Part shown: piece after piece, positions 1 to 64,000 of the stretch
Numbering within the stretch: position 1 is the first letter of the stretch
Layout: every line of letters begins with the position of its first letter
Source: Verrucomicrobiaceae bacterium E54
Lineage (GTDB): Bacteria > Verrucomicrobiota > Verrucomicrobiia > Verrucomicrobiales > Akkermansiaceae
Assembly: GCA_022548915.1 (NCBI GenBank)
Contig: JAKZES010000006.1
Coordinates: 62,001-126,000, forward strand
DNA length: 64,000 nt
Direction: 5' to 3'
Translations under genes and position numbers: made by a program
Notes under the pieces: generated by a model
The model's database searches: none
What the model was told of the DNA's origin: nothing
What the model saw: the letters and a program-made list of their open reading frames with translations, nothing else

Positions 1-226
1 TCGGGTCGCAATCGGCCAGGGCGACCACGTTGTTGCCATTCGAGCAGGCATTCAGGTCACCCCCGCCCTGGTTGCCGAAGCCGACCCAGGCGATGTTGAG
101 CTTGTCGTTGGCACCGGCCACCGACTTGGCAAGGATCTGCGGAGCGATGAAGGGCACCGACAGCGCGGCCGCGGACTGCTTGAGGAACTTCCGGCGGGAG
201 GCGGTGAAGGATGGCGTGGAATTCAT
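1..226 (-). CDS. Gfo/Idh/MocA-family oxidoreductase, exported (3' part outside window)
   Basis: The visible 75 residues are the amino end of a Tat-exported NAD(P)-dependent oxidoreductase. A twin-arginine motif (SRRKFLKQSAA, about residues 10-20) is followed by a hydrophobic stretch. The beginning of a Rossmann fold follows (LNIAWVGFGNQGGGDL, then VVALADCDP), which is typical of this family. These enzymes act on sugars or sugar derivatives, often in the periplasm, but the substrate cannot be read from this fragment. The start ATG is taken directly before the Tat signal. The gene runs off the left edge, so length and C-terminal domain are unknown. A second member of the family lies at 10596-11870. 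Confidence 0.88.
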   Translation of the reverse strand, partial: MNSTPSFTASRRKFLKQSAAALSVPFIAPQILAKSVAGANDKLNIAWVGFGNQGGGDLNACSNGNNVVALADCDP

Positions 227-408
227 GGTGACGGTTTGGAGGTGGGATGGGGTCGCAAGGCGGATCGAAACGGATCCACATTCCCTCCTACGATTCCTGA
301 AGGGCCGCGCATTCAAATGATCGTCATCATCCGGCGAATCCGGCGGGATTCTCGGCCGCTCCCCTCCCGGCGCACCGACTGGTGAGCCACAAGATCAGGG
401 CGACAGAA

Positions 409-2814
409 TCATTTCCCTGCCCCCAGAGGCGCGTAGAACTCGATCTCCCACAGCCGCGAAAGGTTGTGGGGAGCACCGGTGATGACGATGCGGAGGTGCC
501 GGGTCTTCACCGCCTCGAAGGTCGCCGCCCAGACCGGGCCCTCGTTGCCTTTCACCGCCGGCAGCACTTCCCGCCAGCCGTCGCCGTCGTGGGATTCGAT
601 GGAAAAGTCGCGGACCGGATCGAGCACCCGGGCGCCGTTGTAGCGGCCGGAGATCATCCGCACCGCCCCGAGCTCGACCGGCTCGTCCCAGCGGTACTCG
701 ATGATGTGCGGCAGCGGCCCCTTGCCGACCCAGCGGCTGTCCTCCTCGATCTTGCCGTTGCCATCGTTGAGGAGCATCGTGCGATCGACGTTGCCGGCGG
801 AAAACGGGCGGTTGGTGCTCACCCTGGCGGTCCGCGCGAGGTTCCTGCCGGCGCGGTCGAGCCACTCCGGCTGGGTCAGCCTGACCTTGCGCAGGCTGGT
901 GCCGTGTTCGCCCTGATTCGAATACGGGATGGTGGAGCCATCGACCTTGCCGACGCCCGCCCGCATCCGCTTCTGCAGGTCCTTCAGGTGGTTCTGATAG
1001 ACGCCGCGCGGATCGGCGCCGAACTCCTTGCAGACACTCGCGGCCATGCCGACGATTTCCCCCTGGGTGCCGCAGGTGCGCATCACCCGCACCGCCCCGA
1101 GGGCGTCGTGGGTGACGCTGATGCAGCGACCGGCCATGAACAGGTTGTCGATGTTGCGCGAGTAGAGCGTGCGGTAGGGAATCCAGAACGGACGGTTGTC
1201 CTTGTGGGCCGGGAAGAGTCCGTGTTCGGCCCGGGAAATGAAGGCGTCGCCCTCGAAGCCCTTGCTGTATTCCGGGTTGGGGAGGTGCAGGTCGTTGCTC
1301 CAGCCGGTGGGCGCACAGCCGTCGGGAAACTGCCGGTCCTTCATGAGGTCGTCGACGTCGAGGATCACGTCGCCGAGCAGCCGCCGTGACTCGCGCTTGC
1401 CCAAAATGTAGGCGGACCAGTTCAACTTGTGGTTGGGCAGCACCTTGTCGACGTTCTTGAGCGCGTCCCACGCGCCATACATCGCGCGGAAATTCCAGTC
1501 GCGCACGTATTCCATCTCCTCGATCGGATCGCGGTCGAAGCCGCTCTCCCAGTACCAGCCGCCGAGCTGGTTCGGGTCCGGCTTGTTCCCGCTGCGCCCC
1601 GGGAAGGGCTTGTCGGAAAGGTCGAGCGCCCACGGGCAGCGGGGAAAGGGCACCACTTCCGTCCCCTCCTCGGTGCCGGTGTTGATCGCATTGGTGTCCT
1701 TGCACTCGCACACGTTCCACAGGTTGCAGGGGCCCATCTTGTTCTTCTCCTGAAGATCGAAGTCCGCACCCGCAAGCGCACCGATGCAGGCATCGCCGGT
1801 GCAGTCGGCGAACCACCGGCCGTCGATCCGGAAGCGGCGGCCCGAGCGGGTCGACTGCGCCAGCACGGCACGGATCCGCGTGCCGTCCATCACCACGCCA
1901 TTGCCGCGGTGCTCGAGGAAGAGGTCGATGTTCGGCTCGCCCTTCACCACCGCCAGCTTCTTGTCGTCCTCGTAGAGCTCCGCCGTATTGGTCGGCCCGT
2001 AGTGGGCGCGGCTGTCGGCTTCCAGTTCGGCCACCACATCGCCGACGCGCGGCCACGGCTCCTTGCTGCGCGCCCCCTGCAACCAGACCCGGACTTCCGA
2101 GCTGTTGTTGCCTCCCAGCACCGGCCGGTCCTGGATCAGGGCGACTTTCAGGCCAAGGCGGGCCGCGGTGACCGCCGCACAGGTGCCGGCGATGCCTCCT
2201 CCGGTCACCACCAGATCATACTCCCCCACCGCTTCCGGTTCGTCGGGAAGGCCGAGAGACTGGCGACGGAAGGCCGCCATCTCCGGATCGGCATTGGGCG
2301 GAACGAAATCGGGGTCACGGGAGAACAGAATCGCATCGCACCGGCCCTCGAAGCCGGTCAGGTCGTGCAGGGTGAGGGTGAGCTCCCCTGCGGGCAGATC
2401 GACCTCGCCGCCATCCTGCCAGTGCCACTGCGCCCCGACCGTCCCGAAAGTCGTTTCGAGCGGCTTGCCGTTGATGAGCAACTGAAAACGACCCGGCGTC
2501 CCCGGTGCCTCCCACTGCGCCACCCAATCCTTGGTGCGCACCCAGACGCGGTGCTTGCCCGCCTCCTTGATGGAAACCTTGGTGGTCGCATCCTCGACCG
2601 GCACCCCGAGACCATGAGCGAGCAGATAAGGCGAGCCCATGAGGTCCATGAACTGCGGATCGATGACCCAGCCACCGGTGTCGTCAAAGCCCTCGGCCTC
2701 GACAAGAATCGGGGAGCTCTGGTCCGCACGGTCAGCCGCCATCGCGCACGGCGTGCCGACCGCCGCCCCAAAGCAGGCCGTCCAGCCAAAGAGTGAATGG
2801 AAAAGAAGTCTCAT
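409..2814 (-). CDS. Secreted FAD-dependent oxidoreductase with N-terminal carbohydrate-binding-like domain
   Basis: The 801-residue protein starts with a signal peptide (residues 1 to about 26). A beta-rich domain (about 35-170, starting ILVEAEGF) resembles the non-catalytic front of several Verrucomicrobia and Planctomycetes sugar-acting enzymes. A classical FAD-binding motif GGGIAG is at 205-210, with VLGGNNSSEVRVWLQG shortly after, characteristic of the FAD_oxidored family. A Cys-containing segment (FADCTGDACIGALAGADF) fits that family. The C-terminal 110 residues look like a discoidin-type binding module. Substrate unknown; probably acts outside the cytoplasm. The 229-base gap before the next gene upstream (start side 2815) holds a strong hairpin. 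Confidence 0.85.
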   Translation of the reverse strand: MRLLFHSLFGWTACFGAAVGTPCAMAADRADQSSPILVEAEGFDDTGGWVIDPQFMDLMGSPYLLAHGLGVPVEDATTKVSIKEAGKHRVWVRTKDWVAQWEAPGTPGRFQLLINGKPLETTFGTVGAQWHWQDGGEVDLPAGELTLTLHDLTGFEGRCDAILFSRDPDFVPPNADPEMAAFRRQSLGLPDEPEAVGEYDLVVTGGGIAGTCAAVTAARLGLKVALIQDRPVLGGNNSSEVRVWLQGARSKEPWPRVGDVVAELEADSRAHYGPTNTAELYEDDKKLAVVKGEPNIDLFLEHRGNGVVMDGTRIRAVLAQSTRSGRRFRIDGRWFADCTGDACIGALAGADFDLQEKNKMGPCNLWNVCECKDTNAINTGTEEGTEVVPFPRCPWALDLSDKPFPGRSGNKPDPNQLGGWYWESGFDRDPIEEMEYVRDWNFRAMYGAWDALKNVDKVLPNHKLNWSAYILGKRESRRLLGDVILDVDDLMKDRQFPDGCAPTGWSNDLHLPNPEYSKGFEGDAFISRAEHGLFPAHKDNRPFWIPYRTLYSRNIDNLFMAGRCISVTHDALGAVRVMRTCGTQGEIVGMAASVCKEFGADPRGVYQNHLKDLQKRMRAGVGKVDGSTIPYSNQGEHGTSLRKVRLTQPEWLDRAGRNLARTARVSTNRPFSAGNVDRTMLLNDGNGKIEEDSRWVGKGPLPHIIEYRWDEPVELGAVRMISGRYNGARVLDPVRDFSIESHDGDGWREVLPAVKGNEGPVWAATFEAVKTRHLRIVITGAPHNLSRLWEIEFYAPLGAGK

Positions 2815-2891
2815 GATTGCGTCAGCTCACTGCACCCGCCCGGGTAAAAAAGTCAAACCCGGCCCCTGCCACGGTCGGCGCAGAATACCGC

Positions 2892-2922
2892 CCACCCCGG
2901 GAAACCCAAAAACCCGGGGTGG
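2892..2922. terminator. Perfect 10-bp stem-loop between two minus-strand genes
   Basis: CCACCCCGGG (2892-2901) pairs exactly with CCCGGGGTGG (2913-2922) around an 11-base loop. It lies downstream of the hydrolase gene ending at 3044 and upstream of the FAD oxidoreductase start. There is no T-run on either side, so an intrinsic terminator is only one possibility. Nothing else recognisable is seen in 2815-3043. Confidence 0.4.
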
Positions 2923-3043
2923 ACGGCTCGTTCTGCAGAACGGATCTTTGATCACCCGCAGGGGCCGTGTGATTTTGGAAGAATCTCCAGAAGGTGGGCA
3001 TCGATGGGAAAGCTTGGGTAGGAACTCTCTCCCTGGAAACGGC

Positions 3044-5656
3044 CTAGGGTGACGGTTCAGAGAGTTGGAAGAACCCCCTGGCTCCGGACGCATCGGCGGC
3101 GTCGATGATCGCCTGGCCAACACCCGAACCGTCGGTCGTCACCGGGGCGTTCTGGGCCGTGATGGTGGTCGGGAAGGGAGACACCAGCAGGTCGAGCGAC
3201 TTGCGAACTTCGAAGGTGCTGTTGGGGGGACCGGTGAAATCGATGATGAGGTCGTCGTCAATGTCCCAGGACATTCCGGTGATGCCGAAGGGAAAAGTGG
3301 TCGTCGCTTGGAAGTTCTGTGCGGTCAAGTCCGCCCCGGCGAGGGTGACGTTGAGGGTGTTGGGGCTCCATTGGTGGCTTGCATGAGAAGCCGTCACGGT
3401 GCGGGCACCATCGATCAGCCCGGCCAGCTCGTAGGCGCCGGTCGCGTCGGTGAAAGTCCAGTGGGTCAATCCGCTCTGCACGCGCGCCCCGGCGATCGGC
3501 GCTCCGCTCGCGTCGGTCACCACCCCGCTGATGCGGCTGGTCCCCGGCTTGTTGGCTACAATCTCTGACATCCAGGTGCGCATCCGCGCCCGCACGTCGC
3601 TGACCAGCGGGTCGCCGGTGTAGCTCAAGGAACTCGCCAAGGGTGCGCTGGCATCGGTGATCCACTCGTCCGTGTGGACGGTCCCGGCAAGCTCGTAGGA
3701 CTCCACGGGGAAGCCTCGCGCATTTAGAAAATCCACGCCTTTCCTGCTGTTGCCGCCGCCACCATCGTTCTCGCCGTAGGTAATGAACGAAGCCCGGCCC
3801 TTGACGCGATCGGTCCGGGTGCCGGTGTCAAACCAGGCATCGTGGTGACTGTGCGGGAGAAACCCGACCCAGATGTCGGCCATGGCGTCGTCGAGTCGGC
3901 CAATCGAGCCGCACGCTACCGCGCCGCGCGAAAACCCCGTGACAAACACACACGAATGGTCGCCGCCGTAGTTTTCGATGAGGTCGATGACCGTCGCCAT
4001 GGCGTAGGCGGCATCATCGGCTGCGCCAATCTCGCTCTGCCCTTCACTACCCCACCACGACGTGGTGTTGAAGTCGTCGGACTTGTCGCCAAGGGTCGAG
4101 TTCTGGTCGATGTTCGGCATCGACACCCAGATGTAGCCGGTGCCGGCCGATTGGTAGTAACCCAGCTTGTTGGCCTCGACCGTCCACCCATTCCCCCCGT
4201 ACTCGATGATCACCGGGTACTGCTGGCCGGGCACCCACTCCGGCGGCAGGTAGAGCGTGTGGTAGACGCTCGAGTTCCCATCGTAGCCCGCCCCGGGCGT
4301 CGTCACCCGGACCCGCTTGCCGGCCGCCGGGGCGTCGTTGGTCACCGGCGGGGGCTTTGGCGTCGTGCCATAGGTTCCCGAAATGGGAAGATTCTTGTCC
4401 TGGGCGACGGCGTCGGTGTCGATGACAAGGCTCCCCGTCAATCCGCCCGCGGGGGAAGCCACGGAGGCCGCGACCGTGAACTCGATGTAGTCTCCGACCG
4501 CGAGCGTCTGCGGGAGGCTGATTCCGCCGCTGCCGTTGATCGCAATGCCGGAGAGGCTATAGGCGGCGTCACCGGAGACGGCGGCGGAGGAAATCTCGAT
4601 GGCGTTGGTGGGTCCATCATTCACGAAGCGCACCGTGCGGGACTCCGAGAACGGGCCCCCACCGGCCACCAAGCCAAAGTCCAGGTCCAGGTCACCGTTC
4701 ACCAGGTCCTGGCCGAGGATCGGGTCGTTGGGGGGGAGGGCAGATCCTCCGAAGCGGATCTCATCCATGGCGGTATAGGCGTCGCCGTGGTTCTGGAAGT
4801 CGGTCAACCTGATGTGGGTGACGCCGGACACGGCACTAGGGAAGGAAAGGGTGCTCACCGGTGTCACACCCGTGCCACCCGCGTCATGAGTCGGCAGGAG
4901 GAAGTCGCCAAGGTCGTCGATCAGATCGCCGAAGGTGGCACCTCCATTGGTTGAGAAAGAGATGTCCACGGTTTTAACGGACCGATTGACCACACCATTG
5001 TTCTGGTTGTCATTCCAGATGTGGACGCTGTCCACAATGAAGGTGCCCCCCAAGTCGAAGGTCATTTCGGTGCTTGGGCCATTGCCATTATTGCTATGCC
5101 AACTATTGGCACTGGCTCCAAAGGCATGCGTTTCACTGAGGATGTCGCCACTGGTTCCACCACCGCTCAAGCCGACTCCATCGATGAGACCCGTCGTGGC
5201 AGGATAAATGGCACCCGCCGGACTGACTACCGACATCGGTTTGATGATCGCCGCGGGTTCGGTGAAGGTGCCCGTGATGGAAAGATTCTCGTCCTGGCCG
5301 ACGGCGTCGGTGTCGATGACAAGGTTCCCCGTCACTCCGCTCGCAGGCGCAGCCAGCGAGGCCGCAACCGTGAACTCGATGTAGTCTCCGACCGCGAGCG
5401 TCTGCGGCAGGATGACTCCGCCGCTGCCGTTGACCGCAATGTCGGCGAGGCTGTAGGCGGGGTCGCCGGAGACGGTGGCGGTGGAAATCTCGATGGCGTT
5501 GCTCGGTCCATCGTTCTCGAAGCGCACCGTGCGGGACTCCGAGTACGGGGCAGTACCGACCACCGTTCCAAAGTCCAAGTCCGGGTCGCCATTCACCAGG
5601 TCCTGACTAAGGACCGGGTCGGTGAGAGCTGTGAAGGTGCCTGTGATGGGGACCAA
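3044..5656 (-). CDS. Large secreted-type alpha/beta hydrolase with duplicated choice-of-anchor modules, apparently 5'-truncated
   Basis: The 870-residue frame opens only at a TTG (5656), six codons after an in-frame TGA. Its first residues (VPITGTF) match the end of its own internal repeat. A signal peptide and earlier sequence are therefore missing. Order of parts: choice-of-anchor-D-like repeat (about 10-130); discoidin-like module (about 145-305, FDLGGTFIVDSVHIW); second copy of the repeat (about 310-430); alpha/beta hydrolase (about 440-690) with nucleophile motif GFSRGA; carboxypeptidase-regulatory-like beta domain (about 705-780, ISGVVTDASGAPIAGARV); and a tail. The two repeats are also close at DNA level (about 4375-4735 and 5280-5640). 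It probably derives from a secreted esterase. Whether the remaining frame is still expressed is doubtful. Confidence 0.7.
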   Translation of the reverse strand: MVPITGTFTALTDPVLSQDLVNGDPDLDFGTVVGTAPYSESRTVRFENDGPSNAIEISTATVSGDPAYSLADIAVNGSGGVILPQTLAVGDYIEFTVAASLAAPASGVTGNLVIDTDAVGQDENLSITGTFTEPAAIIKPMSVVSPAGAIYPATTGLIDGVGLSGGGTSGDILSETHAFGASANSWHSNNGNGPSTEMTFDLGGTFIVDSVHIWNDNQNNGVVNRSVKTVDISFSTNGGATFGDLIDDLGDFLLPTHDAGGTGVTPVSTLSFPSAVSGVTHIRLTDFQNHGDAYTAMDEIRFGGSALPPNDPILGQDLVNGDLDLDFGLVAGGGPFSESRTVRFVNDGPTNAIEISSAAVSGDAAYSLSGIAINGSGGISLPQTLAVGDYIEFTVAASVASPAGGLTGSLVIDTDAVAQDKNLPISGTYGTTPKPPPVTNDAPAAGKRVRVTTPGAGYDGNSSVYHTLYLPPEWVPGQQYPVIIEYGGNGWTVEANKLGYYQSAGTGYIWVSMPNIDQNSTLGDKSDDFNTTSWWGSEGQSEIGAADDAAYAMATVIDLIENYGGDHSCVFVTGFSRGAVACGSIGRLDDAMADIWVGFLPHSHHDAWFDTGTRTDRVKGRASFITYGENDGGGGNSRKGVDFLNARGFPVESYELAGTVHTDEWITDASAPLASSLSYTGDPLVSDVRARMRTWMSEIVANKPGTSRISGVVTDASGAPIAGARVQSGLTHWTFTDATGAYELAGLIDGARTVTASHASHQWSPNTLNVTLAGADLTAQNFQATTTFPFGITGMSWDIDDDLIIDFTGPPNSTFEVRKSLDLLVSPFPTTITAQNAPVTTDGSGVGQAIIDAADASGARGFFQLSEPSP
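5125..5173 (-). repeat. 49-bp segment shared with 8702-8750 (48/49 identical)
   Basis: This stretch encodes the GLSGGGTSGDILSETH part of the discoidin-like module. It differs at one position from 8702-8750, inside an otherwise unrelated FecR-type gene. Flanking bases match much less well, which suggests recombination or gene conversion between the two modules. Confidence 0.85.
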
Positions 5657-5793
5657 AGCCGGGAGCCATTGTCATGGAGGCGTAAGCTGTAGATCGAGTT
5701 CAACAAGGCGCCGTTTCGTTGGACATGGGTGGGGACCGAGGTGTCGGTCGGAGAGAGCAGATGCAGGCCCGTCAAGCCCCGGGAGGGGCGGCA

Positions 5794-5821
5794 GATGCCA
5801 CCGACAATCGAAGCGAGGGAC
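5794..5821 (+). repeat. 28-bp direct repeat, left copy (pair with 6604-6631)
   Basis: It is 24/28 identical to 6604-6631, with the shared core CCGACAATCGA and GAGGGAC. The two copies bracket the HTH fragment and the HicB/HicA pair. The left copy contains the start codon of the HTH gene. Confidence 0.6.
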
Positions 5822-5989
5822 AGGGCACGTGCGGATTCCGGCATGACCCAGAAGTCTTTCGCCAAGTTGCTCGGGGTGCCCATCTCCACCTACCGCAACT
5901 ATGAGCAGTACATCACCGAAACGCCGCCTCCCGTGCTGAAACTGGCCGTCATTGCAGCAAGCCACACCGAATTGATCGATGCGGCGTAG
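5795..5989 (+). CDS. Short HTH (XRE/HigA-like) antitoxin-type protein
   Basis: The 64-residue product contains one helix-turn-helix: GMTQKSFAKLLGVPISTYRNYEQ (split here as GMTQKSFAKLL and GVPISTYRNYEQ). It is followed by ITETPPPVLKLAVI, the layout of HigA/NadS-type antitoxins, which end soon after. The ATG at 5795 has a good GGGAGGGG ribosome-binding sequence about 7 bases upstream. The first dozen residues are encoded by a repeat, so the original 5' end may have been replaced. No toxin gene of the HigB type is adjacent, so it is an orphan or remnant beside the HicB/HicA pair. Confidence 0.6.
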   Translation: MPPTIEARDRARADSGMTQKSFAKLLGVPISTYRNYEQYITETPPPVLKLAVIAASHTELIDAA

Positions 5990-6078
5990 GGACCCAATAG
6001 AGGGACCGGGATCATCCTTCGACTGGAGGTGCCCACTCCCTCCTTGCAAGCCACCCACCGCTGGCTATCTTGGGACGA

Positions 6079-6282
6079 GTGAGGAAAATCCACTATACGC
6101 TTTACCGGGAGGATTCCGACTTCGTCGCCCAGTGTCTGGATTACGACGTTGCCAGCTTCGGCGCCACCCAGGAGGAGGCGCTGGCTAATCTGAAGGAGGC
6201 CGTCGAACTCTACCTTGAGGACGGCGACAAGACCGCTCCCCGGATTGCCGAGGTGTCGGTCGGAGACTTTGCCATCGCGTAA
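6079..6282 (+). CDS. HicB-family antitoxin (short form)
   Basis: From GTG 6079 the product is 67 residues and begins with the usual RKIHYTLYRED. It contains the HicB core FVAQCLDYDVASFGATQEEALANL (cited as FVAQCLDYDV and TQEEALANL). It lacks the extra DNA-binding domain of longer HicB proteins. TTG at 6070 in the same frame is an alternative start. It is followed 10 bases later by a HicA gene, so the pair is an antitoxin-first operon. The role is neutralising the partner mRNA interferase. Confidence 0.85.
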   Translation: MRKIHYTLYREDSDFVAQCLDYDVASFGATQEEALANLKEAVELYLEDGDKTAPRIAEVSVGDFAIA

Positions 6283-6292
6283 CGTCCTGCTG

Positions 6293-6499
6293 ATGCCCAA
6301 ACGCCTTCCTTCCCGGGTCTTTATTGGCATCCTCGAAAAGAATGGTTTCCATTTTGTTTCCAAACGGGGGAGTCACGCGAAATATCGCGATGCGGCGGGC
6401 CATACCGTCATCGTCCCGCATCCTCGCAAGGACATCCCGACCGGAACTCTGCGTTCCATGATTCGGCAGAGTGGCCTGCCGACGAGTCTTTTCGATTGA
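6293..6499 (+). CDS. hicA: HicA-family mRNA interferase toxin
   Basis: The 68-residue protein shows the double-stranded-RNA-binding-like fold of HicA. It has FIGILEKNGFHFVSKRGSHAKYR (cited as LEKNGFHFV and RGSHAKYR) with the catalytic histidine at about position 28, then TVIVPHPRKDIPTGTLRSMI with the typical H-P-x-x-x-D-I-x-x-G-T-L motif. The start ATG 6293 lies 10 bases behind the HicB stop. The toxin cleaves mRNA when free of HicB. All family hallmarks are present, so it is probably functional. Confidence 0.88.
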   Translation: MPKRLPSRVFIGILEKNGFHFVSKRGSHAKYRDAAGHTVIVPHPRKDIPTGTLRSMIRQSGLPTSLFD

Positions 6500-6603
6500 G
6501 ACAAACCCGTTCTGTCGCCCACTCCCGGGGCTTTTCCTCCTACCGCCGATTGACCGCCAGCTCACGCTGGCGGCTAGAGTCTATCGCCCCGACCGGGGCT
6601 GGA

Positions 6604-6631
6604 GACGCCGCCGACAATCGAGTCGAGGGAC
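6604..6631 (+). repeat. 28-bp direct repeat, right copy
   Basis: Partner of 5794-5821, located between the HicA stop and the Phd/YefM start. The surrounding 6500-6696 has no convincing gene. It includes a G/C-rich palindromic stretch around 6560-6600 (GCCCCGACCGGGGC). Confidence 0.55.
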
Positions 6632-6669
6632 CGAGAATCGGGCTCGCACTGAATATGATTTATTGCGTA

Positions 6670-6693
6670 ATCAGATTATCAGATTATGATGTT
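6670..6693 (+). promoter_or_regulatory. Tandem 8-bp repeats before the Phd/VapC operon
   Basis: ATCAGATT occurs twice in tandem (6670-6677, 6678-6685), followed by the related ATGATGTT. The block ends three bases before the antitoxin ATG at 6697. This A/T-rich block is in the position expected for the operator bound by the antitoxin. No Shine-Dalgarno sequence is visible. Confidence 0.4.
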
Positions 6694-6696
6694 CTC

Positions 6697-6975
6697 ATGG
6701 CCAAGACGGTGACGGTGACGGAGGCAGCCCGGAATTTTTCGGACGTGGTGAACCGGGTGTTCTATCGCGGGGAGTCGATGGACCTCACACGCGGTGGGAC
6801 GGTGGTGGCACGCCTGGTGCCGACGGGTGCCATCGAAGCCCCCACCGGCCGGGAGGTGCTGGCGGGTTGGAAGACGCTGCCACACCTGAGCGGGGAAGAG
6901 GCCGAGGATTTCGCCGCGGAGGTTGAAAGCGGACGCCAATCCATGAACCGGATCCCGACGAGCAAGTGGGATTGA
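6697..6975 (+). CDS. Phd/YefM-family antitoxin
   Basis: The 92-residue product has the Phd/YefM N-terminal DNA-binding fold: VTVTEAARNFSDVVNRVFYRG, of which EAARNFSDVVNRV is the diagnostic part, then MDLTRGGTVVARLVP. The acidic, flexible C-terminal region (LSGEEAEDFAAEVE) is the part that would wrap the toxin. It overlaps the following PIN-domain toxin by 10 bases, so the two are translationally coupled. It likely represses its own operon. Confidence 0.88.
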   Translation: MAKTVTVTEAARNFSDVVNRVFYRGESMDLTRGGTVVARLVPTGAIEAPTGREVLAGWKTLPHLSGEEAEDFAAEVESGRQSMNRIPTSKWD

Positions 6976-7382
6976 TTCTTGATTCATCGGTGATCATCGC
7001 AGCGGAGCGCGGCAAGTTCGACTTGGAAGGGCTGCTGGAGGCGTATCGCGACGAGCCGGTGCGCATCGCGGCGGTGACCGCCTCCGAGCTCCTGCACGGC
7101 TGGGAACGCGCCCCGGCTGGCGCACGCCGGGATCGCCGACGAGGGTTTGTGGAAGGGCTGCTGAAGATCTTGCCAGCCGCTCCGTTCGACTTGGACTGCG
7201 CCCGTGTGCACGCGCAGCTCTGGGCGCGGCTCGAGGACCAGGGAGTGATGATCGGAGCGCATGACCTTCTCATTGCCGCTACCTGTGTTCGCGAGGGAGA
7301 CGCCATCGCCACCCTCAATGACAAGGAGTTCTCCCGGATCGCAGAGCTGATCCTGGCAGATTGTGGGCGTTGGGTGATGTGA
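6966..7382 (+). CDS. vapC: VapC-type PIN-domain ribonuclease toxin
   Basis: The 138-residue PIN domain starts at GTG 6966 inside the antitoxin gene. The acidic metal-binding residues are in place: D6 (LILDSSVII), E41 (TASELLHG), D100 (IGAHDLLIAA), and D119 near ATLNDKEFSRI. It is predicted to cleave RNA, classically initiator tRNA or rRNA, unless held by the Phd-type partner. All catalytic acids are present, so activity is expected. Confidence 0.88.
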   Translation: MGLILDSSVIIAAERGKFDLEGLLEAYRDEPVRIAAVTASELLHGWERAPAGARRDRRRGFVEGLLKILPAAPFDLDCARVHAQLWARLEDQGVMIGAHDLLIAATCVREGDAIATLNDKEFSRIAELILADCGRWVM

Positions 7383-7481
7383 AGGGAGGCGCGGCGCCCC
7401 GCCGGCCATGGAGGAAATCGTCGGGGCTCACCAGCCTTCGCCCCGCGACCGCGTCGCTACGGGCCGGCACGCGCGCCACGA

Positions 7482-9815
7482 TCACTCCCCCACCACCGTC
7501 ACCCGCACGTGGTCGAGGTCAAGGTAGCCGGGCTCGAGGCCGGAGGCCTGGTTGGGGGCGATCTCGATGGCCAGCGGGGCGCCGGGGGCGAGTCCCTCGG
7601 GCAGGGTCGAGGAATCCCAGGAAAAGCCGACGCTGGTCACGCTGTTCGGCGGGCCGGGCGGGGTGTCGTCGCTGAGTTCGGCGAGGATGGTGTCGCCGGA
7701 TAGCAGGCGGATGGTGTAGCCGAGGAAGCTGGCCTTGGCCTCGGCCTCATCGTCGCGCACGCCGATGGCGGCGCTGACGGTGTAGTGGTGATCGGGCGCG
7801 ATGGTGCCAATCTCGCGGCGGATTCCGGCACCCGGACCCAAGGCCGCCATGAGCGGACCGCGCATGGATCCAACCGTGCCCCTTTCCCGGCCTTGGTCCT
7901 TCAGCCCCTCACCGGCATACCAGGTTCCATCGCCGCTGGGATTGATCAGACCGATCCGGGTTTCGCTCTCCCGGCCGCTGATCCGGCTCACGCTTCGCTC
8001 TCCGTCCGGCAGATCCGCCGGCGGGTAGATGGTCAGGACGCGGCCCTCGACGGAAGTCCGGGCGCTGCCCACCGCGATCTCACGTTCGCTCCAATCGCTG
8101 ATGTTGCGCAGAAAGATTCTCCCGGTGCCGAGCTTGATCGGTTCATTGAAGACCATTCTCAGCGGTCCGCCCGGCACCGCGTTGCTCGCTTCGTCGGCGG
8201 GGTGCAGGGCCATGAGCACCGGCGGGAAGGTATCCACGCCGCTGTCGATGCCGTCACCATCCGGGTCGTCGCCGATACCGGTCTCGGTGCCTGCGTCGTA
8301 GTCGTCGATCCCGTCGGCGTGGTCGTTGCCGCCGCCGCCACTGGATCCTCCGAAACGGATCTCCGCAAAGCCGACATAGGGACTGCCGTGGTAATGAAGA
8401 TCGGTGAGCTTGATATGCGTCACACCAGACACGGTGGGGAAGGTCCGGGTCTGTGCGGGAGTGGGAACGTTTAGAGCGTTCTGGGCGAAGACAAGGTCGT
8501 TCACCAGGTTACCGTAGCTCTCACCCCCATCGCTTGAGAAAGAGATGTCCATCGATTCAACCCCCCAATGAACGACCTGATTACCCCAGCGGAAATTCCA
8601 AAGGTGGACGCTATCGACAGCAAAGGTGCCACCGAGGTCGAAGATGATTTCGAAATTGGGGGAAGTCTCGTTGCCAGAAATCCATTGGCCACCGCCATCA
8701 TCATGCGTTTCACTGAGAATGTCGCCACTGGTTCCACCACCGCTCAAGCCACTGCTGTTGATGGTGTCGATGAGGACCGTGTTCGTGCTGCCACCATCCG
8801 TCGAAACCGAAGTAGGCGTAATGATGTTGGGGGTAGCCGAAGTGATGGAGAAGTTCCAGGTCGTGTCATCATCGATGCCGCGAAACCGGTTTCCGGCGAG
8901 GTCACGGATGGCGGTCGAGTCCATCCGGATGGCGTATTCGCGGCCGCCGACGAGGCCTGATTCGAAGTCTTCTTGGAGCAGCGTTTCGACCTTCGCGGGC
9001 AGTTGGCGGAAGAAGGCGACAGGCGGGCCGTCAAGGTCGCGATCCACCCGGGTTCCGGCGAGCCGGACCGAGCGGGTGGCGGTGATGATTTCCCCTTCCG
9101 TTCCGTCGAGGGCATCGACCCGCACGCGGCCTTCGAAGACATGCAGGTCCAGCTCGGTGCGCTTGCGGGAGGCATCGATCCCAAAGGCGGTGCCGAGGTC
9201 GACGATCTGCTGATGAGGGGTGCGCACGGTGAATCCCCTGCCCTCTTCGGTGGGCACGTGGAAGAACCCACGGCCGTGGTCGAGTTGCAGGGTGCGGTCA
9301 TCGACCAGGGTGATGGCGGCGGGCGCTTCGATGACGGCGCGCACCTGATAGGGGAGCTCCAGTTCCGCCACGCCGTGCTCGAGCACGATCCGGGAGCCTT
9401 CGGCGAGCGCGTTGCCCATGGGTGCCTCGCCGTCGCCGGTGTGGGTGAGGCTGAAGGCGGAGTTGGGCGCCACGTGGATGCTCGCGATCGTGACTGCGGA
9501 CGATGGGATCGTTTTCACCCACAAGGCCGCGGCGGAAATGACAAGAACGGCGGCGGCGGCCAGCAGGGAGGTCTTCAGCACCCGTCGGCGCTGCCGGGCG
9601 AGGACACGGTCGATGGGGACCACCGGCAGTTTCGCGATGTTGGCCTGCGATTCGTAGTGCACCTCAAGGGCACTGTGCAGACGGGAGAGCTTCTGCCAGG
9701 CCTTGCGGGCCTCGGGATTCACCTCCAGCTCGGCCTCGAGGGCCGCGAGTTCGCCGACGCTCAGCTCACCGTCGAGCATCCGCAGCATCTGGGGCTGGAG
9801 GTCGGGAGGAATCAT
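7482..9815 (-). CDS. FecR-domain membrane protein with chimeric extracellular part
   Basis: This 777-residue protein begins with an anti-sigma-like cytosolic part (1 to about 80: LQPQMLRMLDGELSVGELAALE) and one membrane helix (about 82-100). A FecR domain follows (about 110-240, with HQQIVDLGTAFGID and VFEGRVRV). After EDFESGL come fragments that look inserted: part of an SbsA Ig-like domain (about 290-310), a discoidin-like module (about 330-460, sharing DNA with the gene at 3044-5656), and a second SbsA Ig-like domain (about 500-600). It ends in a concanavalin-like beta domain. The ATG overlaps the stop of the ECF sigma gene (ATGA), so the two are coupled. It is predicted to control that sigma factor. 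Confidence 0.8.
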   Translation of the reverse strand: MIPPDLQPQMLRMLDGELSVGELAALEAELEVNPEARKAWQKLSRLHSALEVHYESQANIAKLPVVPIDRVLARQRRRVLKTSLLAAAAVLVISAAALWVKTIPSSAVTIASIHVAPNSAFSLTHTGDGEAPMGNALAEGSRIVLEHGVAELELPYQVRAVIEAPAAITLVDDRTLQLDHGRGFFHVPTEEGRGFTVRTPHQQIVDLGTAFGIDASRKRTELDLHVFEGRVRVDALDGTEGEIITATRSVRLAGTRVDRDLDGPPVAFFRQLPAKVETLLQEDFESGLVGGREYAIRMDSTAIRDLAGNRFRGIDDDTTWNFSITSATPNIITPTSVSTDGGSTNTVLIDTINSSGLSGGGTSGDILSETHDDGGGQWISGNETSPNFEIIFDLGGTFAVDSVHLWNFRWGNQVVHWGVESMDISFSSDGGESYGNLVNDLVFAQNALNVPTPAQTRTFPTVSGVTHIKLTDLHYHGSPYVGFAEIRFGGSSGGGGNDHADGIDDYDAGTETGIGDDPDGDGIDSGVDTFPPVLMALHPADEASNAVPGGPLRMVFNEPIKLGTGRIFLRNISDWSEREIAVGSARTSVEGRVLTIYPPADLPDGERSVSRISGRESETRIGLINPSGDGTWYAGEGLKDQGRERGTVGSMRGPLMAALGPGAGIRREIGTIAPDHHYTVSAAIGVRDDEAEAKASFLGYTIRLLSGDTILAELSDDTPPGPPNSVTSVGFSWDSSTLPEGLAPGAPLAIEIAPNQASGLEPGYLDLDHVRVTVVGE
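8702..8750 (-). repeat. 49-bp segment shared with 5125-5173
   Basis: Second copy of the nearly identical coding segment within the discoidin-like module of the FecR-type protein. It differs from the other copy only at one base. Confidence 0.85.
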
Positions 9816-10350
9816 ACGGATTGGGCGGAAAGCGTCTTCTCCACGCAGGACTTAAGGGATTCCCGGATGCGCAGCAAGGCGATGCGCAGGCTGCCGGCCG
9901 AGCGCCCGTTCTCGGCGGCGTGCTCTTCGAGTGAATGGCCCGGGGTGTACCGCTTGAAGACCAGTTTGCGCTGGCTGTCGGTGAGTTTCCCGAGGCAACC
10001 GTCCAGGGCCTCCATCAACTCGTCCTCGGAGTCCTCGGGCGCTTCCACTTCCGCCAGGAGATTGACGATCTTTTCGGAAAAACCAGCCGCCCCAGCCGCT
10101 TGGTGCGGTCGCGCTGGCGGCGGACTTCGTAGCGCGCGATCTGGAAGGACCAGGCGATGAAGTTGCTGCCGGGCTCAAACTTTGCCCGTTTCTGCCACAA
10201 GGCGGCATTGGTCTCCTGCAGGACATCGGCGACATCCGGGCTGCCGGGCATGAGGGAGATGATGAAGGCGCGCAAATTCCCCTGATGCTCGGTCATCAGC
10301 TTGACGTAGGCCTGCAGGTCGCCCGGGTCATCTGCTTCAGGTGATCCCAT
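9812..10350 (-). pseudogene. ECF sigma-70 factor (Planctomycetes/Verrucomicrobia type) split by a single-base frameshift
   Basis: Two overlapping frames together spell one ECF sigma factor of about 178 residues. The first (from ATG 10350) has region 2 (AFIISLMPGSPDVADVLQET, then FIAWSFQIARYEV). The second has region 4 (LTDSQRKLVFKRY, HSLEEHAAENGRSAGSLRIALLRIRESL). The break is at the coding-strand T5 run (10078-10082). One extra T restores a smooth reading frame (RLVFSEKIVNLLAEVEAPED in the expected place). As it stands, translation leaves the frame before region 4. The 3' end overlaps the FecR gene start. It may be a real inactivation, slippage-controlled, or a sequencing error. The gap 10351-10595 shows nothing recognisable. 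Confidence 0.82.
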
Positions 10351-10595
10351 CGCTCCGATGGATAACCAAACGGGAAGGCCCGATGTTACAGAGATCTTTG
10401 GGAATCGACATGAATATTGAATCCAGCGGTGGATCCATGGGCCTCGATCCTCTTCAGACCTTCGAAATCAAAAGGAATCCACTCCAAAACCCGACCCTCA
10501 GATCCGCAGGAAGAGCTTGCGGCGATGCATCCCGAACAGGATCAATCACTAGGTTGCGAACACGGCCACACTTTCGAAAAGGGGCGGCAGGTTCG

Positions 10596-11870
10596 TCACA
10601 ATTGATACTGCGGAATCTTCAGCAACTCTCCCCCCTTCAGGGCCGATTGGTGGGCGACGAATCCGGAGATGGTCATGTTCAGCGCCATCGCAACGTCGAT
10701 CCACGGCTTGCGGTCACGCAGGATGGAATCGATGAACTCGCAGGTCAGGTGCCCGTGCGATCCCCCGTGGCCCCCGGCTCCCATGCCGGGTGGCAATGGC
10801 GGACGGGCGGTGTTCACCTTGGGGTCGGCGGTCTTCTGACCATAGATGCGGCCCCGCTCGCCGCCATGGGTGGGAATGTCCCAGGCGACCGCCATGCGTG
10901 ACATCCCGCCGTCGTCGGTGCGGAACAAGGCGATCTCCGAGCCAAAGGGGTTCTGGTAGTCGTTGTTCTCCGGCTGCAGGTGCGGGACGGCACTGGGCAT
11001 TCCCATGCAGGACACCTCGGTGAAGCTCCCGCCGGTGATGGCAATGTGATAGGCGTTCGAGTGCGTCGGATACCACTGCGGTGGCAGGCCCTTGCGCCAG
11101 CCATTGACGTCCACCTTGCCGGTTTTCGGATTGTAGCCTCCGATCGGCTTGCCGAAGTAGTGGAAGTACTCGCCCTCGGAGTAGATGATCTTTCCGAAGG
11201 CATCCGCCTTGTAGCGCTGGCGCCAGGCATAGAGATCCGCGTGGAAGCAGGAGGTCTCGTTCATCTGGTATTTCATACCGCTCTTCTTCACGGCGTTGAG
11301 CAACTTCTCCGCCTCGTCTTCCGCCTCGAAGCCGAACACCGCGGGAACGGCCGAGCATACGTGCTTGCCATGCTCCAACGCCATGATGGCGAGTCGGGCA
11401 TGACTCGGCGCATCGGTCGCGATGTAGACCGCCTCGATGTCCTTGCCCTTCTTGATCATCTCTTCGCAAGAGGGGTAGGTCTTCTTCGCTCCGACCGCCT
11501 TGGCCAGTTCAGCGCAGCGGCCGGGGTCGAGATCGGTGGCCGCGACCACCTCGACATTCGGATGGTTCTGATAGAAAAACGCCGCACCGAACTTGCAGAG
11601 TCCGTATCCGGCGATCCCCACCTTGATCCTGCGGTCGGAAACCGGCTGCCAGCCCTTCGCCGCATCCGGATCCTCGTCGGTCTTCTCGAAGCCGGGGATC
11701 AGGTTTCCTTCGGCATCGGTCGGCCCCTCGGCGGCAAGCGCCTGACCGGTCAATCCAAGGAAGGCGCCTGCTCCACCCATCCCGTGCAGGAATCCCCGCC
11801 GCGACAGGCCGGACGGTTTCATGTCGCTGCCCGGATCGCCACCAAACCCATCGTGCTTCCCTCGTGCCAT
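10596..11870 (-). CDS. Gfo/Idh/MocA-family oxidoreductase, Tat-exported
   Basis: The product is up to 424 residues. A twin-arginine signal (SRRGFLHGMGGAGAF, RR at 24-25) precedes a Rossmann domain (IKVGIAGYGLCKFGAAFF, VVAATDLDP). The EKP-type region shows as HGKHVCSAVPAV, where the usual Glu-Lys-Pro is replaced by Ser-Ala-Val. That could change or weaken catalysis. The C-terminal domain has ITGGSFTEVSCMGMPSAV. An alternative start at ATG 11822 sits closer to the Tat motif. It lies 6 bases behind the esterase gene at 11877, so the two probably form one transcript. Substrate unknown, presumably a sugar. Confidence 0.87.
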   Translation of the reverse strand: MARGKHDGFGGDPGSDMKPSGLSRRGFLHGMGGAGAFLGLTGQALAAEGPTDAEGNLIPGFEKTDEDPDAAKGWQPVSDRRIKVGIAGYGLCKFGAAFFYQNHPNVEVVAATDLDPGRCAELAKAVGAKKTYPSCEEMIKKGKDIEAVYIATDAPSHARLAIMALEHGKHVCSAVPAVFGFEAEDEAEKLLNAVKKSGMKYQMNETSCFHADLYAWRQRYKADAFGKIIYSEGEYFHYFGKPIGGYNPKTGKVDVNGWRKGLPPQWYPTHSNAYHIAITGGSFTEVSCMGMPSAVPHLQPENNDYQNPFGSEIALFRTDDGGMSRMAVAWDIPTHGGERGRIYGQKTADPKVNTARPPLPPGMGAGGHGGSHGHLTCEFIDSILRDRKPWIDVAMALNMTISGFVAHQSALKGGELLKIPQYQL

Positions 11871-11876
11871 CCCATT

Positions 11877-14849
11877 CTACTTCACCACCGCCTCGAACAC
11901 GCCGACTAGGTCAAGCCAGTCGCCGATCTCCACGGCCTTGCTCTCACCCGCGATGCCTTCCGGCTTGGTGATCTTCGGCGCGAGCGACTTGCCCGGCACG
12001 GTGTAGATCAGCGGGACGTCCGTGTCGTCCTGCCACAGGTTGAAGCGGGCCTTGAGGCTCTTCGCCAGCGCCGCCATCTCCGGGCCGAAGTTCGCCCCCT
12101 GGTCGGCGGCGACCGTCGCCTCACCGGCGAGGAACACGACACCGCTGAGTGCGGCCGGGGTGAAGCTGTGGACGTAGACGTTGTAGGCGGCCGTAGCCGT
12201 CGAGTCGCCGATCTCGGGCTTGGGCGACGGATAATGCCCCCAGCTCTCCCCCCACTCAGCGCCCTCGGGCACGGCCCGGGTCTTGATCATCGTCGGGATG
12301 TATTCGCCCCAGTAACCCTTCCAGTCGGCGATGTAGCGGCGCACGTTTTCGAGGTAGTAGGGGTTGTCGGGATACTTGCTGCCGACGGTCTTGTAGTCCT
12401 CCATCAGGCTCGGGGCATCCTTGAGGAAAGCGGGGGCGATCCAGTTCTTGAGCGGGACGTCCTCGGTCTTCTCCTGGAGAAAGATGATGCCGACCGGACG
12501 ACCCGTCTTTTGCGCGATGGCATTGCCCAGGGCGGCCGCCATCCCCTCGGCCTCCTTCCAATACGAGGCGAAGCGGTTGCTGGCCTTGCCGTTCTCATCA
12601 AGCACCCGCGGAGTCCGCGACACGCAGATGCTGAAGCGACTGGGGTCCGGCCGGCCGCCGCGCTTCGACTCGTTCTCGATCATGCGCACGATCTGGCCGG
12701 ACGGCTTGACCTCCGGCGTGGACCATTTCCCACCCTTGCCGAGTCCCGGAGCGATGACGCACCAGACGTCGCCGAACACGATGCCGGTCACGACCCGCTC
12801 GTGCACCAACTCGCCATCGATGGTGAACTGCACCTTGAGCGTGTGCTTCTCGGGGCCGGCCTTCATCGGCGGCAGGGTCACCTTCCACTCCACCATCTCC
12901 GGCGCGACGTCGATGACCTCCTTGATGTCGCCGAACTCGAAGTGGACCTTGCAGTCGCCTTCCTCCGGCTCGGCCTGCCACTCGCCGAAGTTCCGGGTCG
13001 AGCCCCAGATGGTGACCGGTTGATCGGCCTGGAACACCGCGTCGTCGCGGAACTGCGTGCTGAGCAGCGGCATCTTGCGGTACTCGTAGATCTTGCCGAC
13101 GGTGCTCGGATCGATGGTCTCACCAGCCACCTTCAGTTTCTCATCCGGCCAGTCCTCGCTGGTGACCATCTTCTGGTCGAAGTAGATGAACGGCGTCATC
13201 GGCAGCATGGCCTTGTTGTAGAGGTTCGGCTGCCATCCGATCTCGCCGGTGCCGTAGGAAACGCCGAGCGGCTTCTTCACGCCGGGCGAGCTCACGATCA
13301 CCTTCTCTCCGTCGATCTTCATGCTGGCCGGATGCCAGACGCGGTCCTCGCCGGCGACGTAGAAGAGCTTCACCTGGGCGTCGCCGTCCGGAATGATCTT
13401 CGGATCGGCGTAGCCGGTGGAGTCCTCGTGCTTCCCGATCACGTTGTAGGCAGTGCTTGCGACCACCAGGCCCCCGTCGGCGTGGTCGAACTCGATGATG
13501 ATCTTGTCACCCTCGACCCTGTACGACTTGAACATCGGCCCATCGGCCACGAGGTCCTTCTGGCCATACTGGTTCTTGAGCGCGTGCAGGGCGAGGCGCT
13601 GCCCGGGCACCGCCTTGGCGGAGTAGTGGATGGCGCCGCTGATGTCGATCTGCGAGGCCATGCCGGTGTTCGGAATGTCGCGGGCCAGCCAGGTGCCGAG
13701 GCGCATCTCGGCGGACGAGCTGATGCTCGGCGAGTTGTCCTCCTGCCCGATCTTGTTCATCCCGGCGCTGTAGAACTGGTGGAAATAGACCGGCAGCTCC
13801 GGCTTGTCCCAGACCAGGCGCCAGCCGCGCACGAGGTTGTGCAGGTTGTTGTAGTAGGGCAGTCCCTCACCCATGTTGGCATAACCCTGGTTCCAGATCG
13901 CACCGCGGATGGCATACGGGACGACCGGGCTCAGCCGGCCGTTGAAGAGCCAGTTGGCATCGCGGTTTCCGGCCAGGTTCCCGGGCAGGGGTTCATCGAT
14001 CTCCCTGGCTTCCTTTCCCGCCTTGATCGCCGCCTCGCTGGCCGCGATCTGGTCCTCGAGGGACTGGTAGAAGGCGGTCCACGCCTGCTTGTGCTCGGGC
14101 GTGGACGGATCGGTCTGCAGGCACTTGAGGTGGATCGCCTTGCTGTAGTCGTCCTCGGCGGCGGCCCATCCCTCACGCGGCACCCACGCCTGGATGGCGG
14201 TCTGGCTGAACGAGCAGTTGAGGATGCCGATCGGCACCTTCACCTCGCCGTAGATCTTGTGCGCGAAGGCGAAGGCGATCGCGCTGTAGTCGCCGTAATT
14301 GCCGTTCTTCCACGAGCCCGTCGCCTTCTTGATCGGGTGCAGCTGGGAGGTCACCGAGGAAACCTGAAATTCACGGATGGGAGCCACCTTGCCCTCGTTC
14401 TCGGCGGCGAATGCCTCCGCCAGGGACCTCACCGCGCTCTTCGCGGCCGTCCACTGCATGTTCGACTGGCCGGAAGCCATCCACACTTCGCCGACGAGGA
14501 TGTCGGTGAGCGTTTCGGTCTTGCCGCCCTCCTCGCGAATGACGAGCTCGGCCGGCTCGAAGCTGGCCTTCAGGTCCTTCAGCTCGGCCACCCACTTGCC
14601 GTCATCGGCGGCCGTGGCGGACGCCTTCTGTCCGGCAAACTCCACCGTGACCCTGGTTCCCGGCTTGCTCCAGCCCCACACGGGGACGGTCATGCCGCGC
14701 TGGAGCACGGCGTGATCGTGAAACGGTGCGCCGAGTTGAACGGCGAGCGGGCGCGGGCCTTCCTTCTCCCCGGCCGGGGCGGCCGCGTGGGATGTCGGGC
14801 TTGAGAAGACGAGGGCCGCGGCGGCGAGGCAGAGGGTGATGAGTTTCAT
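11877..14849 (-). CDS. Secreted sialate O-acetylesterase-like protein, internally duplicated
   Basis: The 990-residue protein has a signal peptide (1 to about 23) and an SGNH-hydrolase (SASA) half with the nucleophile block GEVWMASGQSNMQW (Ser129). It carries RGAIWNQGYANMGEGLPY, the usual block III/V neighbourhood. From about residue 590 the same architecture repeats (LLSTQFRDDAVFQADQPV, then VVTGIVFGDVWCVIAPGLG). In the second copy the GQSN nucleophile is replaced by A-P-G-L-G, so that half is likely non-catalytic. Family members remove acetyl groups from sialic acids or other sugars. It is the first gene of a pair with the oxidoreductase at 10596. The 226 bases beyond its start (14850-15075) contain no clear gene. 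Confidence 0.86.
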   Translation of the reverse strand: MKLITLCLAAAALVFSSPTSHAAAPAGEKEGPRPLAVQLGAPFHDHAVLQRGMTVPVWGWSKPGTRVTVEFAGQKASATAADDGKWVAELKDLKASFEPAELVIREEGGKTETLTDILVGEVWMASGQSNMQWTAAKSAVRSLAEAFAAENEGKVAPIREFQVSSVTSQLHPIKKATGSWKNGNYGDYSAIAFAFAHKIYGEVKVPIGILNCSFSQTAIQAWVPREGWAAAEDDYSKAIHLKCLQTDPSTPEHKQAWTAFYQSLEDQIAASEAAIKAGKEAREIDEPLPGNLAGNRDANWLFNGRLSPVVPYAIRGAIWNQGYANMGEGLPYYNNLHNLVRGWRLVWDKPELPVYFHQFYSAGMNKIGQEDNSPSISSSAEMRLGTWLARDIPNTGMASQIDISGAIHYSAKAVPGQRLALHALKNQYGQKDLVADGPMFKSYRVEGDKIIIEFDHADGGLVVASTAYNVIGKHEDSTGYADPKIIPDGDAQVKLFYVAGEDRVWHPASMKIDGEKVIVSSPGVKKPLGVSYGTGEIGWQPNLYNKAMLPMTPFIYFDQKMVTSEDWPDEKLKVAGETIDPSTVGKIYEYRKMPLLSTQFRDDAVFQADQPVTIWGSTRNFGEWQAEPEEGDCKVHFEFGDIKEVIDVAPEMVEWKVTLPPMKAGPEKHTLKVQFTIDGELVHERVVTGIVFGDVWCVIAPGLGKGGKWSTPEVKPSGQIVRMIENESKRGGRPDPSRFSICVSRTPRVLDENGKASNRFASYWKEAEGMAAALGNAIAQKTGRPVGIIFLQEKTEDVPLKNWIAPAFLKDAPSLMEDYKTVGSKYPDNPYYLENVRRYIADWKGYWGEYIPTMIKTRAVPEGAEWGESWGHYPSPKPEIGDSTATAAYNVYVHSFTPAALSGVVFLAGEATVAADQGANFGPEMAALAKSLKARFNLWQDDTDVPLIYTVPGKSLAPKITKPEGIAGESKAVEIGDWLDLVGVFEAVVK

Positions 14850-15075
14850 GATGAATGGAGTCGGGAGCGCACGAAGCGATGCTTTCCGGACGGTCGGAGA
14901 GCCTCGATCCTATCACCTAATTTCGGCTCCCGGCTGCGGATCAGAGGCCGGCCTTCTCGACGCTGGCCTTCATTTTCTCAGGACCGGCTCGTGCGAGCCG
15001 AAAAAGGACCAGCCGAAGCTGGGATCCGTCTGCAGGACCTGGCCTTCCACACCGTCGGGCAGTCCGGGAAGGGTT

Positions 15076-16050
15076 CTACCACTCGCAGATCACGTGGAAC
15101 TTCTCGTCGGGATTCACGTCCCGCATGTCCCACGAACCCTGGTGGCCGATCATCACGTGTTTCTGCGCATCGCCACCATTCGGTTCGCCGGCCTGCCACT
15201 TGAGGAAGCGCGCCCTGGTCCCATCGGCGTGACGCCAGTCGCCGTCCTCCTCCTCGTCCTGCAGGTCGATCCAGAGCGCTTTGCGGTGCTCGACCGAGTA
15301 GCCGTGGAAATGATCATACTCCGCCTTGCCGCCGATGCTGAGGAGGCTCCCGCCGATCTTCCCGCAGGCGGCTGTCGCCTCGGCGTGGGTCATCGGATCG
15401 GGAAACAGGTAGTAGGTCGTTTTTCCCACGGTGAACACCTGCTTCTTGATCTCCGGGGGGATGCCATCCGCCACACCAGGTGCCCTGCCCTCGCCGAGTG
15501 ATGCCATCCGTTCCCTCGCCCGTTCCAGGCCGGCGTCCTCGGCCAGCACCTCTCGCATGCGTTTCACGGCAACCGCCTGGTCGAGCTTCTTCGCCCGGGT
15601 CAGTTCAACCTCCTCCTGCTTGAGCAGCTTCTCCATGCGCCCTGCCAACTCGACCAGTTCCCGTGCGTGGTCGTCGTCGATTTTCTTCCGGGCGGCGACG
15701 TACTTTCCGCGGTTCTCCTTCAGCGAGTCCGGACTGGTGTCCGGCAGATCTTCCAATCGTCCGTTTCCCTCGCGGACCGTCTCGATCTCATCCCGGATCG
15801 GCAGGGCGGCCTCCAGCCTGCCGGCCGCGGCCGCCTGGTCCATGAGCCGCTCCAGCACCTGCAGGTATCCGCCCGAAAGCTTTTCCAATCGCTGGTCACG
15901 CTCCAGATTGAGCGCGTCATAGTTCTCCATGAAGGTCTTCTGGAGATCATCCAGCGAGCGGGCCCGCGCCGGAGCCAGAAGGAGAAGGAACAGCGCCCCC
16001 AGGCGCAGCAGGCGACTCACCGAGCGGGGGAAAGGTTCAGAGCGGGGCAT
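15076..16050 (-). CDS. Secreted coiled-coil protein with C-terminal C-type lectin domain
   Basis: The 324-residue protein has a signal peptide (about 1-30) and a long charged helical region (about 35-190, rich in E/K/R/L, predicted coiled coil). A C-type lectin-like domain follows (about 205-324: TYYLFPDPMTHAEATAACGK, ALWIDLQDEEEDGDW, FLKWQAGEPNG, FHVICEW). The conserved W-x-x-G-E-P-N-G calcium/sugar-binding segment and two cysteines are present. It probably binds carbohydrate at the cell surface and could assist the neighbouring esterase and oxidoreductase, but that link is inference from position only. Confidence 0.8.
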   Translation of the reverse strand: MPRSEPFPRSVSRLLRLGALFLLLLAPARARSLDDLQKTFMENYDALNLERDQRLEKLSGGYLQVLERLMDQAAAAGRLEAALPIRDEIETVREGNGRLEDLPDTSPDSLKENRGKYVAARKKIDDDHARELVELAGRMEKLLKQEEVELTRAKKLDQAVAVKRMREVLAEDAGLERARERMASLGEGRAPGVADGIPPEIKKQVFTVGKTTYYLFPDPMTHAEATAACGKIGGSLLSIGGKAEYDHFHGYSVEHRKALWIDLQDEEEDGDWRHADGTRARFLKWQAGEPNGGDAQKHVMIGHQGSWDMRDVNPDEKFHVICEW

Positions 16051-16119
16051 GGCACCGATTCATCCTCGGTTGATTTCCTGCGGTGGCCCCTCGAAACCAC
16101 GAGCCGCCGCCCCCGGCAA

Positions 16120-16365
16120 TCACGCGCCACCTTCGGCTTTGCGCTTCGCCTCTTCCTCGGCCTTCAACTCGGCCTCGAACTCGGCTTCCTCCCTCGCCCG
16201 CTCCTGCTGTTCGGCTTTCTCGGCGGCCTCCTTCGCCGCGGCCTCCTCGGCAGCCTGCTGGGCGCGGAGCTTCTCCTCCCTCGCTTCCTCGCGGGCACGG
16301 CGCTTTTCGATCTTCTTCAGTTCACGCGCGTGGCGCTTGTGGTCCTTGCTGGGTGTGAATGCCAT
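16120..16365 (-). CDS. Small Ala/Glu/Lys-rich coiled-coil protein
   Basis: The 81-residue protein begins MAFTPSKDHKRHARELKK and is then almost pure charged helix (REEAREEKLRAQQAAEEAAA). No transmembrane or signal sequence. Function is not recognisable. Homologues of this type occur as stand-alone small proteins in Verrucomicrobia. The start ATG at 16365 was chosen because the sequence upstream of it in the same frame looks non-coding. 16366-16651 (286 bases) shows nothing recognisable. Confidence 0.6.
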   Translation of the reverse strand: MAFTPSKDHKRHARELKKIEKRRAREEAREEKLRAQQAAEEAAAKEAAEKAEQQERAREEAEFEAELKAEEEAKRKAEGGA

Positions 16366-16651
16366 CGTTTGCCTTTCGGTTGGTTGCGGGCGACGCGACT
16401 GCTGTGCGGGGAGAAGGTCGCCGGGGGCGAGGTCCATACCCCGCCGCCACCCCTGGAAGCAACCCATAACCCGAATCCACCCGCCGGCAATTCGGAGGGC
16501 CGGCGACGACGGGCCTTGCGGATCGAAGCATGGCCCGAATCCTACCTCATGTCGGAGATCAAGAAGCACCGGGGCATCTGCGGTGACCCGGGAGCGGCCG
16601 ACCGGTGTCTTCCGTGAGCTCGGTGGTTTTCCTCTTCTCGGACCAACACCC

Positions 16652-17695
16652 TCACCCGCCCTGTTCGAACCACTGCAGGGCGATATCGATCTCGTTCAGG
16701 TCGAGGTTGTGCTTCCCGTCGTGCATCGTCTTCTTGACGTTGCGCATTCCGTTGCGCCTGAGACTCTTCTCCATGTATTCCTGCTTCTCGACTTGAGCGA
16801 CCTCGTCCCACTTGCCGTTGCTCAGGTGGACCTTGATATCCGAGTAACCTGCCTTGGGTGCCTTGTACCGACCCCGGTAGTGATCACTCAGGTCCTGATT
16901 GCAGCCGGAGAGCATGGCGCCGATCACCTTGTAGTCATTCTTGATGAGGTAGGCGGCAGGCTGCCAGCAGGCCTTCGCCCCTCCGGAGAATCCCCCGACG
17001 GCATATTCCCAGTTCCTGCTGTTCGGCCACACCTCGAGGAGCTTCTCAAAGGTGCAATACAGGTCCGCGTCATGGTTCTTGCGCCCGAGGTTGGTGTCAT
17101 AGGCGAGGCAGACCCAGCCATTCTCGACACATTTCTTGGCGTAGAAACCCACCACTCCGAAGTTGCCGGAGAGCCCCTGCTTGGCGTTGTTGACCGCCGT
17201 GTTGGGGATGAACACCTTCTGGGGTTTTGAAGGATCGAAGCCGTGCGGCACGGCGATCGCGATCTTGAAGCCGGTGTCCTCCGACTTCCACTTCTTCATC
17301 ATGGCCATGCGTCTTTCGTCGTAGGGGTAGTCATACTTGTTGACCTTGCCGCCGGTGATCAGCGGCTTGCCGTCGAAGCTCGCTTCGCCGGCGGCCACCT
17401 TGGGCCGGTCCGGAGCCGGCTTGTCCTCCGCCTCCTTCTCCTCCATGTCTTCCTCGACGGCCTCCCCCGTGCCGAGATTTTCCAGCCAGCGGTCGCAGTA
17501 GGCGTTGTCGGCCTCGCTCAACTTCGTCCGCGGGATTTTCACCTCCCGGCCGTTGAGCGAGACCGTCACCGAGTGCACGTCGGCGCGGACGATCTCGGCC
17601 TCCATGGTGCGACCCGTCGTATCGGTCCAAGTGCGGGCGGATGCGGCTGCCGATACCAGAAAAATGACGAAGGAAAGCGAGACGATCGATTTCAT
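16652..17695 (-). CDS. Secreted alpha/beta hydrolase-like protein with SHD1-type N-terminal domain
   Basis: From ATG 17695 the 347-residue product has a signal peptide (MKSIVSLSFVIFLVSAAASA). A small domain then resembles the SLA1-homology SHD1 module found in Planctomycetes and Verrucomicrobia (RTWTDTTGRTMEAEI, VKIPRTKLSEAD). After an acidic linker comes an alpha/beta-hydrolase-like region (about 150-345). It has FKIAIAVPHGFDP, the nucleophile-elbow-like GGFSGGAKACW and a late His (MHDGKHNLDL). It could be an esterase or peptidase outside the cytoplasm. An in-frame ATG at 17737 exists but would spoil the signal peptide. Confidence 0.72.
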   Translation of the reverse strand: MKSIVSLSFVIFLVSAAASARTWTDTTGRTMEAEIVRADVHSVTVSLNGREVKIPRTKLSEADNAYCDRWLENLGTGEAVEEDMEEKEAEDKPAPDRPKVAAGEASFDGKPLITGGKVNKYDYPYDERRMAMMKKWKSEDTGFKIAIAVPHGFDPSKPQKVFIPNTAVNNAKQGLSGNFGVVGFYAKKCVENGWVCLAYDTNLGRKNHDADLYCTFEKLLEVWPNSRNWEYAVGGFSGGAKACWQPAAYLIKNDYKVIGAMLSGCNQDLSDHYRGRYKAPKAGYSDIKVHLSNGKWDEVAQVEKQEYMEKSLRRNGMRNVKKTMHDGKHNLDLNEIDIALQWFEQGG

Positions 17696-17862
17696 GGCGG
17701 GATGATGGGTGGGAGGGGGTGAACCTATTGGATACACTTGGTCCGCCCGGTCAACTCATTGTGCGGGATTGTCCAGCAAATCGCGGGCGGGGCGGACTGA
17801 CAGGATCGATCGCCATCCAAGGCACGCTTGCGGCCCGCAACCGGGCCTGAGAACCTGCGCCC

Positions 17863-18939
17863 GTGAGACTCAAGGAGTTGTATTCGTCGTCATCTTTCGA
17901 TTCGGCACAACGCCAGGCATTCGAGGATGCTTATGCCCCGCTCGGAGACTTCAGCGAGTGGTTCGCGTCGGGAGAATCCCGCGGCGAGGAATACGGCCTG
18001 GGTCCCGTCCTCATCGATCCCAATCCCGTGACCCTCGACGCCGACCGGGCGGTCTCCCGATACCGGGAGATCTGCGACGCCTGGCTGGAGTTTGGAATCA
18101 TCCCCTCCGTCGGGGCGCAAGCCGGTCACGAGATGCTCCGGGGTGGAGACGATTTGGCATCCGACATGAAGGCGTTCCTCAAGGAGCAAGAGGGGTGCGA
18201 AAGCTACACTGCCGAGTATTACTTTCTGCCCGACTGCCTGGGCAAGCAGGCGCGATCGCAGCTCCTCAAACTGGATGATCTCAGAGAGATTCCCGGGATG
18301 CTCATTTCATACCGGCCGACGTACGGGAATACTCCTGCCAGATACGGTGCCAATGTCTTCGCAGGAAGGCTCAAAGGCAGGACTTTCTGGAAAGCCATCC
18401 GGGAAGCGGGAGAGCGGAAGTATCTGTCCGAGCTTTCCAAAAAGCTCGACGAAGAAGGTGAGAAACCGGAGTGGAACCTCTATCCATCCAAGTCTCCCGA
18501 GACGAAGCTCATCAGTGCAAGAATTCCACCCGATCGATTCGACACGGGCATGGTCGACACGCTTGCCGACGCGGCTCGGCGGTTGCTCGGAACCCAGGCG
18601 GACGTCTTCCGCTGCTACGGCAGTTCCGGACCGGAAGGGCTGCGGGCATTGGAACCGAGAGCGGCAACTTTCAGCGAAGTCCAGTTCAGCAGGCTGGTTC
18701 CGCAATATGAAACGCTCTTCGAACAACGTGCCCGGATCCCGGAGATGCCGGGCCTCGATTCGTTGGACATGGCCATCCCCATTGGCGCAGAGCGTATCGG
18801 GCGCACACGCTACCTGCACTTTTGGGACTTCAGAGGGGGAAGGTGCCGCCTCGGGGTGCGGGTTCTCGACAACAAGGTGTCGGAAGACGACGTGCCTACT
18901 CTTGAGAAGCATCTCGGGGTCGCCTTGAAGGGCGAGTAA
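17863..18939 (+). CDS. Hypothetical protein, 358 aa
   Basis: I do not recognise this protein. It starts at GTG 17863, lacks a signal peptide or membrane segment, and looks soluble and cytosolic. It has an acidic N-terminal half (FDSAQRQAFEDAYAPLGDFSEWF). Its lower bias toward GC-rich codons than its neighbours suggests a different history. It stands alone, divergent from the gene at 16652 and convergent with the sulfatase. The 167 bases before it carry no clear promoter. Confidence 0.65.
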   Translation: MRLKELYSSSSFDSAQRQAFEDAYAPLGDFSEWFASGESRGEEYGLGPVLIDPNPVTLDADRAVSRYREICDAWLEFGIIPSVGAQAGHEMLRGGDDLASDMKAFLKEQEGCESYTAEYYFLPDCLGKQARSQLLKLDDLREIPGMLISYRPTYGNTPARYGANVFAGRLKGRTFWKAIREAGERKYLSELSKKLDEEGEKPEWNLYPSKSPETKLISARIPPDRFDTGMVDTLADAARRLLGTQADVFRCYGSSGPEGLRALEPRAATFSEVQFSRLVPQYETLFEQRARIPEMPGLDSLDMAIPIGAERIGRTRYLHFWDFRGGRCRLGVRVLDNKVSEDDVPTLEKHLGVALKGE

Positions 18940-18985
18940 GACGAAGCTTGCGGGAGCCGTGGCACCCGAAATTCTTGCCAGTCCG

Positions 18986-20446
18986 TCACGGCCGCAGCGG
19001 ACCCGGGTGGTTGATGGTCGTCGCCTTGCGGGCCGCCCCGGGAAACTCCGCGTGGGGGTTGCCCCCCGGGCCTTTCTCCCAGCCCAGCACCTTGCCATCG
19101 ACGATGCGCGGCGGTCCGTGGCGGCTGGGCGTCGGGTTCTCCGGCAGCGTGTCGCCGGTTTCCTCGGTCCACTCGGCCAGAAGTTTGCGCGCCTGCTGGA
19201 GCGCCTCGGCGGAGCTTGCCTCACCGGCGATGTTGGTGAGCTGCTCGGGATCCTTGCGCAGGTCGTAGAGTTCCTCCTCCGGATAGGGATTCGAAAAGGT
19301 CTGCCAGTGGTTGTCGTTGGTGCGCCCCTCCGCGTGCGCCTGCCACAGCTCCTTGCCCGCCGGGTAGGTGGTGTCCGACTCCGAGCACAGGTTCATCTGC
19401 TTGGGAAAATAGTTGCGGATGTAGGCGAAGTCGTCCCAGCGAACGAGTCGCGACTGGTTGCGGTAAACGTGCCAGTTCTGCTCGGCGAAGACGACCTCGC
19501 GCACCGTGGCCTGCGGGTCCTCGAGGATGGGCAGGAAGCTCTGCCCCTGAATGCTTTCGGGGATCCCGACGCCCGCGAGTTCGAGGCAGGTCGCGCTGAG
19601 GTCGATCACGCTGACGAAGCTCTGCGTGACGGCCCCTTCCTTGATGATCTTCGGGTAGTGCACGACCCAGGGGGTCTTGATGCCGCTGTCGTAGAGCCGG
19701 CTCTTGGCGCGGGGAAAGGGCCGGCCGTTGTCCGAGGCGACAACGAGGAAGGTGTTGTCGAGGATCCCCTGGCGTTCGAGTTCCGCCCGCACCCGGCCGA
19801 CGAAGTGATCGAAGCGGCTGACCTCGTGGTAGTAGAGGGCGAGGTCCTTGCGGGTTTCCGGACCATCGAAGTTGTAGGGCGGCACCACCACTTCGGACCG
19901 ATCGTATTCGGGGGCGTGGTCGCTCACTTTCCAGCCGCGATGTGCGTCGTAGGCGGCAAACCAGAAGAAGAACGGCTGGTCCTTGGGACGATCGCGGACG
20001 ATCTGCACCCAGTCGGACGATCCGCCCGGCTCGCCGCCGCCGGTGATCTTGTCGAAGGCCCTGTCCTGCCTGCCGAACATGTGGTTCTTTCCCGAAAGGG
20101 CGGTGTAGTAGCCGGCCTCGCGCAGCAGCTCCGGGAAGCGCGTCTGGTCGTCGGGCAGCTTCGAATGCAGCTCGGGCGCACCGGTGTTGTGCGGGTAGCG
20201 GCCGGTGATGATGCTGCAGCGCGTCGGGCTGCAGCTGCTGATGGTCAGGTAGGCGCGATCGAAGCGCATGCCGGTGGTCGCCAGCCGGTCGATCTCCGGG
20301 GTCTTGATCACCGGGTGGCCGTAGCAGCCGTGGTCCTCCTGCGAGATGTCGTCGGAGATGAAGAAGATGAAGTTCGGGCGGCTTGATTCCGTTTCAGCGA
20401 ACAGACTGCCTGACAGGCAGAAGGCGGCAAGGAGAAGGCGTTTCAC
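18986..20446 (-). CDS. Secreted type I sulfatase
   Basis: From GTG 20446 the protein is 486 residues with a signal peptide (VKRLLLAAFCLSGSLFA). The sulfatase signature C-S-P-T-R (Cys72, SSCSPTRCSIITG) is present, and Cys72 would be converted to formylglycine. Metal-binding residues appear in FFISDDISQEDHGCYG (Asp32, Asp33) and VVASDNGRPF. Homologues hydrolyse sulfate esters on polysaccharides, consistent with the esterases and fucosidase nearby. Longer in-frame starts up to 20578 would read through a repeat element and are unlikely. No sulfatase-maturating enzyme is visible in the window. Confidence 0.9.
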   Translation of the reverse strand: MKRLLLAAFCLSGSLFAETESSRPNFIFFISDDISQEDHGCYGHPVIKTPEIDRLATTGMRFDRAYLTISSCSPTRCSIITGRYPHNTGAPELHSKLPDDQTRFPELLREAGYYTALSGKNHMFGRQDRAFDKITGGGEPGGSSDWVQIVRDRPKDQPFFFWFAAYDAHRGWKVSDHAPEYDRSEVVVPPYNFDGPETRKDLALYYHEVSRFDHFVGRVRAELERQGILDNTFLVVASDNGRPFPRAKSRLYDSGIKTPWVVHYPKIIKEGAVTQSFVSVIDLSATCLELAGVGIPESIQGQSFLPILEDPQATVREVVFAEQNWHVYRNQSRLVRWDDFAYIRNYFPKQMNLCSESDTTYPAGKELWQAHAEGRTNDNHWQTFSNPYPEEELYDLRKDPEQLTNIAGEASSAEALQQARKLLAEWTEETGDTLPENPTPSRHGPPRIVDGKVLGWEKGPGGNPHAEFPGAARKATTINHPGPLRP

Positions 20447-20559
20447 GTCCGGACCATCCCAAGCCGGAGGCTGTCGGTCAAACCCTGCCCGCCGGCGGGG
20501 TGCAACTGAAAGTGGTGCCGGGGCGTCCGTCTGAAGACTCCGGAAGAGTCCCGGGAAAC

Positions 20560-20666
20560 CTAGACTGCGGCGATTCATCGCCGCTTTGATGGAGGCGATT
20601 CATCGCCGATGGCCCGGCTCGCATTGAAATGCTTCGCCAAAGCGGCGATCAATCGCCGCAGTCTAG
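20560..20666. repeat. 107-bp palindromic repeat, copy 1
   Basis: It starts CTAGACTGCGGCGATTCATC and ends with the inverted counterpart ATCGCCGCAGTCTAG. The outer arms (about 28 bp) are self-complementary apart from one base. The arm GCGGCGATTCATCGCCGC is itself a palindrome. It is 105/107 identical to 35135-35241. Confidence 0.92.
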
Positions 20667-20859
20667 CCCGCATGTTTCACGTAGTGAAGCATGCGTTTTT
20701 CGCCGACGTGGGTCGGTCAATAGGCTGCGACGAGAAGCCGACTCGGCACGGTCGGCACGGAGTGTCGGCCGTGCGGCGTCGGGGCTAGCCCCGATAGCCC
20801 CGACTTGTCGGGGCGTATCGGCCCTCCGGGCGAACATTTCATGAAATGTTCAGGCTAGA
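20663..20859. repeat. Second palindromic intergenic segment (relative at 45138-45320)
   Basis: It begins TAGCCCGCATGTTTCACG and ends with the 20-base perfect palindrome GAACATTTCATGAAATGTTC (20832-20851) followed by AGGCTAGAG. In the middle is CGGGGCTAGCCCCGA. The same order of parts is seen in diverged form at 45138-45320. No gene is seen in 20860-21187 beyond repeats. Confidence 0.55.
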
Positions 20860-21187
20860 GGGGGATGCCTGCCGGCCGAAGTCGGCCCGGGAGAAAACCA
20901 CGCCGGAAGAGCGGACTGAGGTCCTCATATGGCCTCGCTGGCGAATCCGATATCCTGACGCCGGGAAGATTCTCCGGCCGGCAAGTCCCGGCCATGCCCA
21001 CCACTTTCAGTGACACCCGGGGCGATGGACAGGCGCTCCGGGCCAGCCCCAGAGGGACATTCAGCGGGCTGTCCACTTTCCGCTACACCCCCGCCGATGT
21101 ATTGCCCGGATGACGCGGATCCGCACATCCGGGCTGTCCCGGACCGGGCGTTTCGGCTATCGAGGAAAGGCATCCAACAACCTTCCG

Positions 21188-22387
21188 ATGAACTCGCGCG
21201 AACGCATCCAGGCCGCCCTCTGCCACAAGCCCGTGGACCGGGTGCCGATCGATCTCGGGGGCACCCGCCAGAGCGGCATCGCGGCGCTCGCCTACCAGCC
21301 TTTGCGCGAGTCGCTCGGGCTCGACACCCGGGCCCCTTTCCGGGTCTTCGACCTCTATCAGCAGCTGGCCGAGATCGAGCAGGAGGTGCTCGACTGGAGC
21401 GGCTCGGACACGATCGGCCTCAACCGCCCCAAGGTCGCCTTCGGCATTGAAAACCGCGACTGGAAGCCGTGGCGGCTGTGGGACGGGACGGAAGTCGAGG
21501 TGCCGGGAGGCTTCAACCCGGAGACCGAGGAGGATGGCGCGCTCGTGCTGCGCCGCGGCGACGAGGTCATCGCCCGGATGCCCTACCAGGGCTACTACTT
21601 CGACCGCTACGAAAAGTATCCGGGGGCTTCGCATCCCGACCTCGCGACGTGGCGACCACCCGGCGTGTCCGACGCCGACCTCGAGCACTACCACTCGCTG
21701 TCGCAGGTGCTTCACGACCAGACCGACAAGGCGGTGATCGCCGCGATGGGGCCGCCCTACGAGTTGTTCAACGGCATCGGCCAGGGTAGCTTCGAGGACT
21801 GGATGATCACCTTCGCGAGCGAAGACGACTACGTGGAGGAACTCTACGGCCTGCTGGTCGAGACCTGGTTGACGAACCTCGAAAAATTCCACGAGGCGGT
21901 CGGCGACCGGGTGCAGGTCATCCAGATCGCCGACGACTTCGGCACCCAGAGCGCACCCTTCCTCGCGACCGGCATGTTCCGCGAGAAGCTGCTGCCCTTC
22001 TACCAGCGCGGCCTCGACTGGATCCATGAGCACACCGGTTGGAAGGTCCTGCTGCACAGCGACGGTGCGATCCGGCCGCTCATCCCCTCGATCATCGAGA
22101 TGGGGGTCGATGCGCTCAACCCGGTCCAGCTTTCCTGCACCGGGATGGACCCGGAGGAGCTGCGCTCCGAATGCCGGGGCCGGCTGGCCTTCTGGGGCGG
22201 CTCGTGCGACAGCCAGGGGACGCTCGACAAGGGCGGCCCCGACGAGGTGGCGGCGGAGGTGCGGGCCAATCTCGACGCCTTCCGGCCGCGCGACGGCGGC
22301 TTCGTCTTCGCCAGCGTGCACAACATCCAGGCCAACGTGCCGGCCGCCAACATCCGGGCGCTGTTCGAAACCGCGCTGGGTTACTGA
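21188..22387 (+). CDS. Uroporphyrinogen decarboxylase-like / methyltransferase MtaA-CmuA family protein
   Basis: The 399-residue protein starts with the family signature MNSRERIQAALCHKPVDRVPID and keeps the TIM-barrel pattern (IQIADDFGTQSAPF, VLLHSDGAIRPLIPSIIEMG, GGSCDSQGTL, FVFASVHNIQANVPA). Members are either heme-pathway decarboxylases or cobalamin-linked methyltransferases. The long insert between the first strands and the lack of a classical URO-D FAGAPF-like active-site segment favour the latter or an unassigned enzyme. It is preceded by repeat element A rather than an obvious operon partner, so pathway context is missing. Confidence 0.82.
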   Translation: MNSRERIQAALCHKPVDRVPIDLGGTRQSGIAALAYQPLRESLGLDTRAPFRVFDLYQQLAEIEQEVLDWSGSDTIGLNRPKVAFGIENRDWKPWRLWDGTEVEVPGGFNPETEEDGALVLRRGDEVIARMPYQGYYFDRYEKYPGASHPDLATWRPPGVSDADLEHYHSLSQVLHDQTDKAVIAAMGPPYELFNGIGQGSFEDWMITFASEDDYVEELYGLLVETWLTNLEKFHEAVGDRVQVIQIADDFGTQSAPFLATGMFREKLLPFYQRGLDWIHEHTGWKVLLHSDGAIRPLIPSIIEMGVDALNPVQLSCTGMDPEELRSECRGRLAFWGGSCDSQGTLDKGGPDEVAAEVRANLDAFRPRDGGFVFASVHNIQANVPAANIRALFETALGY

Positions 22388-22418
22388 GAGCCGCAGGAGC
22401 TCCTGCCCGGCGAACTTC

Positions 22419-24263
22419 TCAAAGCCGGTTCTCGGCGATGTCCGCGAGCCGCAGAAGCGTGAGCTCGGCCGGAGAAAGCGAAGCGCGCTCCCGGATCAGT
22501 TCCGCGAGCAGCTTCGGATCGTCCGTGATGATCTGGTCGACCCCCATGCCGATCATCCGGTTCATCAGCGGCAGGTCGTTGACGGTCCAGACGTGCACTT
22601 CGAGTCCGGCGTGGTGGGCGCGGTCGATCAGGTCGCGCGTCACCGCCTTGGCGCTGACGCTGAGCAGCTCGCCCTCGAGGCGGGTCACATCGCCGATCGA
22701 GGAAGTCACGATCAGTCCGGTGCGGAACTCCGGGCCGGCGGCACGGGCGCGGAGAATGCCTTCGTAATCCAGCGAGGTCAGGATGCAGTCGTCGACAAAA
22801 TCATTCTCGCGAACGATCCGCACCACCTCGCGGGCGAGCTTCTGCTGGTGACCGTTGAACTTGAGTTCGATGTTGAGCCGCGCCCGCCCCTTCACGGCCT
22901 TGATCACCTGGTCCAGCGTCGCCAGCCGCTGGTCGCTGAACTCGGGCGAAAACCACCCGCCGCTGTCGAGATCCTTGAGTTCGTCGTAGGTCACCTCCCA
23001 GATGCCCTTCCGGATGCCGAAGACCCGGAGCAGGTCCTTGTCGTGCACCAGGACGACGGTGCCGTCCTTGGTTTCCTGGACGTCGATTTCGACGTAGTCG
23101 GCACCCTCCTCCACGGCGAGCAGGATCGCCGCCATGGTGTTCTCCGGGGCCGTGATCGAACTCCCGCGGTGGGCGGTGATCCCCACCTCCTCGGCGATCG
23201 GGCTGCTGTCGGCGATGCGCTTCGCCGCCGCCAGCGAAAGCGCCGTGAAGCCCAGGACGACCACCCAGCCGATCCGCAGCAGCCGCCCAAGCCTGGCAAG
23301 AACCCCCGAATCCCGGGTCGTCAGGGGCTCCGGAAGCGCGACACCCGGCCTCGACCCGACAAAGCGCCGGGCAACCATGCAGGCGAGCACCGTGCTCATG
23401 ACGAGGCTCACCAGTCCGGCGGCGAGGAACTGGAGCACGCTGAGCACCGCGGTCATCGAAAGCACCAGTCCGACATGGTCTCCCGCGAGCCCGAGCAGGA
23501 CCCACTTGAGGGCCGCCATGACCAGCCACAGGCCGAGGAAAAGCACGACCCCGATGCCCGCCCAGCGCAGCAGCATGATCAGCAGTTCGCGGCGCTGCGG
23601 ACGGGCGATCCGGGTGCTTTCACGCATCGCCTCGACGGGCGTGGCCCCATGGAAGAGCACGAGCGGGATGGAAAAGATCCAGTCGAGAAAACGGCGGCCG
23701 GCAAGGAACAGGAAGGCCAGCGCGCAAACCGCCGCCACCGCCACGGTGATCCAGAATGCCGGCGGCTTCGCGATGAGGTAATAGTTGATGTCGCTCTCGG
23801 TGAGCAGCGCGAGATAGGTCGCCCCGGTCACCGCGAGGCACGGCGCCGCGATCAGGAGATAGATGAGAAACTGGCGCACCGAGAGCTGCCACAGCCGCGG
23901 CAGCGCGGCGAACAGCAGGCGGAGCAGCCGCGGCAGATGAATGGACCCGACCTTGTGGACGGCCAGCGCAATGCCGAGCAGCCCGCCGAACTCGAAAAAG
24001 ACCAGCGCGAAGGCGAGGCTGACCACGACGGCGAGGTAGAGCAGCCCGGTCGGTGACAGGAAGAAGCCCGCGAGGTCATAGTTGCTGACCGCACCGCTGC
24101 CGGAGAGGGCGATGAGGCGGGCGGAAAGCCAGGCCACGAGCGGCGCGAAGAGGACCGCGCCGAGCAGGCGGACCAGCAGTTCGTAACCGACGAAGGGCAT
24201 CAGCCCGCTTCTCAGCGTCCCGGCCACGGAAAACTCGGACGGCGGGCGGGACTCAGACTCCAT
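22419..24263 (-). CDS. Membrane-anchored glycerophosphodiester phosphodiesterase
   Basis: The 614-residue protein has about eight hydrophobic segments in its first 340 residues, matching the GDPD membrane domain family. It then has a catalytic domain with ITAHRGSSITAPENTMAAI (His365, Glu372 region), YVEIDVQETKDGTVVLVHD and LNIELKFNG. The end has HVWTVNDLPLMNRMIGMGVD and IITDDP. All catalytic positions of the family (His, Glu, Asp, His) are visible. It hydrolyses glycerophosphodiesters to glycerol-3-phosphate and an alcohol. The C-terminal location of the catalytic domain fits GdpD proteins of Firmicutes type with a membrane front. Confidence 0.9.
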   Translation of the reverse strand: MESESRPPSEFSVAGTLRSGLMPFVGYELLVRLLGAVLFAPLVAWLSARLIALSGSGAVSNYDLAGFFLSPTGLLYLAVVVSLAFALVFFEFGGLLGIALAVHKVGSIHLPRLLRLLFAALPRLWQLSVRQFLIYLLIAAPCLAVTGATYLALLTESDINYYLIAKPPAFWITVAVAAVCALAFLFLAGRRFLDWIFSIPLVLFHGATPVEAMRESTRIARPQRRELLIMLLRWAGIGVVLFLGLWLVMAALKWVLLGLAGDHVGLVLSMTAVLSVLQFLAAGLVSLVMSTVLACMVARRFVGSRPGVALPEPLTTRDSGVLARLGRLLRIGWVVVLGFTALSLAAAKRIADSSPIAEEVGITAHRGSSITAPENTMAAILLAVEEGADYVEIDVQETKDGTVVLVHDKDLLRVFGIRKGIWEVTYDELKDLDSGGWFSPEFSDQRLATLDQVIKAVKGRARLNIELKFNGHQQKLAREVVRIVRENDFVDDCILTSLDYEGILRARAAGPEFRTGLIVTSSIGDVTRLEGELLSVSAKAVTRDLIDRAHHAGLEVHVWTVNDLPLMNRMIGMGVDQIITDDPKLLAELIRERASLSPAELTLLRLADIAENRL

Positions 24264-24474
24264 GGCGGGCGGAAATTCTTCGGGTCATGGGCAGGCGGAT
24301 GGGCCCTACACTGGACCGATTCGGCGGGGAGTCCAGTACCGGCCGGGCCGCCAACCGCCCGCCGGGGCGTCGATCCCACGGCAACCGCCGCCGGTCCCGG
24401 CACCCCCGGTGATTTTCCGTGACACGAAAGGACTCCGCCCGACGTTATATTTCGGTCGAGGACCCACCATCTCC

Positions 24475-27009
24475 ATGAAAGCTCACACCATCGCAAAAAC
24501 CCTGCTGCTGGCCGTCACGACCGTCGCCATTTCCAACAGCTGGGCCATTTCCTCCGACAGCGAGCGGCGGCTCGGGACGCAGTACGAGAAGCAGTTCAAG
24601 GAACTCAAGGCCGACCTCGAAAAGGCGCTGGCACGGATCGATGCACGCGGCAAGGCGGACTACCTCGCCGCCCGCAAGGCCGAAACCGAGGCCGAGGTGA
24701 AGCTGAAGGAGGCCCGGGACCGCGTCGGCAAGGTCGGGGCGGCCCAGGGGCTGGTCGCTCACGCCAAGGGCAAGTGGATCGGCGGTGCCGAAAAGGGCAT
24801 CGCCGCCACCAAGGCGAAACTCAAGGAGGCCAAGACTGCGGACGAACGCAAGGCGGCCGAGCAGGAACTCGCCAAGTGGGAAAAGAACAAGCAGGAAGGA
24901 CTCGCGGCACTCGAGGAACGGCAGGCACAGCTCGACGAAGCCCTCAAGGACAAGCCGGCCGCCGAGAAGGCCCTCAAGCAGGCGCAGGAGACGCTCGCCG
25001 CCGCCAAGGCACGGACGATGCAGGCGCTCGAGGATCTCGGGCTGGAGAAGCTCCTGACGAGCAACACCTACGACGGACCGCTGGCGAAGTTCGTCGTGAT
25101 GAACGAAGCCACGCCGGACAAGCTCGCGGCCTTTGCCGGACAAGGCCGGGAACAGGAGGCGATGATCGAGGCGATGCTCGCCGACGACGCCCTGCTGGTC
25201 CAGATGGCCGTGGCCGACGGTGCCCGCGGCGGCAACTACGGCCGGGCGATGGAGATCTACCACGGGATCCGCGAGGCCAGCGAGCAACCCATCGAGGGCA
25301 CCTTGCAGCGCCTGGCGCTGGCGATCAGCCTCGAGCACGCCACCCCCCACCAGCAGCGCAATGCGGTCGCCGCCACCGACGCCCCTGCCGAGGTCGATCC
25401 GGTGGGTCGCTACCTGCAGTACGAGAAGGCCTTCCTCAACGGCCGCCTCGACCCGGCCTTCGCCAACCTCACCGTGTGGGACATGCGCTACGTGGTGGAC
25501 GGCGAGGAGCCCGACGAGATCAGCGTGTGGGGCCGCGAAATGCTGCGCACCTACCGTCCGGACCACATCACGATGAACGACTACCGCTGGCGCTACGTCG
25601 CGCTGGTGCGCTCGGACATTCCCTACGGCTCGCAGAACGTGAAGGACGACAAGGACGAGCTGCAGTTCTTCCAGAACATCCTCATGAATGGCGGCGTGTG
25701 CGGGCGCCGCGCCTTCATCGGCCGCTTCATTCTGCGCGCCTTCGGCATTCCCACCACCGCCCGCCCGCAGAAAGGCCACGCCGCGCTGGCCCACTGGACC
25801 CCCGACGGCTGGGTCGTCTGCCTCGGTGGCGGCTGGGGCGCCGGCTGGACCAAGACGCCCTACGATCGCGACCGCGATTTCCTCGCCACCACCCAGGCAC
25901 GGGCGACCGGCGCCCACTACCTGCGGGTCAAGCGTGCCCATTGGATTGCCGACCTGATGGGTGAGAAGCGCGTCTGGGGACTGGAGGGCAAGGCCGAGCC
26001 CGGATTCTGGAACGGCATCGCCCTCAACACCCAGCGCGCCCTGATCGAGGCCGCCGACGCCAAGACGCTCGAAGCCGTCGGCGAGGACATCGCCGAGGCC
26101 AGCGACACCAAGGAGAAGATCGAGATCGTCGAGGTCGAGATCACCGATGACGACCGCAAGATCCGCGAGGAGGACGGGGTGATCCGGATCCCCGCTGCCG
26201 CGACCGAAGGCAGCCGCGGCATCCAGTTCATGGACAGCAGCCTCGGCGGCAAGCAGCTCCACTACGGGAGAGGTAGTAATGCCGAGTTCGAGTATGCCTT
26301 CCAGACCAGGACCAAGGGCAAGCACGCGCTCGTCGCCCGGCTCGCCACGCCAAGCTGGAAGCAGTCTTTCGATGTCACGGTCAACGGCGACGAGGTCGTC
26401 CCGATGCCGCTGCCCCACACGGTCGGCCTGTGGGGCACGAGCGAGCCGATCGCGGTCGAGCTGAAGAACGGTCGCAACACGCTGCGCTTCAAGCGGACCG
26501 CCGACAGCAACTCGAAGGGGATCACCATCAAGGAATTCAAGCTGGTTCCCTGGGATCAGCGCGAGGAACTGCTCGTCGCGGAGGAGGCCGCTCCGGAGGA
26601 GGAGACCGGCGTGTCGTCATCCTACCAGAACCTGCTCGCCACCTCGCTGCTGCAGTCCCTCGCCGGCATCAGCAAGGACGGCCGGCTGGAGCCGCTGCCG
26701 ATGGATCTCTCGATCACCGGATCCCGGGTCAAGCTGCTGGAGGCCAGCGGCAGCGGCATTCTCGCCTTCCAGGCCGAGGAGGGCGGCAAGGTCGTGCCGG
26801 TGGCGATGGAGGACCTCAAGCTCGAGGACCACGCCCTCCTCGCCCGGTTGGTCGCCCGGCTCTGCCCGGACGATCCGACCGCCCACGCCCTTGCCGGTGC
26901 CTACATGGAGGCCGTTGGCGATGCCGCGCTTGCCGCAGACTACCGCCGCAAGGCCGGTGCCGAGGTGGTCGAGCAATTCACCGCGATGCTCCAGCAGCAG
27001 GCGAAGTAG
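24475..27009 (+). CDS. Secreted transglutaminase-like protein with coiled-coil front
   Basis: From ATG 24475 it is 844 residues: signal peptide (1 to about 25); long charged coiled coil (about 30-190); then a transglutaminase/protease-like core. The core has NGGVCGRRAFIGRFILRAFGIP (Cys409 in GGVCGRRAF) and KGHAALAHWTPDGW (His435 or His440 with Asp444), the Cys-His-Asp arrangement of the superfamily. A beta domain follows (about 590-690). It is probably periplasmic or surface located, acting as an amidase, protease or crosslinker. The next gene starts 31 bases downstream on the same strand, suggesting an operon. The 211 bases upstream show no repeat. Confidence 0.78.
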   Translation: MKAHTIAKTLLLAVTTVAISNSWAISSDSERRLGTQYEKQFKELKADLEKALARIDARGKADYLAARKAETEAEVKLKEARDRVGKVGAAQGLVAHAKGKWIGGAEKGIAATKAKLKEAKTADERKAAEQELAKWEKNKQEGLAALEERQAQLDEALKDKPAAEKALKQAQETLAAAKARTMQALEDLGLEKLLTSNTYDGPLAKFVVMNEATPDKLAAFAGQGREQEAMIEAMLADDALLVQMAVADGARGGNYGRAMEIYHGIREASEQPIEGTLQRLALAISLEHATPHQQRNAVAATDAPAEVDPVGRYLQYEKAFLNGRLDPAFANLTVWDMRYVVDGEEPDEISVWGREMLRTYRPDHITMNDYRWRYVALVRSDIPYGSQNVKDDKDELQFFQNILMNGGVCGRRAFIGRFILRAFGIPTTARPQKGHAALAHWTPDGWVVCLGGGWGAGWTKTPYDRDRDFLATTQARATGAHYLRVKRAHWIADLMGEKRVWGLEGKAEPGFWNGIALNTQRALIEAADAKTLEAVGEDIAEASDTKEKIEIVEVEITDDDRKIREEDGVIRIPAAATEGSRGIQFMDSSLGGKQLHYGRGSNAEFEYAFQTRTKGKHALVARLATPSWKQSFDVTVNGDEVVPMPLPHTVGLWGTSEPIAVELKNGRNTLRFKRTADSNSKGITIKEFKLVPWDQREELLVAEEAAPEEETGVSSSYQNLLATSLLQSLAGISKDGRLEPLPMDLSITGSRVKLLEASGSGILAFQAEEGGKVVPVAMEDLKLEDHALLARLVARLCPDDPTAHALAGAYMEAVGDAALAADYRRKAGAEVVEQFTAMLQQQAK

Positions 27010-27040
27010 GCACGAGCGCCACCCCCCCAATTCCAACATC

Positions 27041-28213
27041 ATGAACACCCGCCCCTATTCCTCCATGGCTCTGCTTGCCATGGCCGCCGCCGCCGTGACC
27101 GGCTCTCTCGCTGCCAAGCCGCTCAAGGTCTTCATCCTCACCGGCCAGTCCAACATGGAGGGCCATGCCCAGACCCGCACCTTCCCCGCGGTCGCCAAGG
27201 ACCCGAAGACGGCCGACCTCTACAAGAAGATGGTCGATGCCGATGGTGAGCCGGCGACGATCGAGGACGTGTGGATCGCCTATTCCTACGGGGACTTCGG
27301 AGGAAATCCGGTGGGCAAGCGCTCGGGGCAGCTGACCTCGGGCTTCGGCAGCCAGCACCACGTGGGAACCGGCAAGATCGGCCCCGAGCTGACCTTCGGC
27401 ATCACGATGCACGAGCACCTCGGCGAGCCCATCCTGCTGATCAAGAATGCTTGGGGCGGCAAGAGCCTGATGGTCGACTTCCGCCCGCCAAGCGGTGGTG
27501 AACTGGAGGATGAAAAGGCCAAGGAGCGGGCCGGAAAGTACTACGGTCACATGATGGACCACGTGAAGGAAGTGCTGGCCGATCCCAAGAAGGTCTATCC
27601 GGACTACGACGAGAAGGAGGGCTACGAGCTGGCCGGCTTCGTCTGGTTCCAGGGCTTCAACGACCTCGTGGGGAACTACCCGCGGGTCGATCCCGCCCAG
27701 GGCAAGAAAAGCGTCAAGGACTACTCCGAATACAGCCGGCTGCTGGCCTGCTTCATCCGCGACGTCCGCAAGGACCTCTCCGCTCCCGGGCTGCCCTTCG
27801 TGATCGGGGTGCTCGGCACCGGCGGCGAATCGGCCGGCGACAACACGGACGCCTTCCGCAAGGCGATGGCCGCACCCGGAGAGTCGGACGAGTTCAAGGG
27901 AACGGTCGCCAACGTCTTCACCCACGAATACTGGCCCGCTGAGATCGAGGCGGTCATGGAGAAGGTGAATGCCGTGAACAAGGAGTTCGCCGATCGGGAT
28001 CGCGAGATCAAGCAGCGCCGGAAAGACGGCGGGGAGTGGAAGGAGGATGCCGCCAAGCTGGAGGCGGAAAAGAAGGCGAAGATCGAGGAGGCCCTGAGTG
28101 AGGAGGAGCTGTTCCAGTACGAGGTGGGGCGCTCCAACCAGGGTTTCCACTACCACGGCTCGGCCAAGTTCTTCGCCCGCATCGGCAAGGCCTTCGCGGA
28201 GGCGCTGGTGTGA
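27041..28213 (+). CDS. Secreted SGNH/SASA-family carbohydrate esterase
   Basis: The 390-residue product has a signal peptide (about 1-25) and the esterase motif KVFILTGQSNMEGH with Ser37 as nucleophile. Block III is FVWFQGFNDLVG, and the C-terminal block is NQGFHYHGSAKFFARIG, giving the catalytic His. An unusual highly charged helical insert (about 310-360, QRRKDGGEWKEDAAKLEAEK) precedes this block. It probably de-acetylates polysaccharides. Start ATG 27041 gives a clean signal peptide. It follows the transglutaminase-like gene closely. Confidence 0.87.
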   Translation: MNTRPYSSMALLAMAAAAVTGSLAAKPLKVFILTGQSNMEGHAQTRTFPAVAKDPKTADLYKKMVDADGEPATIEDVWIAYSYGDFGGNPVGKRSGQLTSGFGSQHHVGTGKIGPELTFGITMHEHLGEPILLIKNAWGGKSLMVDFRPPSGGELEDEKAKERAGKYYGHMMDHVKEVLADPKKVYPDYDEKEGYELAGFVWFQGFNDLVGNYPRVDPAQGKKSVKDYSEYSRLLACFIRDVRKDLSAPGLPFVIGVLGTGGESAGDNTDAFRKAMAAPGESDEFKGTVANVFTHEYWPAEIEAVMEKVNAVNKEFADRDREIKQRRKDGGEWKEDAAKLEAEKKAKIEEALSEEELFQYEVGRSNQGFHYHGSAKFFARIGKAFAEALV

Positions 28214-28555
28214 ATGGGGTCAGGTGCTGCATTTTAACATTTGGATACGGCATTCATGGTAGTTTTGGACGGAACGAGCCGTCTTGCTCCTTCGATTTCC
28301 TCAGTCCGTGTCTTTCCGCGCTCCATTTGGCGACGCGCAGAATGGCATCGGGCATGTGGTGTCCGATGAGGGTGATTTTCAGTTCGTCGGGATGGGGTCG
28401 GCCGGGCTTGGTCTTGATTGGGTATTTGCCGATTCGCACACCGCGAGAACTGATGATGAGTTGGATGCCATTGAGGAACTCCCCGGCGCTGTTCGTGCCC
28501 CCCGGTTGCAGTCGGCCTGTGGGGCGAATGAACCACGTCCCGTTGAGAATTCGGG
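28214..28555. other. Non-coding stretch with possible transposon-end or gene remnant
   Basis: Immediately after the esterase stop the plus strand reads GGGGTCAGGTGCTGCATTTT. An end with ACCTGACCCC beside A/T-rich sequence is reminiscent of sequences next to IS200/Tyr-type transposases in many genomes, though this is from memory. On the minus strand a frame can be read (GEFLNGIQLIISSRGVRIGK, then HPDELKITLIGHHMPDAI) that has no start of its own and merges into the SDR gene in another frame. Its amino-acid mix is not that of a random GC-rich shadow. A decayed mobile element passenger is possible. Confidence 0.35.
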
Positions 28556-29206
28556 CTACTCCGGCCGGCTGTCGAGCTGGAAGACCTGGCCGGAGGTGTG
28601 CGGGAGGTGGTGGTGGAGGTGGACGAGGAAATCGGCGGTGGCCTGCGGGGTGTTGAGTCGGCCGAGGCAATGGGAGGCGAGGACGGCGGTGCGGTGATCC
28701 TTGCCGACTCCGGCGGTCATCCGGGTTTCGAGAAATCCGGGGAGCAGGGTGTTGACGCGGATTCCGGCGGGGCCGAGCTCCCGGGCGAGTGAGCGGGCAA
28801 AGCCGAGGAGCCCGGCCTTGGCGGCGGCGTAGGTGGCCTGGCCGGGGGCCGGATGGCATGCCGCATGGCTGGCGACAAAGACCAGATGACCGCTCCGTCG
28901 CTTGATCATCCCCCAGGCCACGGCCTTGGCGCAGCGGTAGGCACCGTGGAGGTTGACCTCCAGCTGGCGATCCCACGAATCCTCAGCGGTGCGCGCGAGC
29001 AGCCGGTCTTCCGCCAGCCCGGCATTGGCGATCAGCAGGTCCGGCGTTTCCGCCGTCGCGAAATACCGCTCGACCGAAGTGGAATCGGCGACGTCGAGAT
29101 CCCTGCGACCCGGCGCATCGACCCGGTCGCCCGCCCTCTCGAAGGCATGGCCGATGGCCCGGGCGAGGTCGCCCTCGCCGCCGGTGATCAGGATTCGCTG
29201 GCCCAC
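28556..29206 (-). CDS. Short-chain dehydrogenase/reductase (SDR)
   Basis: A 216-residue classical SDR with nucleotide-binding ILITGGEGDLARAIGHAF (glycine motif 9-12), NAG at 61-63, catalytic Ser113 (FVASHAACHP) and YAAAK (Tyr126, Lys130). It ends with the typical TSGQVFQLD. It is shorter than the 250-residue norm, with the compact loops seen in FabG-like relatives. It reduces a keto group or oxidises an alcohol with NAD(P), substrate unknown. The gene starts 52 bases downstream of the TPR protein on the same strand. Confidence 0.88.
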   Translation of the reverse strand: MGQRILITGGEGDLARAIGHAFERAGDRVDAPGRRDLDVADSTSVERYFATAETPDLLIANAGLAEDRLLARTAEDSWDRQLEVNLHGAYRCAKAVAWGMIKRRSGHLVFVASHAACHPAPGQATYAAAKAGLLGFARSLARELGPAGIRVNTLLPGFLETRMTAGVGKDHRTAVLASHCLGRLNTPQATADFLVHLHHHLPHTSGQVFQLDSRPE

Positions 29207-29258
29207 GGGCCGATCATGGACAGGGGAAGCGGGCGGGGGAAGGCGGGAGGCGACGACC

Positions 29259-29789
29259 TCATTTGGCCGGCCGGATCACGGTCGCGTGCTCGTCGTAGCG
29301 GGCGGTGGCGCCGACCTGTTGGAGAAGGTAGTCGAGTGCCACCTTGGCGGGAACATTCTTGAGCCGGAGGTTCACTTCCTTGTCACCCAGTGACCCGCCC
29401 GGATCCTGCACCATGAAGTTGGGTGTCAGCGCCTTGTCTTCGCCGCGGCTCTTGGCCGATTCGGTCTCGATCATCTGTCCGAGCGCGGCGAGCGCCTCGT
29501 TGAGGGTCACGCCGGCAAAGTCGATGGCCGGCAACCGGATCTCGGCAAGTTCCGCGGCACGGCGCTGGGCCTTGAGCGCCTCGGCCCGGGCGGGAAGCTG
29601 GCCGAGCTGGTAGCGGGCCTGGGCGTGGTTGGGCTGAATTCTGAGCGCCTCCCGGAAGGCCTTCTCGGCGGCCTCGGGTTGACCCTGGTTCATGGCGGCG
29701 AGACCCATCTGGTAGAGCCGCTCGGCATCGTTGGAAAACGCGGGCAGCGAGGTGGCGATGAGGACGAGGAGAAGAACGATGGATTTCAT
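29259..29789 (-). CDS. Secreted TPR protein with secretin/STN-like tail
   Basis: The 176-residue protein has a signal peptide (MKSIVLLLVLIATSLPAFS) and one or two TPR motifs (about 22-60, AAMNQGQPEAAEKAFREALR, NHAQARYQLGQL). The C-terminal half (about 85-176) has AIDFAGVTLNEALAALGQM and VNLRLKNVPAKVALDYLLQQ, typical of STN/secretin N-domain folds. It probably takes part in envelope assembly or a type II secretion-like complex. No partner gene lies nearby. Name not assignable. Confidence 0.72.
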   Translation of the reverse strand: MKSIVLLLVLIATSLPAFSNDAERLYQMGLAAMNQGQPEAAEKAFREALRIQPNHAQARYQLGQLPARAEALKAQRRAAELAEIRLPAIDFAGVTLNEALAALGQMIETESAKSRGEDKALTPNFMVQDPGGSLGDKEVNLRLKNVPAKVALDYLLQQVGATARYDEHATVIRPAK

Positions 29790-29911
29790 GGGCTTGGGAC
29801 GGGTCTGGTGACGAATTCTGACGGGCGATATGCAGCTACAAGCTTGCGCAGATTCGGCGATCCATCAATCCCGGAGTTGCGTGGAGCGCCGGGAGCGGGC
29901 ATTTCGGTAGG

Positions 29912-30964
29912 GTGACCGATGACGAACGGTGGATGGCGAGGGCCATCGAGGAAGCGGAACGTGGCGTGGGGAAGACCGCGCCGAATCCGCCGGTGGGCTG
30001 CGTGATCGTTCGCGACGGGATGGAAATCGGCGCGGGATGGCATCGACGGGCGGGCCAACCCCACGCCGAGCGCGAGGCGATCGCCGCGGTCGCCGGGATC
30101 CACGGCCCCGAGGCGCTGCGCGGGGCGACGGCCTACGTGACGCTCGAGCCGTGTTCGACCCACGGGCGGACGCCGCCATGCACCGGTGCCCTGGTCGAAG
30201 CGGGCATCGGCCGGGTGGTTTTCGCCTGCACCGACCCGAACCCCGCCCACGCGGGGGCGGCGGTGGGCGTGCTTCATTCCGCGGGAATCGAAGTGACCCG
30301 GGGCGTGCTGGAGGACGAAGCCCGGCACCTGATCCGTCCCTTCTCGAAGGTGCAGGCCACGGGCCTGCCGTGGGTGCTGTGGAAGACGGCGATGAGCCTC
30401 GACGGGCGCCTGACCCGTCCGCCGGGCGAGGGGATGTGGCTGACGGGGCCGGCCTCGCGCGCCGAGGTCCAGCGCCTGCGATCCGGGGTGGATGCCATCG
30501 TGACTTCCGGGGAGACCGTGCGCCGCGACCGGCCCCGGCTCAATCTACGGGACTTGCAGTACTTGGATGGCCGGGATCAGCCGTGGCGGCTGGTCCTGAC
30601 CGATCGGCCCGACTCGTTGCCGCAGGATGCGCCGCTGTTCGCGGACGGTCATCGCGAGCGCACCGTGGTGCGTCCGCGCGGCGACCTGGCGGCGGTCCTG
30701 CGCGAGATGGTGTCGGAGTTCGATGTCGCCACCGTGATGCTCGAATGCGGGGGGCGCCTGGCGGCGGACTTCGCCGAAGCGGGACTGATCGACGAGGTGG
30801 TGGCATTCATGGCGCCGGTGTTGTGCGGCGGGCCGGTTCCCGCGTTGGGGGGCGGGGGTCTCCCCGAAGGTTGCGGGCTCGACGGGGTGAGCTTCCGCCG
30901 CTTCGACGACGACGTGATGATGCGCGGCGTGCTCCGTCACGGGACTCTCACGCAAGACGCTTGA
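29912..30964 (+). CDS. ribD: Bifunctional riboflavin biosynthesis deaminase/reductase RibD
   Basis: The 350-residue protein joins an N-terminal deaminase with zinc-binding residues His51 (HAE, PHAEREAIAAV), Cys81 and Cys90 (LEPCSTHGRTPPC). A C-terminal reductase follows (about 150-350, WVLWKTAMSLDGRL, DAIVTSGETVRRDRPRLN). It performs steps two and three of riboflavin synthesis. Start GTG 29912 gives the family-typical MTDDERWMARAIEEAERG. No other rib gene or FMN riboswitch is seen around it. Confidence 0.95.
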   Translation: MTDDERWMARAIEEAERGVGKTAPNPPVGCVIVRDGMEIGAGWHRRAGQPHAEREAIAAVAGIHGPEALRGATAYVTLEPCSTHGRTPPCTGALVEAGIGRVVFACTDPNPAHAGAAVGVLHSAGIEVTRGVLEDEARHLIRPFSKVQATGLPWVLWKTAMSLDGRLTRPPGEGMWLTGPASRAEVQRLRSGVDAIVTSGETVRRDRPRLNLRDLQYLDGRDQPWRLVLTDRPDSLPQDAPLFADGHRERTVVRPRGDLAAVLREMVSEFDVATVMLECGGRLAADFAEAGLIDEVVAFMAPVLCGGPVPALGGGGLPEGCGLDGVSFRRFDDDVMMRGVLRHGTLTQDA

Positions 30965-31022
30965 AGGTTTCACCCCGGGATCATTCGGCGTTCATCCGGT
31001 TGCGGATCATGGGAGCCGTCCT

Positions 31023-31301
31023 ATGAGTAATACCATGAATGCTGAAGTTGAATCCGTGACCCGTCGCAACGGTTGGAAAGCCAGTGTGCGACCGGTCCTG
31101 AGTTATGGCATCGCCATCGGCCTGACGCTTGCCGGTCCGGCGCTGATGGCGTCCGCCTTGATCCTCGCCCTGCTGGCGGGTGATGCGTCCATCATCGGGC
31201 TGGGCCTGCTTGCCGGGGCGTTTCTCGGTGCCGCCGGTGCGGTCGCCCTGCTCTGGTGCTTGGCGGAATCGCGCGGCTCCCGGAGTGCCGACATGGCATG
31301 A
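31023..31301 (+). CDS. Small two-helix membrane protein
   Basis: The 92-residue product has two hydrophobic stretches (about 28-52, SYGIAIGLTLAGPALMASAL; 55-82, IIGLGLLAGAFLGAAGAVAL) after a positively charged N-terminus. No family recognised. It lies 58 bases downstream of ribD on the same strand and may be co-transcribed. A role in the membrane is all that can be said. Confidence 0.6.
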   Translation: MSNTMNAEVESVTRRNGWKASVRPVLSYGIAIGLTLAGPALMASALILALLAGDASIIGLGLLAGAFLGAAGAVALLWCLAESRGSRSADMA

Positions 31302-31330
31302 CGCCCGATTGGTCCGAGCATGCAAGGGTG

Positions 31331-31400
31331 GGCCGATGGCTCCTGCCGGCCGGGGCCATCGGCCGGGCCTGTGGGCGGGCCTGTGGCCGGGCCTGTGGGC
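31331..31400. repeat. 10-bp stem-loop followed by three 12-bp tandem repeats
   Basis: GGCCGATGGC (31331-31340) pairs with GCCATCGGCC (31355-31364). Then GGGCCTGTGGGC, GGGCCTGTGGCC and GGGCCTGTGGGC run in tandem (31365-31400). It fills the gap between two convergent genes and could act as a transcription end point, but has no T-run. Confidence 0.7.
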
Positions 31401-31431
31401 GGGTGCATTCCCTGCGCACGGGGGACGCGCG

Positions 31432-32454
31432 CTACTTGCCGAAGAGTTGCGTCCAGTGACTGCCGTGCCGACCAAGACCGATCCGGGTGTGATTGGCGCC
31501 GAAGAGGTTCTTGTGGTGGCCGGGTGAGAAGAACCAGCCCTTGTTGGCGGACTCGGGCTGGGTCGAGCCCGCGTAGATGTTTTCACCCGAGGCCGTGGTG
31601 CCGAAATTCCTGGCCCGGTCCCAGGGTGTGGCCTTTCCCGGAACCGGCGACTCGTGGGCGAAGAACCCCTGCTCGGCCATGTCCTTCGAGTGGTCGCGTG
31701 CGGCCTCGCAGAGTTTTGGATCGATTTCGAGCGCGTTGAGGCCGACGAGCAGACGCCACAGGTTTGCCTCTTCGACTCCCCGCGCTTCGTCTTCGGGCAC
31801 CCCCGTGTCCTCGGCCGTCCTGCGGTTCTTCTCGAGGATCCGCAGGCCATCGCGGGGCAAGTCACCGGTTTCAGCGGCAATGCGCGCCTCGGCAGCGGCG
31901 AGTTGTTCGACCGAGTCGCTCGGGGTGGCGGAATAGTCGGCATCGAGCGCGGCATCGCGGAATCGGGCGAGCTGGGTGGCGGCTTGCCGCAGCTTGGTGG
32001 TCGCCGGCGGGAGCTTGGCCACGATCTCACCCGCGCTGGGGGCCAGCATCTGGCGGAGTTCTTCCACCGCGGGCATGCTCTTGGATTTGAGCAGCGGCTT
32101 CATCGGGGCCTCGTCGAGGTTGCGGATCCGCAGAAACTCCTCGCGCAGGTCCCGGATGCGCTTCCGGGAATCATTCCCGCCGCCGACCACCGAAGCGGCT
32201 TCGTCCTCCAATGTCTTGAGGTAGCGGTCGCGCACCCCGGGCCACGCCTTGTTGAGGTCGGCCAGCAGCGCCTTGAGCGTGTCGCCGTCCTTGTCCTCGA
32301 GGGACTCGCAGATGGGGTCGATCGACTCGCCCCTTTCAAGCCGGGTCTGGAATGCCGCCAGCAACTCGTCGGAGGCGAGATTGGCGGCGGCCGGGACGGC
32401 GAGGCAGGCCAGCAGGATGACGAGTCGGGTGGTCACGAAATGAACGCGGGGCAA
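31432..32454 (-). CDS. Secreted CAP/SCP-like domain protein
   Basis: The 340-residue protein has a signal peptide (about 1-24), then a helical region (about 30-200). At the C-terminus is a CAP (SCP/TAPS) domain with NLWRLLVGLNALEIDPKLC, HSKDMAEQGFFAHESPVPG, GENIYAGS, WFFSPGHHKNLFG and HTRIGLGRHG. The His and Glu pair typical of CAP cavities is present. The function of bacterial CAP proteins is poorly known (surface, possibly binding or protease-like). It stands alone between a convergent and an upstream minus-strand small gene. Confidence 0.85.
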   Translation of the reverse strand: MPRVHFVTTRLVILLACLAVPAAANLASDELLAAFQTRLERGESIDPICESLEDKDGDTLKALLADLNKAWPGVRDRYLKTLEDEAASVVGGGNDSRKRIRDLREEFLRIRNLDEAPMKPLLKSKSMPAVEELRQMLAPSAGEIVAKLPPATTKLRQAATQLARFRDAALDADYSATPSDSVEQLAAAEARIAAETGDLPRDGLRILEKNRRTAEDTGVPEDEARGVEEANLWRLLVGLNALEIDPKLCEAARDHSKDMAEQGFFAHESPVPGKATPWDRARNFGTTASGENIYAGSTQPESANKGWFFSPGHHKNLFGANHTRIGLGRHGSHWTQLFGK

Positions 32455-32497
32455 GGATGCTCGGCCCCTTGCCCCGCGTCGAGTCGGATCCGGTGGA

Positions 32498-32851
32498 TCA
32501 GCGGCACTTGCGTGCGGAGCCTCCGCCGACGATCACCGGGCCGATGCGGAAGCCGGTCGAGCGGTGGCTCCGGACACTGCGGCCGTAGTGCGTGCGGGGC
32601 GCATAGCTGTGGCCGTAGGCGTGGTGCGAGCGGCAGCGGTGGTTCACCGACAGCGTCCGGGTGCGGTAGATCGGACGGCCGGTGCAGCGGTCGTAGTAGG
32701 CGACGTAGCGCTGGACGTAGACCGGGCAACCGCAGCTGGTGTAGTGGCTGACGTAGGTGTGGCTGCTGTTGCAACCGGGGCGGGCTTCGGCATCGGGAGC
32801 GGCGATGAAGCCGGCGCCGATCACGGTGAGGAGTGCAAACAAGTTCTTCAT
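32498..32851 (-). CDS. Small secreted His/Tyr/Arg/Cys-rich protein
   Basis: The 117-residue product has a signal peptide (MKNLFALLTVIGAGFIAAPDAEA) and a mature part rich in H, Y, R, S and C (HTYVSHYTSCGCPVYVQRYV, RCRSHHAYGHSY). Five cysteines and many histidines suggest metal binding or surface crosslinking. No known family. It lies 43 bases before the CAP protein on the same strand. A functional link is not shown. Confidence 0.65.
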   Translation of the reverse strand: MKNLFALLTVIGAGFIAAPDAEARPGCNSSHTYVSHYTSCGCPVYVQRYVAYYDRCTGRPIYRTRTLSVNHRCRSHHAYGHSYAPRTHYGRSVRSHRSTGFRIGPVIVGGGSARKCR

Positions 32852-32923
32852 GGCATGTGTGTTTCGGATTCGTCCCTTCGACCGCGGTGCCGTGAAATTT
32901 ATTCAGACAACTTTCGGGGATCG

Positions 32924-32960
32924 GCAAAAAAGAACCCGCACCGGCCGGGCCGATGCGGGT
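32924..32960 (-). terminator. Rho-independent terminator after GYF_2 gene
   Basis: On the minus strand a GC-rich hairpin (ACCCGCATCGGCCC with GGCCGGTGCGGGT) is followed by TTCTTTTTTGCC. It lies 25 bases after the stop of the gene at 32985-33830. Confidence 0.8.
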
Positions 32961-32984
32961 GTTGAACGAGTCGGGGACGTGGTC

Positions 32985-33830
32985 TCAGCGAACGGCGGCG
33001 TAGTTGACCGCCCGTGCGATCGACCGCTGCACAAGCAGGTAAACGATGATCATCGGAATCAGGCCGAACACGCTGAGAATGCCGCACGCAAGAGCGGTGA
33101 TGGGATAGGCGAGGAACATGCCCTCGCTCATCTGCGGTGCCTGGGGGTGGTTGGGGTTGTTGGCCACGAGGCGGTTCCACTCCTGAGCCCATCGCCAATA
33201 AGCGACAAAATACCAGTAAAGGTTGTAGAAGGGAATGAAGAGGAAACCAACTGCCTTTCCCGGGGTGCTGTAATGCGTATGTGGCTGAAGCAAAACCCAC
33301 CCGCGATACAGATGAACCAAACCGATGATCCAGCCGGTCATCCATGGGATCAGAGACAGGTAGATGAGTATCATCGGAGTGGTCATGGCTTCCTCTGGAG
33401 CCGCATTCCCTGCGGAGGTCATCTGAAAAATCACGGCGAACAGCCATCCGTAGCTGGCGAGCATGCCGATGACGCCGACCAAGGTGAAAACGGCGACAAG
33501 AGTGAAGTTCGCCGCTTTGACTTTCGGAAGTTCTTCAATGCCTGATCCCGATCCGGCAGGTGGATGGACTGCCGCTGGCGCTGCATAGGGATTCACCTCG
33601 CCGGCCGCGGGCGCTGGAATGGCGGTGCCGGTCGGGGCCACGGCGGCGGCGGGCTGGAATGCCGATCCGAGTTCGTCGATCATGTTGGCGGGCTTCCAGT
33701 CCTCCATGCCCTCCCGCCAGACCAGGTCGGCGGCGGGATCGAAGTCGCCGTTCGAGGCGAGACGCTGAAGCTCGGAGACGGGGACCGGGCCCTTCTGTTC
33801 GCCGCCGTGGGCGTAGTACCATTCACTCAT
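32985..33830 (-). CDS. GYF_2-domain membrane protein (paralogue 1)
   Basis: The 281-residue protein starts with a GYF_2 domain (residues 2-58, EWYYAHGGEQKGPVPVSEL, FDPAADLVWREGMEDWKPA) facing the cytosol. A Pro/Ala-rich linker follows (NPYAAPAAV). Four hydrophobic segments (about 108-275, for example VGVIGMLASYGWLFAVIFQM) come next. GYF_2 domains are thought to bind proline-rich peptides. Homologues are DUF4190 or RDD-like membrane proteins with no assigned role. The adjacent gene upstream is a paralogue with near-identical domain DNA. A terminator follows it. Confidence 0.78.
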   Translation of the reverse strand: MSEWYYAHGGEQKGPVPVSELQRLASNGDFDPAADLVWREGMEDWKPANMIDELGSAFQPAAAVAPTGTAIPAPAAGEVNPYAAPAAVHPPAGSGSGIEELPKVKAANFTLVAVFTLVGVIGMLASYGWLFAVIFQMTSAGNAAPEEAMTTPMILIYLSLIPWMTGWIIGLVHLYRGWVLLQPHTHYSTPGKAVGFLFIPFYNLYWYFVAYWRWAQEWNRLVANNPNHPQAPQMSEGMFLAYPITALACGILSVFGLIPMIIVYLLVQRSIARAVNYAAVR

Positions 33831-33882
33831 CGCCTCTGCATCCTAGCGGTTGGCGAAATGGGATCGCAAGCACCGTGGACAA

Positions 33883-34935
33883 TTAGTTGGCCGGGCGGAC
33901 CACGCCCGATCCGTATTGCATCCAGCGGTAGGCCACCACGCCCGCGAGCCAGACGATGGGGTAGGCGAAGACCACGCCCACGCAGAGCGCGAGGACGCCG
34001 GCAATGACGATGAGAAAGCTGAGTATCGCCAGGCCGAGGAGGGGCCACTTCTGTCCCTCGGTGATGCGTGAGCTGTAGGCGAGCGACTCCATCACGCCCA
34101 TGTCGCGGTCGACGATCGCCGACTGGTACTGGCCATAGCGGAGGGCGATGTAGATGCCCGGGACGATCAGCAGGACCAATCCCACCGCGACCGCCAATCC
34201 GTAGAGCAGCCCGGCGAGGAAGGCGCGAACCAGCTTGCCGGCTTCTCCGAACAGCATGCCGATGGTGAACTCCCGGCCATCGACGATGTTCAGTCCGATG
34301 CGGGTCATTCCCAGGGCGAGGAACACGGAAACGAGTTGGTTGATCAGGTTCACCACGATCGAAACCAGGACCTGGGCCGGGGTGATTTCCTGGTTCTGCG
34401 GTTGGAACTCGCCGGTCTGGGGATCGATCTCGAACCCGGGCTGGATGCCGCCTCCGAGGAGTCCCTCGATCACCCCGAAGACCGAGCCCGCCGTCCACGA
34501 GATGGCTCCGAAGATGACCACGACGGCAATGACCATGCCGAGATTCGCCTTCATCAACTCGAAGCCCCGCGAAATGCAGGCACCCACCTGGAGCGGGTCG
34601 CTGCCCGGAGGGATTTCCTGGCGGTCGTCCCCGGCCATTCCGGACGAGGCCATGACGGTTTCCGGTGCGGCCGGTGCGGCGTAGGGATTGAAGTCGCCGG
34701 AGGCCGGCGTCGCGGGTTCCGCAGTGGTCGGAGCGGTGGGAAGCTCCTCGGTGGCGGGCTGGAACAGGGATCCAAGTTCCTCGACCGCACCGGCCGGCTT
34801 CCAGTCGGGCATGCCGTCCCGCCAGACCAGGTCGGCGGCGGGATCGAATTCTCCGGTGCCGGCCAGACGCTGGAGCTCGGAAACGGGAACCGGACCCTTC
34901 TGTTCGCCGCCGTGGGCGTAGTACCACTCGCTCAT
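33883..34935 (-). CDS. GYF_2-domain membrane protein (paralogue 2)
   Basis: The 350-residue protein shares its first 58 residues almost completely with the neighbour at 32985 (WYYAHGGEQKGPVPVSELQR). Its linker is longer and its membrane part different: about six segments (about 137-345) including an amphipathic section typical of glycerophosphoryl-diester-phosphodiesterase membrane-type or DUF975-like families (FGAISWTAGSVFGVIEGLLG). The two genes probably form one transcript (52 bases apart). Function unknown. Confidence 0.78.
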   Translation of the reverse strand: MSEWYYAHGGEQKGPVPVSELQRLAGTGEFDPAADLVWRDGMPDWKPAGAVEELGSLFQPATEELPTAPTTAEPATPASGDFNPYAAPAAPETVMASSGMAGDDRQEIPPGSDPLQVGACISRGFELMKANLGMVIAVVVIFGAISWTAGSVFGVIEGLLGGGIQPGFEIDPQTGEFQPQNQEITPAQVLVSIVVNLINQLVSVFLALGMTRIGLNIVDGREFTIGMLFGEAGKLVRAFLAGLLYGLAVAVGLVLLIVPGIYIALRYGQYQSAIVDRDMGVMESLAYSSRITEGQKWPLLGLAILSFLIVIAGVLALCVGVVFAYPIVWLAGVVAYRWMQYGSGVVRPAN

Positions 34936-34991
34936 CAGGGCGGCACGCTAACAGACCAGTGGGGTGCCCGGCAAGGCCGGGGGTGGGTGGG

Positions 34992-35301
34992 GGTGTCACT
35001 GAAAGTGGTGGGCAGAGCGGTTGGGGTGACCGCGAAGCAGTGGGCCACGGCCGGACTTTTCAGGCTCGGTGTTCCTCCCTTGCTCCCTTGCTCCCTGGCT
35101 TCACTCCGCCCCGGATGGGGAGCCGCCGGGAAATCTAGACTGCGGCGATTCATCGCCGCTTTGATGGAAGCGATTCATCGCCGATGGCCCGGCTCGCATT
35201 GAAATGCTTCGCCAAAGCGGCGATGAATCGCCGCAGTCTAGAGAGTGATGCCGGGCGGCCGGCAAGTCCCGGCCATGCCCACCACTTTCAGGTACACCCG
35301 G
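34992..35301. mobile_element. Composite element B bounded by the same inverted ends
   Basis: The left end GTGTCACTGAAAGTGGTGGG (34994-35013) is inverted relative to the right end, which contains CACCACTTTCAGGTACACCC (35280-35299). It encloses a 107-bp hairpin (35135-35241), a CT-rich stretch (about 35070-35100) and the 45-bp segment 35257-35301 that also occurs at 20976-21020. No gene is inside. The element sits between divergent genes. The rest of 34936-35387 shows no gene. Confidence 0.6.
35135..35241. repeat. 107-bp palindromic repeat, copy 2
   Basis: 105/107 identical to 20560-20666. The outer arms CTAGACTGCGGCGATTCATC and its counterpart are perfect here, so the full-length hairpin is intact. 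Confidence 0.92.
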
Positions 35302-35387
35302 TGGGTGGTGCTTTGCGGCCGGACGGGATGGAGGAAGTCGTCGGTGGAAAAGCTTCTCTTTGGCTTTTGCGGGCCCAGAGTGAATTC

Positions 35388-38300
35388 ATGAAGAGTCTCC
35401 CTGTGCTTGCGGTGGTTTGGATCGCGATGGTGTTTGGCGTCCCTGCCGCCCCGGCCGAATACCGGTCGATCGCGGTTTCGGAGATCGGCTTCGAGGAGGC
35501 GGAGAATGCCCTCGAGACCGCACTAAAGCACCCCGTCTCGCCGTGGGGCGGTGCCTGGCCCGACGTGCGGGTGAACGGCGAGGCCTACTTTCTGCTGGAG
35601 TTCGATGAGGAGGATCGGCAGCCCATCCCGCAGGGGGAGGGCCGGGTATTCTTCAAGGTGCCCGAGGACGGCCGTCTTTCGGGCGTGATCGATCTGGGCC
35701 CGGGGGGAGACGGGGCGACCGTGGCGTCGTTTGCCTTCCAGCTCGCTGCCGATGCGGGGGAGTCCTGCGACGAGGAGCAGTTCCTCAAGGCCCGGCGGGC
35801 CTGGGCTTCGAGGCGGATGCAGGCGGGCGGGCCGGGCAAGGCCTGGTTCCGGCACCTGGCGGGGAAGAGGCAGGAAGATGATGCCGTTCCGCGGGTCGGC
35901 GAGCGCTTGGACGATTCCTTCCAGGTCTTCAGCGGGGGACGGGCGATTTCCGAAAACCTGGCGCTCGACCGGGACCTGATCCTGGCGACCTCGGAGGACG
36001 CGGAGGCCAAGCCCGTGCCGGTCGCCGACATCGTGGGGATCACCGTCGCGGAGATCGATTGGGCGGAACGTCTGCCGGAGGGGGAGATTGCGGTGGACCC
36101 GCTGGCCCGGTTCATCCCTCACGACCAGCACGCGATGTTTTCGCCGTCGCTTCCGACGCTGCTCGGGCTGCTCGACCGCCTGGAACGCGAGCCGGTGTCG
36201 GCCTTCAGCCGCCTCGATGCCCGCAACCCCTACGCCGAGCTCATCGGCCGCTATCGCCGCCAGCTCGGCCTGGACCTGCCGGATGTGACGACGCGTCTGC
36301 TGCCGGTGAAATCCGTGGCCCTCACGGGAGGCGATGCGTTTTTCCCGACCGGCACCGATGTCGCGCTGCTTTTCGAGACCGGGAAGCCGGACCTCCTGTT
36401 CGACATGCTGGCCAAGTCGATCGGTCTGCGGGTGGGAATCGATGGGGTGGAGGCGGAAGGCGGGGACTCGACGGTGCTGTCCTTCGTGAGCCCCGACCGA
36501 TCCGTTTCAAGTCACCTGGTGAAGGTGAAGGGACTGGTGGCCGTGACCAACTCTCCGGTCCAGGTCGGGCGACTCACCGAGGTTGCGCTCGGGAAGGCCG
36601 AAGCCCTTGGTGGCACGGACGAGTTCCGTTTCTTCCGGGCCCGCTACCCACTTGACGACCCGGGATCGGCCTTTGTGTTCCTGTCGGATGCGACCATCCG
36701 GCGCTGGGCGGGACCGGAGTTGCGCATCGGCGTCTCGCGGCGCAACCGGGCGCTGGCCGCGCTCGATGAACTGACTTCGCGCGGAATCTCCGGTGAGGGT
36801 GGCGACGAGGACTATGCGGAGCTTCTCGGCAAGGTGGAGATCGTCGATGGCATGGCGCGCAGCGGACGTTTCGGCGACGCCGGGTTTCTGACCCCGGTCT
36901 CCGAACTGGCGATCACCGAGGCCAGCGCGGCGGAAAGGGATGCCTATGTCCGCTGGCGGACCGGCTACGAACAGGGCTGGTCGCAGGTTTTCGATCCGAT
37001 TGCCCTCCGGCTCTCGATCGATGAGGACGGCTACGACGCCGACCTCACGGTCCTGCCGCTCACGGTGGGCAGCGACTACCGGGAGATGATGGCTTTTGCC
37101 GGGGACTCGGAGTTGTCCGAGAAGGCCCGCACCCGCCCGGCCACTTCGATGTTGCATCTGGCGCTGGCGGTGGATGCCGACGGGCCGATGTTCGAGGACT
37201 TCAACCAACAGCTGACACCCATGCTCCCCGGCTTGAAGATCAAGCCGCTCTCGTGGGTCGGCGACGCGATTTCGATCGACCTTCACCAGAGCCTGTTGTG
37301 GGAGCATTCGGGAGACCTCGAATCGATGGCCTTCGAGTTGTGGAACAAGATTCCCGTCTCGATGAGGATTGAGTCGAGAAGCGCGATCAAGCTCGGGCTC
37401 TTCCTCACCGCGATGCGGGGCATGGTCGAGACCTCTGCGCCGGACACGATGAAATGGGAGACGCACAAGCACGGCGACCGCTCCTACATCGTGATCCGCT
37501 CCGTGGCGGACATGGGTGAGGACTTCCGGATCTGCTACGCCATCATGCCCAAGGCCCTGATCCTCGCACTTGACGAACGGATCCTCAGGAATGCGATGGA
37601 TCTTGGGCTGGCCGAGGCGGTCGATGCCGAGGCGGTGAATTCCGGCAGGAGCCTGTCGCTCGATGCCAGCCCGGGCTTCCTTGTGAACGGTCCCATCGGT
37701 CTGCTCCTTGCCGACACCGATTCGCTCCGGCAACGCGAGAGCTGGGCGGCCCTTTCGATTCTCAACGAGTGGCATCGCATCGCTCCGGATGAGCAGGCTC
37801 TCCAGTTCCATGAGAACCATTTTGGTTCCCGGATCGCGTGCCCGGGCGGGAAGGGCTTCCACTGGAACGAGGAGGCGCGCACCTTCGAGTCGGCCGCCTA
37901 CGGGCATCCGGCGGCACCCCGCATGGAGGGCGAACCGGTCGACTTCTTCGAGCGCTTCGAGCGACTCCGGACCGCGCTCGATTTCGAGGACGACGGGCTG
38001 CGCGCGCGGCTGCACGCGGGTCAGGACCAGCGGGAGGAAACTTCGGCAGCGGAGCGCGAGGGTGGGCGCAAGCTGGCGGACATCCGTGAACTGGTGCCGC
38101 TCAAGCCCGGCCGGGTGCTTCACTACGAGGGAGCGAATGCCATGGGCAAGCACACCTGGAGCTGGGAAGTGAAGACGATGGAGAAGACCGAGGACGGAAC
38201 CCGCATCGTGACCGAGGAACCCTACGCCGACCCCGACGGCGAGGGCGTCTATCGCGGCACCTCCCTGATCGGCGACGGCGAACAACTCCTGTCGTGGACC

Positions 38301-38672
38301 GAAGGCGAGCACAGCGGCGAGTATCCGGAGCCCGAGCGAATCCTGCCGAAGGAGTTCCGCGAGGGTGCGGTGCATCGCAGCCGGTCGTCGTGGACGAGTC
38401 GATATGTCGAGGAAGGCGAGACGGAGCTCGACCGCGGTAAAACGGAGATCGAGATCCGGGTCCTCGGGCTCGAAGACGTCGAGGTCCCGGCCGGCACCTT
38501 CAAGGACTGCGTGGTGGTGGAGCGCCGGACCGAGCAACTCTCCGAGGAGTGGTTCGACGTCTCCAGCGAGCGCCAGTGGTACCACCCGGGCACCGGCCTT
38601 GTTCAGTCCGAGGACCTCACCGGCTTCGCACCGGTCATGAAGCTGGTGAGAATCGAGGAAGGCGGCGACTAG
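35388..38672 (+). CDS. Large secreted protein of unknown function, 1094 aa
   Basis: Begins with a signal peptide (MKSLPVLAVVWIAMVFGVPA) from ATG 35388. No enzyme motif or standard domain is recognised. Two visible sections: a middle part with YPLDDPGSAFVFLSDATIRR, and a C-terminal beta domain with EVPAGTFKDCVVVERR and WYHPGTGLVQSED, similar to the DUF3108-like or outer-membrane lipid-binding folds. It is preceded by element B. It may be a surface or periplasmic scaffold. Nothing in the neighbourhood names a role. Confidence 0.7.
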   Translation: MKSLPVLAVVWIAMVFGVPAAPAEYRSIAVSEIGFEEAENALETALKHPVSPWGGAWPDVRVNGEAYFLLEFDEEDRQPIPQGEGRVFFKVPEDGRLSGVIDLGPGGDGATVASFAFQLAADAGESCDEEQFLKARRAWASRRMQAGGPGKAWFRHLAGKRQEDDAVPRVGERLDDSFQVFSGGRAISENLALDRDLILATSEDAEAKPVPVADIVGITVAEIDWAERLPEGEIAVDPLARFIPHDQHAMFSPSLPTLLGLLDRLEREPVSAFSRLDARNPYAELIGRYRRQLGLDLPDVTTRLLPVKSVALTGGDAFFPTGTDVALLFETGKPDLLFDMLAKSIGLRVGIDGVEAEGGDSTVLSFVSPDRSVSSHLVKVKGLVAVTNSPVQVGRLTEVALGKAEALGGTDEFRFFRARYPLDDPGSAFVFLSDATIRRWAGPELRIGVSRRNRALAALDELTSRGISGEGGDEDYAELLGKVEIVDGMARSGRFGDAGFLTPVSELAITEASAAERDAYVRWRTGYEQGWSQVFDPIALRLSIDEDGYDADLTVLPLTVGSDYREMMAFAGDSELSEKARTRPATSMLHLALAVDADGPMFEDFNQQLTPMLPGLKIKPLSWVGDAISIDLHQSLLWEHSGDLESMAFELWNKIPVSMRIESRSAIKLGLFLTAMRGMVETSAPDTMKWETHKHGDRSYIVIRSVADMGEDFRICYAIMPKALILALDERILRNAMDLGLAEAVDAEAVNSGRSLSLDASPGFLVNGPIGLLLADTDSLRQRESWAALSILNEWHRIAPDEQALQFHENHFGSRIACPGGKGFHWNEEARTFESAAYGHPAAPRMEGEPVDFFERFERLRTALDFEDDGLRARLHAGQDQREETSAAEREGGRKLADIRELVPLKPGRVLHYEGANAMGKHTWSWEVKTMEKTEDGTRIVTEEPYADPDGEGVYRGTSLIGDGEQLLSWTEGEHSGEYPEPERILPKEFREGAVHRSRSSWTSRYVEEGETELDRGKTEIEIRVLGLEDVEVPAGTFKDCVVVERRTEQLSEEWFDVSSERQWYHPGTGLVQSEDLTGFAPVMKLVRIEEGGD

Positions 38673-38815
38673 GCGGAATGGCGCTTCCTTTGGCGTGTTC
38701 TCGGGATTCGATGTGGCTCAGGGCAAGGCGGTCGAAGGTCTGAAGGTCCAAGGTCAAAAGTCCTCTGGTTCAGGCGTTTGCTCAAGCAAAGGCTCGGCAG
38801 GCTCTCTGCATGCAG

Positions 38816-38850
38816 AAAAAAACGCCCGGCGGCGTGAGCCGGCGGGCGTT
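38816..38850 (-). terminator. Rho-independent terminator after dihydrolipoyl dehydrogenase gene
   Basis: AACGCCCG and CGGGCGTT form a GC-rich stem (38821-38850). On the minus strand it is followed by seven T residues (38822-38816). It lies 40 bases beyond the stop of the dehydrogenase gene. Confidence 0.85.
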
Positions 38851-38889
38851 TGAGAGGGGTCGGCGGCTGGAAGCCGCTTTTCTCCATAC

Positions 38890-40272
38890 TCAGAAGTGGA
38901 TGGCGTGGCCTTCGGCGGCCAGGGTGGCCTCGTGGATGACCTCGCTCATCGTCGGGTGGGCGTGGATGGTCGCGTGGATCTCCTCGCCGGTCAGTTCCTG
39001 GTCGAGGGCGAGGCCCATCTCCGCAATCAGTTCGGTGGCGTTGTCGCCGATGATGTGGGCGCCGAGCAGCTCGCCGTGCTTCTTGCCGTAGAGCAGCTTG
39101 GCGAAGCCGTCCGGCTCGCCGGCGGCGATGGCCTTGCCGATCGCCATGAAGGGGATCTTGCCGACGGTGTACTCGACACCCTCTTCCTTGAGCGCGCGCT
39201 CGGTCTTGCCGACCGAGGCGACCTGCGGGTGGCAGTAGGTGCAGCCGGGGAAGTTGGTCACCTTGCGCGGCGTGTGGCCGTCGACGTAGAGGCCCTCGAC
39301 GCACTGGATCGCCTCGAAGGACGCGGTGTGCGCCAGCCACGGGGGGCCGGTGATGTCGCCGATCGCGTAAACGCCGTCGATCGAGGTCTCGTAGCGGTCG
39401 CCGACCTCGATGTAGCCGCGCTCGGAGAGCTTCATTTCCTGGCCGCCAGGCAGCACCGGCTGGACGCCGATGGCGACGAGGCAGACGTCGGCGGAAATGG
39501 TGCCGTTCTCCTTGGCGCCCTCGACCGTGACCTCGACGCGGTCGCCGTGGTCCTTGGTGGCGGTGACCTTGTGGCCCGTGAGGCAGCGGATGCCCTGCTT
39601 GGTGAAGGATTTCTCGAGCGCGTCGCCGATCTCGTCGTCCTCGACCGGGACGAGGCGGTCGAGCATTTCAACGACGGTCACCTTGGTGCCGAAGGCATTG
39701 TAGATGTAGGCGAACTCGACGCCGATCGCGCCGGCACCGATGATGATCATCTCCTTCGGCTGCTTCTCGACGACCATGGCTTCCTTCGAGCCGATCACCG
39801 AGGTGCCGTTGAAGGGCAGGCCGGGAAGGTCGCGCGACTTGCAGCCGGTGGCGACGATGATGTGCTTGGCTTCCGCGGAGGACTTCGAGCCGTCCTTCGC
39901 GGTGACCTCGACCTTGCCCGGTCCGGTGATGGCCCCGTGACCGCGGACGTATTCGACGCCGTTCTTCTTGAACAGGAACTCGATGCCGCCGGCGAGGCGG
40001 TCGGAGACCTTGCGCGAGCGGCCGATCACCGAGGACCAGTCGTAGCTCAGGTTGTCGAAGGAGAATCCGAATTCCTTGGCGCGGTGGGAGAGCGTGTGGA
40101 ACAGCTCGGCGTTCTTGAGGAGCGCCTTGGTCGGGATGCAGCCCCAGTTCAGGCAGGTGCCGCCGGCGCGGTCCGCCTCGACGCAGGCGACTTTCTTTCC
40201 GAGCTGGGAGGCGCGGATGGCGGCGACGTAGCCGGCGGGTCCGCCGCCGATGACAATGAGATCGTAGGCCAT
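38890..40272 (-). CDS. lpdA: Dihydrolipoyl dehydrogenase (E3)
   Basis: The 460-residue flavoprotein shows FAD-binding IVIGGGPAGYVAAIRASQLG, the redox pair Cys40/Cys45 (GGTCLNWGCIPTKALL), NAD-binding IIIGAGAIGVEFAYIYN, the second FAD segment VDGVYAIGDITGP, and the C-terminal catalytic His-Glu (HAHPTMSEVIHEA). It oxidises dihydrolipoamide in 2-oxoacid dehydrogenase or glycine-cleavage complexes. No E1/E2 gene is adjacent, so here it is a stand-alone E3. Length is typical of the family. Confidence 0.95.
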   Translation of the reverse strand: MAYDLIVIGGGPAGYVAAIRASQLGKKVACVEADRAGGTCLNWGCIPTKALLKNAELFHTLSHRAKEFGFSFDNLSYDWSSVIGRSRKVSDRLAGGIEFLFKKNGVEYVRGHGAITGPGKVEVTAKDGSKSSAEAKHIIVATGCKSRDLPGLPFNGTSVIGSKEAMVVEKQPKEMIIIGAGAIGVEFAYIYNAFGTKVTVVEMLDRLVPVEDDEIGDALEKSFTKQGIRCLTGHKVTATKDHGDRVEVTVEGAKENGTISADVCLVAIGVQPVLPGGQEMKLSERGYIEVGDRYETSIDGVYAIGDITGPPWLAHTASFEAIQCVEGLYVDGHTPRKVTNFPGCTYCHPQVASVGKTERALKEEGVEYTVGKIPFMAIGKAIAAGEPDGFAKLLYGKKHGELLGAHIIGDNATELIAEMGLALDQELTGEEIHATIHAHPTMSEVIHEATLAAEGHAIHF

Positions 40273-40346
40273 GGGATGCAGTGGTTTCGCGGTTCGCGCG
40301 GAGGGTGGTCGTGAGACGGGAGGATGTCAAAGGGGAAGGTCCGGAG

Positions 40347-40630
40347 GAGTGCCACTGGAATTGGCGGGCATTTTTCACCGGGTGAGGAGATCCGCGGAAG
40401 AATTTCGAATACAAAATTGCCGAATGCCGAATGGAGTGCTTTGAGAGGAAGATGATCGACAGCCGCATCCAGGCGTCATCGCCGGGCGAGCCTTCGGCTT
40501 GCAGCGCACCAGCAAGCCTCGACGCCCGACAAGGACCGGCCCATTTCCCTTCGACACGACATTCGACATTCGGGATTTCCTCATTCGTCATTCCTCCAAA
40601 CCGGTTTGCCGACTACTTTCAGTCGCACCC
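40347..40630. mobile_element. Composite element C with degenerate inverted ends
   Basis: The left end (40347-40370, about 19/24 to the element B left end: GAGTGCCACTGGAATTGGCG) and right end (about 40607-40630, containing ACTACTTTCAGTCGCACCC) are inverted copies of the same motif as in elements A and B. The interior differs. It carries CGACATTCGACATTCGGG-type short repeats and no gene. It too lies between divergent genes (lpdA and the lipoprotein). 40273-40729 contains nothing else recognised. Confidence 0.5.
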
Positions 40631-40729
40631 GGGCCGGGGAGCGGCCATGTTCCAAAAATGTGCCGGGTATGTAGCTGGAGGATCGGACCGCTTTTGGTAT
40701 GCCCTTCTTTGACCAACTCCCCACATACC

Positions 40730-42040
40730 ATGATGAGATCCCTTGCCCGCCCCCTGTTCCTGGTTCCTGCCGCAGCCGCGCTCGCCCTGACCAGCTGCCT
40801 CGAAACCGACGAAAAGATCGTCCTGAACCCCGACGGCTCCGGCAAGGCGCTGGTCAAGATCCGGGTCGCCGGGGGTCCCGACCTCGGAATCGGCTTCGGA
40901 GAAGAGGCCGAAAAACCGGACCCCGGGAAAATGGCCCGTGATACCGCCGTGGGGCTGCTGGGTGGAGCCCAGGGGGTCGAGGCCTGGTCGGACGTCAGGT
41001 ATCGTGTCGACGACGAGGGCATGACGGAATTCACCGGCGTTGCCTATTTCCCGGACATCACGAAGTTCTCGGTCGGCTCGATGGACAGCGGCGGCATGTC
41101 CTCGGACATGGGCAACACCCGCTGGCGGATGGAGGAGGCCGGGGGCGTGATCACGCTGAGCTTCATGCCCATGGCCGGGGATGAGGACGAGACCGGGGCG
41201 GCGGATCCCCCCGAGGACATCGAGGCGGAAATCAAGAAGCAGCGGATGGAATTCCGCCAGGCCAAGCCGATGATGGCGGGGATCATGGAGGGGATGAAGA
41301 GCAGGATTGCGATCAAGGTGGCCGGCGAGATCGAGGAGACGGAGATCTTCGAGAAGAAGGGCTCCAACGCCGCGACGGTCACCTACACGGGCCGGCAGAT
41401 GTTGGACGGGATGGAGAAGGTGCTGATGGATGACGAGGTGATGAAGAAGCTCGCGGCCGAGGGGAGCATGGACAGCAAGTCGGGCGACATGCCCCCGGAA
41501 GTCATGGAGTCGGCCTTCGGAGGCGAGGACTTCAGGATTGTCTTCAAGGCAGGTGAGCCGATCTTCGATTATCAGGCCGAGGTGGCGGAGGCGAAGGCCG
41601 GGCAGTCCGATGAGTTGAAGGAACTGATAGAGGCGTCGAAGCAGGAGGCTGAGGGGGGCGAAATCGATATGGGTGGATCGTTCAGTTTCGACAGCGATGA
41701 CGACGAGCCGGCGGGTGATCCGGATCCGGGCTTCGAGGCCGCCGCGCGGAAGCACCTCGGCTCACTGGCCCCGTCGTTCACGGCGAAGAACGGCAACGAG
41801 ATCAAGGCCGTCGTCGATTCCATCGGCAAGATGGAGAACGATGGCAAGGAAGGCTCGGCCGAGATCGAGGTGTCTTTCTCCCACGGCGACAAGACGGAGA
41901 AACTGACGGTGACGGCATTCTTCTCGAAGGACGGGGATGATTGGGAGGCCAGCGGCTTCAGTGCGGGGGGGCTTCCCGATTTTCTGGGTGAGGGACTCGA
42001 TCCGGTCCATGCCGTGAGTGCCTGGGTCAAGAAGGAGTGA
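40730..42040 (+). CDS. Putative lipoprotein of unknown function, 436 aa
   Basis: From ATG 40730 it starts MMRSLARPLFLVPAAAALAL with lipobox LTSCLE, so an N-terminal Cys at about residue 23 is expected to be lipidated. The mature part is acidic, repetitive in E/D/K/M (MAGDEDETGAADPPEDIEAE, DMGGSFSFDSDDDEPAGDPD) and has no clear catalytic motif. It starts like proteins of the LppM/YbbR-type envelope group (ETDEKIVLNPDGSGKALVKI). It is envelope attached. Function unknown. Confidence 0.68.
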   Translation: MMRSLARPLFLVPAAAALALTSCLETDEKIVLNPDGSGKALVKIRVAGGPDLGIGFGEEAEKPDPGKMARDTAVGLLGGAQGVEAWSDVRYRVDDEGMTEFTGVAYFPDITKFSVGSMDSGGMSSDMGNTRWRMEEAGGVITLSFMPMAGDEDETGAADPPEDIEAEIKKQRMEFRQAKPMMAGIMEGMKSRIAIKVAGEIEETEIFEKKGSNAATVTYTGRQMLDGMEKVLMDDEVMKKLAAEGSMDSKSGDMPPEVMESAFGGEDFRIVFKAGEPIFDYQAEVAEAKAGQSDELKELIEASKQEAEGGEIDMGGSFSFDSDDDEPAGDPDPGFEAAARKHLGSLAPSFTAKNGNEIKAVVDSIGKMENDGKEGSAEIEVSFSHGDKTEKLTVTAFFSKDGDDWEASGFSAGGLPDFLGEGLDPVHAVSAWVKKE

Positions 42041-42118
42041 GCCGGCCATCGACCTGTGTTCTTGCCAGGCATTCCCGAAGTCGCTTGATTCAACCTCCTA
42101 ACAAGCAACCTCAGGAAC

Positions 42119-42550
42119 ATGATCAAGGAATTCAAGGAGTTCGCCTTCAAGGGCAACGTGATGGACATGGCGGTCGGCATCATCATCGGTGGTGCCTTCG
42201 GCACCGTGGTGAAGTCGCTCGTCGACAACGTGCTGATGCCGCCGCTGGGCAAGCTGATTGCCGGGGTTGACTTCACCAAGCTCAAGTGGGTGCTCGAGCC
42301 CGGTGTGGCCGAGGTCAAGGACGGCGACGCCATCGTGACGGCGGCGAAGCCCGAAGTGGCGATCGCTTACGGCCAGTTCATCACCGACTCGATCGCCTTC
42401 CTGTTGCTGGCCTTCGCCGTCTTCCTGGTGGTGAAGAAGCTGATGGTGGCGATGCAGAAGAAGGAGGAGGAAGAGGCCGCGCCCGCGGAGCCGCCGGCCG
42501 AGGAGAAGCTCCTCACCGAGATCCGCGATCTGCTGAAAGAGAAAGCCTGA
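42119..42550 (+). CDS. mscL: Large-conductance mechanosensitive channel
   Basis: The 143-residue protein begins MIKEFKEFAFKGNVMDMAVG and continues with IIIGGAFGTVVKSLVDNVLM and PPLGKL, the first membrane helix and periplasmic start of MscL. The second helix is DSIAFLLLAFAVFLVVKKLM. A charged C-terminal helix (about 110-143, EKLLTEIRDLLKE) closes the homopentamer bundle. It releases osmolytes on hypo-osmotic shock. Length is normal for the family. It follows the lipoprotein gene by 78 bases. Confidence 0.96.
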   Translation: MIKEFKEFAFKGNVMDMAVGIIIGGAFGTVVKSLVDNVLMPPLGKLIAGVDFTKLKWVLEPGVAEVKDGDAIVTAAKPEVAIAYGQFITDSIAFLLLAFAVFLVVKKLMVAMQKKEEEEAAPAEPPAEEKLLTEIRDLLKEKA

Positions 42551-42921
42551 TCCGCCTGCCTGTGGCCTGACCGTCCCGGTCATGAAATGAAGGGCGGTCC
42601 ATGTCTTGGAAACAGCCCGATGGACCGGGCGGCCCGGGCCTGAGCGTTCATGTCCGTGACGGTCAGGCGACGGGCGGGCGTCGCTCACTTCTTCTCCATC
42701 GGGTGCGCCTCCGAGCTGTGCGAGGAAACTGGATAAGGACCGAGAGACGTCAGAATCAGCTTTTGTCATCTTTTTCAAAAATGTGACAAAACAGGATTGG
42801 TGTTCCATTTTTTCGCTGAAGCGTGGCTCCCGAGTAAGCCCTGTCGGTTTTTCGCGATGGCGAACGCTCCCAAGGCAGCCGTGTATCCAAAGCCGGAAGA
42901 AAGTCGTAGCCCTGAATGGAG
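42551..42921. other. Gene-free stretch with an A/T-rich inverted repeat
   Basis: At 42761-42791 TTTTGTCA pairs with TGACAAAA around a second pairing (TTTTT with AAAAA). It makes a long, A/T-rich hairpin unlike the surrounding GC-rich sequence. It could be an operator or a recombination scar next to the degraded genes to the right. GACCGTCCCGGTC near 42567 is a small palindrome. No gene seen. Confidence 0.4.
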
Positions 42922-43252
42922 TCACAGCCACCCTACGGGCCTGCCTTCGGGAAGGCTCTTATCATACCATGCCTCCAGTTCTTCGTTGAGCCTGTCGCGA
43001 AGTTCCATCGCGCTTTCGTAGGCGACGTAGCGATGAGGAGCCAATTCGAAGTGGACCCTGTTGCCGGGTGAGGATTCCCCGTCACAAGGCGCGACATCCT
43101 TCTTTTTTATGCTTGTGGAAGGTGAGGATGAACGGGACGCCCCGGAACTTGGCGTAGCCGACCTCGCAATAGACGTTGGGCTTCTCGTCGGTCAGGTCCG
43201 CGATTATCAGGTGGCTTTCGTCGATCTCGTTGAAGATCCACGACGGGATGTC
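42922..43252 (-). pseudogene. C-terminal remnant of a nucleotide-processing (TIR/deoxyribosyltransferase-like) defence-type protein
   Basis: Reading from 43252: IPSWIFNEIDESHLIIADLT, then DEKPNVYCEVGYAKFRGVPF, the signature of TIR/SLOG/nucleoside-deoxyribosyltransferase-like folds used in several immune effectors. A stop (TAA) lies directly upstream. The frame is broken again at the A6 run near 43108-43113. After that the other frame continues sensibly (NRVHFELAPHRYVAYESAME, then LRDRLNEELEAWYDKSLPEG). Only the last roughly 100 codons remain, without a start. It is a decayed gene. Confidence 0.6.
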
Positions 43253-43386
43253 TTAGCTGGGGCCCTTGTGCTTGTCAGCACAACTGCCAAGAGTTCGGCG
43301 GGGCTGAGGCTTTCCGCACCGTGCGCGAAGAGCTTTTCGCGGGGTCGTTCATCAGCGGGCCAGCTCTTGATGCGGTCGGATTGCAT
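43253..43386 (-). pseudogene. radC: radC N-terminal remnant joined to the remnant on its left
   Basis: From ATG 43386 the codons read MQSDRIKSWPADERPREKLF, then AHGAESLSPAELLAVVL, the highly recognisable N-terminus of RadC/YeeS-type proteins. After about 40 codons it runs out of RadC similarity and into the other remnant, so the JAB-domain part is deleted. The gene starts 2 bases downstream of the AbiEii stop. Confidence 0.75.
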
Positions 43387-43387
43387 G

Positions 43388-44410
43388 CTAGGTCGCGTTG
43401 ATGGTGTCTTCCGCCTCGCGCAGCGTCGCGAGCACCGTATCGAACTCTGGTGGCGGGGAAAGGAACATCGGTTCCATGACGGCATAGTCGCGGCGGAGTT
43501 CGGGGATCCGCGCGTCCGGCGGGACGAGGCGCAGCGTGCCGGGAACGGCGGTTTCGTAACGAGCCCAGCTTGAGGCGAAGAAGCGGCTCTTGTGGAGGCG
43601 AACCCGCTCCAGCAGATCGACTCGTGCGGCGGCGGCACGGCCGCCGGGGTGTTGCCAGAGTGCGGCGAAGTCGGAGTAGTGGCGCGCGAACCGGTCCCGG
43701 ATCGGCTGGTCGGTTGGCCGGTGGTATTCGGCGTGCAGGATGGTGGCCTTTTCCCAGAACGTCCGTTCGATTTCCAGAGCGCACACTTCGGCGTGGAAGT
43801 CGTCGAACGCATCGGGCGCGAGTCTGGCGATCAACGGTGTGATCGTGTGGGTGCCGGTGGGCCGCTGGTCGGTCAATGACCCGAACTCCATTTTGACGAG
43901 CGGCGGAATGTACGAACCGGGCGCGACCGCACGCGGGTAGGGAAAGAGGATGACCGGCGAGCGGGACGCGGCGTCCTGCTCGAAGCTCAACCAGTGGCCC
44001 GTTTCAGGCCGGGGGCCGAGGGCGGCGGTCACCACGGTTTCGAGAGCGGGCATGAACCGCGTCTCGACCGCGGAAGAGCAATCCGCCTGGAGCTGCGCAT
44101 TGCGCTTCCGGCGCTGGGAATGGGAGGGCGCATTGTCGAGATCGGCTTCCTCCCACCCGAGCGAGGCGGGGGTGAGTGCAAGATCGATGTCCTCCGAGAA
44201 TCGATGGATAGCACCAAAGACCTTGGAGAGAGACGTGCCGCCCTTGAAGACACACTGCGCCCCGAGTTCGGGGGTGGCAAAGATGTGGCGGAGCAGCCAA
44301 CAGACCCAGAAGTCCTTTTCCGCAATGAACTCCGGCACACCCGCACGCTCGGCGTGGTTGCGCCAGTAGAGGGCGCGTTCTGCGGCGGGAAGCGTGGCGA
44401 AGGATTTCAC
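43388..44410 (-). CDS. AbiEii/AbiGii-family nucleotidyltransferase toxin
   Basis: The 340-residue protein has the nucleotidyltransferase signature KGGTSLSKVFGAIHRFSEDI with GGTSLSK (57-63), metal-binding Asp74/Asp76 (SEDIDLALT), and the later FWEKATILHAEYHRP typical of the type IV toxin AbiEii. It acts, in characterised systems, by transferring nucleotides to tRNA or otherwise arresting growth. Its start overlaps the antitoxin stop (ATGA), so expression is coupled. The motifs suggest it is intact. Confidence 0.88.
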   Translation of the reverse strand: MKSFATLPAAERALYWRNHAERAGVPEFIAEKDFWVCWLLRHIFATPELGAQCVFKGGTSLSKVFGAIHRFSEDIDLALTPASLGWEEADLDNAPSHSQRRKRNAQLQADCSSAVETRFMPALETVVTAALGPRPETGHWLSFEQDAASRSPVILFPYPRAVAPGSYIPPLVKMEFGSLTDQRPTGTHTITPLIARLAPDAFDDFHAEVCALEIERTFWEKATILHAEYHRPTDQPIRDRFARHYSDFAALWQHPGGRAAAARVDLLERVRLHKSRFFASSWARYETAVPGTLRLVPPDARIPELRRDYAVMEPMFLSPPPEFDTVLATLREAEDTINAT

Positions 44411-45036
44411 GGGGCGTCGTCCTCCCTGGCGATGGCCTTGAAATGGGGGTGCATCCAGGCCGGTGCGAGCGGGAGATCCTCAAGCAGGCGGCGACGATCC
44501 TCGGGAGACAGCAGCTTGCGCAGGTGCGCCACCCGTGCCGGAGTGATGTGGTCCTTGCCGATGTAGCGGAGTGCCGCAATGACCAGGCCCGTCGTCCGGC
44601 CTGCGGCTGCCATCATGCGGGGTGAGGCCCGCCTCAATTCGATCGTCCGATTTCCGTAGCGAATCATTCGGGCCTTGCCGTCGGTAAGGAAGACCACGCG
44701 GGCCGGAACCTGGTCCGAGAGGCGCAGCAGGTTGGCGGCATAGCCGCCGAAGGGCTGAAGTTTCACATGATCCCGGTCGGCAAGCGCCTTTGCCACAGCC
44801 TCCACAGGCGGCAGGATTTCGCCGAGAACGGTATGGGTCCTCGGCTGATAATAGAGTCCTCGCGCCAGCCGTTTTAGAAATCCTGACTCCACCAAGCGCG
44901 ACAATGCCTTGTCGATGGCGGCACGGCTCGCAAGTTCAAGGAATTGCCCCGCGTGGAACACGGTATCCGGGCTGGATTTCGTGACTTCCCGTCGAATCCG
45001 ATCAGCCGTGCTGTGATGGGTCAGTGGCCTGGCCAT
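44407..45036 (-). CDS. AbiEi-family antitoxin/transcriptional regulator (DUF6088-like)
   Basis: The 209-residue protein starts MARPLTHHSTADRIRREVTK. It contains a winged-helix part (AAIDKALSRLVESGFLKRLARGLYYQP, here as IDKALSRLVESGFLKRL and ARGLYYQP) that binds DNA. The C-terminal part (KHITPARVAHLRKLLSPEDR-like, TPARVAHLRKLL) is linked to toxin neutralisation. ATG 45036 sits at the edge of a perfect 11-bp inverted repeat, consistent with AbiEi autoregulation. It is followed by the AbiEii toxin with 4-base overlap. Confidence 0.85.
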   Translation of the reverse strand: MARPLTHHSTADRIRREVTKSSPDTVFHAGQFLELASRAAIDKALSRLVESGFLKRLARGLYYQPRTHTVLGEILPPVEAVAKALADRDHVKLQPFGGYAANLLRLSDQVPARVVFLTDGKARMIRYGNRTIELRRASPRMMAAAGRTTGLVIAALRYIGKDHITPARVAHLRKLLSPEDRRRLLEDLPLAPAWMHPHFKAIAREDDAP

Positions 45037-45071
45037 TACGTCAGATAAAATGACTCTTTTTCTGACGTAAT
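45035..45071 (-). promoter_or_regulatory. AbiE operator: perfect 11-bp inverted repeat
   Basis: ATTACGTCAGA (45035-45045) and TCTGACGTAAT (45061-45071) are exact inverted copies with a 15-base spacer. They overlap the antitoxin start codon and upstream sequence. AbiEi proteins are known to bind inverted repeats in their own promoter, so this is very likely the operator. Confidence 0.8.
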
Positions 45072-45137
45072 CAACCCCAGACTGTAGTGAATCTGGAGGC
45101 AGGCAGGGAGCCTCGTATTGCGGGTGATGGCGCGAAG

Positions 45138-45320
45138 TTAGCCTGCATTTCTCACGCGTGAGAAATGCATTTCGACCGGGTCGGGACCGATACGGCGACG
45201 GCACTCTCCGGCGGAAAAGACAGCTGGTTCCATCGCCTATCGGGGCTAACCCCGACTCCGTCGGCCCTCGCGCTCTCGGGTGCGGATTCCTCACGGGGCG
45301 TGAGAAATCCGGGATAGACT
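45138..45320. repeat. Palindromic intergenic segment related to 20663-20859
   Basis: It contains the perfect 24-base palindrome at 45145-45168 (core TTTCTCACGCGTGAGAAA), the motif CGGGGCTAACCCCGA (45240-45254) and a terminal imperfect palindrome (CTCACGGGGCGTGAG) followed by GGGATAGACT. The order matches the segment after hairpin copy 1. It lies between the divergent AbiE operon and the GH95 gene. Confidence 0.55.
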
Positions 45321-45346
45321 GGGCCGTCCGGTCCGTAAGCGGATCC

Positions 45347-47662
45347 ATGCGAAGATCGCTTTTCCCGATGCTGCTCGGCATGTTTTCCGCCGCTGCGGCC
45401 GAGTCCGGTGCGGACCGGGTTCTTTGGTATGACGAACCGGCCGCGAGTTGGCAGCAGCAGGCACTGCCTTTGGGCAACGGCAGCCTGGGCTGCATGGTGT
45501 TCGGTGGCGTTCCCGAGGAGCGCATCCAGTTCAACGAGGACTCGCTGTGGATCGGCGGCGAGACGAACACGGGAGCCTACCAGGCTTTCGGAGACGTCTT
45601 CATTGCCTTCGATCACGAGGAGCTTTCCGACTACCGGCGGCAGCTCGACATCAGTCGGGCAATCCATCGCGTCCACTACACCAGCAAGGGAGTCCGCTAC
45701 ACCCGGGATGGTTTCGTCAGCGCACCCGCCGGCGTCATGATCTTTCGCTTCACCGCGGATGCGCCCGGTGCTCATTCCGGGCATATCCGGCTGACCGACG
45801 CGCACGACGCAACGATCGTGGCCGAAGGGAACGTGCTCTCGGCGGCCGGCGACACCATCCGCCATCAGTTCTATCCGAAACCCGGCAGGACGTGGGAGGA
45901 TCCGGTCGTGCTGAAGTATGCCTCCCGGGTGCTCGTGCGGCATGAAGGCGGGGCCATCGAGGCGGCCGACGGGGCGATCCGTTTCAAGGGCTGCGACAGT
46001 CTAACGGTTTTCGTCGGGGCGGCGACCGATTACGTCCCGCACCGGGACCGGGGCTGGACCGAGGGCGATCCGGTGGAGGAGGTGAAGCAGCGTGTCGAGT
46101 CGGCGGCCAAGCGGCCGTTCCAGGAACTGCTGACGGAGCATGTGGCCGACTACCGGGAGCTGTATGGCCGGATGACGGTCGACTGGGGCACCACGGCATC
46201 GGATCAGCTGGCGTTGCCGACCGACGAGCGGATGGCGGCCTACCGGGGTGACGGCCCCGGACCCGGGGAGAAGACGGTCTATGAGGCCGAGGCGGTGGGA
46301 GGCACGGGAAAGCCGGATCCGGATTTGGAAGAACTGATGTACCAATATGCGCGCTACCTGATGATCAGCTGCTCGCGGCCCGGCAGCCTGCCCTCCAATC
46401 TTCAGGGCTTGTGGAACGACCGCAACGATCCCGAGTGGCGCTGCGACTACCATTCCGACGTCAATCTCCAGATGAACTACTGGTTCGTCGACCAGGCGAA
46501 TCTGGGCGAGTGTTTCGAGCCCTTTGCCGACTGGTTTCACGCGATCCGCGAGGTGCGGCGGGAGGAGACCTGGGAGCACTTCAAGAAGCGCGGCTTCGCC
46601 ATGCGGGTGGAGAACGGGATTTTCGGAGGCGGCAGCTACCGATGGTCGATCGGCGACGCCTCCTGGCTGGCGAACAACCTCTGGGACCACTACCGGTACA
46701 CGCTCGATGAGGATTACCTGAAAGCGCGGGCCTACCCGGCGCTCAAGGATCTCTTCATGTTCTGGGAGGACCACCTGGTGGAAATCCCGTCGCCGGACGG
46801 GGAGGGCACCGTGCTGGTTTCGCCGGACGGCTGGTCGCCCGAGCATGGCCCGAAAAGCGAGGACGGGGTGAGCTTCGAGCAGCAGCTTGCCTGGGACCTC
46901 TTGTCGAACTTCGCCGAGGCTTCGGAGATCCTGGGGATCGACGAAGAGGAGCGCGCCAAGGCCATCGACATGCGCGACCGTCTGCTGGGACCCCGGATCG
47001 GCAAGTGGGGCCAGCTGCAGGAGTGGATGGTGGATCGCGACGACCCGGAGAACCGTCACCGCCACCTTTCGCACCTGATCGCCGTGCATCCCGGGTGCCA
47101 GATCTCACCGCTGACGACGCCCGAGCTCGCCGAAGCGGCGCGGGTCTCGATGAATGCCCGCGGCGACGGAGCCACCGGTTGGAGCAAGGCCTGGAAGATC
47201 AACATGTGGGCGCGCCTTCACGACGGCGACCGCGCCTACAAGCTGCTCGCCGAGATGCTGCGTGGGAATGTGTACGACAACCTGCTTTGCGCCCACCCGC
47301 CGTTCCAGATCGATGGCAACTTTGGCTACGCGTCGGGCGTCGGCGAGATGCTGGTGCAGTCGCACATGGATGGGATCCACCTGCTGCCGGCGTTGCCCGG
47401 GGAGTGGTCGGACGGTCATGCGCGCGGCATCCGGGCCCGCGGCGGTTTCGAGATCGACCTGCGCTGGAAGGAGAACCGGCTGTTTCATGCCACGATCCGA
47501 TCGGACCATGGGCGCGACTGCGTGCTGCGGGTGGCGGGTCCGGTTTCGGTTTTTACAGGTGGCGACGAGGTGGAGTTCCGCGAGCTTGAACCCGGGAGGA
47601 TTGCCTTTCCGACAAGGGCCGGGAGCGAGTATCGAGTGCTTTTGGAGCGGCCGGAGGAGTGA
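45347..47662 (+). CDS. GH95-family glycoside hydrolase (alpha-L-fucosidase type)
   Basis: From ATG 45347 it is 771 residues with a signal peptide (MRRSLFPMLLGMFSAAAA). The start of the mature part (LWYDEPAASWQQQALPLGNG) and SLGCMVFGG are the family signature. The core includes YARYLMISCSRPGSLPSNLQ, GLWNDRNDPEWRCDYHSDVN and NLQMNYW (conserved Asn pair), SPDGWSPEHGP, and DGATGWSKAWKINMWARL. It removes alpha-L-fucose or related sugars from glycans outside the cell. Longer in-frame starts pass through the repeat region, so they were rejected. Confidence 0.92.
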   Translation: MRRSLFPMLLGMFSAAAAESGADRVLWYDEPAASWQQQALPLGNGSLGCMVFGGVPEERIQFNEDSLWIGGETNTGAYQAFGDVFIAFDHEELSDYRRQLDISRAIHRVHYTSKGVRYTRDGFVSAPAGVMIFRFTADAPGAHSGHIRLTDAHDATIVAEGNVLSAAGDTIRHQFYPKPGRTWEDPVVLKYASRVLVRHEGGAIEAADGAIRFKGCDSLTVFVGAATDYVPHRDRGWTEGDPVEEVKQRVESAAKRPFQELLTEHVADYRELYGRMTVDWGTTASDQLALPTDERMAAYRGDGPGPGEKTVYEAEAVGGTGKPDPDLEELMYQYARYLMISCSRPGSLPSNLQGLWNDRNDPEWRCDYHSDVNLQMNYWFVDQANLGECFEPFADWFHAIREVRREETWEHFKKRGFAMRVENGIFGGGSYRWSIGDASWLANNLWDHYRYTLDEDYLKARAYPALKDLFMFWEDHLVEIPSPDGEGTVLVSPDGWSPEHGPKSEDGVSFEQQLAWDLLSNFAEASEILGIDEEERAKAIDMRDRLLGPRIGKWGQLQEWMVDRDDPENRHRHLSHLIAVHPGCQISPLTTPELAEAARVSMNARGDGATGWSKAWKINMWARLHDGDRAYKLLAEMLRGNVYDNLLCAHPPFQIDGNFGYASGVGEMLVQSHMDGIHLLPALPGEWSDGHARGIRARGGFEIDLRWKENRLFHATIRSDHGRDCVLRVAGPVSVFTGGDEVEFRELEPGRIAFPTRAGSEYRVLLERPEE

Positions 47663-47682
47663 ATCCCGGGAGGCGACTTGCG

Positions 47683-47713
47683 AAAAAAGGCCGCCCGGGG
47701 ATCCGGACGGCCT
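47683..47713 (-). terminator. Rho-independent terminator of the cupredoxin gene
   Basis: AGGCCGTCCGG and CCGGGCGGCCT form a stem, followed on the minus strand by six T residues (47688-47683). It sits 22 bases beyond the cupredoxin stop at 47735 and may also serve the convergent GH95 gene. Confidence 0.82.
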
Positions 47714-47734
47714 CTCGAGTGAGCTGAGGGTTGC

Positions 47735-48187
47735 TTACTTCGCGGTGACGATGAACTTGCCGTTCATCACGCCGAAGTGGCCGGGGAAGGTGCAGAGGTA
47801 GGGATACTCGCCCGCCGCCGGGGCGGTGAAGGTGACCTCGGTTTCCTCGCCGCCGCCGATCATTTCGGTGTGGGCGATGATCAGGGACTTGGATTCCTCG
47901 TCCTCGGGAATGTAGTCATTCGCAGCGGCGGGAGCGCACTTCATCGCGAACGGGGCAATCTGGGTGCCGGACTTGAGGATCACCACGTTGTGGCCCATGG
48001 CGGCCTTCGGCAGCTTCCCGATGTGCTTGAACTTGATGGTGACCTTCTGGCCTTCGACGGCCGTGATCTCCTTCTTGTCGTACTGCATCTGGTCGTTGCC
48101 GGTCATTTCGATCGTGACGGCGTCCTGGGCGGCGGCGCCGACGGCAGTGGCGGCGAGGGTGAGGAAGGTGAGGATGAATTTCTTCAT
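47735..48187 (-). CDS. Azurin/plastocyanin-type cupredoxin, secreted
   Basis: The 150-residue protein starts MKKFILTFLTLAATAVGAAA (signal peptide). It has the type-1 copper ligands His66 (KAAMGHNVVILKSG), Cys132 (YPYLCTFPGHFGVM), His137 and Met141, exactly the azurin arrangement. It shuttles electrons in the periplasm. The start at 48187 was preferred over longer in-frame starts because of the clean signal peptide. A terminator follows, so it is monocistronic or the last gene of the set. Confidence 0.92.
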   Translation of the reverse strand: MKKFILTFLTLAATAVGAAAQDAVTIEMTGNDQMQYDKKEITAVEGQKVTIKFKHIGKLPKAAMGHNVVILKSGTQIAPFAMKCAPAAANDYIPEDEESKSLIIAHTEMIGGGEETEVTFTAPAAGEYPYLCTFPGHFGVMNGKFIVTAK

Positions 48188-48209
48188 GTCGCTTATTGGT
48201 TGGTCGGCG

Positions 48210-48929
48210 CTACACTTGCCGTGATCCGGGAGTTTCGCAACCCCCGGAATCCGGCGAATTTTTTCCCTCCCCCGACGCGTCATTCGCCCTCCGGACAAAG
48301 GCAAGAATTGCGGCTCCCGCCGTGCCGAGGGCCAGCAGTTGGTAGCCGGACAACCCGGCGAAGGGCTTGGGGGTGGCGCGAAGGAACTCGTGGCTGAAGC
48401 GGAACAAGCCGTAGGCGATCAGGTAGAGGTGGAAGTGCTGGCCTGGGAGGATCTGGCGCCAGCGGAGGGCCAGCAGGCCTGCGAACACGACGAGTTGGAA
48501 GCCGATCTCGACCGGCACGGCGGGCCAACGGCAGCAGTCGAGGGGGATGCCGAGGCAGCATCCGGCGTGCAGGCAGCCAAGACGGCCGAGAACGAGCGGG
48601 ATTGGCAGCAGGAGCGCGAAGCGGTCGCCGGTGACCTGATCGTATCCGGTGAAGTGCTTGGCCGCTTCGACCGCCGCCCAACCGCCGGGCAGCGCCCCCA
48701 TCACGGATTTGCCCGACAGCCAGATCGTCCAGCGGTCCGGGTCGCCGGCGTGGAGCCACCCCTCGGCGGCAAGAAAGGCGAGCTTGGCCCCGAGAAAGGC
48801 CCCGATCAGCCCGCAGAAGTAGATGACCGGAAGCCGCGGGTCGTTGCGCGACATCCGCCACCAACCGAGCGCGCCGATCAGGATTCCCGCGGCGACCGCC
48901 GCCGCGTAGATGGGCGAGCCCGGCGTCAT
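48210..48929 (-). CDS. Prolipoprotein diacylglyceryl transferase-like membrane protein
   Basis: The 239-residue protein has about seven hydrophobic segments and the Lgt-like pattern GKSVMGALPGGWAAVEAAKH, then LVLGRLGCLHAGCCLGIPLD. In true Lgt, the latter region reads R-I-G-N-F-x-N-x-E. Here the Asn and Glu are replaced by a Cys/His cluster, as in a divergent Lgt-like group in which activity has not been shown. Its ATG overlaps the stop of the upstream protease gene (ATGA), so they are coupled. It lies 22 bases before the cupredoxin gene. Confidence 0.75.
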   Translation of the reverse strand: MTPGSPIYAAAVAAGILIGALGWWRMSRNDPRLPVIYFCGLIGAFLGAKLAFLAAEGWLHAGDPDRWTIWLSGKSVMGALPGGWAAVEAAKHFTGYDQVTGDRFALLLPIPLVLGRLGCLHAGCCLGIPLDCCRWPAVPVEIGFQLVVFAGLLALRWRQILPGQHFHLYLIAYGLFRFSHEFLRATPKPFAGLSGYQLLALGTAGAAILAFVRRANDASGEGKNSPDSGGCETPGSRQV

Positions 48930-50566
48930 TCGTTCAGTTCGACCCGGATCCGCGCAAAGCCGGCGTCCGGGGCCGCGGTCCAGGTGAGGACCCGTTTCAC
49001 AAATCCGGGCACCGCCGGTGCGTAGGCCTCGGTGGTCGACGAAAACCCGGGCGGGGTCGTGGTGACCCAGCCGCCGAGGGTCGACGAAAACTCCGGGATG
49101 TACGACAACCCTCGTAGCACCTTGTCGTCGCGCTCGGGGAAGGAGAGCGTCACGGTGCCACCGCCGACGCTGAGAGCGGGAGTGAGCGGCCCGCCGTCGG
49201 CGAAGACAAGGTGTCCGTTCTCCGGGTCGCCGCCGAAGGCGTACTCCAGGAGGTTGATGAGCTGGTCCTTGTCGGGATCGTCGCTCTCGGCGGGCTCGGA
49301 AAGTCCGGAGGCCCAGTCGGCGAAGGACGGGGCGAGCGCGATGGTGAATCCCGGAGAGGCTTCGGTCGTGGTGTCGCTGCGGCGCATGATGCCGGGGTCG
49401 ATGGTCGCAACGGAGGGGGCGGCGGTCCAGGTGGCGGTGAAGGTTCCGCCGGCGGCTGCGGCGAGCAGGGCCCGGCGGAAGGTCCACGATGGCGCGCCGC
49501 CATAGGTGACCCAGCCGGCAGGCGGGGTCAGGGAGTCCGGGGCCTCGGCCGGGTCGAAATGGAATTCGACTTCGAGATTGCCGGTCTCGTTGGCACCGGT
49601 GTTGGTGAGCGTGTAGGAGAAGTCGAGCGGCAGGGCCCGGCGCGGGGTCGTCTGAGCGGTGGCGGAGGCGTCGCCGAGGGTGGTCATCGGTGCGTTCGCC
49701 GGCCGCATCCGGTAGCCGTCGGTGGCGAGGACGGCGTCGAGCGCGGTGATGTAGTGGGGAATGAAGACGTCGTAGTTTTCGTAAGGTTCGCTTGGGGGCG
49801 GTTGTGGGTCCGCAAAGTAGCCGGTGACGTAACTGTGAACTCCTACGAGCGCCGCTCTACCGTTGTGATCTACGAAAGTCGGACTGCCGGAGTCGCCACC
49901 CTCAAAGTGAACATCATCGGGGTCGAGGCCACCGCCGGTGCGCACGTAATCGAAATGCATGTAGCGGGTGGTCAGGAAACCGGTGTTACCGCCGTAGTTC
50001 TCGGTCCTTGAACTGGTTTCCACGTCTGCAATGACACCCTTGCCAATCACCGGGAACTTGTTGCCGCCTCCCTCATCGCGTTTGCCGGCCACACCTATTA
50101 CGAGCGTCTCGTAGTCGCCTGGACTTGGCAGATCAAGGTAGGCCAAGGGTTCGACCCCGGAGCCTGCATCGATCGGTGAGGTGAGCTTCAGCACCGATAG
50201 GTCGGAGTTCTGGCCGCCGTCCTGGATGACCACCTGCGAGGTGATGTTTCTGATATGGTAGGTGCCGCCGCTGTCGACGAAGCGGACCGCTCCGCCGGGT
50301 CCCAAACCACCAGGAGTGAAGTGAGTGGCGAATAACACGTGCTGACGAGACACCAAGGCGCACTGAATGTCGGCTGAGATTGCATTCATGCCGATCCCTG
50401 TGAGGTCGAGATTGGCGAAGATCTGATTCGGATTGATCTGCGGATTGGTCGGAAACGGATCAAACCGCTTGTGCCGGGTCGCGTCGTAGCTGCGGAAAAC
50501 AATGGCGTCCGCCGAGGCCAGGGTCAGCAAGAACAGCGACAGAGTGGTGGGCGGGAGGCGGGGCAT
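48926..50566 (-). CDS. Secreted trypsin-like serine protease
   Basis: The 546-residue protein has a signal peptide (MPRLPPTTLSLFLLTLASAD). The chymotrypsin-fold catalytic triad is His82 (LFATHFTPGG), Asp122 (NSDLSVLKL) and Ser226 (HFEGGDSGSPTF). Behind the protease are beta-rich domains (about 320-440), a segment SDDPDKDQLINLLEYAFGGDP typical of PEP-CTERM-less verrucomicrobial exoproteins, and a C-terminal beta part. It is probably released to or anchored at the surface. It overlaps the following Lgt-like gene by 4 bases. Confidence 0.86.
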   Translation of the reverse strand: MPRLPPTTLSLFLLTLASADAIVFRSYDATRHKRFDPFPTNPQINPNQIFANLDLTGIGMNAISADIQCALVSRQHVLFATHFTPGGLGPGGAVRFVDSGGTYHIRNITSQVVIQDGGQNSDLSVLKLTSPIDAGSGVEPLAYLDLPSPGDYETLVIGVAGKRDEGGGNKFPVIGKGVIADVETSSRTENYGGNTGFLTTRYMHFDYVRTGGGLDPDDVHFEGGDSGSPTFVDHNGRAALVGVHSYVTGYFADPQPPPSEPYENYDVFIPHYITALDAVLATDGYRMRPANAPMTTLGDASATAQTTPRRALPLDFSYTLTNTGANETGNLEVEFHFDPAEAPDSLTPPAGWVTYGGAPSWTFRRALLAAAAGGTFTATWTAAPSVATIDPGIMRRSDTTTEASPGFTIALAPSFADWASGLSEPAESDDPDKDQLINLLEYAFGGDPENGHLVFADGGPLTPALSVGGGTVTLSFPERDDKVLRGLSYIPEFSSTLGGWVTTTPPGFSSTTEAYAPAVPGFVKRVLTWTAAPDAGFARIRVELNE

Positions 50567-50576
50567 CAGGGAATTT

Positions 50577-50623
50577 CGGGAAACCTAGGCGGACTTGCGG
50601 CGATCCGCCACGGCTTTGTTCGG
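50577..50623. repeat. Truncated, diverged relative of the hairpin repeat
   Basis: CGGGAAACCTAGGCGG followed by CTTGCGGCGATCCGCC and CGGCTTTG has the same order of words as CGGGAAACCTAGACTGCGG-CGATTC...-CCGCTTTG at the left side of hairpin copy 1. It lies between divergent genes. The right half of the element is missing. The similarity is short, so the call is tentative. Confidence 0.45.
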
Positions 50624-50672
50624 CAAGATCAGGCTTCCGCCCGGCCCCGCGGAGCGTCAGTTTGAAGGGGTG

Positions 50673-51992
50673 ATGACTTGGATGAGATGGATGCCGCCGA
50701 TGCTGCTGGCGATGGTGGTGACGGCCCACGCCCTGAAGCAGGAAGCGGGAGACGGGAAGGCCGCCGCTTTCGAGAGGTTCGAGCTGACACGGGAATTCTG
50801 GTCGGAAGGCGTGGACTTCGGCGATCTGAACCACGACGGCGAAGCCGACGTGGTGGCGGGTCCGCACTGGTGGGCCGGGCCCGATTTCGAGCAGCGTCAC
50901 AGCTACGGGCCGTCGGAGCGGAAGTCGCCCTCAGCGGAAGCCCCCCATCGGGCGAAGAACCCGGAGGGCGAGATGGTCACGGTGGCCGGCTTTCCCGGTG
51001 CGTGGTCGGGCCGCAACGGCTACTCGGATTGCTTCCAGCTCTGGTGCGACGACTTCAACGGCGACGGCTGGGACGACGTGCTGGTGGTCAGCTTTCCCGG
51101 CAAGGAAGCCTTTTGGTACGCCAACCCCCGCAACGAAGAGGGTGACTGGAAGCGACATGTCGCTTATCCGGCGGTGGACAACGAGTCGCCGCTGTTCGTC
51201 GACGTGACCGGTGACGGCCGCAGGGAATTGGTCTTTCACACCGAACTGAAGGAGAAGGGGGGTGCCTGCCTGGGGTATGCCGCGCCGGATCCGGCGAATG
51301 CGACGGCCCCGTGGCGTTTCCATCCGGTATCGGCCCCGCATCCGGATCCGAAGCCGCAGAAATGGGGCCGCTTCCATCACGGGCTCGGTGCGGGGGACGT
51401 GAATGGCGACGGCCGGATCGACCTGTTGATGAATCACGGATGGTGGCAGCAACCCGAGTCCTTGAAGGGCGATCCGGAGTGGAAGTTTCATGCCGCCGAC
51501 TTCGCGCCGCAGGCGGCGCAGATCCATGTCGACGACGTGAATGGCGACGGTCGGAACGATGTCGTCACCGCGCTCGAGGCGCACGGCCACGGACTGGCCT
51601 GGCACGAGCAGGGGGAGGATGGGACGTTCCGCCGCCACGAGATCATGGGCAAGACCCCGGAGGCCAGTGCGGGCGGGGTGGTTTTCACCCAGCCGCATGC
51701 GGTCGAGATGGCCGACATGGACGGCGACGGGCTCACCGACATCGTGACCGGCAAGCGTTTCTGGGCCCACGGGCCCAACGGGGATGTCGATCCGGACGGC
51801 ACGCCGGTGCTCTACTGGTTCAAGCTTTCCCGCGACGGGAAAGGCGGAGCGTCGTATGAGCCGCGCCTGATCGACCGGGACTCCGGGGTGGGCACGCAGT
51901 TTGCGGTGCGCGATGTGAATGGCGACCAGCGCCCGGACGTCGCAATTGCGAACAAGCGGGGCGTTTACGTCTTCCGGCAGCGCGGCGAGTAG
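50673..51992 (+). CDS. FG-GAP/VCBS repeat protein, secreted
   Basis: The 439-residue protein has a signal peptide (about 1-21) and at least six FG-GAP-type repeats with calcium-binding loops. Examples are [52 protein letters not shown] and [16 protein letters not shown]. It is predicted to fold as a beta-propeller. A partner in extracellular polymer binding is likely, no enzyme motif is seen. A ribosome-binding AAGGGG precedes ATG 50673. The methyltransferase gene starts 5 bases behind the stop. Confidence 0.88.
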
Positions 51993-51996
51993 GACG

Positions 51997-53178
<1,182 letters not shown>

Positions 53179-53191
53179 GCCCTGCGACAAG

Positions 53192-53235
53192 CAAAACCCT
53201 CCGGTCGAGCCCGAGGCGGGCAGGATCCGGAGGGT
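53192..53235 (-). terminator. Hairpin terminator after sigma-factor gene
   Basis: ACCCTCCGG (53196-53204) pairs with CCGGAGGGT (53227-53235). On the minus strand the stem is followed by TTTTGC. It lies 41 bases past the stop of the sigma gene at 53276. Confidence 0.6.
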
Positions 53236-53275
53236 GGGTGGAGTCGCTGAAGCCTTTCGAAGGAAGGACCCGCAA

Positions 53276-54130
53276 TCAGAGCATGCCGTGGACCGGATCC
53301 GGGAGGGGATTGTCCTTCCGGCGAAGGGCACGCCGCATCTTGTCGAGCGCCTTGTTCTGAAGCTGGCGGATGCGCTCGCGGGTGAGTCCGAAGTCGCGAC
53401 CGATCTCCTCGAGATTCATCGGCTTTTTCCCGTTCAGGCCGAAGCGGGCGTGGATGATCTTGGTCTCCCGCGGATCCAGCGTGGCGAGCAGATCCTCGAG
53501 CTGCTCGGCCGAGTTGGTCCAGCTCAGTGCTTCGTGCGGGTTCACCGCGTTTTCGTCGCCGATCACCTCTCCATAGGTCGTGCCTTCACCATCGGCCAGG
53601 GGAGCGTCGAGCGAGGTGATCTTCTGGGCGGCCTGCTGGAGGGCGGCCAACTTGCGCTCGGGGATGCCCGTTTCTTCGGACAATTCGGCGCGGGTCGGCT
53701 CGCGGCCGATTTCCTCGGTCATCCGCCGCGAGATGCTGCGCATGTGCGAGATCTTCTGCACCATGTGCACCGGCAGGCGGACGGTCTTTCCTTGGTTGGC
53801 GAGCGCCCGCTTGATCGACTGCTTGATCCACCACGCGGCGTAGCTGCTGAGCTTGGCGCCTTTTTCCGGGTCGAACCGCTCGACCGCCTTGGTCAGGCCG
53901 ATGTTCCCTTCGGAAATCAGGTCGGCGAGCGGGAGGCCGTAGCCGTTGTAGTCTTGGGCGATCTTGACCACGAGGCGGAGGTTGGCGCGGATCATGTGAT
54001 CCCGGGCCTTCTCGTCGCCCTGCATCACCTTGTTGGCGAGTTTCACCTCTTCCTCGGGGGTGAGAAGCGGCGTCTTGGCGATATCCTTGAAGTAAGTCCG
54101 GAGCGATTCGTTGGATTGGGAGTAGGACAT
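53276..54130 (-). CDS. Sigma-70 family factor, RpoD/RpoS type
   Basis: From ATG 54130 it is 284 residues. It shows region 1.2 (ESLRTYFKDIAKTPLLTPEE), region 2 with -10 recognition (NLRLVVKIAQDYNGYGLPLA, SYAAWWIKQSIKRAL), region 3 (THMVQKI-like VHMVQKISHMRSISRRMTEE), and region 4 with the -35 HTH (NLEEIGRDFGLTRERIRQLQ). No long region 1.1 is present, so it is a compact primary-like or group 2 sigma. It lies divergent from a MerR-type regulator with a shared 183-base intergenic region that carries an inverted repeat. Confidence 0.92.
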   Translation of the reverse strand: MSYSQSNESLRTYFKDIAKTPLLTPEEEVKLANKVMQGDEKARDHMIRANLRLVVKIAQDYNGYGLPLADLISEGNIGLTKAVERFDPEKGAKLSSYAAWWIKQSIKRALANQGKTVRLPVHMVQKISHMRSISRRMTEEIGREPTRAELSEETGIPERKLAALQQAAQKITSLDAPLADGEGTTYGEVIGDENAVNPHEALSWTNSAEQLEDLLATLDPRETKIIHARFGLNGKKPMNLEEIGRDFGLTRERIRQLQNKALDKMRRALRRKDNPLPDPVHGML

Positions 54131-54220
54131 GATGTTTGCGGAGAGGTTTAAGAACAGTTTCCACACCGTGTGGTCGCCGAACACGAACGATCTAAGAACA
54201 AGGACCATTACAAGGCAACC

Positions 54221-54274
54221 AAAAAGCGAACAAGAATCAAAATATTCTCCAAATCCTCTCCATGTTCGCTTTTT
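54221..54274. promoter_or_regulatory. 12-bp perfect inverted repeat in sigma/MerR divergent region
   Basis: AAAAAGCGAACA (54221-54232) and TGTTCGCTTTTT (54263-54274) are exact inverted copies. The spacer is A/T rich (AATCAAAATATTCTCC). It is the only strongly A/T-rich spot in the vicinity and lies 40 bases before the MerR start. It may be an operator for one or both genes, or a hairpin terminator. Position favours an operator. Confidence 0.6.
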
Positions 54275-54313
54275 GTTTGCTTTATCCCGGGTTTCGTGGA
54301 CCATCGGTCCATC

Positions 54314-55282
54314 ATGAGCGACAGCCGATCAGAACCCCGCGAAGAAGAACTCTTCGGGACCGCCACGGCGGTTTCCCGGACAGGGCTGAGCGCGGCGCGG
54401 ATTCGGATGTGGGAAAAGCGCTACGGGGCGGTCGAGCCCAGGCGCTCCGAGACCCGGCGTCGGCTCTACACTCGCGAGGACCTGGAGCGACTCTCCTTGC
54501 TCAGGCAGCTCACCGATGCCGGGCACTCGATCAGTCGCATCGCCGGATTTTCGATCGAGGATTTGACCCAACTGGCCGAGGAGGAGGCGGCGTCGGGCCG
54601 TCCGGTCGGCGTCGATGCGGACGAACAGGGGAAAATTCTCGCGGTGAGTCCGTCGGGCGAGGCGCTCCTCGAAACGGAAGATCCCCTCGGTTTCCAGTGG
54701 AGCTGCCCGTTTGCGACCATCCCCGAGGCGCTCGCCGCCCCTGCCACTCCCGGCGCGCACCTGCTGCTCATCGAGACCGACACGCTCTTCATCGAAACGC
54801 TCGAGGATGCGAGGGAGCTGGCGAAACGCTGCGGGGCGCGGCGGACGCTCATCGCGTATCGCTTTGCCACCCGCGACGTGGCCGAGGCGGTGCGGGGCGG
54901 CGAGCCGGACCTGGTGTTGCTTCATGGGCCCCGGGACGCCTCGCGCCTGCGTCGGGAGTGCCTCTTCCAGCTCGAATCCCTCACCGGCCGGAGCCATCTC
55001 CCCGATCCGGGAACGATTCCCGAGCGGTTGTTCGATCCCTCGCAGCTCTCGCGCCTCTCCCAGATCGACAGCCCGGTCGATTGCGAGTGCCCCCGGCACA
55101 TTGCCGAACTGCTGAGAAACCTCGTCGCCTTCGAGACCTACAGCGAGGAATGCGAGGACCGGAATCCCTCGGATGCCCTGGTCCACGCCTATCTTCACCG
55201 GACCACGGCGCAGGTGCGGCGGACCATGGAGGACGCGCTGCAGCACCTGCTCCACGCCGAGGGCATCGATCTGAAGTCCTGA
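54314..55282 (+). CDS. MerR-family transcriptional regulator with non-B12 C-terminal domain
   Basis: The 322-residue protein has a MerR winged helix (FGTATAVSRTGLSAARIRMW, EKRYGAVEPRRSETRRRLYT, EDLERLSLLRQLTDAGHSIS). Its C-terminal half has a Rossmann-like pattern (PGAHLLLIETDTLFIETLED, ARELAKRCGARRTLIAYRF) as in CarH/LitR-like regulators. The cobalamin-binding DxHxxG motif is absent, so it would not sense B12 in the known way. It faces the sigma-factor gene and is followed 38 bases later by a LolC/E permease gene. Confidence 0.83.
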   Translation: MSDSRSEPREEELFGTATAVSRTGLSAARIRMWEKRYGAVEPRRSETRRRLYTREDLERLSLLRQLTDAGHSISRIAGFSIEDLTQLAEEEAASGRPVGVDADEQGKILAVSPSGEALLETEDPLGFQWSCPFATIPEALAAPATPGAHLLLIETDTLFIETLEDARELAKRCGARRTLIAYRFATRDVAEAVRGGEPDLVLLHGPRDASRLRRECLFQLESLTGRSHLPDPGTIPERLFDPSQLSRLSQIDSPVDCECPRHIAELLRNLVAFETYSEECEDRNPSDALVHAYLHRTTAQVRRTMEDALQHLLHAEGIDLKS

Positions 55283-55320
55283 TCGCTTGCGCGGCGGGCT
55301 GTCGGCGGCTAGGCACGGTC

Positions 55321-56940
55321 ATGGCCCGCCGTTCGTTCAGCCTGATGCTTGCCTGGCGCTACCTCAATCCGAGGCGCGCGCTGCTCTCGGCGGTGGCCCT
55401 GATTTCCGTGTCGGGCGTGATGCTCGGGGTCTTGGTTCTGGTCGTGGTGATGTCGGTCTATTCCGGCCTCGAGCGCGAGGTGAAGGGGCGGCTGCTGGGA
55501 TTCATTCCGCACATCCGTCTGGACTACGCGCCCTACGGCGGCTTCCGCGAGCCGGTGGCCGATTGGCAGGGGATCGCCGGGAAAATTTCTGGCATGGAGG
55601 GAGTGGCCGAGGCCGGGCCCTTCGTGCAGGACAGCATGCTCATCGACATCGCCGGGTATCGTTCGGCGGGGACGTTCCGTGCGATCGACACGACCAATCC
55701 CCGGGAAGTGGCGGGCATCGAGGCGATGCTCGATTTTGACGCGTATCCGGAAAGCTCCTCCGACATGGGCATCGATGATCGAGTGATCATCTCCTCGAAG
55801 GTCGCTCGGTCCTTCAACGCGGCGGTCGGGGAAACCATCCGGCTGCTGACCCTGCGCAACTTCGAGCAGGTCGAGGCGGCCTACGAGAAGACCAAGAAGC
55901 CCCCCGTTCGCGAGCGCTTCGCCGAAGAACTGAAGGCGATCCGCGGAAAGGCGCGCGAGTCGTGGAAAACGACTGCGGAGGGCTCCGAGCTGACCACGGA
56001 CGATTGGAACGCGATCTACAGCCCGCTGGCTCAGATTCTCGAGTCCGACATCCGCGAGCCGGAGGCGGAGATCGTTTACCAGGCGATCACCATCCTTGCG
56101 GCCGCCGAGGACGATGCCGGGAGGAAGGTGCAGAAGCTCGGGCCGGACGCTCAGGGCGAGTTCCTCGGGATTCTGGAGAAGCTCGACACCACCGACGTCA
56201 AGGAGATGGATGCCGACGTGCTCAAGGGCATCGAGGAGTTCGTCCTGCCGAAGGAGGCGACCATCATCGGCGTCTATCAATCGTCCCAGATGGCGCTGAC
56301 CCCGGATGTCTTCGTTCCGCTGCATCTCGGCCAGGACCTGGCCGGCCTGGACGACCGGGTGCAGGGCGTGGCGGTGCGGCTCGACGATCCCTATCAGGCC
56401 GGCGTGATGGCCGGATTGATGCTGCAGCGCCTGCCCGAGGGTTGGTATCCGGTCACCTGGATCGAGGAGTTGGCGGATTTCTCGCGGTTGATCGAGCAGC
56501 AGCGGGTGATGATGTATTTCGCGCTGTCCTTCATCATCCTGGTGTCGGCCTTTTCCATGACGGCGGTGATGTTCACGGTGACCATCCAGAAGCGCCGGGA
56601 GATCGGCGTGATGAAGGCGCTGGGAGCGGCACCGGGGCAGATCGTGCGGGTCTTCGTTTACCAGGGTGCCATCCTCGGCTTCGCCGGGTCGGTGACCGGG
56701 ATCGGCCTTGGCCTGCTGGTGATCCGGTTCCGCGAGGGCATCCAGAGCTTCATGCGGGGCTTCGGCTTCGATCCGTTTCCGGCGTCGTTCAACGGCTTCA
56801 CCGTCCTGCCGGCCCACGTGAATCCGACCGAGGTGGCCCTCATCGGTGTCCTTGCCTTCCTGCTCTGCGCCGGCGCCGCCTTCCTGCCCGCCTGGTTCGC
56901 CGCCCGCAGTGATGCGGCGAGGTCGCTCAGGAACCTGTGA
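55321..56940 (+). CDS. ABC transporter permease, LolC/LolE family
   Basis: The 539-residue protein has one N-terminal helix (LISVSGVMLGVLVLVVVMSV), a large periplasmic domain (about 50-410) and three C-terminal helices of the FtsX type (FALSFIILVSAFSMTAVMFT, QKRREIGVMKALGAAPGQIV, EVALIGVLAFLLCAGAAFLP). The periplasmic part carries an extra helical charged insert (about 175-310) compared with E. coli LolC/E. The ATPase LolD is not adjacent. Function: lipoprotein release from the inner membrane. Its stop is directly at the end of the convergent VapC gene (56941). Confidence 0.87.
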   Translation: MARRSFSLMLAWRYLNPRRALLSAVALISVSGVMLGVLVLVVVMSVYSGLEREVKGRLLGFIPHIRLDYAPYGGFREPVADWQGIAGKISGMEGVAEAGPFVQDSMLIDIAGYRSAGTFRAIDTTNPREVAGIEAMLDFDAYPESSSDMGIDDRVIISSKVARSFNAAVGETIRLLTLRNFEQVEAAYEKTKKPPVRERFAEELKAIRGKARESWKTTAEGSELTTDDWNAIYSPLAQILESDIREPEAEIVYQAITILAAAEDDAGRKVQKLGPDAQGEFLGILEKLDTTDVKEMDADVLKGIEEFVLPKEATIIGVYQSSQMALTPDVFVPLHLGQDLAGLDDRVQGVAVRLDDPYQAGVMAGLMLQRLPEGWYPVTWIEELADFSRLIEQQRVMMYFALSFIILVSAFSMTAVMFTVTIQKRREIGVMKALGAAPGQIVRVFVYQGAILGFAGSVTGIGLGLLVIRFREGIQSFMRGFGFDPFPASFNGFTVLPAHVNPTEVALIGVLAFLLCAGAAFLPAWFAARSDAARSLRNL

Positions 56941-57348
56941 TCAGCGGAAAGGATTCACGACCGTCACACCGTCGTATTCCTGGCCGTCCGAAAAGTCTTC
57001 CGAGTAGAGCGTGGGGCAGCGCGATTCCCGGGCCGACGCCAGAATCATCGAATCCCAGTGGGAGAGTCCGAAGCGGGAGTGGATCTCCAGGGCGCCGGTG
57101 AACGTTCTCTCGGTGAGGGGGGCGACCGGAAACCGCAGGAACTGCTTCAACCAGGCCGCTTCCTGCCGACTCGAGAAGTCGAGCTTCTTCGGGTGTCGTG
57201 CCGAGGCGATGAACTCGCTGAGAACCTGCACCGAGAGGTGGAGGTTGCGCCCGAGCAGGATCTCCCGGGCGATGCGGGTCTTTCGCGGTTGTGGCGTCAC
57301 TTCATCGGCCGCGTAAACCAGCACGTTGGTGTCAACGAAGGCGCTCAT
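56941..57348 (-). CDS. vapC: VapC-type PIN-domain toxin
   Basis: The 135-residue PIN domain has Asp6 (FVDTNVLVYAAD), Glu45 (VLSEFIASARH), Asp99 (LSHWDSMILASA) and Asp118 (YSEDFSDGQEYDG), all catalytic positions. It starts at ATG 57348 within the antitoxin gene (17-base overlap). It ends exactly where the LolC/E gene ends, leaving no intergenic space. Presumably an endoribonuclease. Confidence 0.88.
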   Translation of the reverse strand: MSAFVDTNVLVYAADEVTPQPRKTRIAREILLGRNLHLSVQVLSEFIASARHPKKLDFSSRQEAAWLKQFLRFPVAPLTERTFTGALEIHSRFGLSHWDSMILASARESRCPTLYSEDFSDGQEYDGVTVVNPFR

Positions 57349-57586
57349 CGTGGATCTCCCCGCGGGTCAGCGGCTTGAGGCTCCGCTTGCGCGGCCTGGC
57401 ACGCTTGTCGGCCGCCCTATAGAGCGCCTCGAGGTCCTTCACCCGCTGGTCGTGGCTTTCATCGTCCTCGATTTGCCGCTCGAGGAATTGCCGAACCAGG
57501 GCGCTGACCGAGGTGCCCGACTTCGCCGCGAAGCTCCGTGCCCGGCGGTAGGTGTCGTCGTCGATCTTGAGCGTGATGTTTTTCAC
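57332..57586 (-). CDS. vapB: Ribbon-helix-helix antitoxin of VapB type
   Basis: The 84-residue protein begins MKNITLKIDDDTYRRARSFA and continues with AKSGTSVSALVRQFLERQIE, the ribbon-helix-helix DNA-binding layout of CopG/DUF6364-like antitoxins. The C-terminal charged part wraps the toxin. It overlaps the toxin gene and would bind its own promoter. Confidence 0.82.
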   Translation of the reverse strand: MKNITLKIDDDTYRRARSFAAKSGTSVSALVRQFLERQIEDDESHDQRVKDLEALYRAADKRARPRKRSLKPLTRGEIHDERLR

Positions 57587-57714
57587 TGGCAGGAAAGTAA
57601 CTGTGCAACTGTGCCACGGTCAAGGCGCGACGCGGGCGGGCAGGGAGCTCCGCCATCGAGGGGTCGGCCACTTGGCACTTCTCAGTGCGAAGCGTCCCCC
57701 CTTAGTCTCGCCGC

Positions 57715-58278
57715 GTGGCCGGGAAGAACATCGTTTACTTCGATCTCGAAACGCAGCGCAGCCTCACGGATGTGGGGCGGGCCAAGGACAAGCTCGGCAT
57801 GTCGGTGGGGGTGACCTACAGCACCGGCGACGGTGAATACCGGATCTACGGCGAGAACGAGGTCGATGCCCTCATCGACCAGCTCCTCAAGGCCGATCTC
57901 GTGGTCGGCTGGAACCACGTCGAGTTCGACTACCCCGTGCTGCAGGCCTACACCATCGTCGACCTGCCGAGCCAGACGGTGAACCTCGACATGATGCTCG
58001 ACCTGCAGGAGACTCTCGGCTTCCGCCTGAAGCTCGACTCCGCCGCCAAGGGTTCGCTCGGCGGCGAGGGCAAGACGGCCGACGGTCTCGACGCCCTGAA
58101 GTGGTGGCAGCAGCACAAGAAGACCGGCGATCTCGAACCCCTGATGAAGATCGCCGAGTACTGTGCCTACGACGTGAAGGTCACGAAATGCGTCCACGAG
58201 TATGGCGTCGAGCACGGCCGCTTGAAATACCCGGACCGGGCCGGCCACTTGCAGGAGGTGGTGGTTTCATGGGCGTGA
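57715..58278 (+). CDS. RNase H-fold nuclease of the YprB type
   Basis: The 187-residue protein starts at GTG 57715. DEDD-type acidic residues Asp10/Glu12 (IVYFDLETQRSL), Asp72 (GWNHVEFDYPVL) and a final Asp (YCAYDVKVTK, about residue 154) match the RNase_H_2/YprB 3'-5' exonuclease group. Substrate DNA or RNA unknown. It lies 93 bases before the amylosucrase gene on the same strand. Confidence 0.83.
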   Translation: MAGKNIVYFDLETQRSLTDVGRAKDKLGMSVGVTYSTGDGEYRIYGENEVDALIDQLLKADLVVGWNHVEFDYPVLQAYTIVDLPSQTVNLDMMLDLQETLGFRLKLDSAAKGSLGGEGKTADGLDALKWWQQHKKTGDLEPLMKIAEYCAYDVKVTKCVHEYGVEHGRLKYPDRAGHLQEVVVSWA

Positions 58279-58371
58279 CCGGCCCGTTCCCGGCGCCGGA
58301 ATTCTCCGTTGACCTGCCCGCCGTGGCACGGAGTTTGCCTTTCCACCCGCCTTCCGACTGATTCGAGAAAC

Positions 58372-60318
<1,947 letters not shown>

Positions 60319-60419
60319 GGGAGCGCCGGCGTCCCGCCGGCTGCGTTCGGCATCTTGCCGAACGTTCTTCGGAAATACGCTGGATCGTCGGCGCGGAATA
60401 CCGATGCTGACCGCACTCG

Positions 60420-61118
60420 ATGGACCAGCTCATCGAACTCAAGTGCCGCAACTGCGGTTCCCAGCTCGCGCCGGAGGATATCTCGGCACGTCTGGCCGTC
60501 GCGCGCTGCAAGCATTGCAACGCCCTGTTTGCGCTGCCGGAGTCGGTCACGTCGCCGCAGCCGATCGCCCGGCCGGAAGTGGAGCTCCCCAAGCGCTTCA
60601 CGATCGAACGCGCCAATCAGACGCTTGCGATTTCGTGGCGCTGGTTTTCACCGGCCGTGCTCGGGCTTCTGTTCTTCGCGGTGTTCTGGAACGGTTTCCT
60701 CATCGTCTGGCACACCATCGCGCTGAGCCAGGGGGCGTGGTTCATGTCGGTCTTCGGGCTGCTGCACACCGGCGTCGGAGTCTTTCTCGCCTACTGGGTG
60801 GTTGCCAAGTTGATGAACCGGACGACGGTCTACGTCAGCAAGGACTGGATCCAGGTCCGGCTCGGGCCGATCCCGTGGTCGGGCAAGCAGGACCTCAAGC
60901 GTGAAGGGATCGTGCAGCTCTTCTGCAAGGAGAAGGTCCAGCGCGGCAAGAACGGAACGAGCCAGACCTATCAGGTCGAGGTCGTGCTCGAGGGCAACCT
61001 GCGCAAGACCCTGGTCAAGGGGCTGGAATCCGCCGACCAGGCGATCTTCGTCGAGCAGCAGATCGAGAAGTACCTCGGCCTCGCCGACGTCCCGGTGGAC
61101 GGGGAATACGGCAGATGA
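60420..61118 (+). CDS. Zinc-ribbon membrane protein
   Basis: The 232-residue protein has an N-terminal zinc ribbon (LKCRNCGSQLAPED with C9/C12, RCKHCNALFALP with C30/C33). Two hydrophobic segments follow (about 76-100, VLGLLFFAVFWNGFLIVWHT; 105-130, FGLLHTGVGVFLAYWVVAKL), then a beta-rich cytosolic part (140-215). It has no named family. It may sense or scaffold. It follows the amylosucrase by 101 bases. Confidence 0.72.
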   Translation: MDQLIELKCRNCGSQLAPEDISARLAVARCKHCNALFALPESVTSPQPIARPEVELPKRFTIERANQTLAISWRWFSPAVLGLLFFAVFWNGFLIVWHTIALSQGAWFMSVFGLLHTGVGVFLAYWVVAKLMNRTTVYVSKDWIQVRLGPIPWSGKQDLKREGIVQLFCKEKVQRGKNGTSQTYQVEVVLEGNLRKTLVKGLESADQAIFVEQQIEKYLGLADVPVDGEYGR

Positions 61119-61258
61119 TCTGCCCATCCGCCGTCTTGACAGCTGGCGGCGGGAGGATAGATGCATGCGTCAACGGTGAAGAGTCCGCAAGGTCGCGAAC
61201 GGGGGTTATGGAAACCCTTGGCCGGGACGGATGAAGCACCGGGCAATGACTGCCCCAC

Positions 61259-61864
61259 ATGATCCACCCATCGACCGAGCTCCGGCTCGTCAACCCGCTG
61301 GTCGGCTACGGCGTTTTCGCCTCCCGGCCCATCCCCAGGGGAACCCTCGTCTTCGTGCAGGACCCGCTGGATATCGAGCTCGCCCCCGAGCAGTACGACG
61401 CACTCGACCCCTCCAGCCGCGAACTGGCGGAGCGCTATTCGTACCTCGACCCGCGAGGCCACCGCATCCTGAGCTGGGATGCCGCGAAATACGTGAACCA
61501 CTCCTGCGAGCCGAACACCATGAGCACGGCGTGGGGCTTCGAGGTCGCCCTGCGCGACATCGCCGAGGGCGAGGAGATCACCGACGAGTACGGACTCTTC
61601 AACCTCGAGTGGCAGATGGATTGCGCCTGCGGCCATCGGCGCTGCCGCGGCGTGATCCGGCCCGACGACGCGTGGCGGCACTTCCGCCGCTGGGACCGCG
61701 CGGTGCGTCCGGCGGTGCTCGCCATCCCATCGGTCGAGCAACCCCTGATCGGCCTGCTCGACGAGGTCACGCGCGGATCGCTGGAACGTGTCCTCGCCGG
61801 CGGCGCCCGCTACCGGTCGGTGCGTTCCCTGCTGCGCCCCGCCCCGGTGCAGGCGGCTTGTTAG
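61259..61864 (+). CDS. SET-domain protein methyltransferase
   Basis: The 201-residue protein has all parts of the SET fold: GYGVFASRPIPRGTLVF, NHSCEPN (80-86), the catalytic tyrosine segment ITDEYGLFN (Tyr111) and a post-SET zinc triplet CxCGxxxC (Cys122, Cys124, Cys129: DCACGHRRCRG). Bacterial SET proteins methylate lysine in proteins such as histone-like or ribosomal proteins. The target is not seen here. It is a stand-alone gene convergent with the one at 61888. Confidence 0.88.
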   Translation: MIHPSTELRLVNPLVGYGVFASRPIPRGTLVFVQDPLDIELAPEQYDALDPSSRELAERYSYLDPRGHRILSWDAAKYVNHSCEPNTMSTAWGFEVALRDIAEGEEITDEYGLFNLEWQMDCACGHRRCRGVIRPDDAWRHFRRWDRAVRPAVLAIPSVEQPLIGLLDEVTRGSLERVLAGGARYRSVRSLLRPAPVQAAC

Positions 61865-61887
61865 AAAATGAGGAGCGCCGTCGGCCG

Positions 61888-64000
61888 CTACTCGAGGTCC
61901 GACATCCTGAGGCCCTCGATGAAGAGGTCCATCTGGCCGCGCGGCTCCCCGGTCCGGTTGTCGTACTCCACGTTGCCGTAGGCGGCGAGGACGTTGGTTC
62001 CCTTCCGCAGGTGCCGGATCTGGCCGGGGCCGAGGGCGATGGGGCGATAGTGCGGCATGTCCTTCCACCAGCCGTAGGTGTCGATCGCGTGCCCGTTGAG
62101 AAACACGCGGAAGCCTTGCCGGGCGAGGATGCTCAGCCGGTAGGAGTCGAAGTCGAGGGCATCGACCTCGAAGGTCGTGCGCATCACGATGAACTCGCCC
62201 TCGCCCCAGTCGGATAGGTTGGGGAAAGAGACGCCGCCCTGTTCGCACCGGCCGATGCCGATGGGCGCGCGGCCTTCGCTCCACCCGCTGTCGTCGTAAG
62301 CCGGCTCCTGCCATCCCTTCAGCTCTCCGGGCAGCTCGATGTCGCGGAAGCGCTTCTTCTCGCGGGGATGCAGCCGGTCCTTTTCGGTCAGGGGGTCGAA
62401 GGAAACGAACCGCCACGTGCGTTCGGCCGGCGGCACCTTGCCGAGCCGCTTCCAGCCGGCGTCGGGATTCTTCAGCTTGGTCAGATCGATGATCGTGTCC
62501 AGCAGCGGCTGGTCGCCCCTCTCCACACTTCCCCGCCGGATCAGTTCCGGACGATAGACATCGAACAGGATGCCGGTCAGCTCCTCGCGTTGATCGGTCG
62601 GCAGCTTCTCGAGCGTCGAGAAGAGGCCGTAGGGACGTCCTTCCGGATTCGCGTTCGGCGCGGCGACGAGTTGGACGAGATCGCCGGTGCCGAAATCGCT
62701 CATGCGGTCCTCCACCAGCCGCGCGACCGCCACGGCACTTGAGGGATCGGTCTGCAGGCACATCTTGGCGGCCTGGAAGACATTGAACGCTCCCTCCGAA
62801 GATCGCGGACCGCTCTTGATCTCGCTGGTGGCGATGGCCACCTCCAGCCCTTCCACGATCCGCTTTCCGATGGGGCTGTCGGGCTTCTTGCGCCTCAGCA
62901 TGCCTTCGAGATGGTTCATCATCCGCTCGCGGGGCTGGGTGTGGTACTCGCGGGTCGCGACATCCAACAAGGTAGGCAGGATTTCCTGATAGAGGGCCTC
63001 GTCCTTTTCGAGTCCCGAAAGCGCCATGAAGGCCGACTCGCGCAGCCACCAGTCCTCATGCCCGGTCCAGGGCTTGATCAGCGGCAGACGCTCCTGAATG
63101 TCCGCCGCCGCCGCGAACTTGAGGGCCATCAGCGCGCCATCGACGACATACCACGCTTCCTTCGGATCCGAAATCATCCCGGTGATGCTTTCGAGCATCG
63201 CGGTCGTGAGCTTGTCGGTCGGGACCGGGTTGCGACCGATGCCGAACCAGTAGTTGTAGTCGATCAATCCATCGAGCGCCGCCCGCCGCACCCGCGGGTC
63301 CGGGTCGCGCAGCAGCTTCTCCAGCTCATCGAAGGCACCCACCGTCCGCAGCGCCTTCCCGGCCTGCGCGCGGACCATGTAGTTCCGGTGATAGACGTTC
63401 TTCAGCAGCACTTCGCGCGGCAGCGAGTTGAGATCTTTCGCCGGTTGGTGATAGGCGCCGCCGAGGGTGTAAAATGGCACGTGCGCGGGTTCTTCCGGAC
63501 CGTACTCGAGATACTTCGGGTTGTGTTCGATCGAGAGGAAGGCCCGGTCGGCCTGGGTGCCCCACGGGTTTGCGGGTAGCTCGTAATCCTTCGAGTATTT
63601 CGTCCGCGGCGTCCCGGTGATGCGCAGGGTTTTCAGCGGTGCGGTGTAGGAGAGTCCCATGCCGGGCCCGGACGATCCGATCTCGCCGTTGCCCCATGCC
63701 AGCGTGCCGATGCCGATGCTGCCACCGGGCTCGTGGCTCAGGTCGTGCCACCACGTCAACCGGTCCATCGCCTCGCGGAAAAGGGCCGGCTTCTCGTCCA
63801 TCAGATAGGCAGTGGTGATGCCGCGCCAGATGCCGTCGCCGCGGCCGTCGTCGCCATGGCCCATCACCAGCAGCGGGTAGCTGTCGATCATCGACATGGC
63901 CAGATACCCGCGAGCCTTCTGATAGATGGTGACATCGCCGCTGGAGCCCGCGGCGATCTGCATGGCGGCGGCGATCATGCCGTCCTTGCCGTTCGATCCC
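61888..64000 (-). CDS. Large secreted-type protein with DUF6288-like and HEAT-like repeats (5' part outside window)
   Basis: At least 704 residues are visible. The first part (about 1-170) reads GSNGKDGMIAAAMQIAAGSS and QADRAFLSIEHNPKYLE, as in verrucomicrobial DUF6288 proteins. Then come HEAT-like repeats (about 200-450, NYMVRAQAGKALRTVGAFDE, DPDPRVRRAALDGLID) and a C-terminal galactose-binding-like jelly roll (about 560-695, LPGELKGWQEPAYDDSGWSE, FIVMRTTFEVDALDFDSYRL). The frame is open through the right edge. Role unknown, probably extracytoplasmic. Confidence 0.75.
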   Translation of the reverse strand, partial: GSNGKDGMIAAAMQIAAGSSGDVTIYQKARGYLAMSMIDSYPLLVMGHGDDGRGDGIWRGITTAYLMDEKPALFREAMDRLTWWHDLSHEPGGSIGIGTLAWGNGEIGSSGPGMGLSYTAPLKTLRITGTPRTKYSKDYELPANPWGTQADRAFLSIEHNPKYLEYGPEEPAHVPFYTLGGAYHQPAKDLNSLPREVLLKNVYHRNYMVRAQAGKALRTVGAFDELEKLLRDPDPRVRRAALDGLIDYNYWFGIGRNPVPTDKLTTAMLESITGMISDPKEAWYVVDGALMALKFAAAADIQERLPLIKPWTGHEDWWLRESAFMALSGLEKDEALYQEILPTLLDVATREYHTQPRERMMNHLEGMLRRKKPDSPIGKRIVEGLEVAIATSEIKSGPRSSEGAFNVFQAAKMCLQTDPSSAVAVARLVEDRMSDFGTGDLVQLVAAPNANPEGRPYGLFSTLEKLPTDQREELTGILFDVYRPELIRRGSVERGDQPLLDTIIDLTKLKNPDAGWKRLGKVPPAERTWRFVSFDPLTEKDRLHPREKKRFRDIELPGELKGWQEPAYDDSGWSEGRAPIGIGRCEQGGVSFPNLSDWGEGEFIVMRTTFEVDALDFDSYRLSILARQGFRVFLNGHAIDTYGWWKDMPHYRPIALGPGQIRHLRKGTNVLAAYGNVEYDNRTGEPRGQMDLFIEGLRMSDLE

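Follow-up and report, generated by a model that had tools for sequence, protein, structure and literature searches.

The 107-bp repeat that occurs twice in the window, the whole stretch of 64,000 nucleotides from Verrucomicrobiaceae bacterium E54 analysed here, is very probably a REPIN, partnered as a non-autonomous element by a REP-associated tyrosine transposase (RAYT) encoded on C211, and one subtype of it became the cargo of a DDE-type MITE. The original prediction had placed the two copies at 20560-20666 and 35135-35241 with 105 of 107 positions identical, and sequence comparison and a genome copy search confirm both the coordinates (plus strand) and the two differences. It treated the repeat as an isolated 107-bp unit, but the repeat is the core of a larger one, which extends over 20498-21018 in copy 1 and 34991-35299 in copy 2. 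Both halves of its suggestion of a REP or a MITE turn out to be true in a sense: a REP doublet sits inside a MITE.

A scan for hairpin units resolves each copy into two inverted REP units. In copy 1, the left unit (20563-20584, plus strand; C222:82563-82584) consists of a GACT tag and the hairpin GCGGCGATTCATCGCCGC with a 7-bp stem and a 4-nt loop, and the inverted right unit (20642-20663, minus strand; C222:82642-82663) carries the loop variant TTGA. Copy 2 repeats the arrangement, with GACT and GCGGCGATTCATCGCCGC at 35138-35159 (plus strand; C222:97138-97159) and the inverted unit at 35217-35238 (minus strand; C222:97217-97238). The spacer of copy 1 includes a third, tag-less palindrome, GGCGATTCATCGCC, at 20594-20607 (plus strand), and shorter REPIN copies of 73-76 bp look like deletions between this spacer palindrome and the left hairpin. 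One of the two mismatches between the window copies lies in the spacer (GGAGGCG vs GGAAGCG) and the other in the right arm (GATCAATC vs GATGAATC). The latter had been read as a break of pairing in copy 1. This is correct for a long hairpin formed arm to arm, whose complementary outer arms, estimated earlier at about 28 bp, measure 29-30 nt and pair to 100% in copy 2 and 97% in copy 1; it is not correct for the short REP hairpin, in which the change falls into the 4-nt loop (TTCA to TTGA) and leaves the stem whole. The same loop variant is also present in the repeat copies on C192 and C219.

Which of the two folds is conserved can be read from the variation among copies. The hairpin stems covary: 93.1% of cells are paired, compared to 67.8% after shuffling, and 58 double changes stand against 14.9 in shuffled data, a number reached by none of 500 shuffles. 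Local pairing (0.91) exceeds cross-arm pairing (0.78), and at positions at which the two arms disagree, the local pair survives in 94 cases and is lost in 30. Each short hairpin is conserved by itself while the pairing between the arms drifts, and we rejected the long arm-to-arm hairpin as the functional form because the local hairpins stay paired where the arms differ. The original reading was to fall if the genome had no other copies and the arms no covariation; instead, copies are numerous and the stems of the hairpins covary. The repeat as a whole folds very stably whichever strand is read (z-scores of -9 to -11, with none of 200 shuffles folding equally well). Such a fold, the lower variability of the repeat relative to the surrounding MITE, and the fact that enterobacterial REPs have acquired comparable roles (reviewed in PMC8266576, PMC6006769) would also suit a protein-binding or RNA element under host selection, for example a terminator, an mRNA stabiliser or a gyrase/IHF type site. 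We nevertheless regard this explanation as very unlikely: an Rfam covariance-model search of the window returned no match, which leaves the suggested RNA element unsupported; the window copies precede divergent genes and not operon ends (sulfatase and URO-D family genes around copy 1, GYF-domain and DUF3108-like genes around copy 2); the distribution is patchy, and of 18 genomes from the genus only 3 contain exact-type hairpin matches; and the hairpin is strictly associated with a transposase family.

The anatomy and number of the copies support the reading as a REPIN. The genome-wide search that had been proposed retrieved at least 19 complete copies and 6 partial or single ones, at about 25 places, which is low for a REP family. 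With at most one mismatch allowed, the genome holds 40 hairpin units, compared to 0 for a reversed-pattern control. The units have the layout 5'-GACT-GCGGCGATTCATCGCCGC-TTT and stand in inverted pairs with a spacer, the tags facing outward in all 19 complete doublets, and four of the six unpaired units are located at contig ends. In a wider set, the inverted-doublet arrangement recurs in 45 of 51 neighbour pairs. Two inverted REP hairpins with a spacer, repeated several times per genome in intergenic positions (both window copies are intergenic), are what defines a REPIN or BIME. This genome has the tag (C)TAGACT, without the GG of the wider family, in which it reads TTTGGA[C/G]T; in most relatives GACT or GAGT is preceded by TTTG. 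The 107-bp repeat has CTAG at both ends, which may represent a duplication or may belong to the repeat itself and is suggestive only; a search for an empty site of a REPIN insertion found none.

The larger repeat around the REPIN has the properties of a MITE, namely 23-bp ends (GGGTGTCACTGAAAGTGGTGGGC), 9-bp target duplications (matching at 9/9 positions in two copies, 8/9 in three and 7/9 in one) and no coding capacity, with lengths of 155-521 bp. Copy 2 of this element (309 bp, 34991-35299, plus strand) is bounded by the terminal inverted repeat GGGTGTCACTGAAAGTGGTGGGC and by a perfect 9-bp target-site duplication, GGTGGGTGG, at 34982-34990 and 35300-35308. Copy 1 (521 bp, 20498-21018, plus strand) has a degenerate left end, GGGTGCAACTGAAAGTGGTG, a right end, CACCACTTTCAGTGACACCC, and no clear target duplication; it contains, enclosed by two CTAG sites, an extra segment of about 192 bp with additional palindromes (20667-20858), which the other MITE copies do not have, and one of these palindromes is confined to copy 1 among the loci retrieved. 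Across 18 genomes of the genus, no autonomous insertion sequence with the outer ends of the MITE was found, only MITE-sized pairs.

The MITE-borne REPIN occupies about 13 loci in the genome, both window sites among them, and one may ask whether the hairpin is merely internal sequence of a DDE-type MITE in which a RAYT has no part. For the likeness of the two window copies this explanation holds: both lie inside the MITE and copy 2 has a perfect duplication, so that they owe their near-identity to hitch-hiking with this element and to an additional conservation of the REPIN. Taken as the whole explanation it is contradicted, and we consider it very unlikely, because at least eight doublets of this genome lie outside the MITE, while the REPIN is missing from MITE copies, about 155-160 bp long, at C11:46k, at C110:53.8k and probably also on C177; in the copy on C189 the REPIN is inverted relative to the MITE; the REPIN is less variable than the flanking MITE arm (11 of 107 variable columns vs 41 of 136, p = 1.5e-4); and the hairpin accompanies a RAYT of its own across phyla.

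The gene of this RAYT (C211:130306-130896, minus strand) sits precisely between two REPINs of this family, whose hairpin, GCGGCGCTTCAGCGCCGC, is one base pair off the abundant window type; the cognate RAYT gene is flanked by its own REPs, as in other REPIN/BIME systems. It was recovered only with an HMM built from local RAYTs. The NCBIfam model REP_Tyr_transpos (NF047646) matches all 14 members of the RAYT family, the C211 protein with E 1e-20 and 73.7 bits at a cut-off of 80; against Pfam Y1_Tnp the C211 protein stays below the cut-off (E 0.12) and the UBP15 homologue lies above it (26.4 bits). When the family profile was compared to PDB chains, E. coli TnpA-REP (4er8) was matched with E 3e-9, and no other chain fell under 0.1. 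The HUH motif N65-H66-Y67-H68 (NHYH) and a catalytic-type tyrosine, Y127, are invariant in 14 of 14 sequences. With HUH motif, single tyrosine and homology to TnpA-REP, the family belongs, judged by its protein sequences, to the RAYT/TnpA-REP transposases. The loci recognised by Pfam Y1_Tnp were also tried as partners, 17 in this genome and 30 in two relatives, and rejected: the hairpin is near none of them, and the hairpins around these other RAYTs belong to different families.

The inverted hairpin pairs that bracket the C211 RAYT on both sides resemble an insertion sequence, and TIRYT genes between long inverted repeats are known (PMC3733652). Instead of REPs, the units could accordingly be termini, either of an IS200-like insertion sequence or of a TIR-type element (the TIRtron of Di Nocera 2013). 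This seems highly improbable to us, since solo doublets are far more numerous than gene-carrying copies and every unit combines a hairpin with a 5' tag that stays unpaired, which is how a REP is defined; moreover, the reported TIR motif GGGGWSAS is unmatched, and TIRs are described as mostly unrelated to REPs (PMC3733652).

The link between the REP hairpin and its RAYT extends over several lineages. Of the 30 best Verrucomicrobiota loci, 20 have a hairpin tagged with TTTGGA[C/G]T next to the RAYT homologue, and hairpins of this kind also flank most close homologues from four lineages beyond Verrucomicrobiota. Under a loose criterion (GGA[CG]T and a hairpin), 20 of 30 cognate loci are positive, compared to 10 of 47 other Y1 loci; a criterion based on the flanks only (GGASTG-N16-CTTT) gives 15 of 30 vs 0 of 47. 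The loose test is the weaker one because several of its ten control positives are single matches, and because one control locus (L154 in G014) has a set of GGAGT-tagged hairpins of a different type. At 10 of the 30 cognate loci the strict GGAST hairpin is absent. In the 20 genomes reached by a motif scan, whose homologues include those of Armatimonadota, Lentisphaerae, UBP15 and Planctomycetota, seven of nine strong homologues are flanked and none of 21 weaker ones, and in UBP15, Armatimonadota and Planctomycetota the RAYT has GCGGCGATTCATCGCCGC next to it letter for letter. Several Planctomycetota genomes that are rich in REPs, D1_Bin_8 and RYN_439 among them, possess weak homologues of the C211 RAYT only, and their REPs may therefore be driven by another RAYT.

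The REPINs or BIMEs of Pseudomonas and E. coli (Bertels & Rainey 2011, PMC3116915) share with the window family the inverted doublets, about 70-150 bp long and variable in their spacer, the cognate RAYT between doublets, and the tandem clusters, here an array on C75 of G014; the window family differs in its tag (GACT/GAGT instead of GTAG), its nesting in a DDE-type MITE and its few copies. The main REP tags described are GTAG, in families including those of the verrucomicrobium Opitutus terrae, and CGTC (PMC3733652). Like our units, the members of both superfamilies are short palindromes that end on one side in an unpaired tetranucleotide and often form inverted dimers, but GACT or GAGT is not the unpaired GT[AG]G that forms the 5' foot of the former, and the latter is transposase-less, whereas our family has a different tag and a linked transposase. 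By eye, the C211 family has NHYH, W plus an aromatic residue or His, Y-x-H-x-NP and a proline-containing N-terminus in common with TnpA-REP subclass 2.8 (PMC6006769, Table 1; motifs NHYH, W[YH] and YIHYNP), a subclass confined to Cyanobacteria in that sample and accompanied by GT[AG]G REPs, while the hairpins flanking the C211 family carry GACT/GAGT. In an alignment with E. coli TnpA-REP, the GTAG-contacting residues Q95, H101 and R104 are replaced in the C211 family. Class 3 TnpA-Y1 genes of Planctomycetes and Acidobacteria likewise adjoin non-GTAG hairpins in PVC bacteria, but with the tag CnGA and the Y-motif YVxxEQ instead of YVHxNP (PMC6006769). Double-foot REPs of subclass 2.4 (PMC6006769) resemble, with a differing tag sequence, the 34-bp forms TTTGGACT-hairpin-AGTCCAAA of Planctomycetota, which show a 26-bp spacing from GACT to AGTC and look like REPINs with a deleted spacer, as proposed for double-foot REPs. 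A literature search with the hairpin and tag sequences yielded incidental matches only (e.g. primers) among the matches listed, and we found no published report of a TTTGGA[C/G]T or GACT tag.

We infer that the C211 RAYT, a Y1 transposase of the HUH type, recognises the tag and cleaves and transposes the REPIN. Each REPIN presents two inverted REP hairpins that carry their guide tag on the 5' side, GACT in this genome and TTTGGA[C/G]T family-wide. By analogy with the studied RAYT/REP systems, the transposase would bind the single-stranded hairpin and its tag, probably on the lagging-strand template, and by cleaving and rejoining it would spread or rearrange the doublet. One REPIN subtype became cargo of a separate DDE-type MITE that makes 9-bp target duplications, and the scattering of this subtype by the MITE to about 13 places, both window sites included, explains why the two copies are nearly identical.

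Among bacterial transposases, RAYTs are seen as the first to have been domesticated, and the way in which they select REP targets is still debated. Known REP tags are nearly all GTAG, which a defined set of residues reads in E. coli TnpA-REP, and REPs are usually described as species-specific. We lean, on balance, towards the view that our data represent a further, overlooked class of REP/RAYT tag, with TTTGGA[C/G]T in place of GTAG as guide and a separate RAYT lineage that has other residues at most of the GTAG-contacting positions, common to Verrucomicrobiota, Planctomycetota, Lentisphaerae, Armatimonadota and UBP15, with hairpins that can be identical across phyla and REPINs that unrelated DDE-type MITEs can spread. 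The GACT/GAGT tag, together with changed residues at the tag-contact positions, constitutes a natural experiment on guide recognition, and near-identical hairpins beside homologous RAYTs in several phyla challenge the species-specific view of REPs. Nesting in a MITE provides a second, unrelated route by which REPINs spread, and this matters whenever RAYT activity is inferred from copy numbers.

The two 107-bp stretches at 20560-20666 (copy 1) and 35135-35241 (copy 2) differ at two positions, as the original prediction held, and for both the fold, computed as DNA or RNA, is far stronger than that of shuffled sequence (z about -9 to -11). Their contig is part of a 5.9-Mb draft genome in which further copies, on which that prediction depended, are numerous: copy 1 as query has 48 matches, of which near-identical copies, some of them truncated, account for about 16 and the remainder includes more diverged relatives bearing GCGGCGCTTCAGCGCCGC hairpins, and the hairpin pattern with at most one mismatch finds 40 units versus none with a reversed control. 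Each REP unit consists of an unpaired GACT tag, directly 3' of it a hairpin (7-bp stem, 4-nt loop), and then TTT; two facing units make up a doublet, whose spacer holds a third palindrome without a tag. Together with slightly more diverged units, the 40 form 19 complete doublets, all 19 with tags outward. Six units are unpaired, and the four of these at contig ends are probably two loci split by the assembly. Shorter copies of 73-76 bp (C178, C11:85k and C251, on host contigs) look like the products of deletion between the left hairpin and the middle palindrome. The whole window contains 17 CTAG sites versus 62 expected from dinucleotide shuffles; six lie inside or adjoin the two copies.

Of the 33 distinct hairpins evaluated for covariation, 29 were selected on their flanks alone; the other four were added as representatives of the genus or window type. 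Paired cells amount to 93.1%, double changes to 58 and the covariation score to 0.607, versus 67.8%, 14.9 and 0.137 in shuffles, and slid structures on the same set reach at most 59.7% pairing. Across 39 inverted pairs, 91% of cells are paired in the local stems and 78% in the cross-arm stems; at sites of difference between the arms, the local pair is preserved in 94 instances and lost in 30. Covariation, foreseen in the original prediction for its outer arms, is present in the stems of the short hairpins: these, not the long arm-to-arm hairpin, are the conserved unit.

Such inverted pairs (REPINs) and the REP-associated tyrosine transposases (RAYTs) are already known (PMC3116915, PMC2817692). 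The 17 Pfam Y1_Tnp matches in the host genome, and 30 more in two relatives, have no hairpin of the window kind within 1.5 kb. An HMM from local RAYTs, run on the ORFs at all element loci, led to the cognate RAYT, a 197-aa ORF on host contig C211 (130306-130896), exactly between two doublets (130194-130309 and 130953-131064). Its protein matches the NCBIfam REP-associated tyrosine transposase model at E 1e-20, just under the curated cut-off; 14 of 14 RAYT homologues match this model, and their profile finds E. coli TnpA-REP (PDB 4er8, E 3e-9). HUH and Tyr are invariant in the family alignment. The residues named in PMC6006769 as contacting GTAG in the E. coli enzyme (Q95, E100, H101, R104) are mostly changed, as read by eye from the alignment with 4er8: Q95 is aromatic or His, E100 is Asp in most rows, and H101 and R104 are other residues.

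Association was assessed at the best 30 homologue loci from 387 Verrucomicrobiota genomes, with 47 other Y1 loci as control. Under a loose criterion, GGA[CG]T-tagged hairpins occur at 20 of the 30 versus 10 of the 47; GGASTG-N16-CTTT, which selects on flanks only and leaves structure unconstrained, has 52 matches in 15 of the 30 and none in the 47. Among 20 motif-scan genomes, tagged hairpins flank seven of the nine strongest RAYT homologues and none of 21 lesser ones (two intermediate, L372 and L373; 19 weaker), counts that test position and not co-occurrence, as these genomes were picked for holding the motif. GCGGCGATTCATCGCCGC, matching the window hairpin letter for letter, is among those that flank RAYTs in UBP15, Armatimonadota and Planctomycetota. 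Many further Y1 transposase homologues of PVC and other genomes (loci L372-L383 and L387-L395) lack GGAST hairpins nearby.

Outside the host genome, the motif scan found the exact pattern GACTGCGGYGNTTCANCRCCGC in at least 104 stretches; the matches listed belong mostly to Planctomycetota and Verrucomicrobiota, with Lentisphaerae, Armatimonadota and UBP15 also represented. TTTG is conserved 5' of the tag and TTTC 3' of the hairpin, both outside the search pattern. Among the matches listed, 45 of 51 pairs of adjacent units have the inverted, tags-outward arrangement, eight of these 45 being 26-bp double-foot forms. Planctomycetaceae D1_Bin_8 and RYN_439 (loci L176, L190, L208, L224, L225, L260, L262, L263) have symmetric 34-bp forms, TTTGGACT-hairpin-AGTCCAAA, which resemble REPINs minus the spacer; the REP-rich D1_Bin_8 genome may be served by another RAYT. 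In a related species, locus L132 (genome G014, C75:39151-42153) is a tandem array of units of about 300 bp with one REPIN each. A different RAYT clade (L154 on G014 contig C94, L037, L038) has GGAGT-tagged hairpins of other sequence (GGCGCTCTCCGGAGCGCC), forming inverted pairs at L154, which suggests that the GGAGT tag extends beyond one RAYT lineage.

Both window copies sit inside a longer repeat with ends GGGTGTCACTGAAAGTGGTGGGC, a MITE. The MITE around copy 2 (34991-35299) has GGTGGGTGG at either side as target duplication, and the one at C11:85k has GATTCGGAT; the other duplications match at 8/9 positions in three copies and 7/9 in one. Target duplications of this kind are a mark of DDE-type rather than Y1 enzymes, and their presence beside MITE copies points to movement of the MITE by a DDE-type transposase. 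MITE copies of 155-161 bp without a REPIN occur at C11:46k, C110:53.8k and, with poor ends, C177; the MITE contains about 13 of the REPIN loci, and eight doublets lie outside it. Variable columns among MITE copies number 11 of 107 in the REPIN versus 41 of 136 in the left arm (Fisher p = 1.5e-4), the fair comparison because rearrangements affect the right side of some copies, and in the copy on contig C189 the REPIN lies in inverted orientation to the MITE. Three processes could each explain this low variability and inversion, and the data do not distinguish them: copying driven by the RAYT, exchange between the inverted arms (gene conversion or flipping), and selection, which the original prediction offered, as acting on the folded form, beside recent spread as a REP or MITE.

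Between two CTAG sites, the MITE around copy 1 contains 192 bp more (20667-20858; palindromes CATGTTTCACGTAGTGAAGCATG, GGGGCTAGCCCC and GAACATTTCATGAAATGTTC), a segment absent from other MITE copies and possibly another CTAG-ended hairpin element. Adjoining the MITE of copy 2 is a 226-nt repeat (33606-33831 and 34711-34936, 79%), whose second copy overlaps a GYF-domain gene (33883-34935). Three direct repeats cluster around 4.4-8.8 kb of the window: 4372-4671/5266-5565 (300 nt, 88% identical), 4909-5069/8492-8652 (161 nt, 70%) and 5125-5173/8702-8750 (49 nt, 98%).

REP tags on record in PMC3733652 are GTAG or GTGG, and CGTC, GTAG repeats being abundant in the verrucomicrobium Opitutus terrae; CnGA hairpins adjoin class 3 genes (PMC6006769). 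The motifs of the present RAYT family resemble TnpA-REP subclass 2.8, which PMC6006769 reports for Cyanobacteria together with REPs tagged GT[AG]G; the hairpins here carry GA[C/G]T. Among the titles listed by literature searches for the window hairpin or tag, matches were incidental only, and earlier notice of this tag is possible. The window repeats are REPINs belonging to a RAYT family whose tag, GA[C/G]T, is non-canonical: their anatomy and association argue for mobility through the RAYT, and the spread to both window sites, as the original prediction had it in part, was as MITE cargo.
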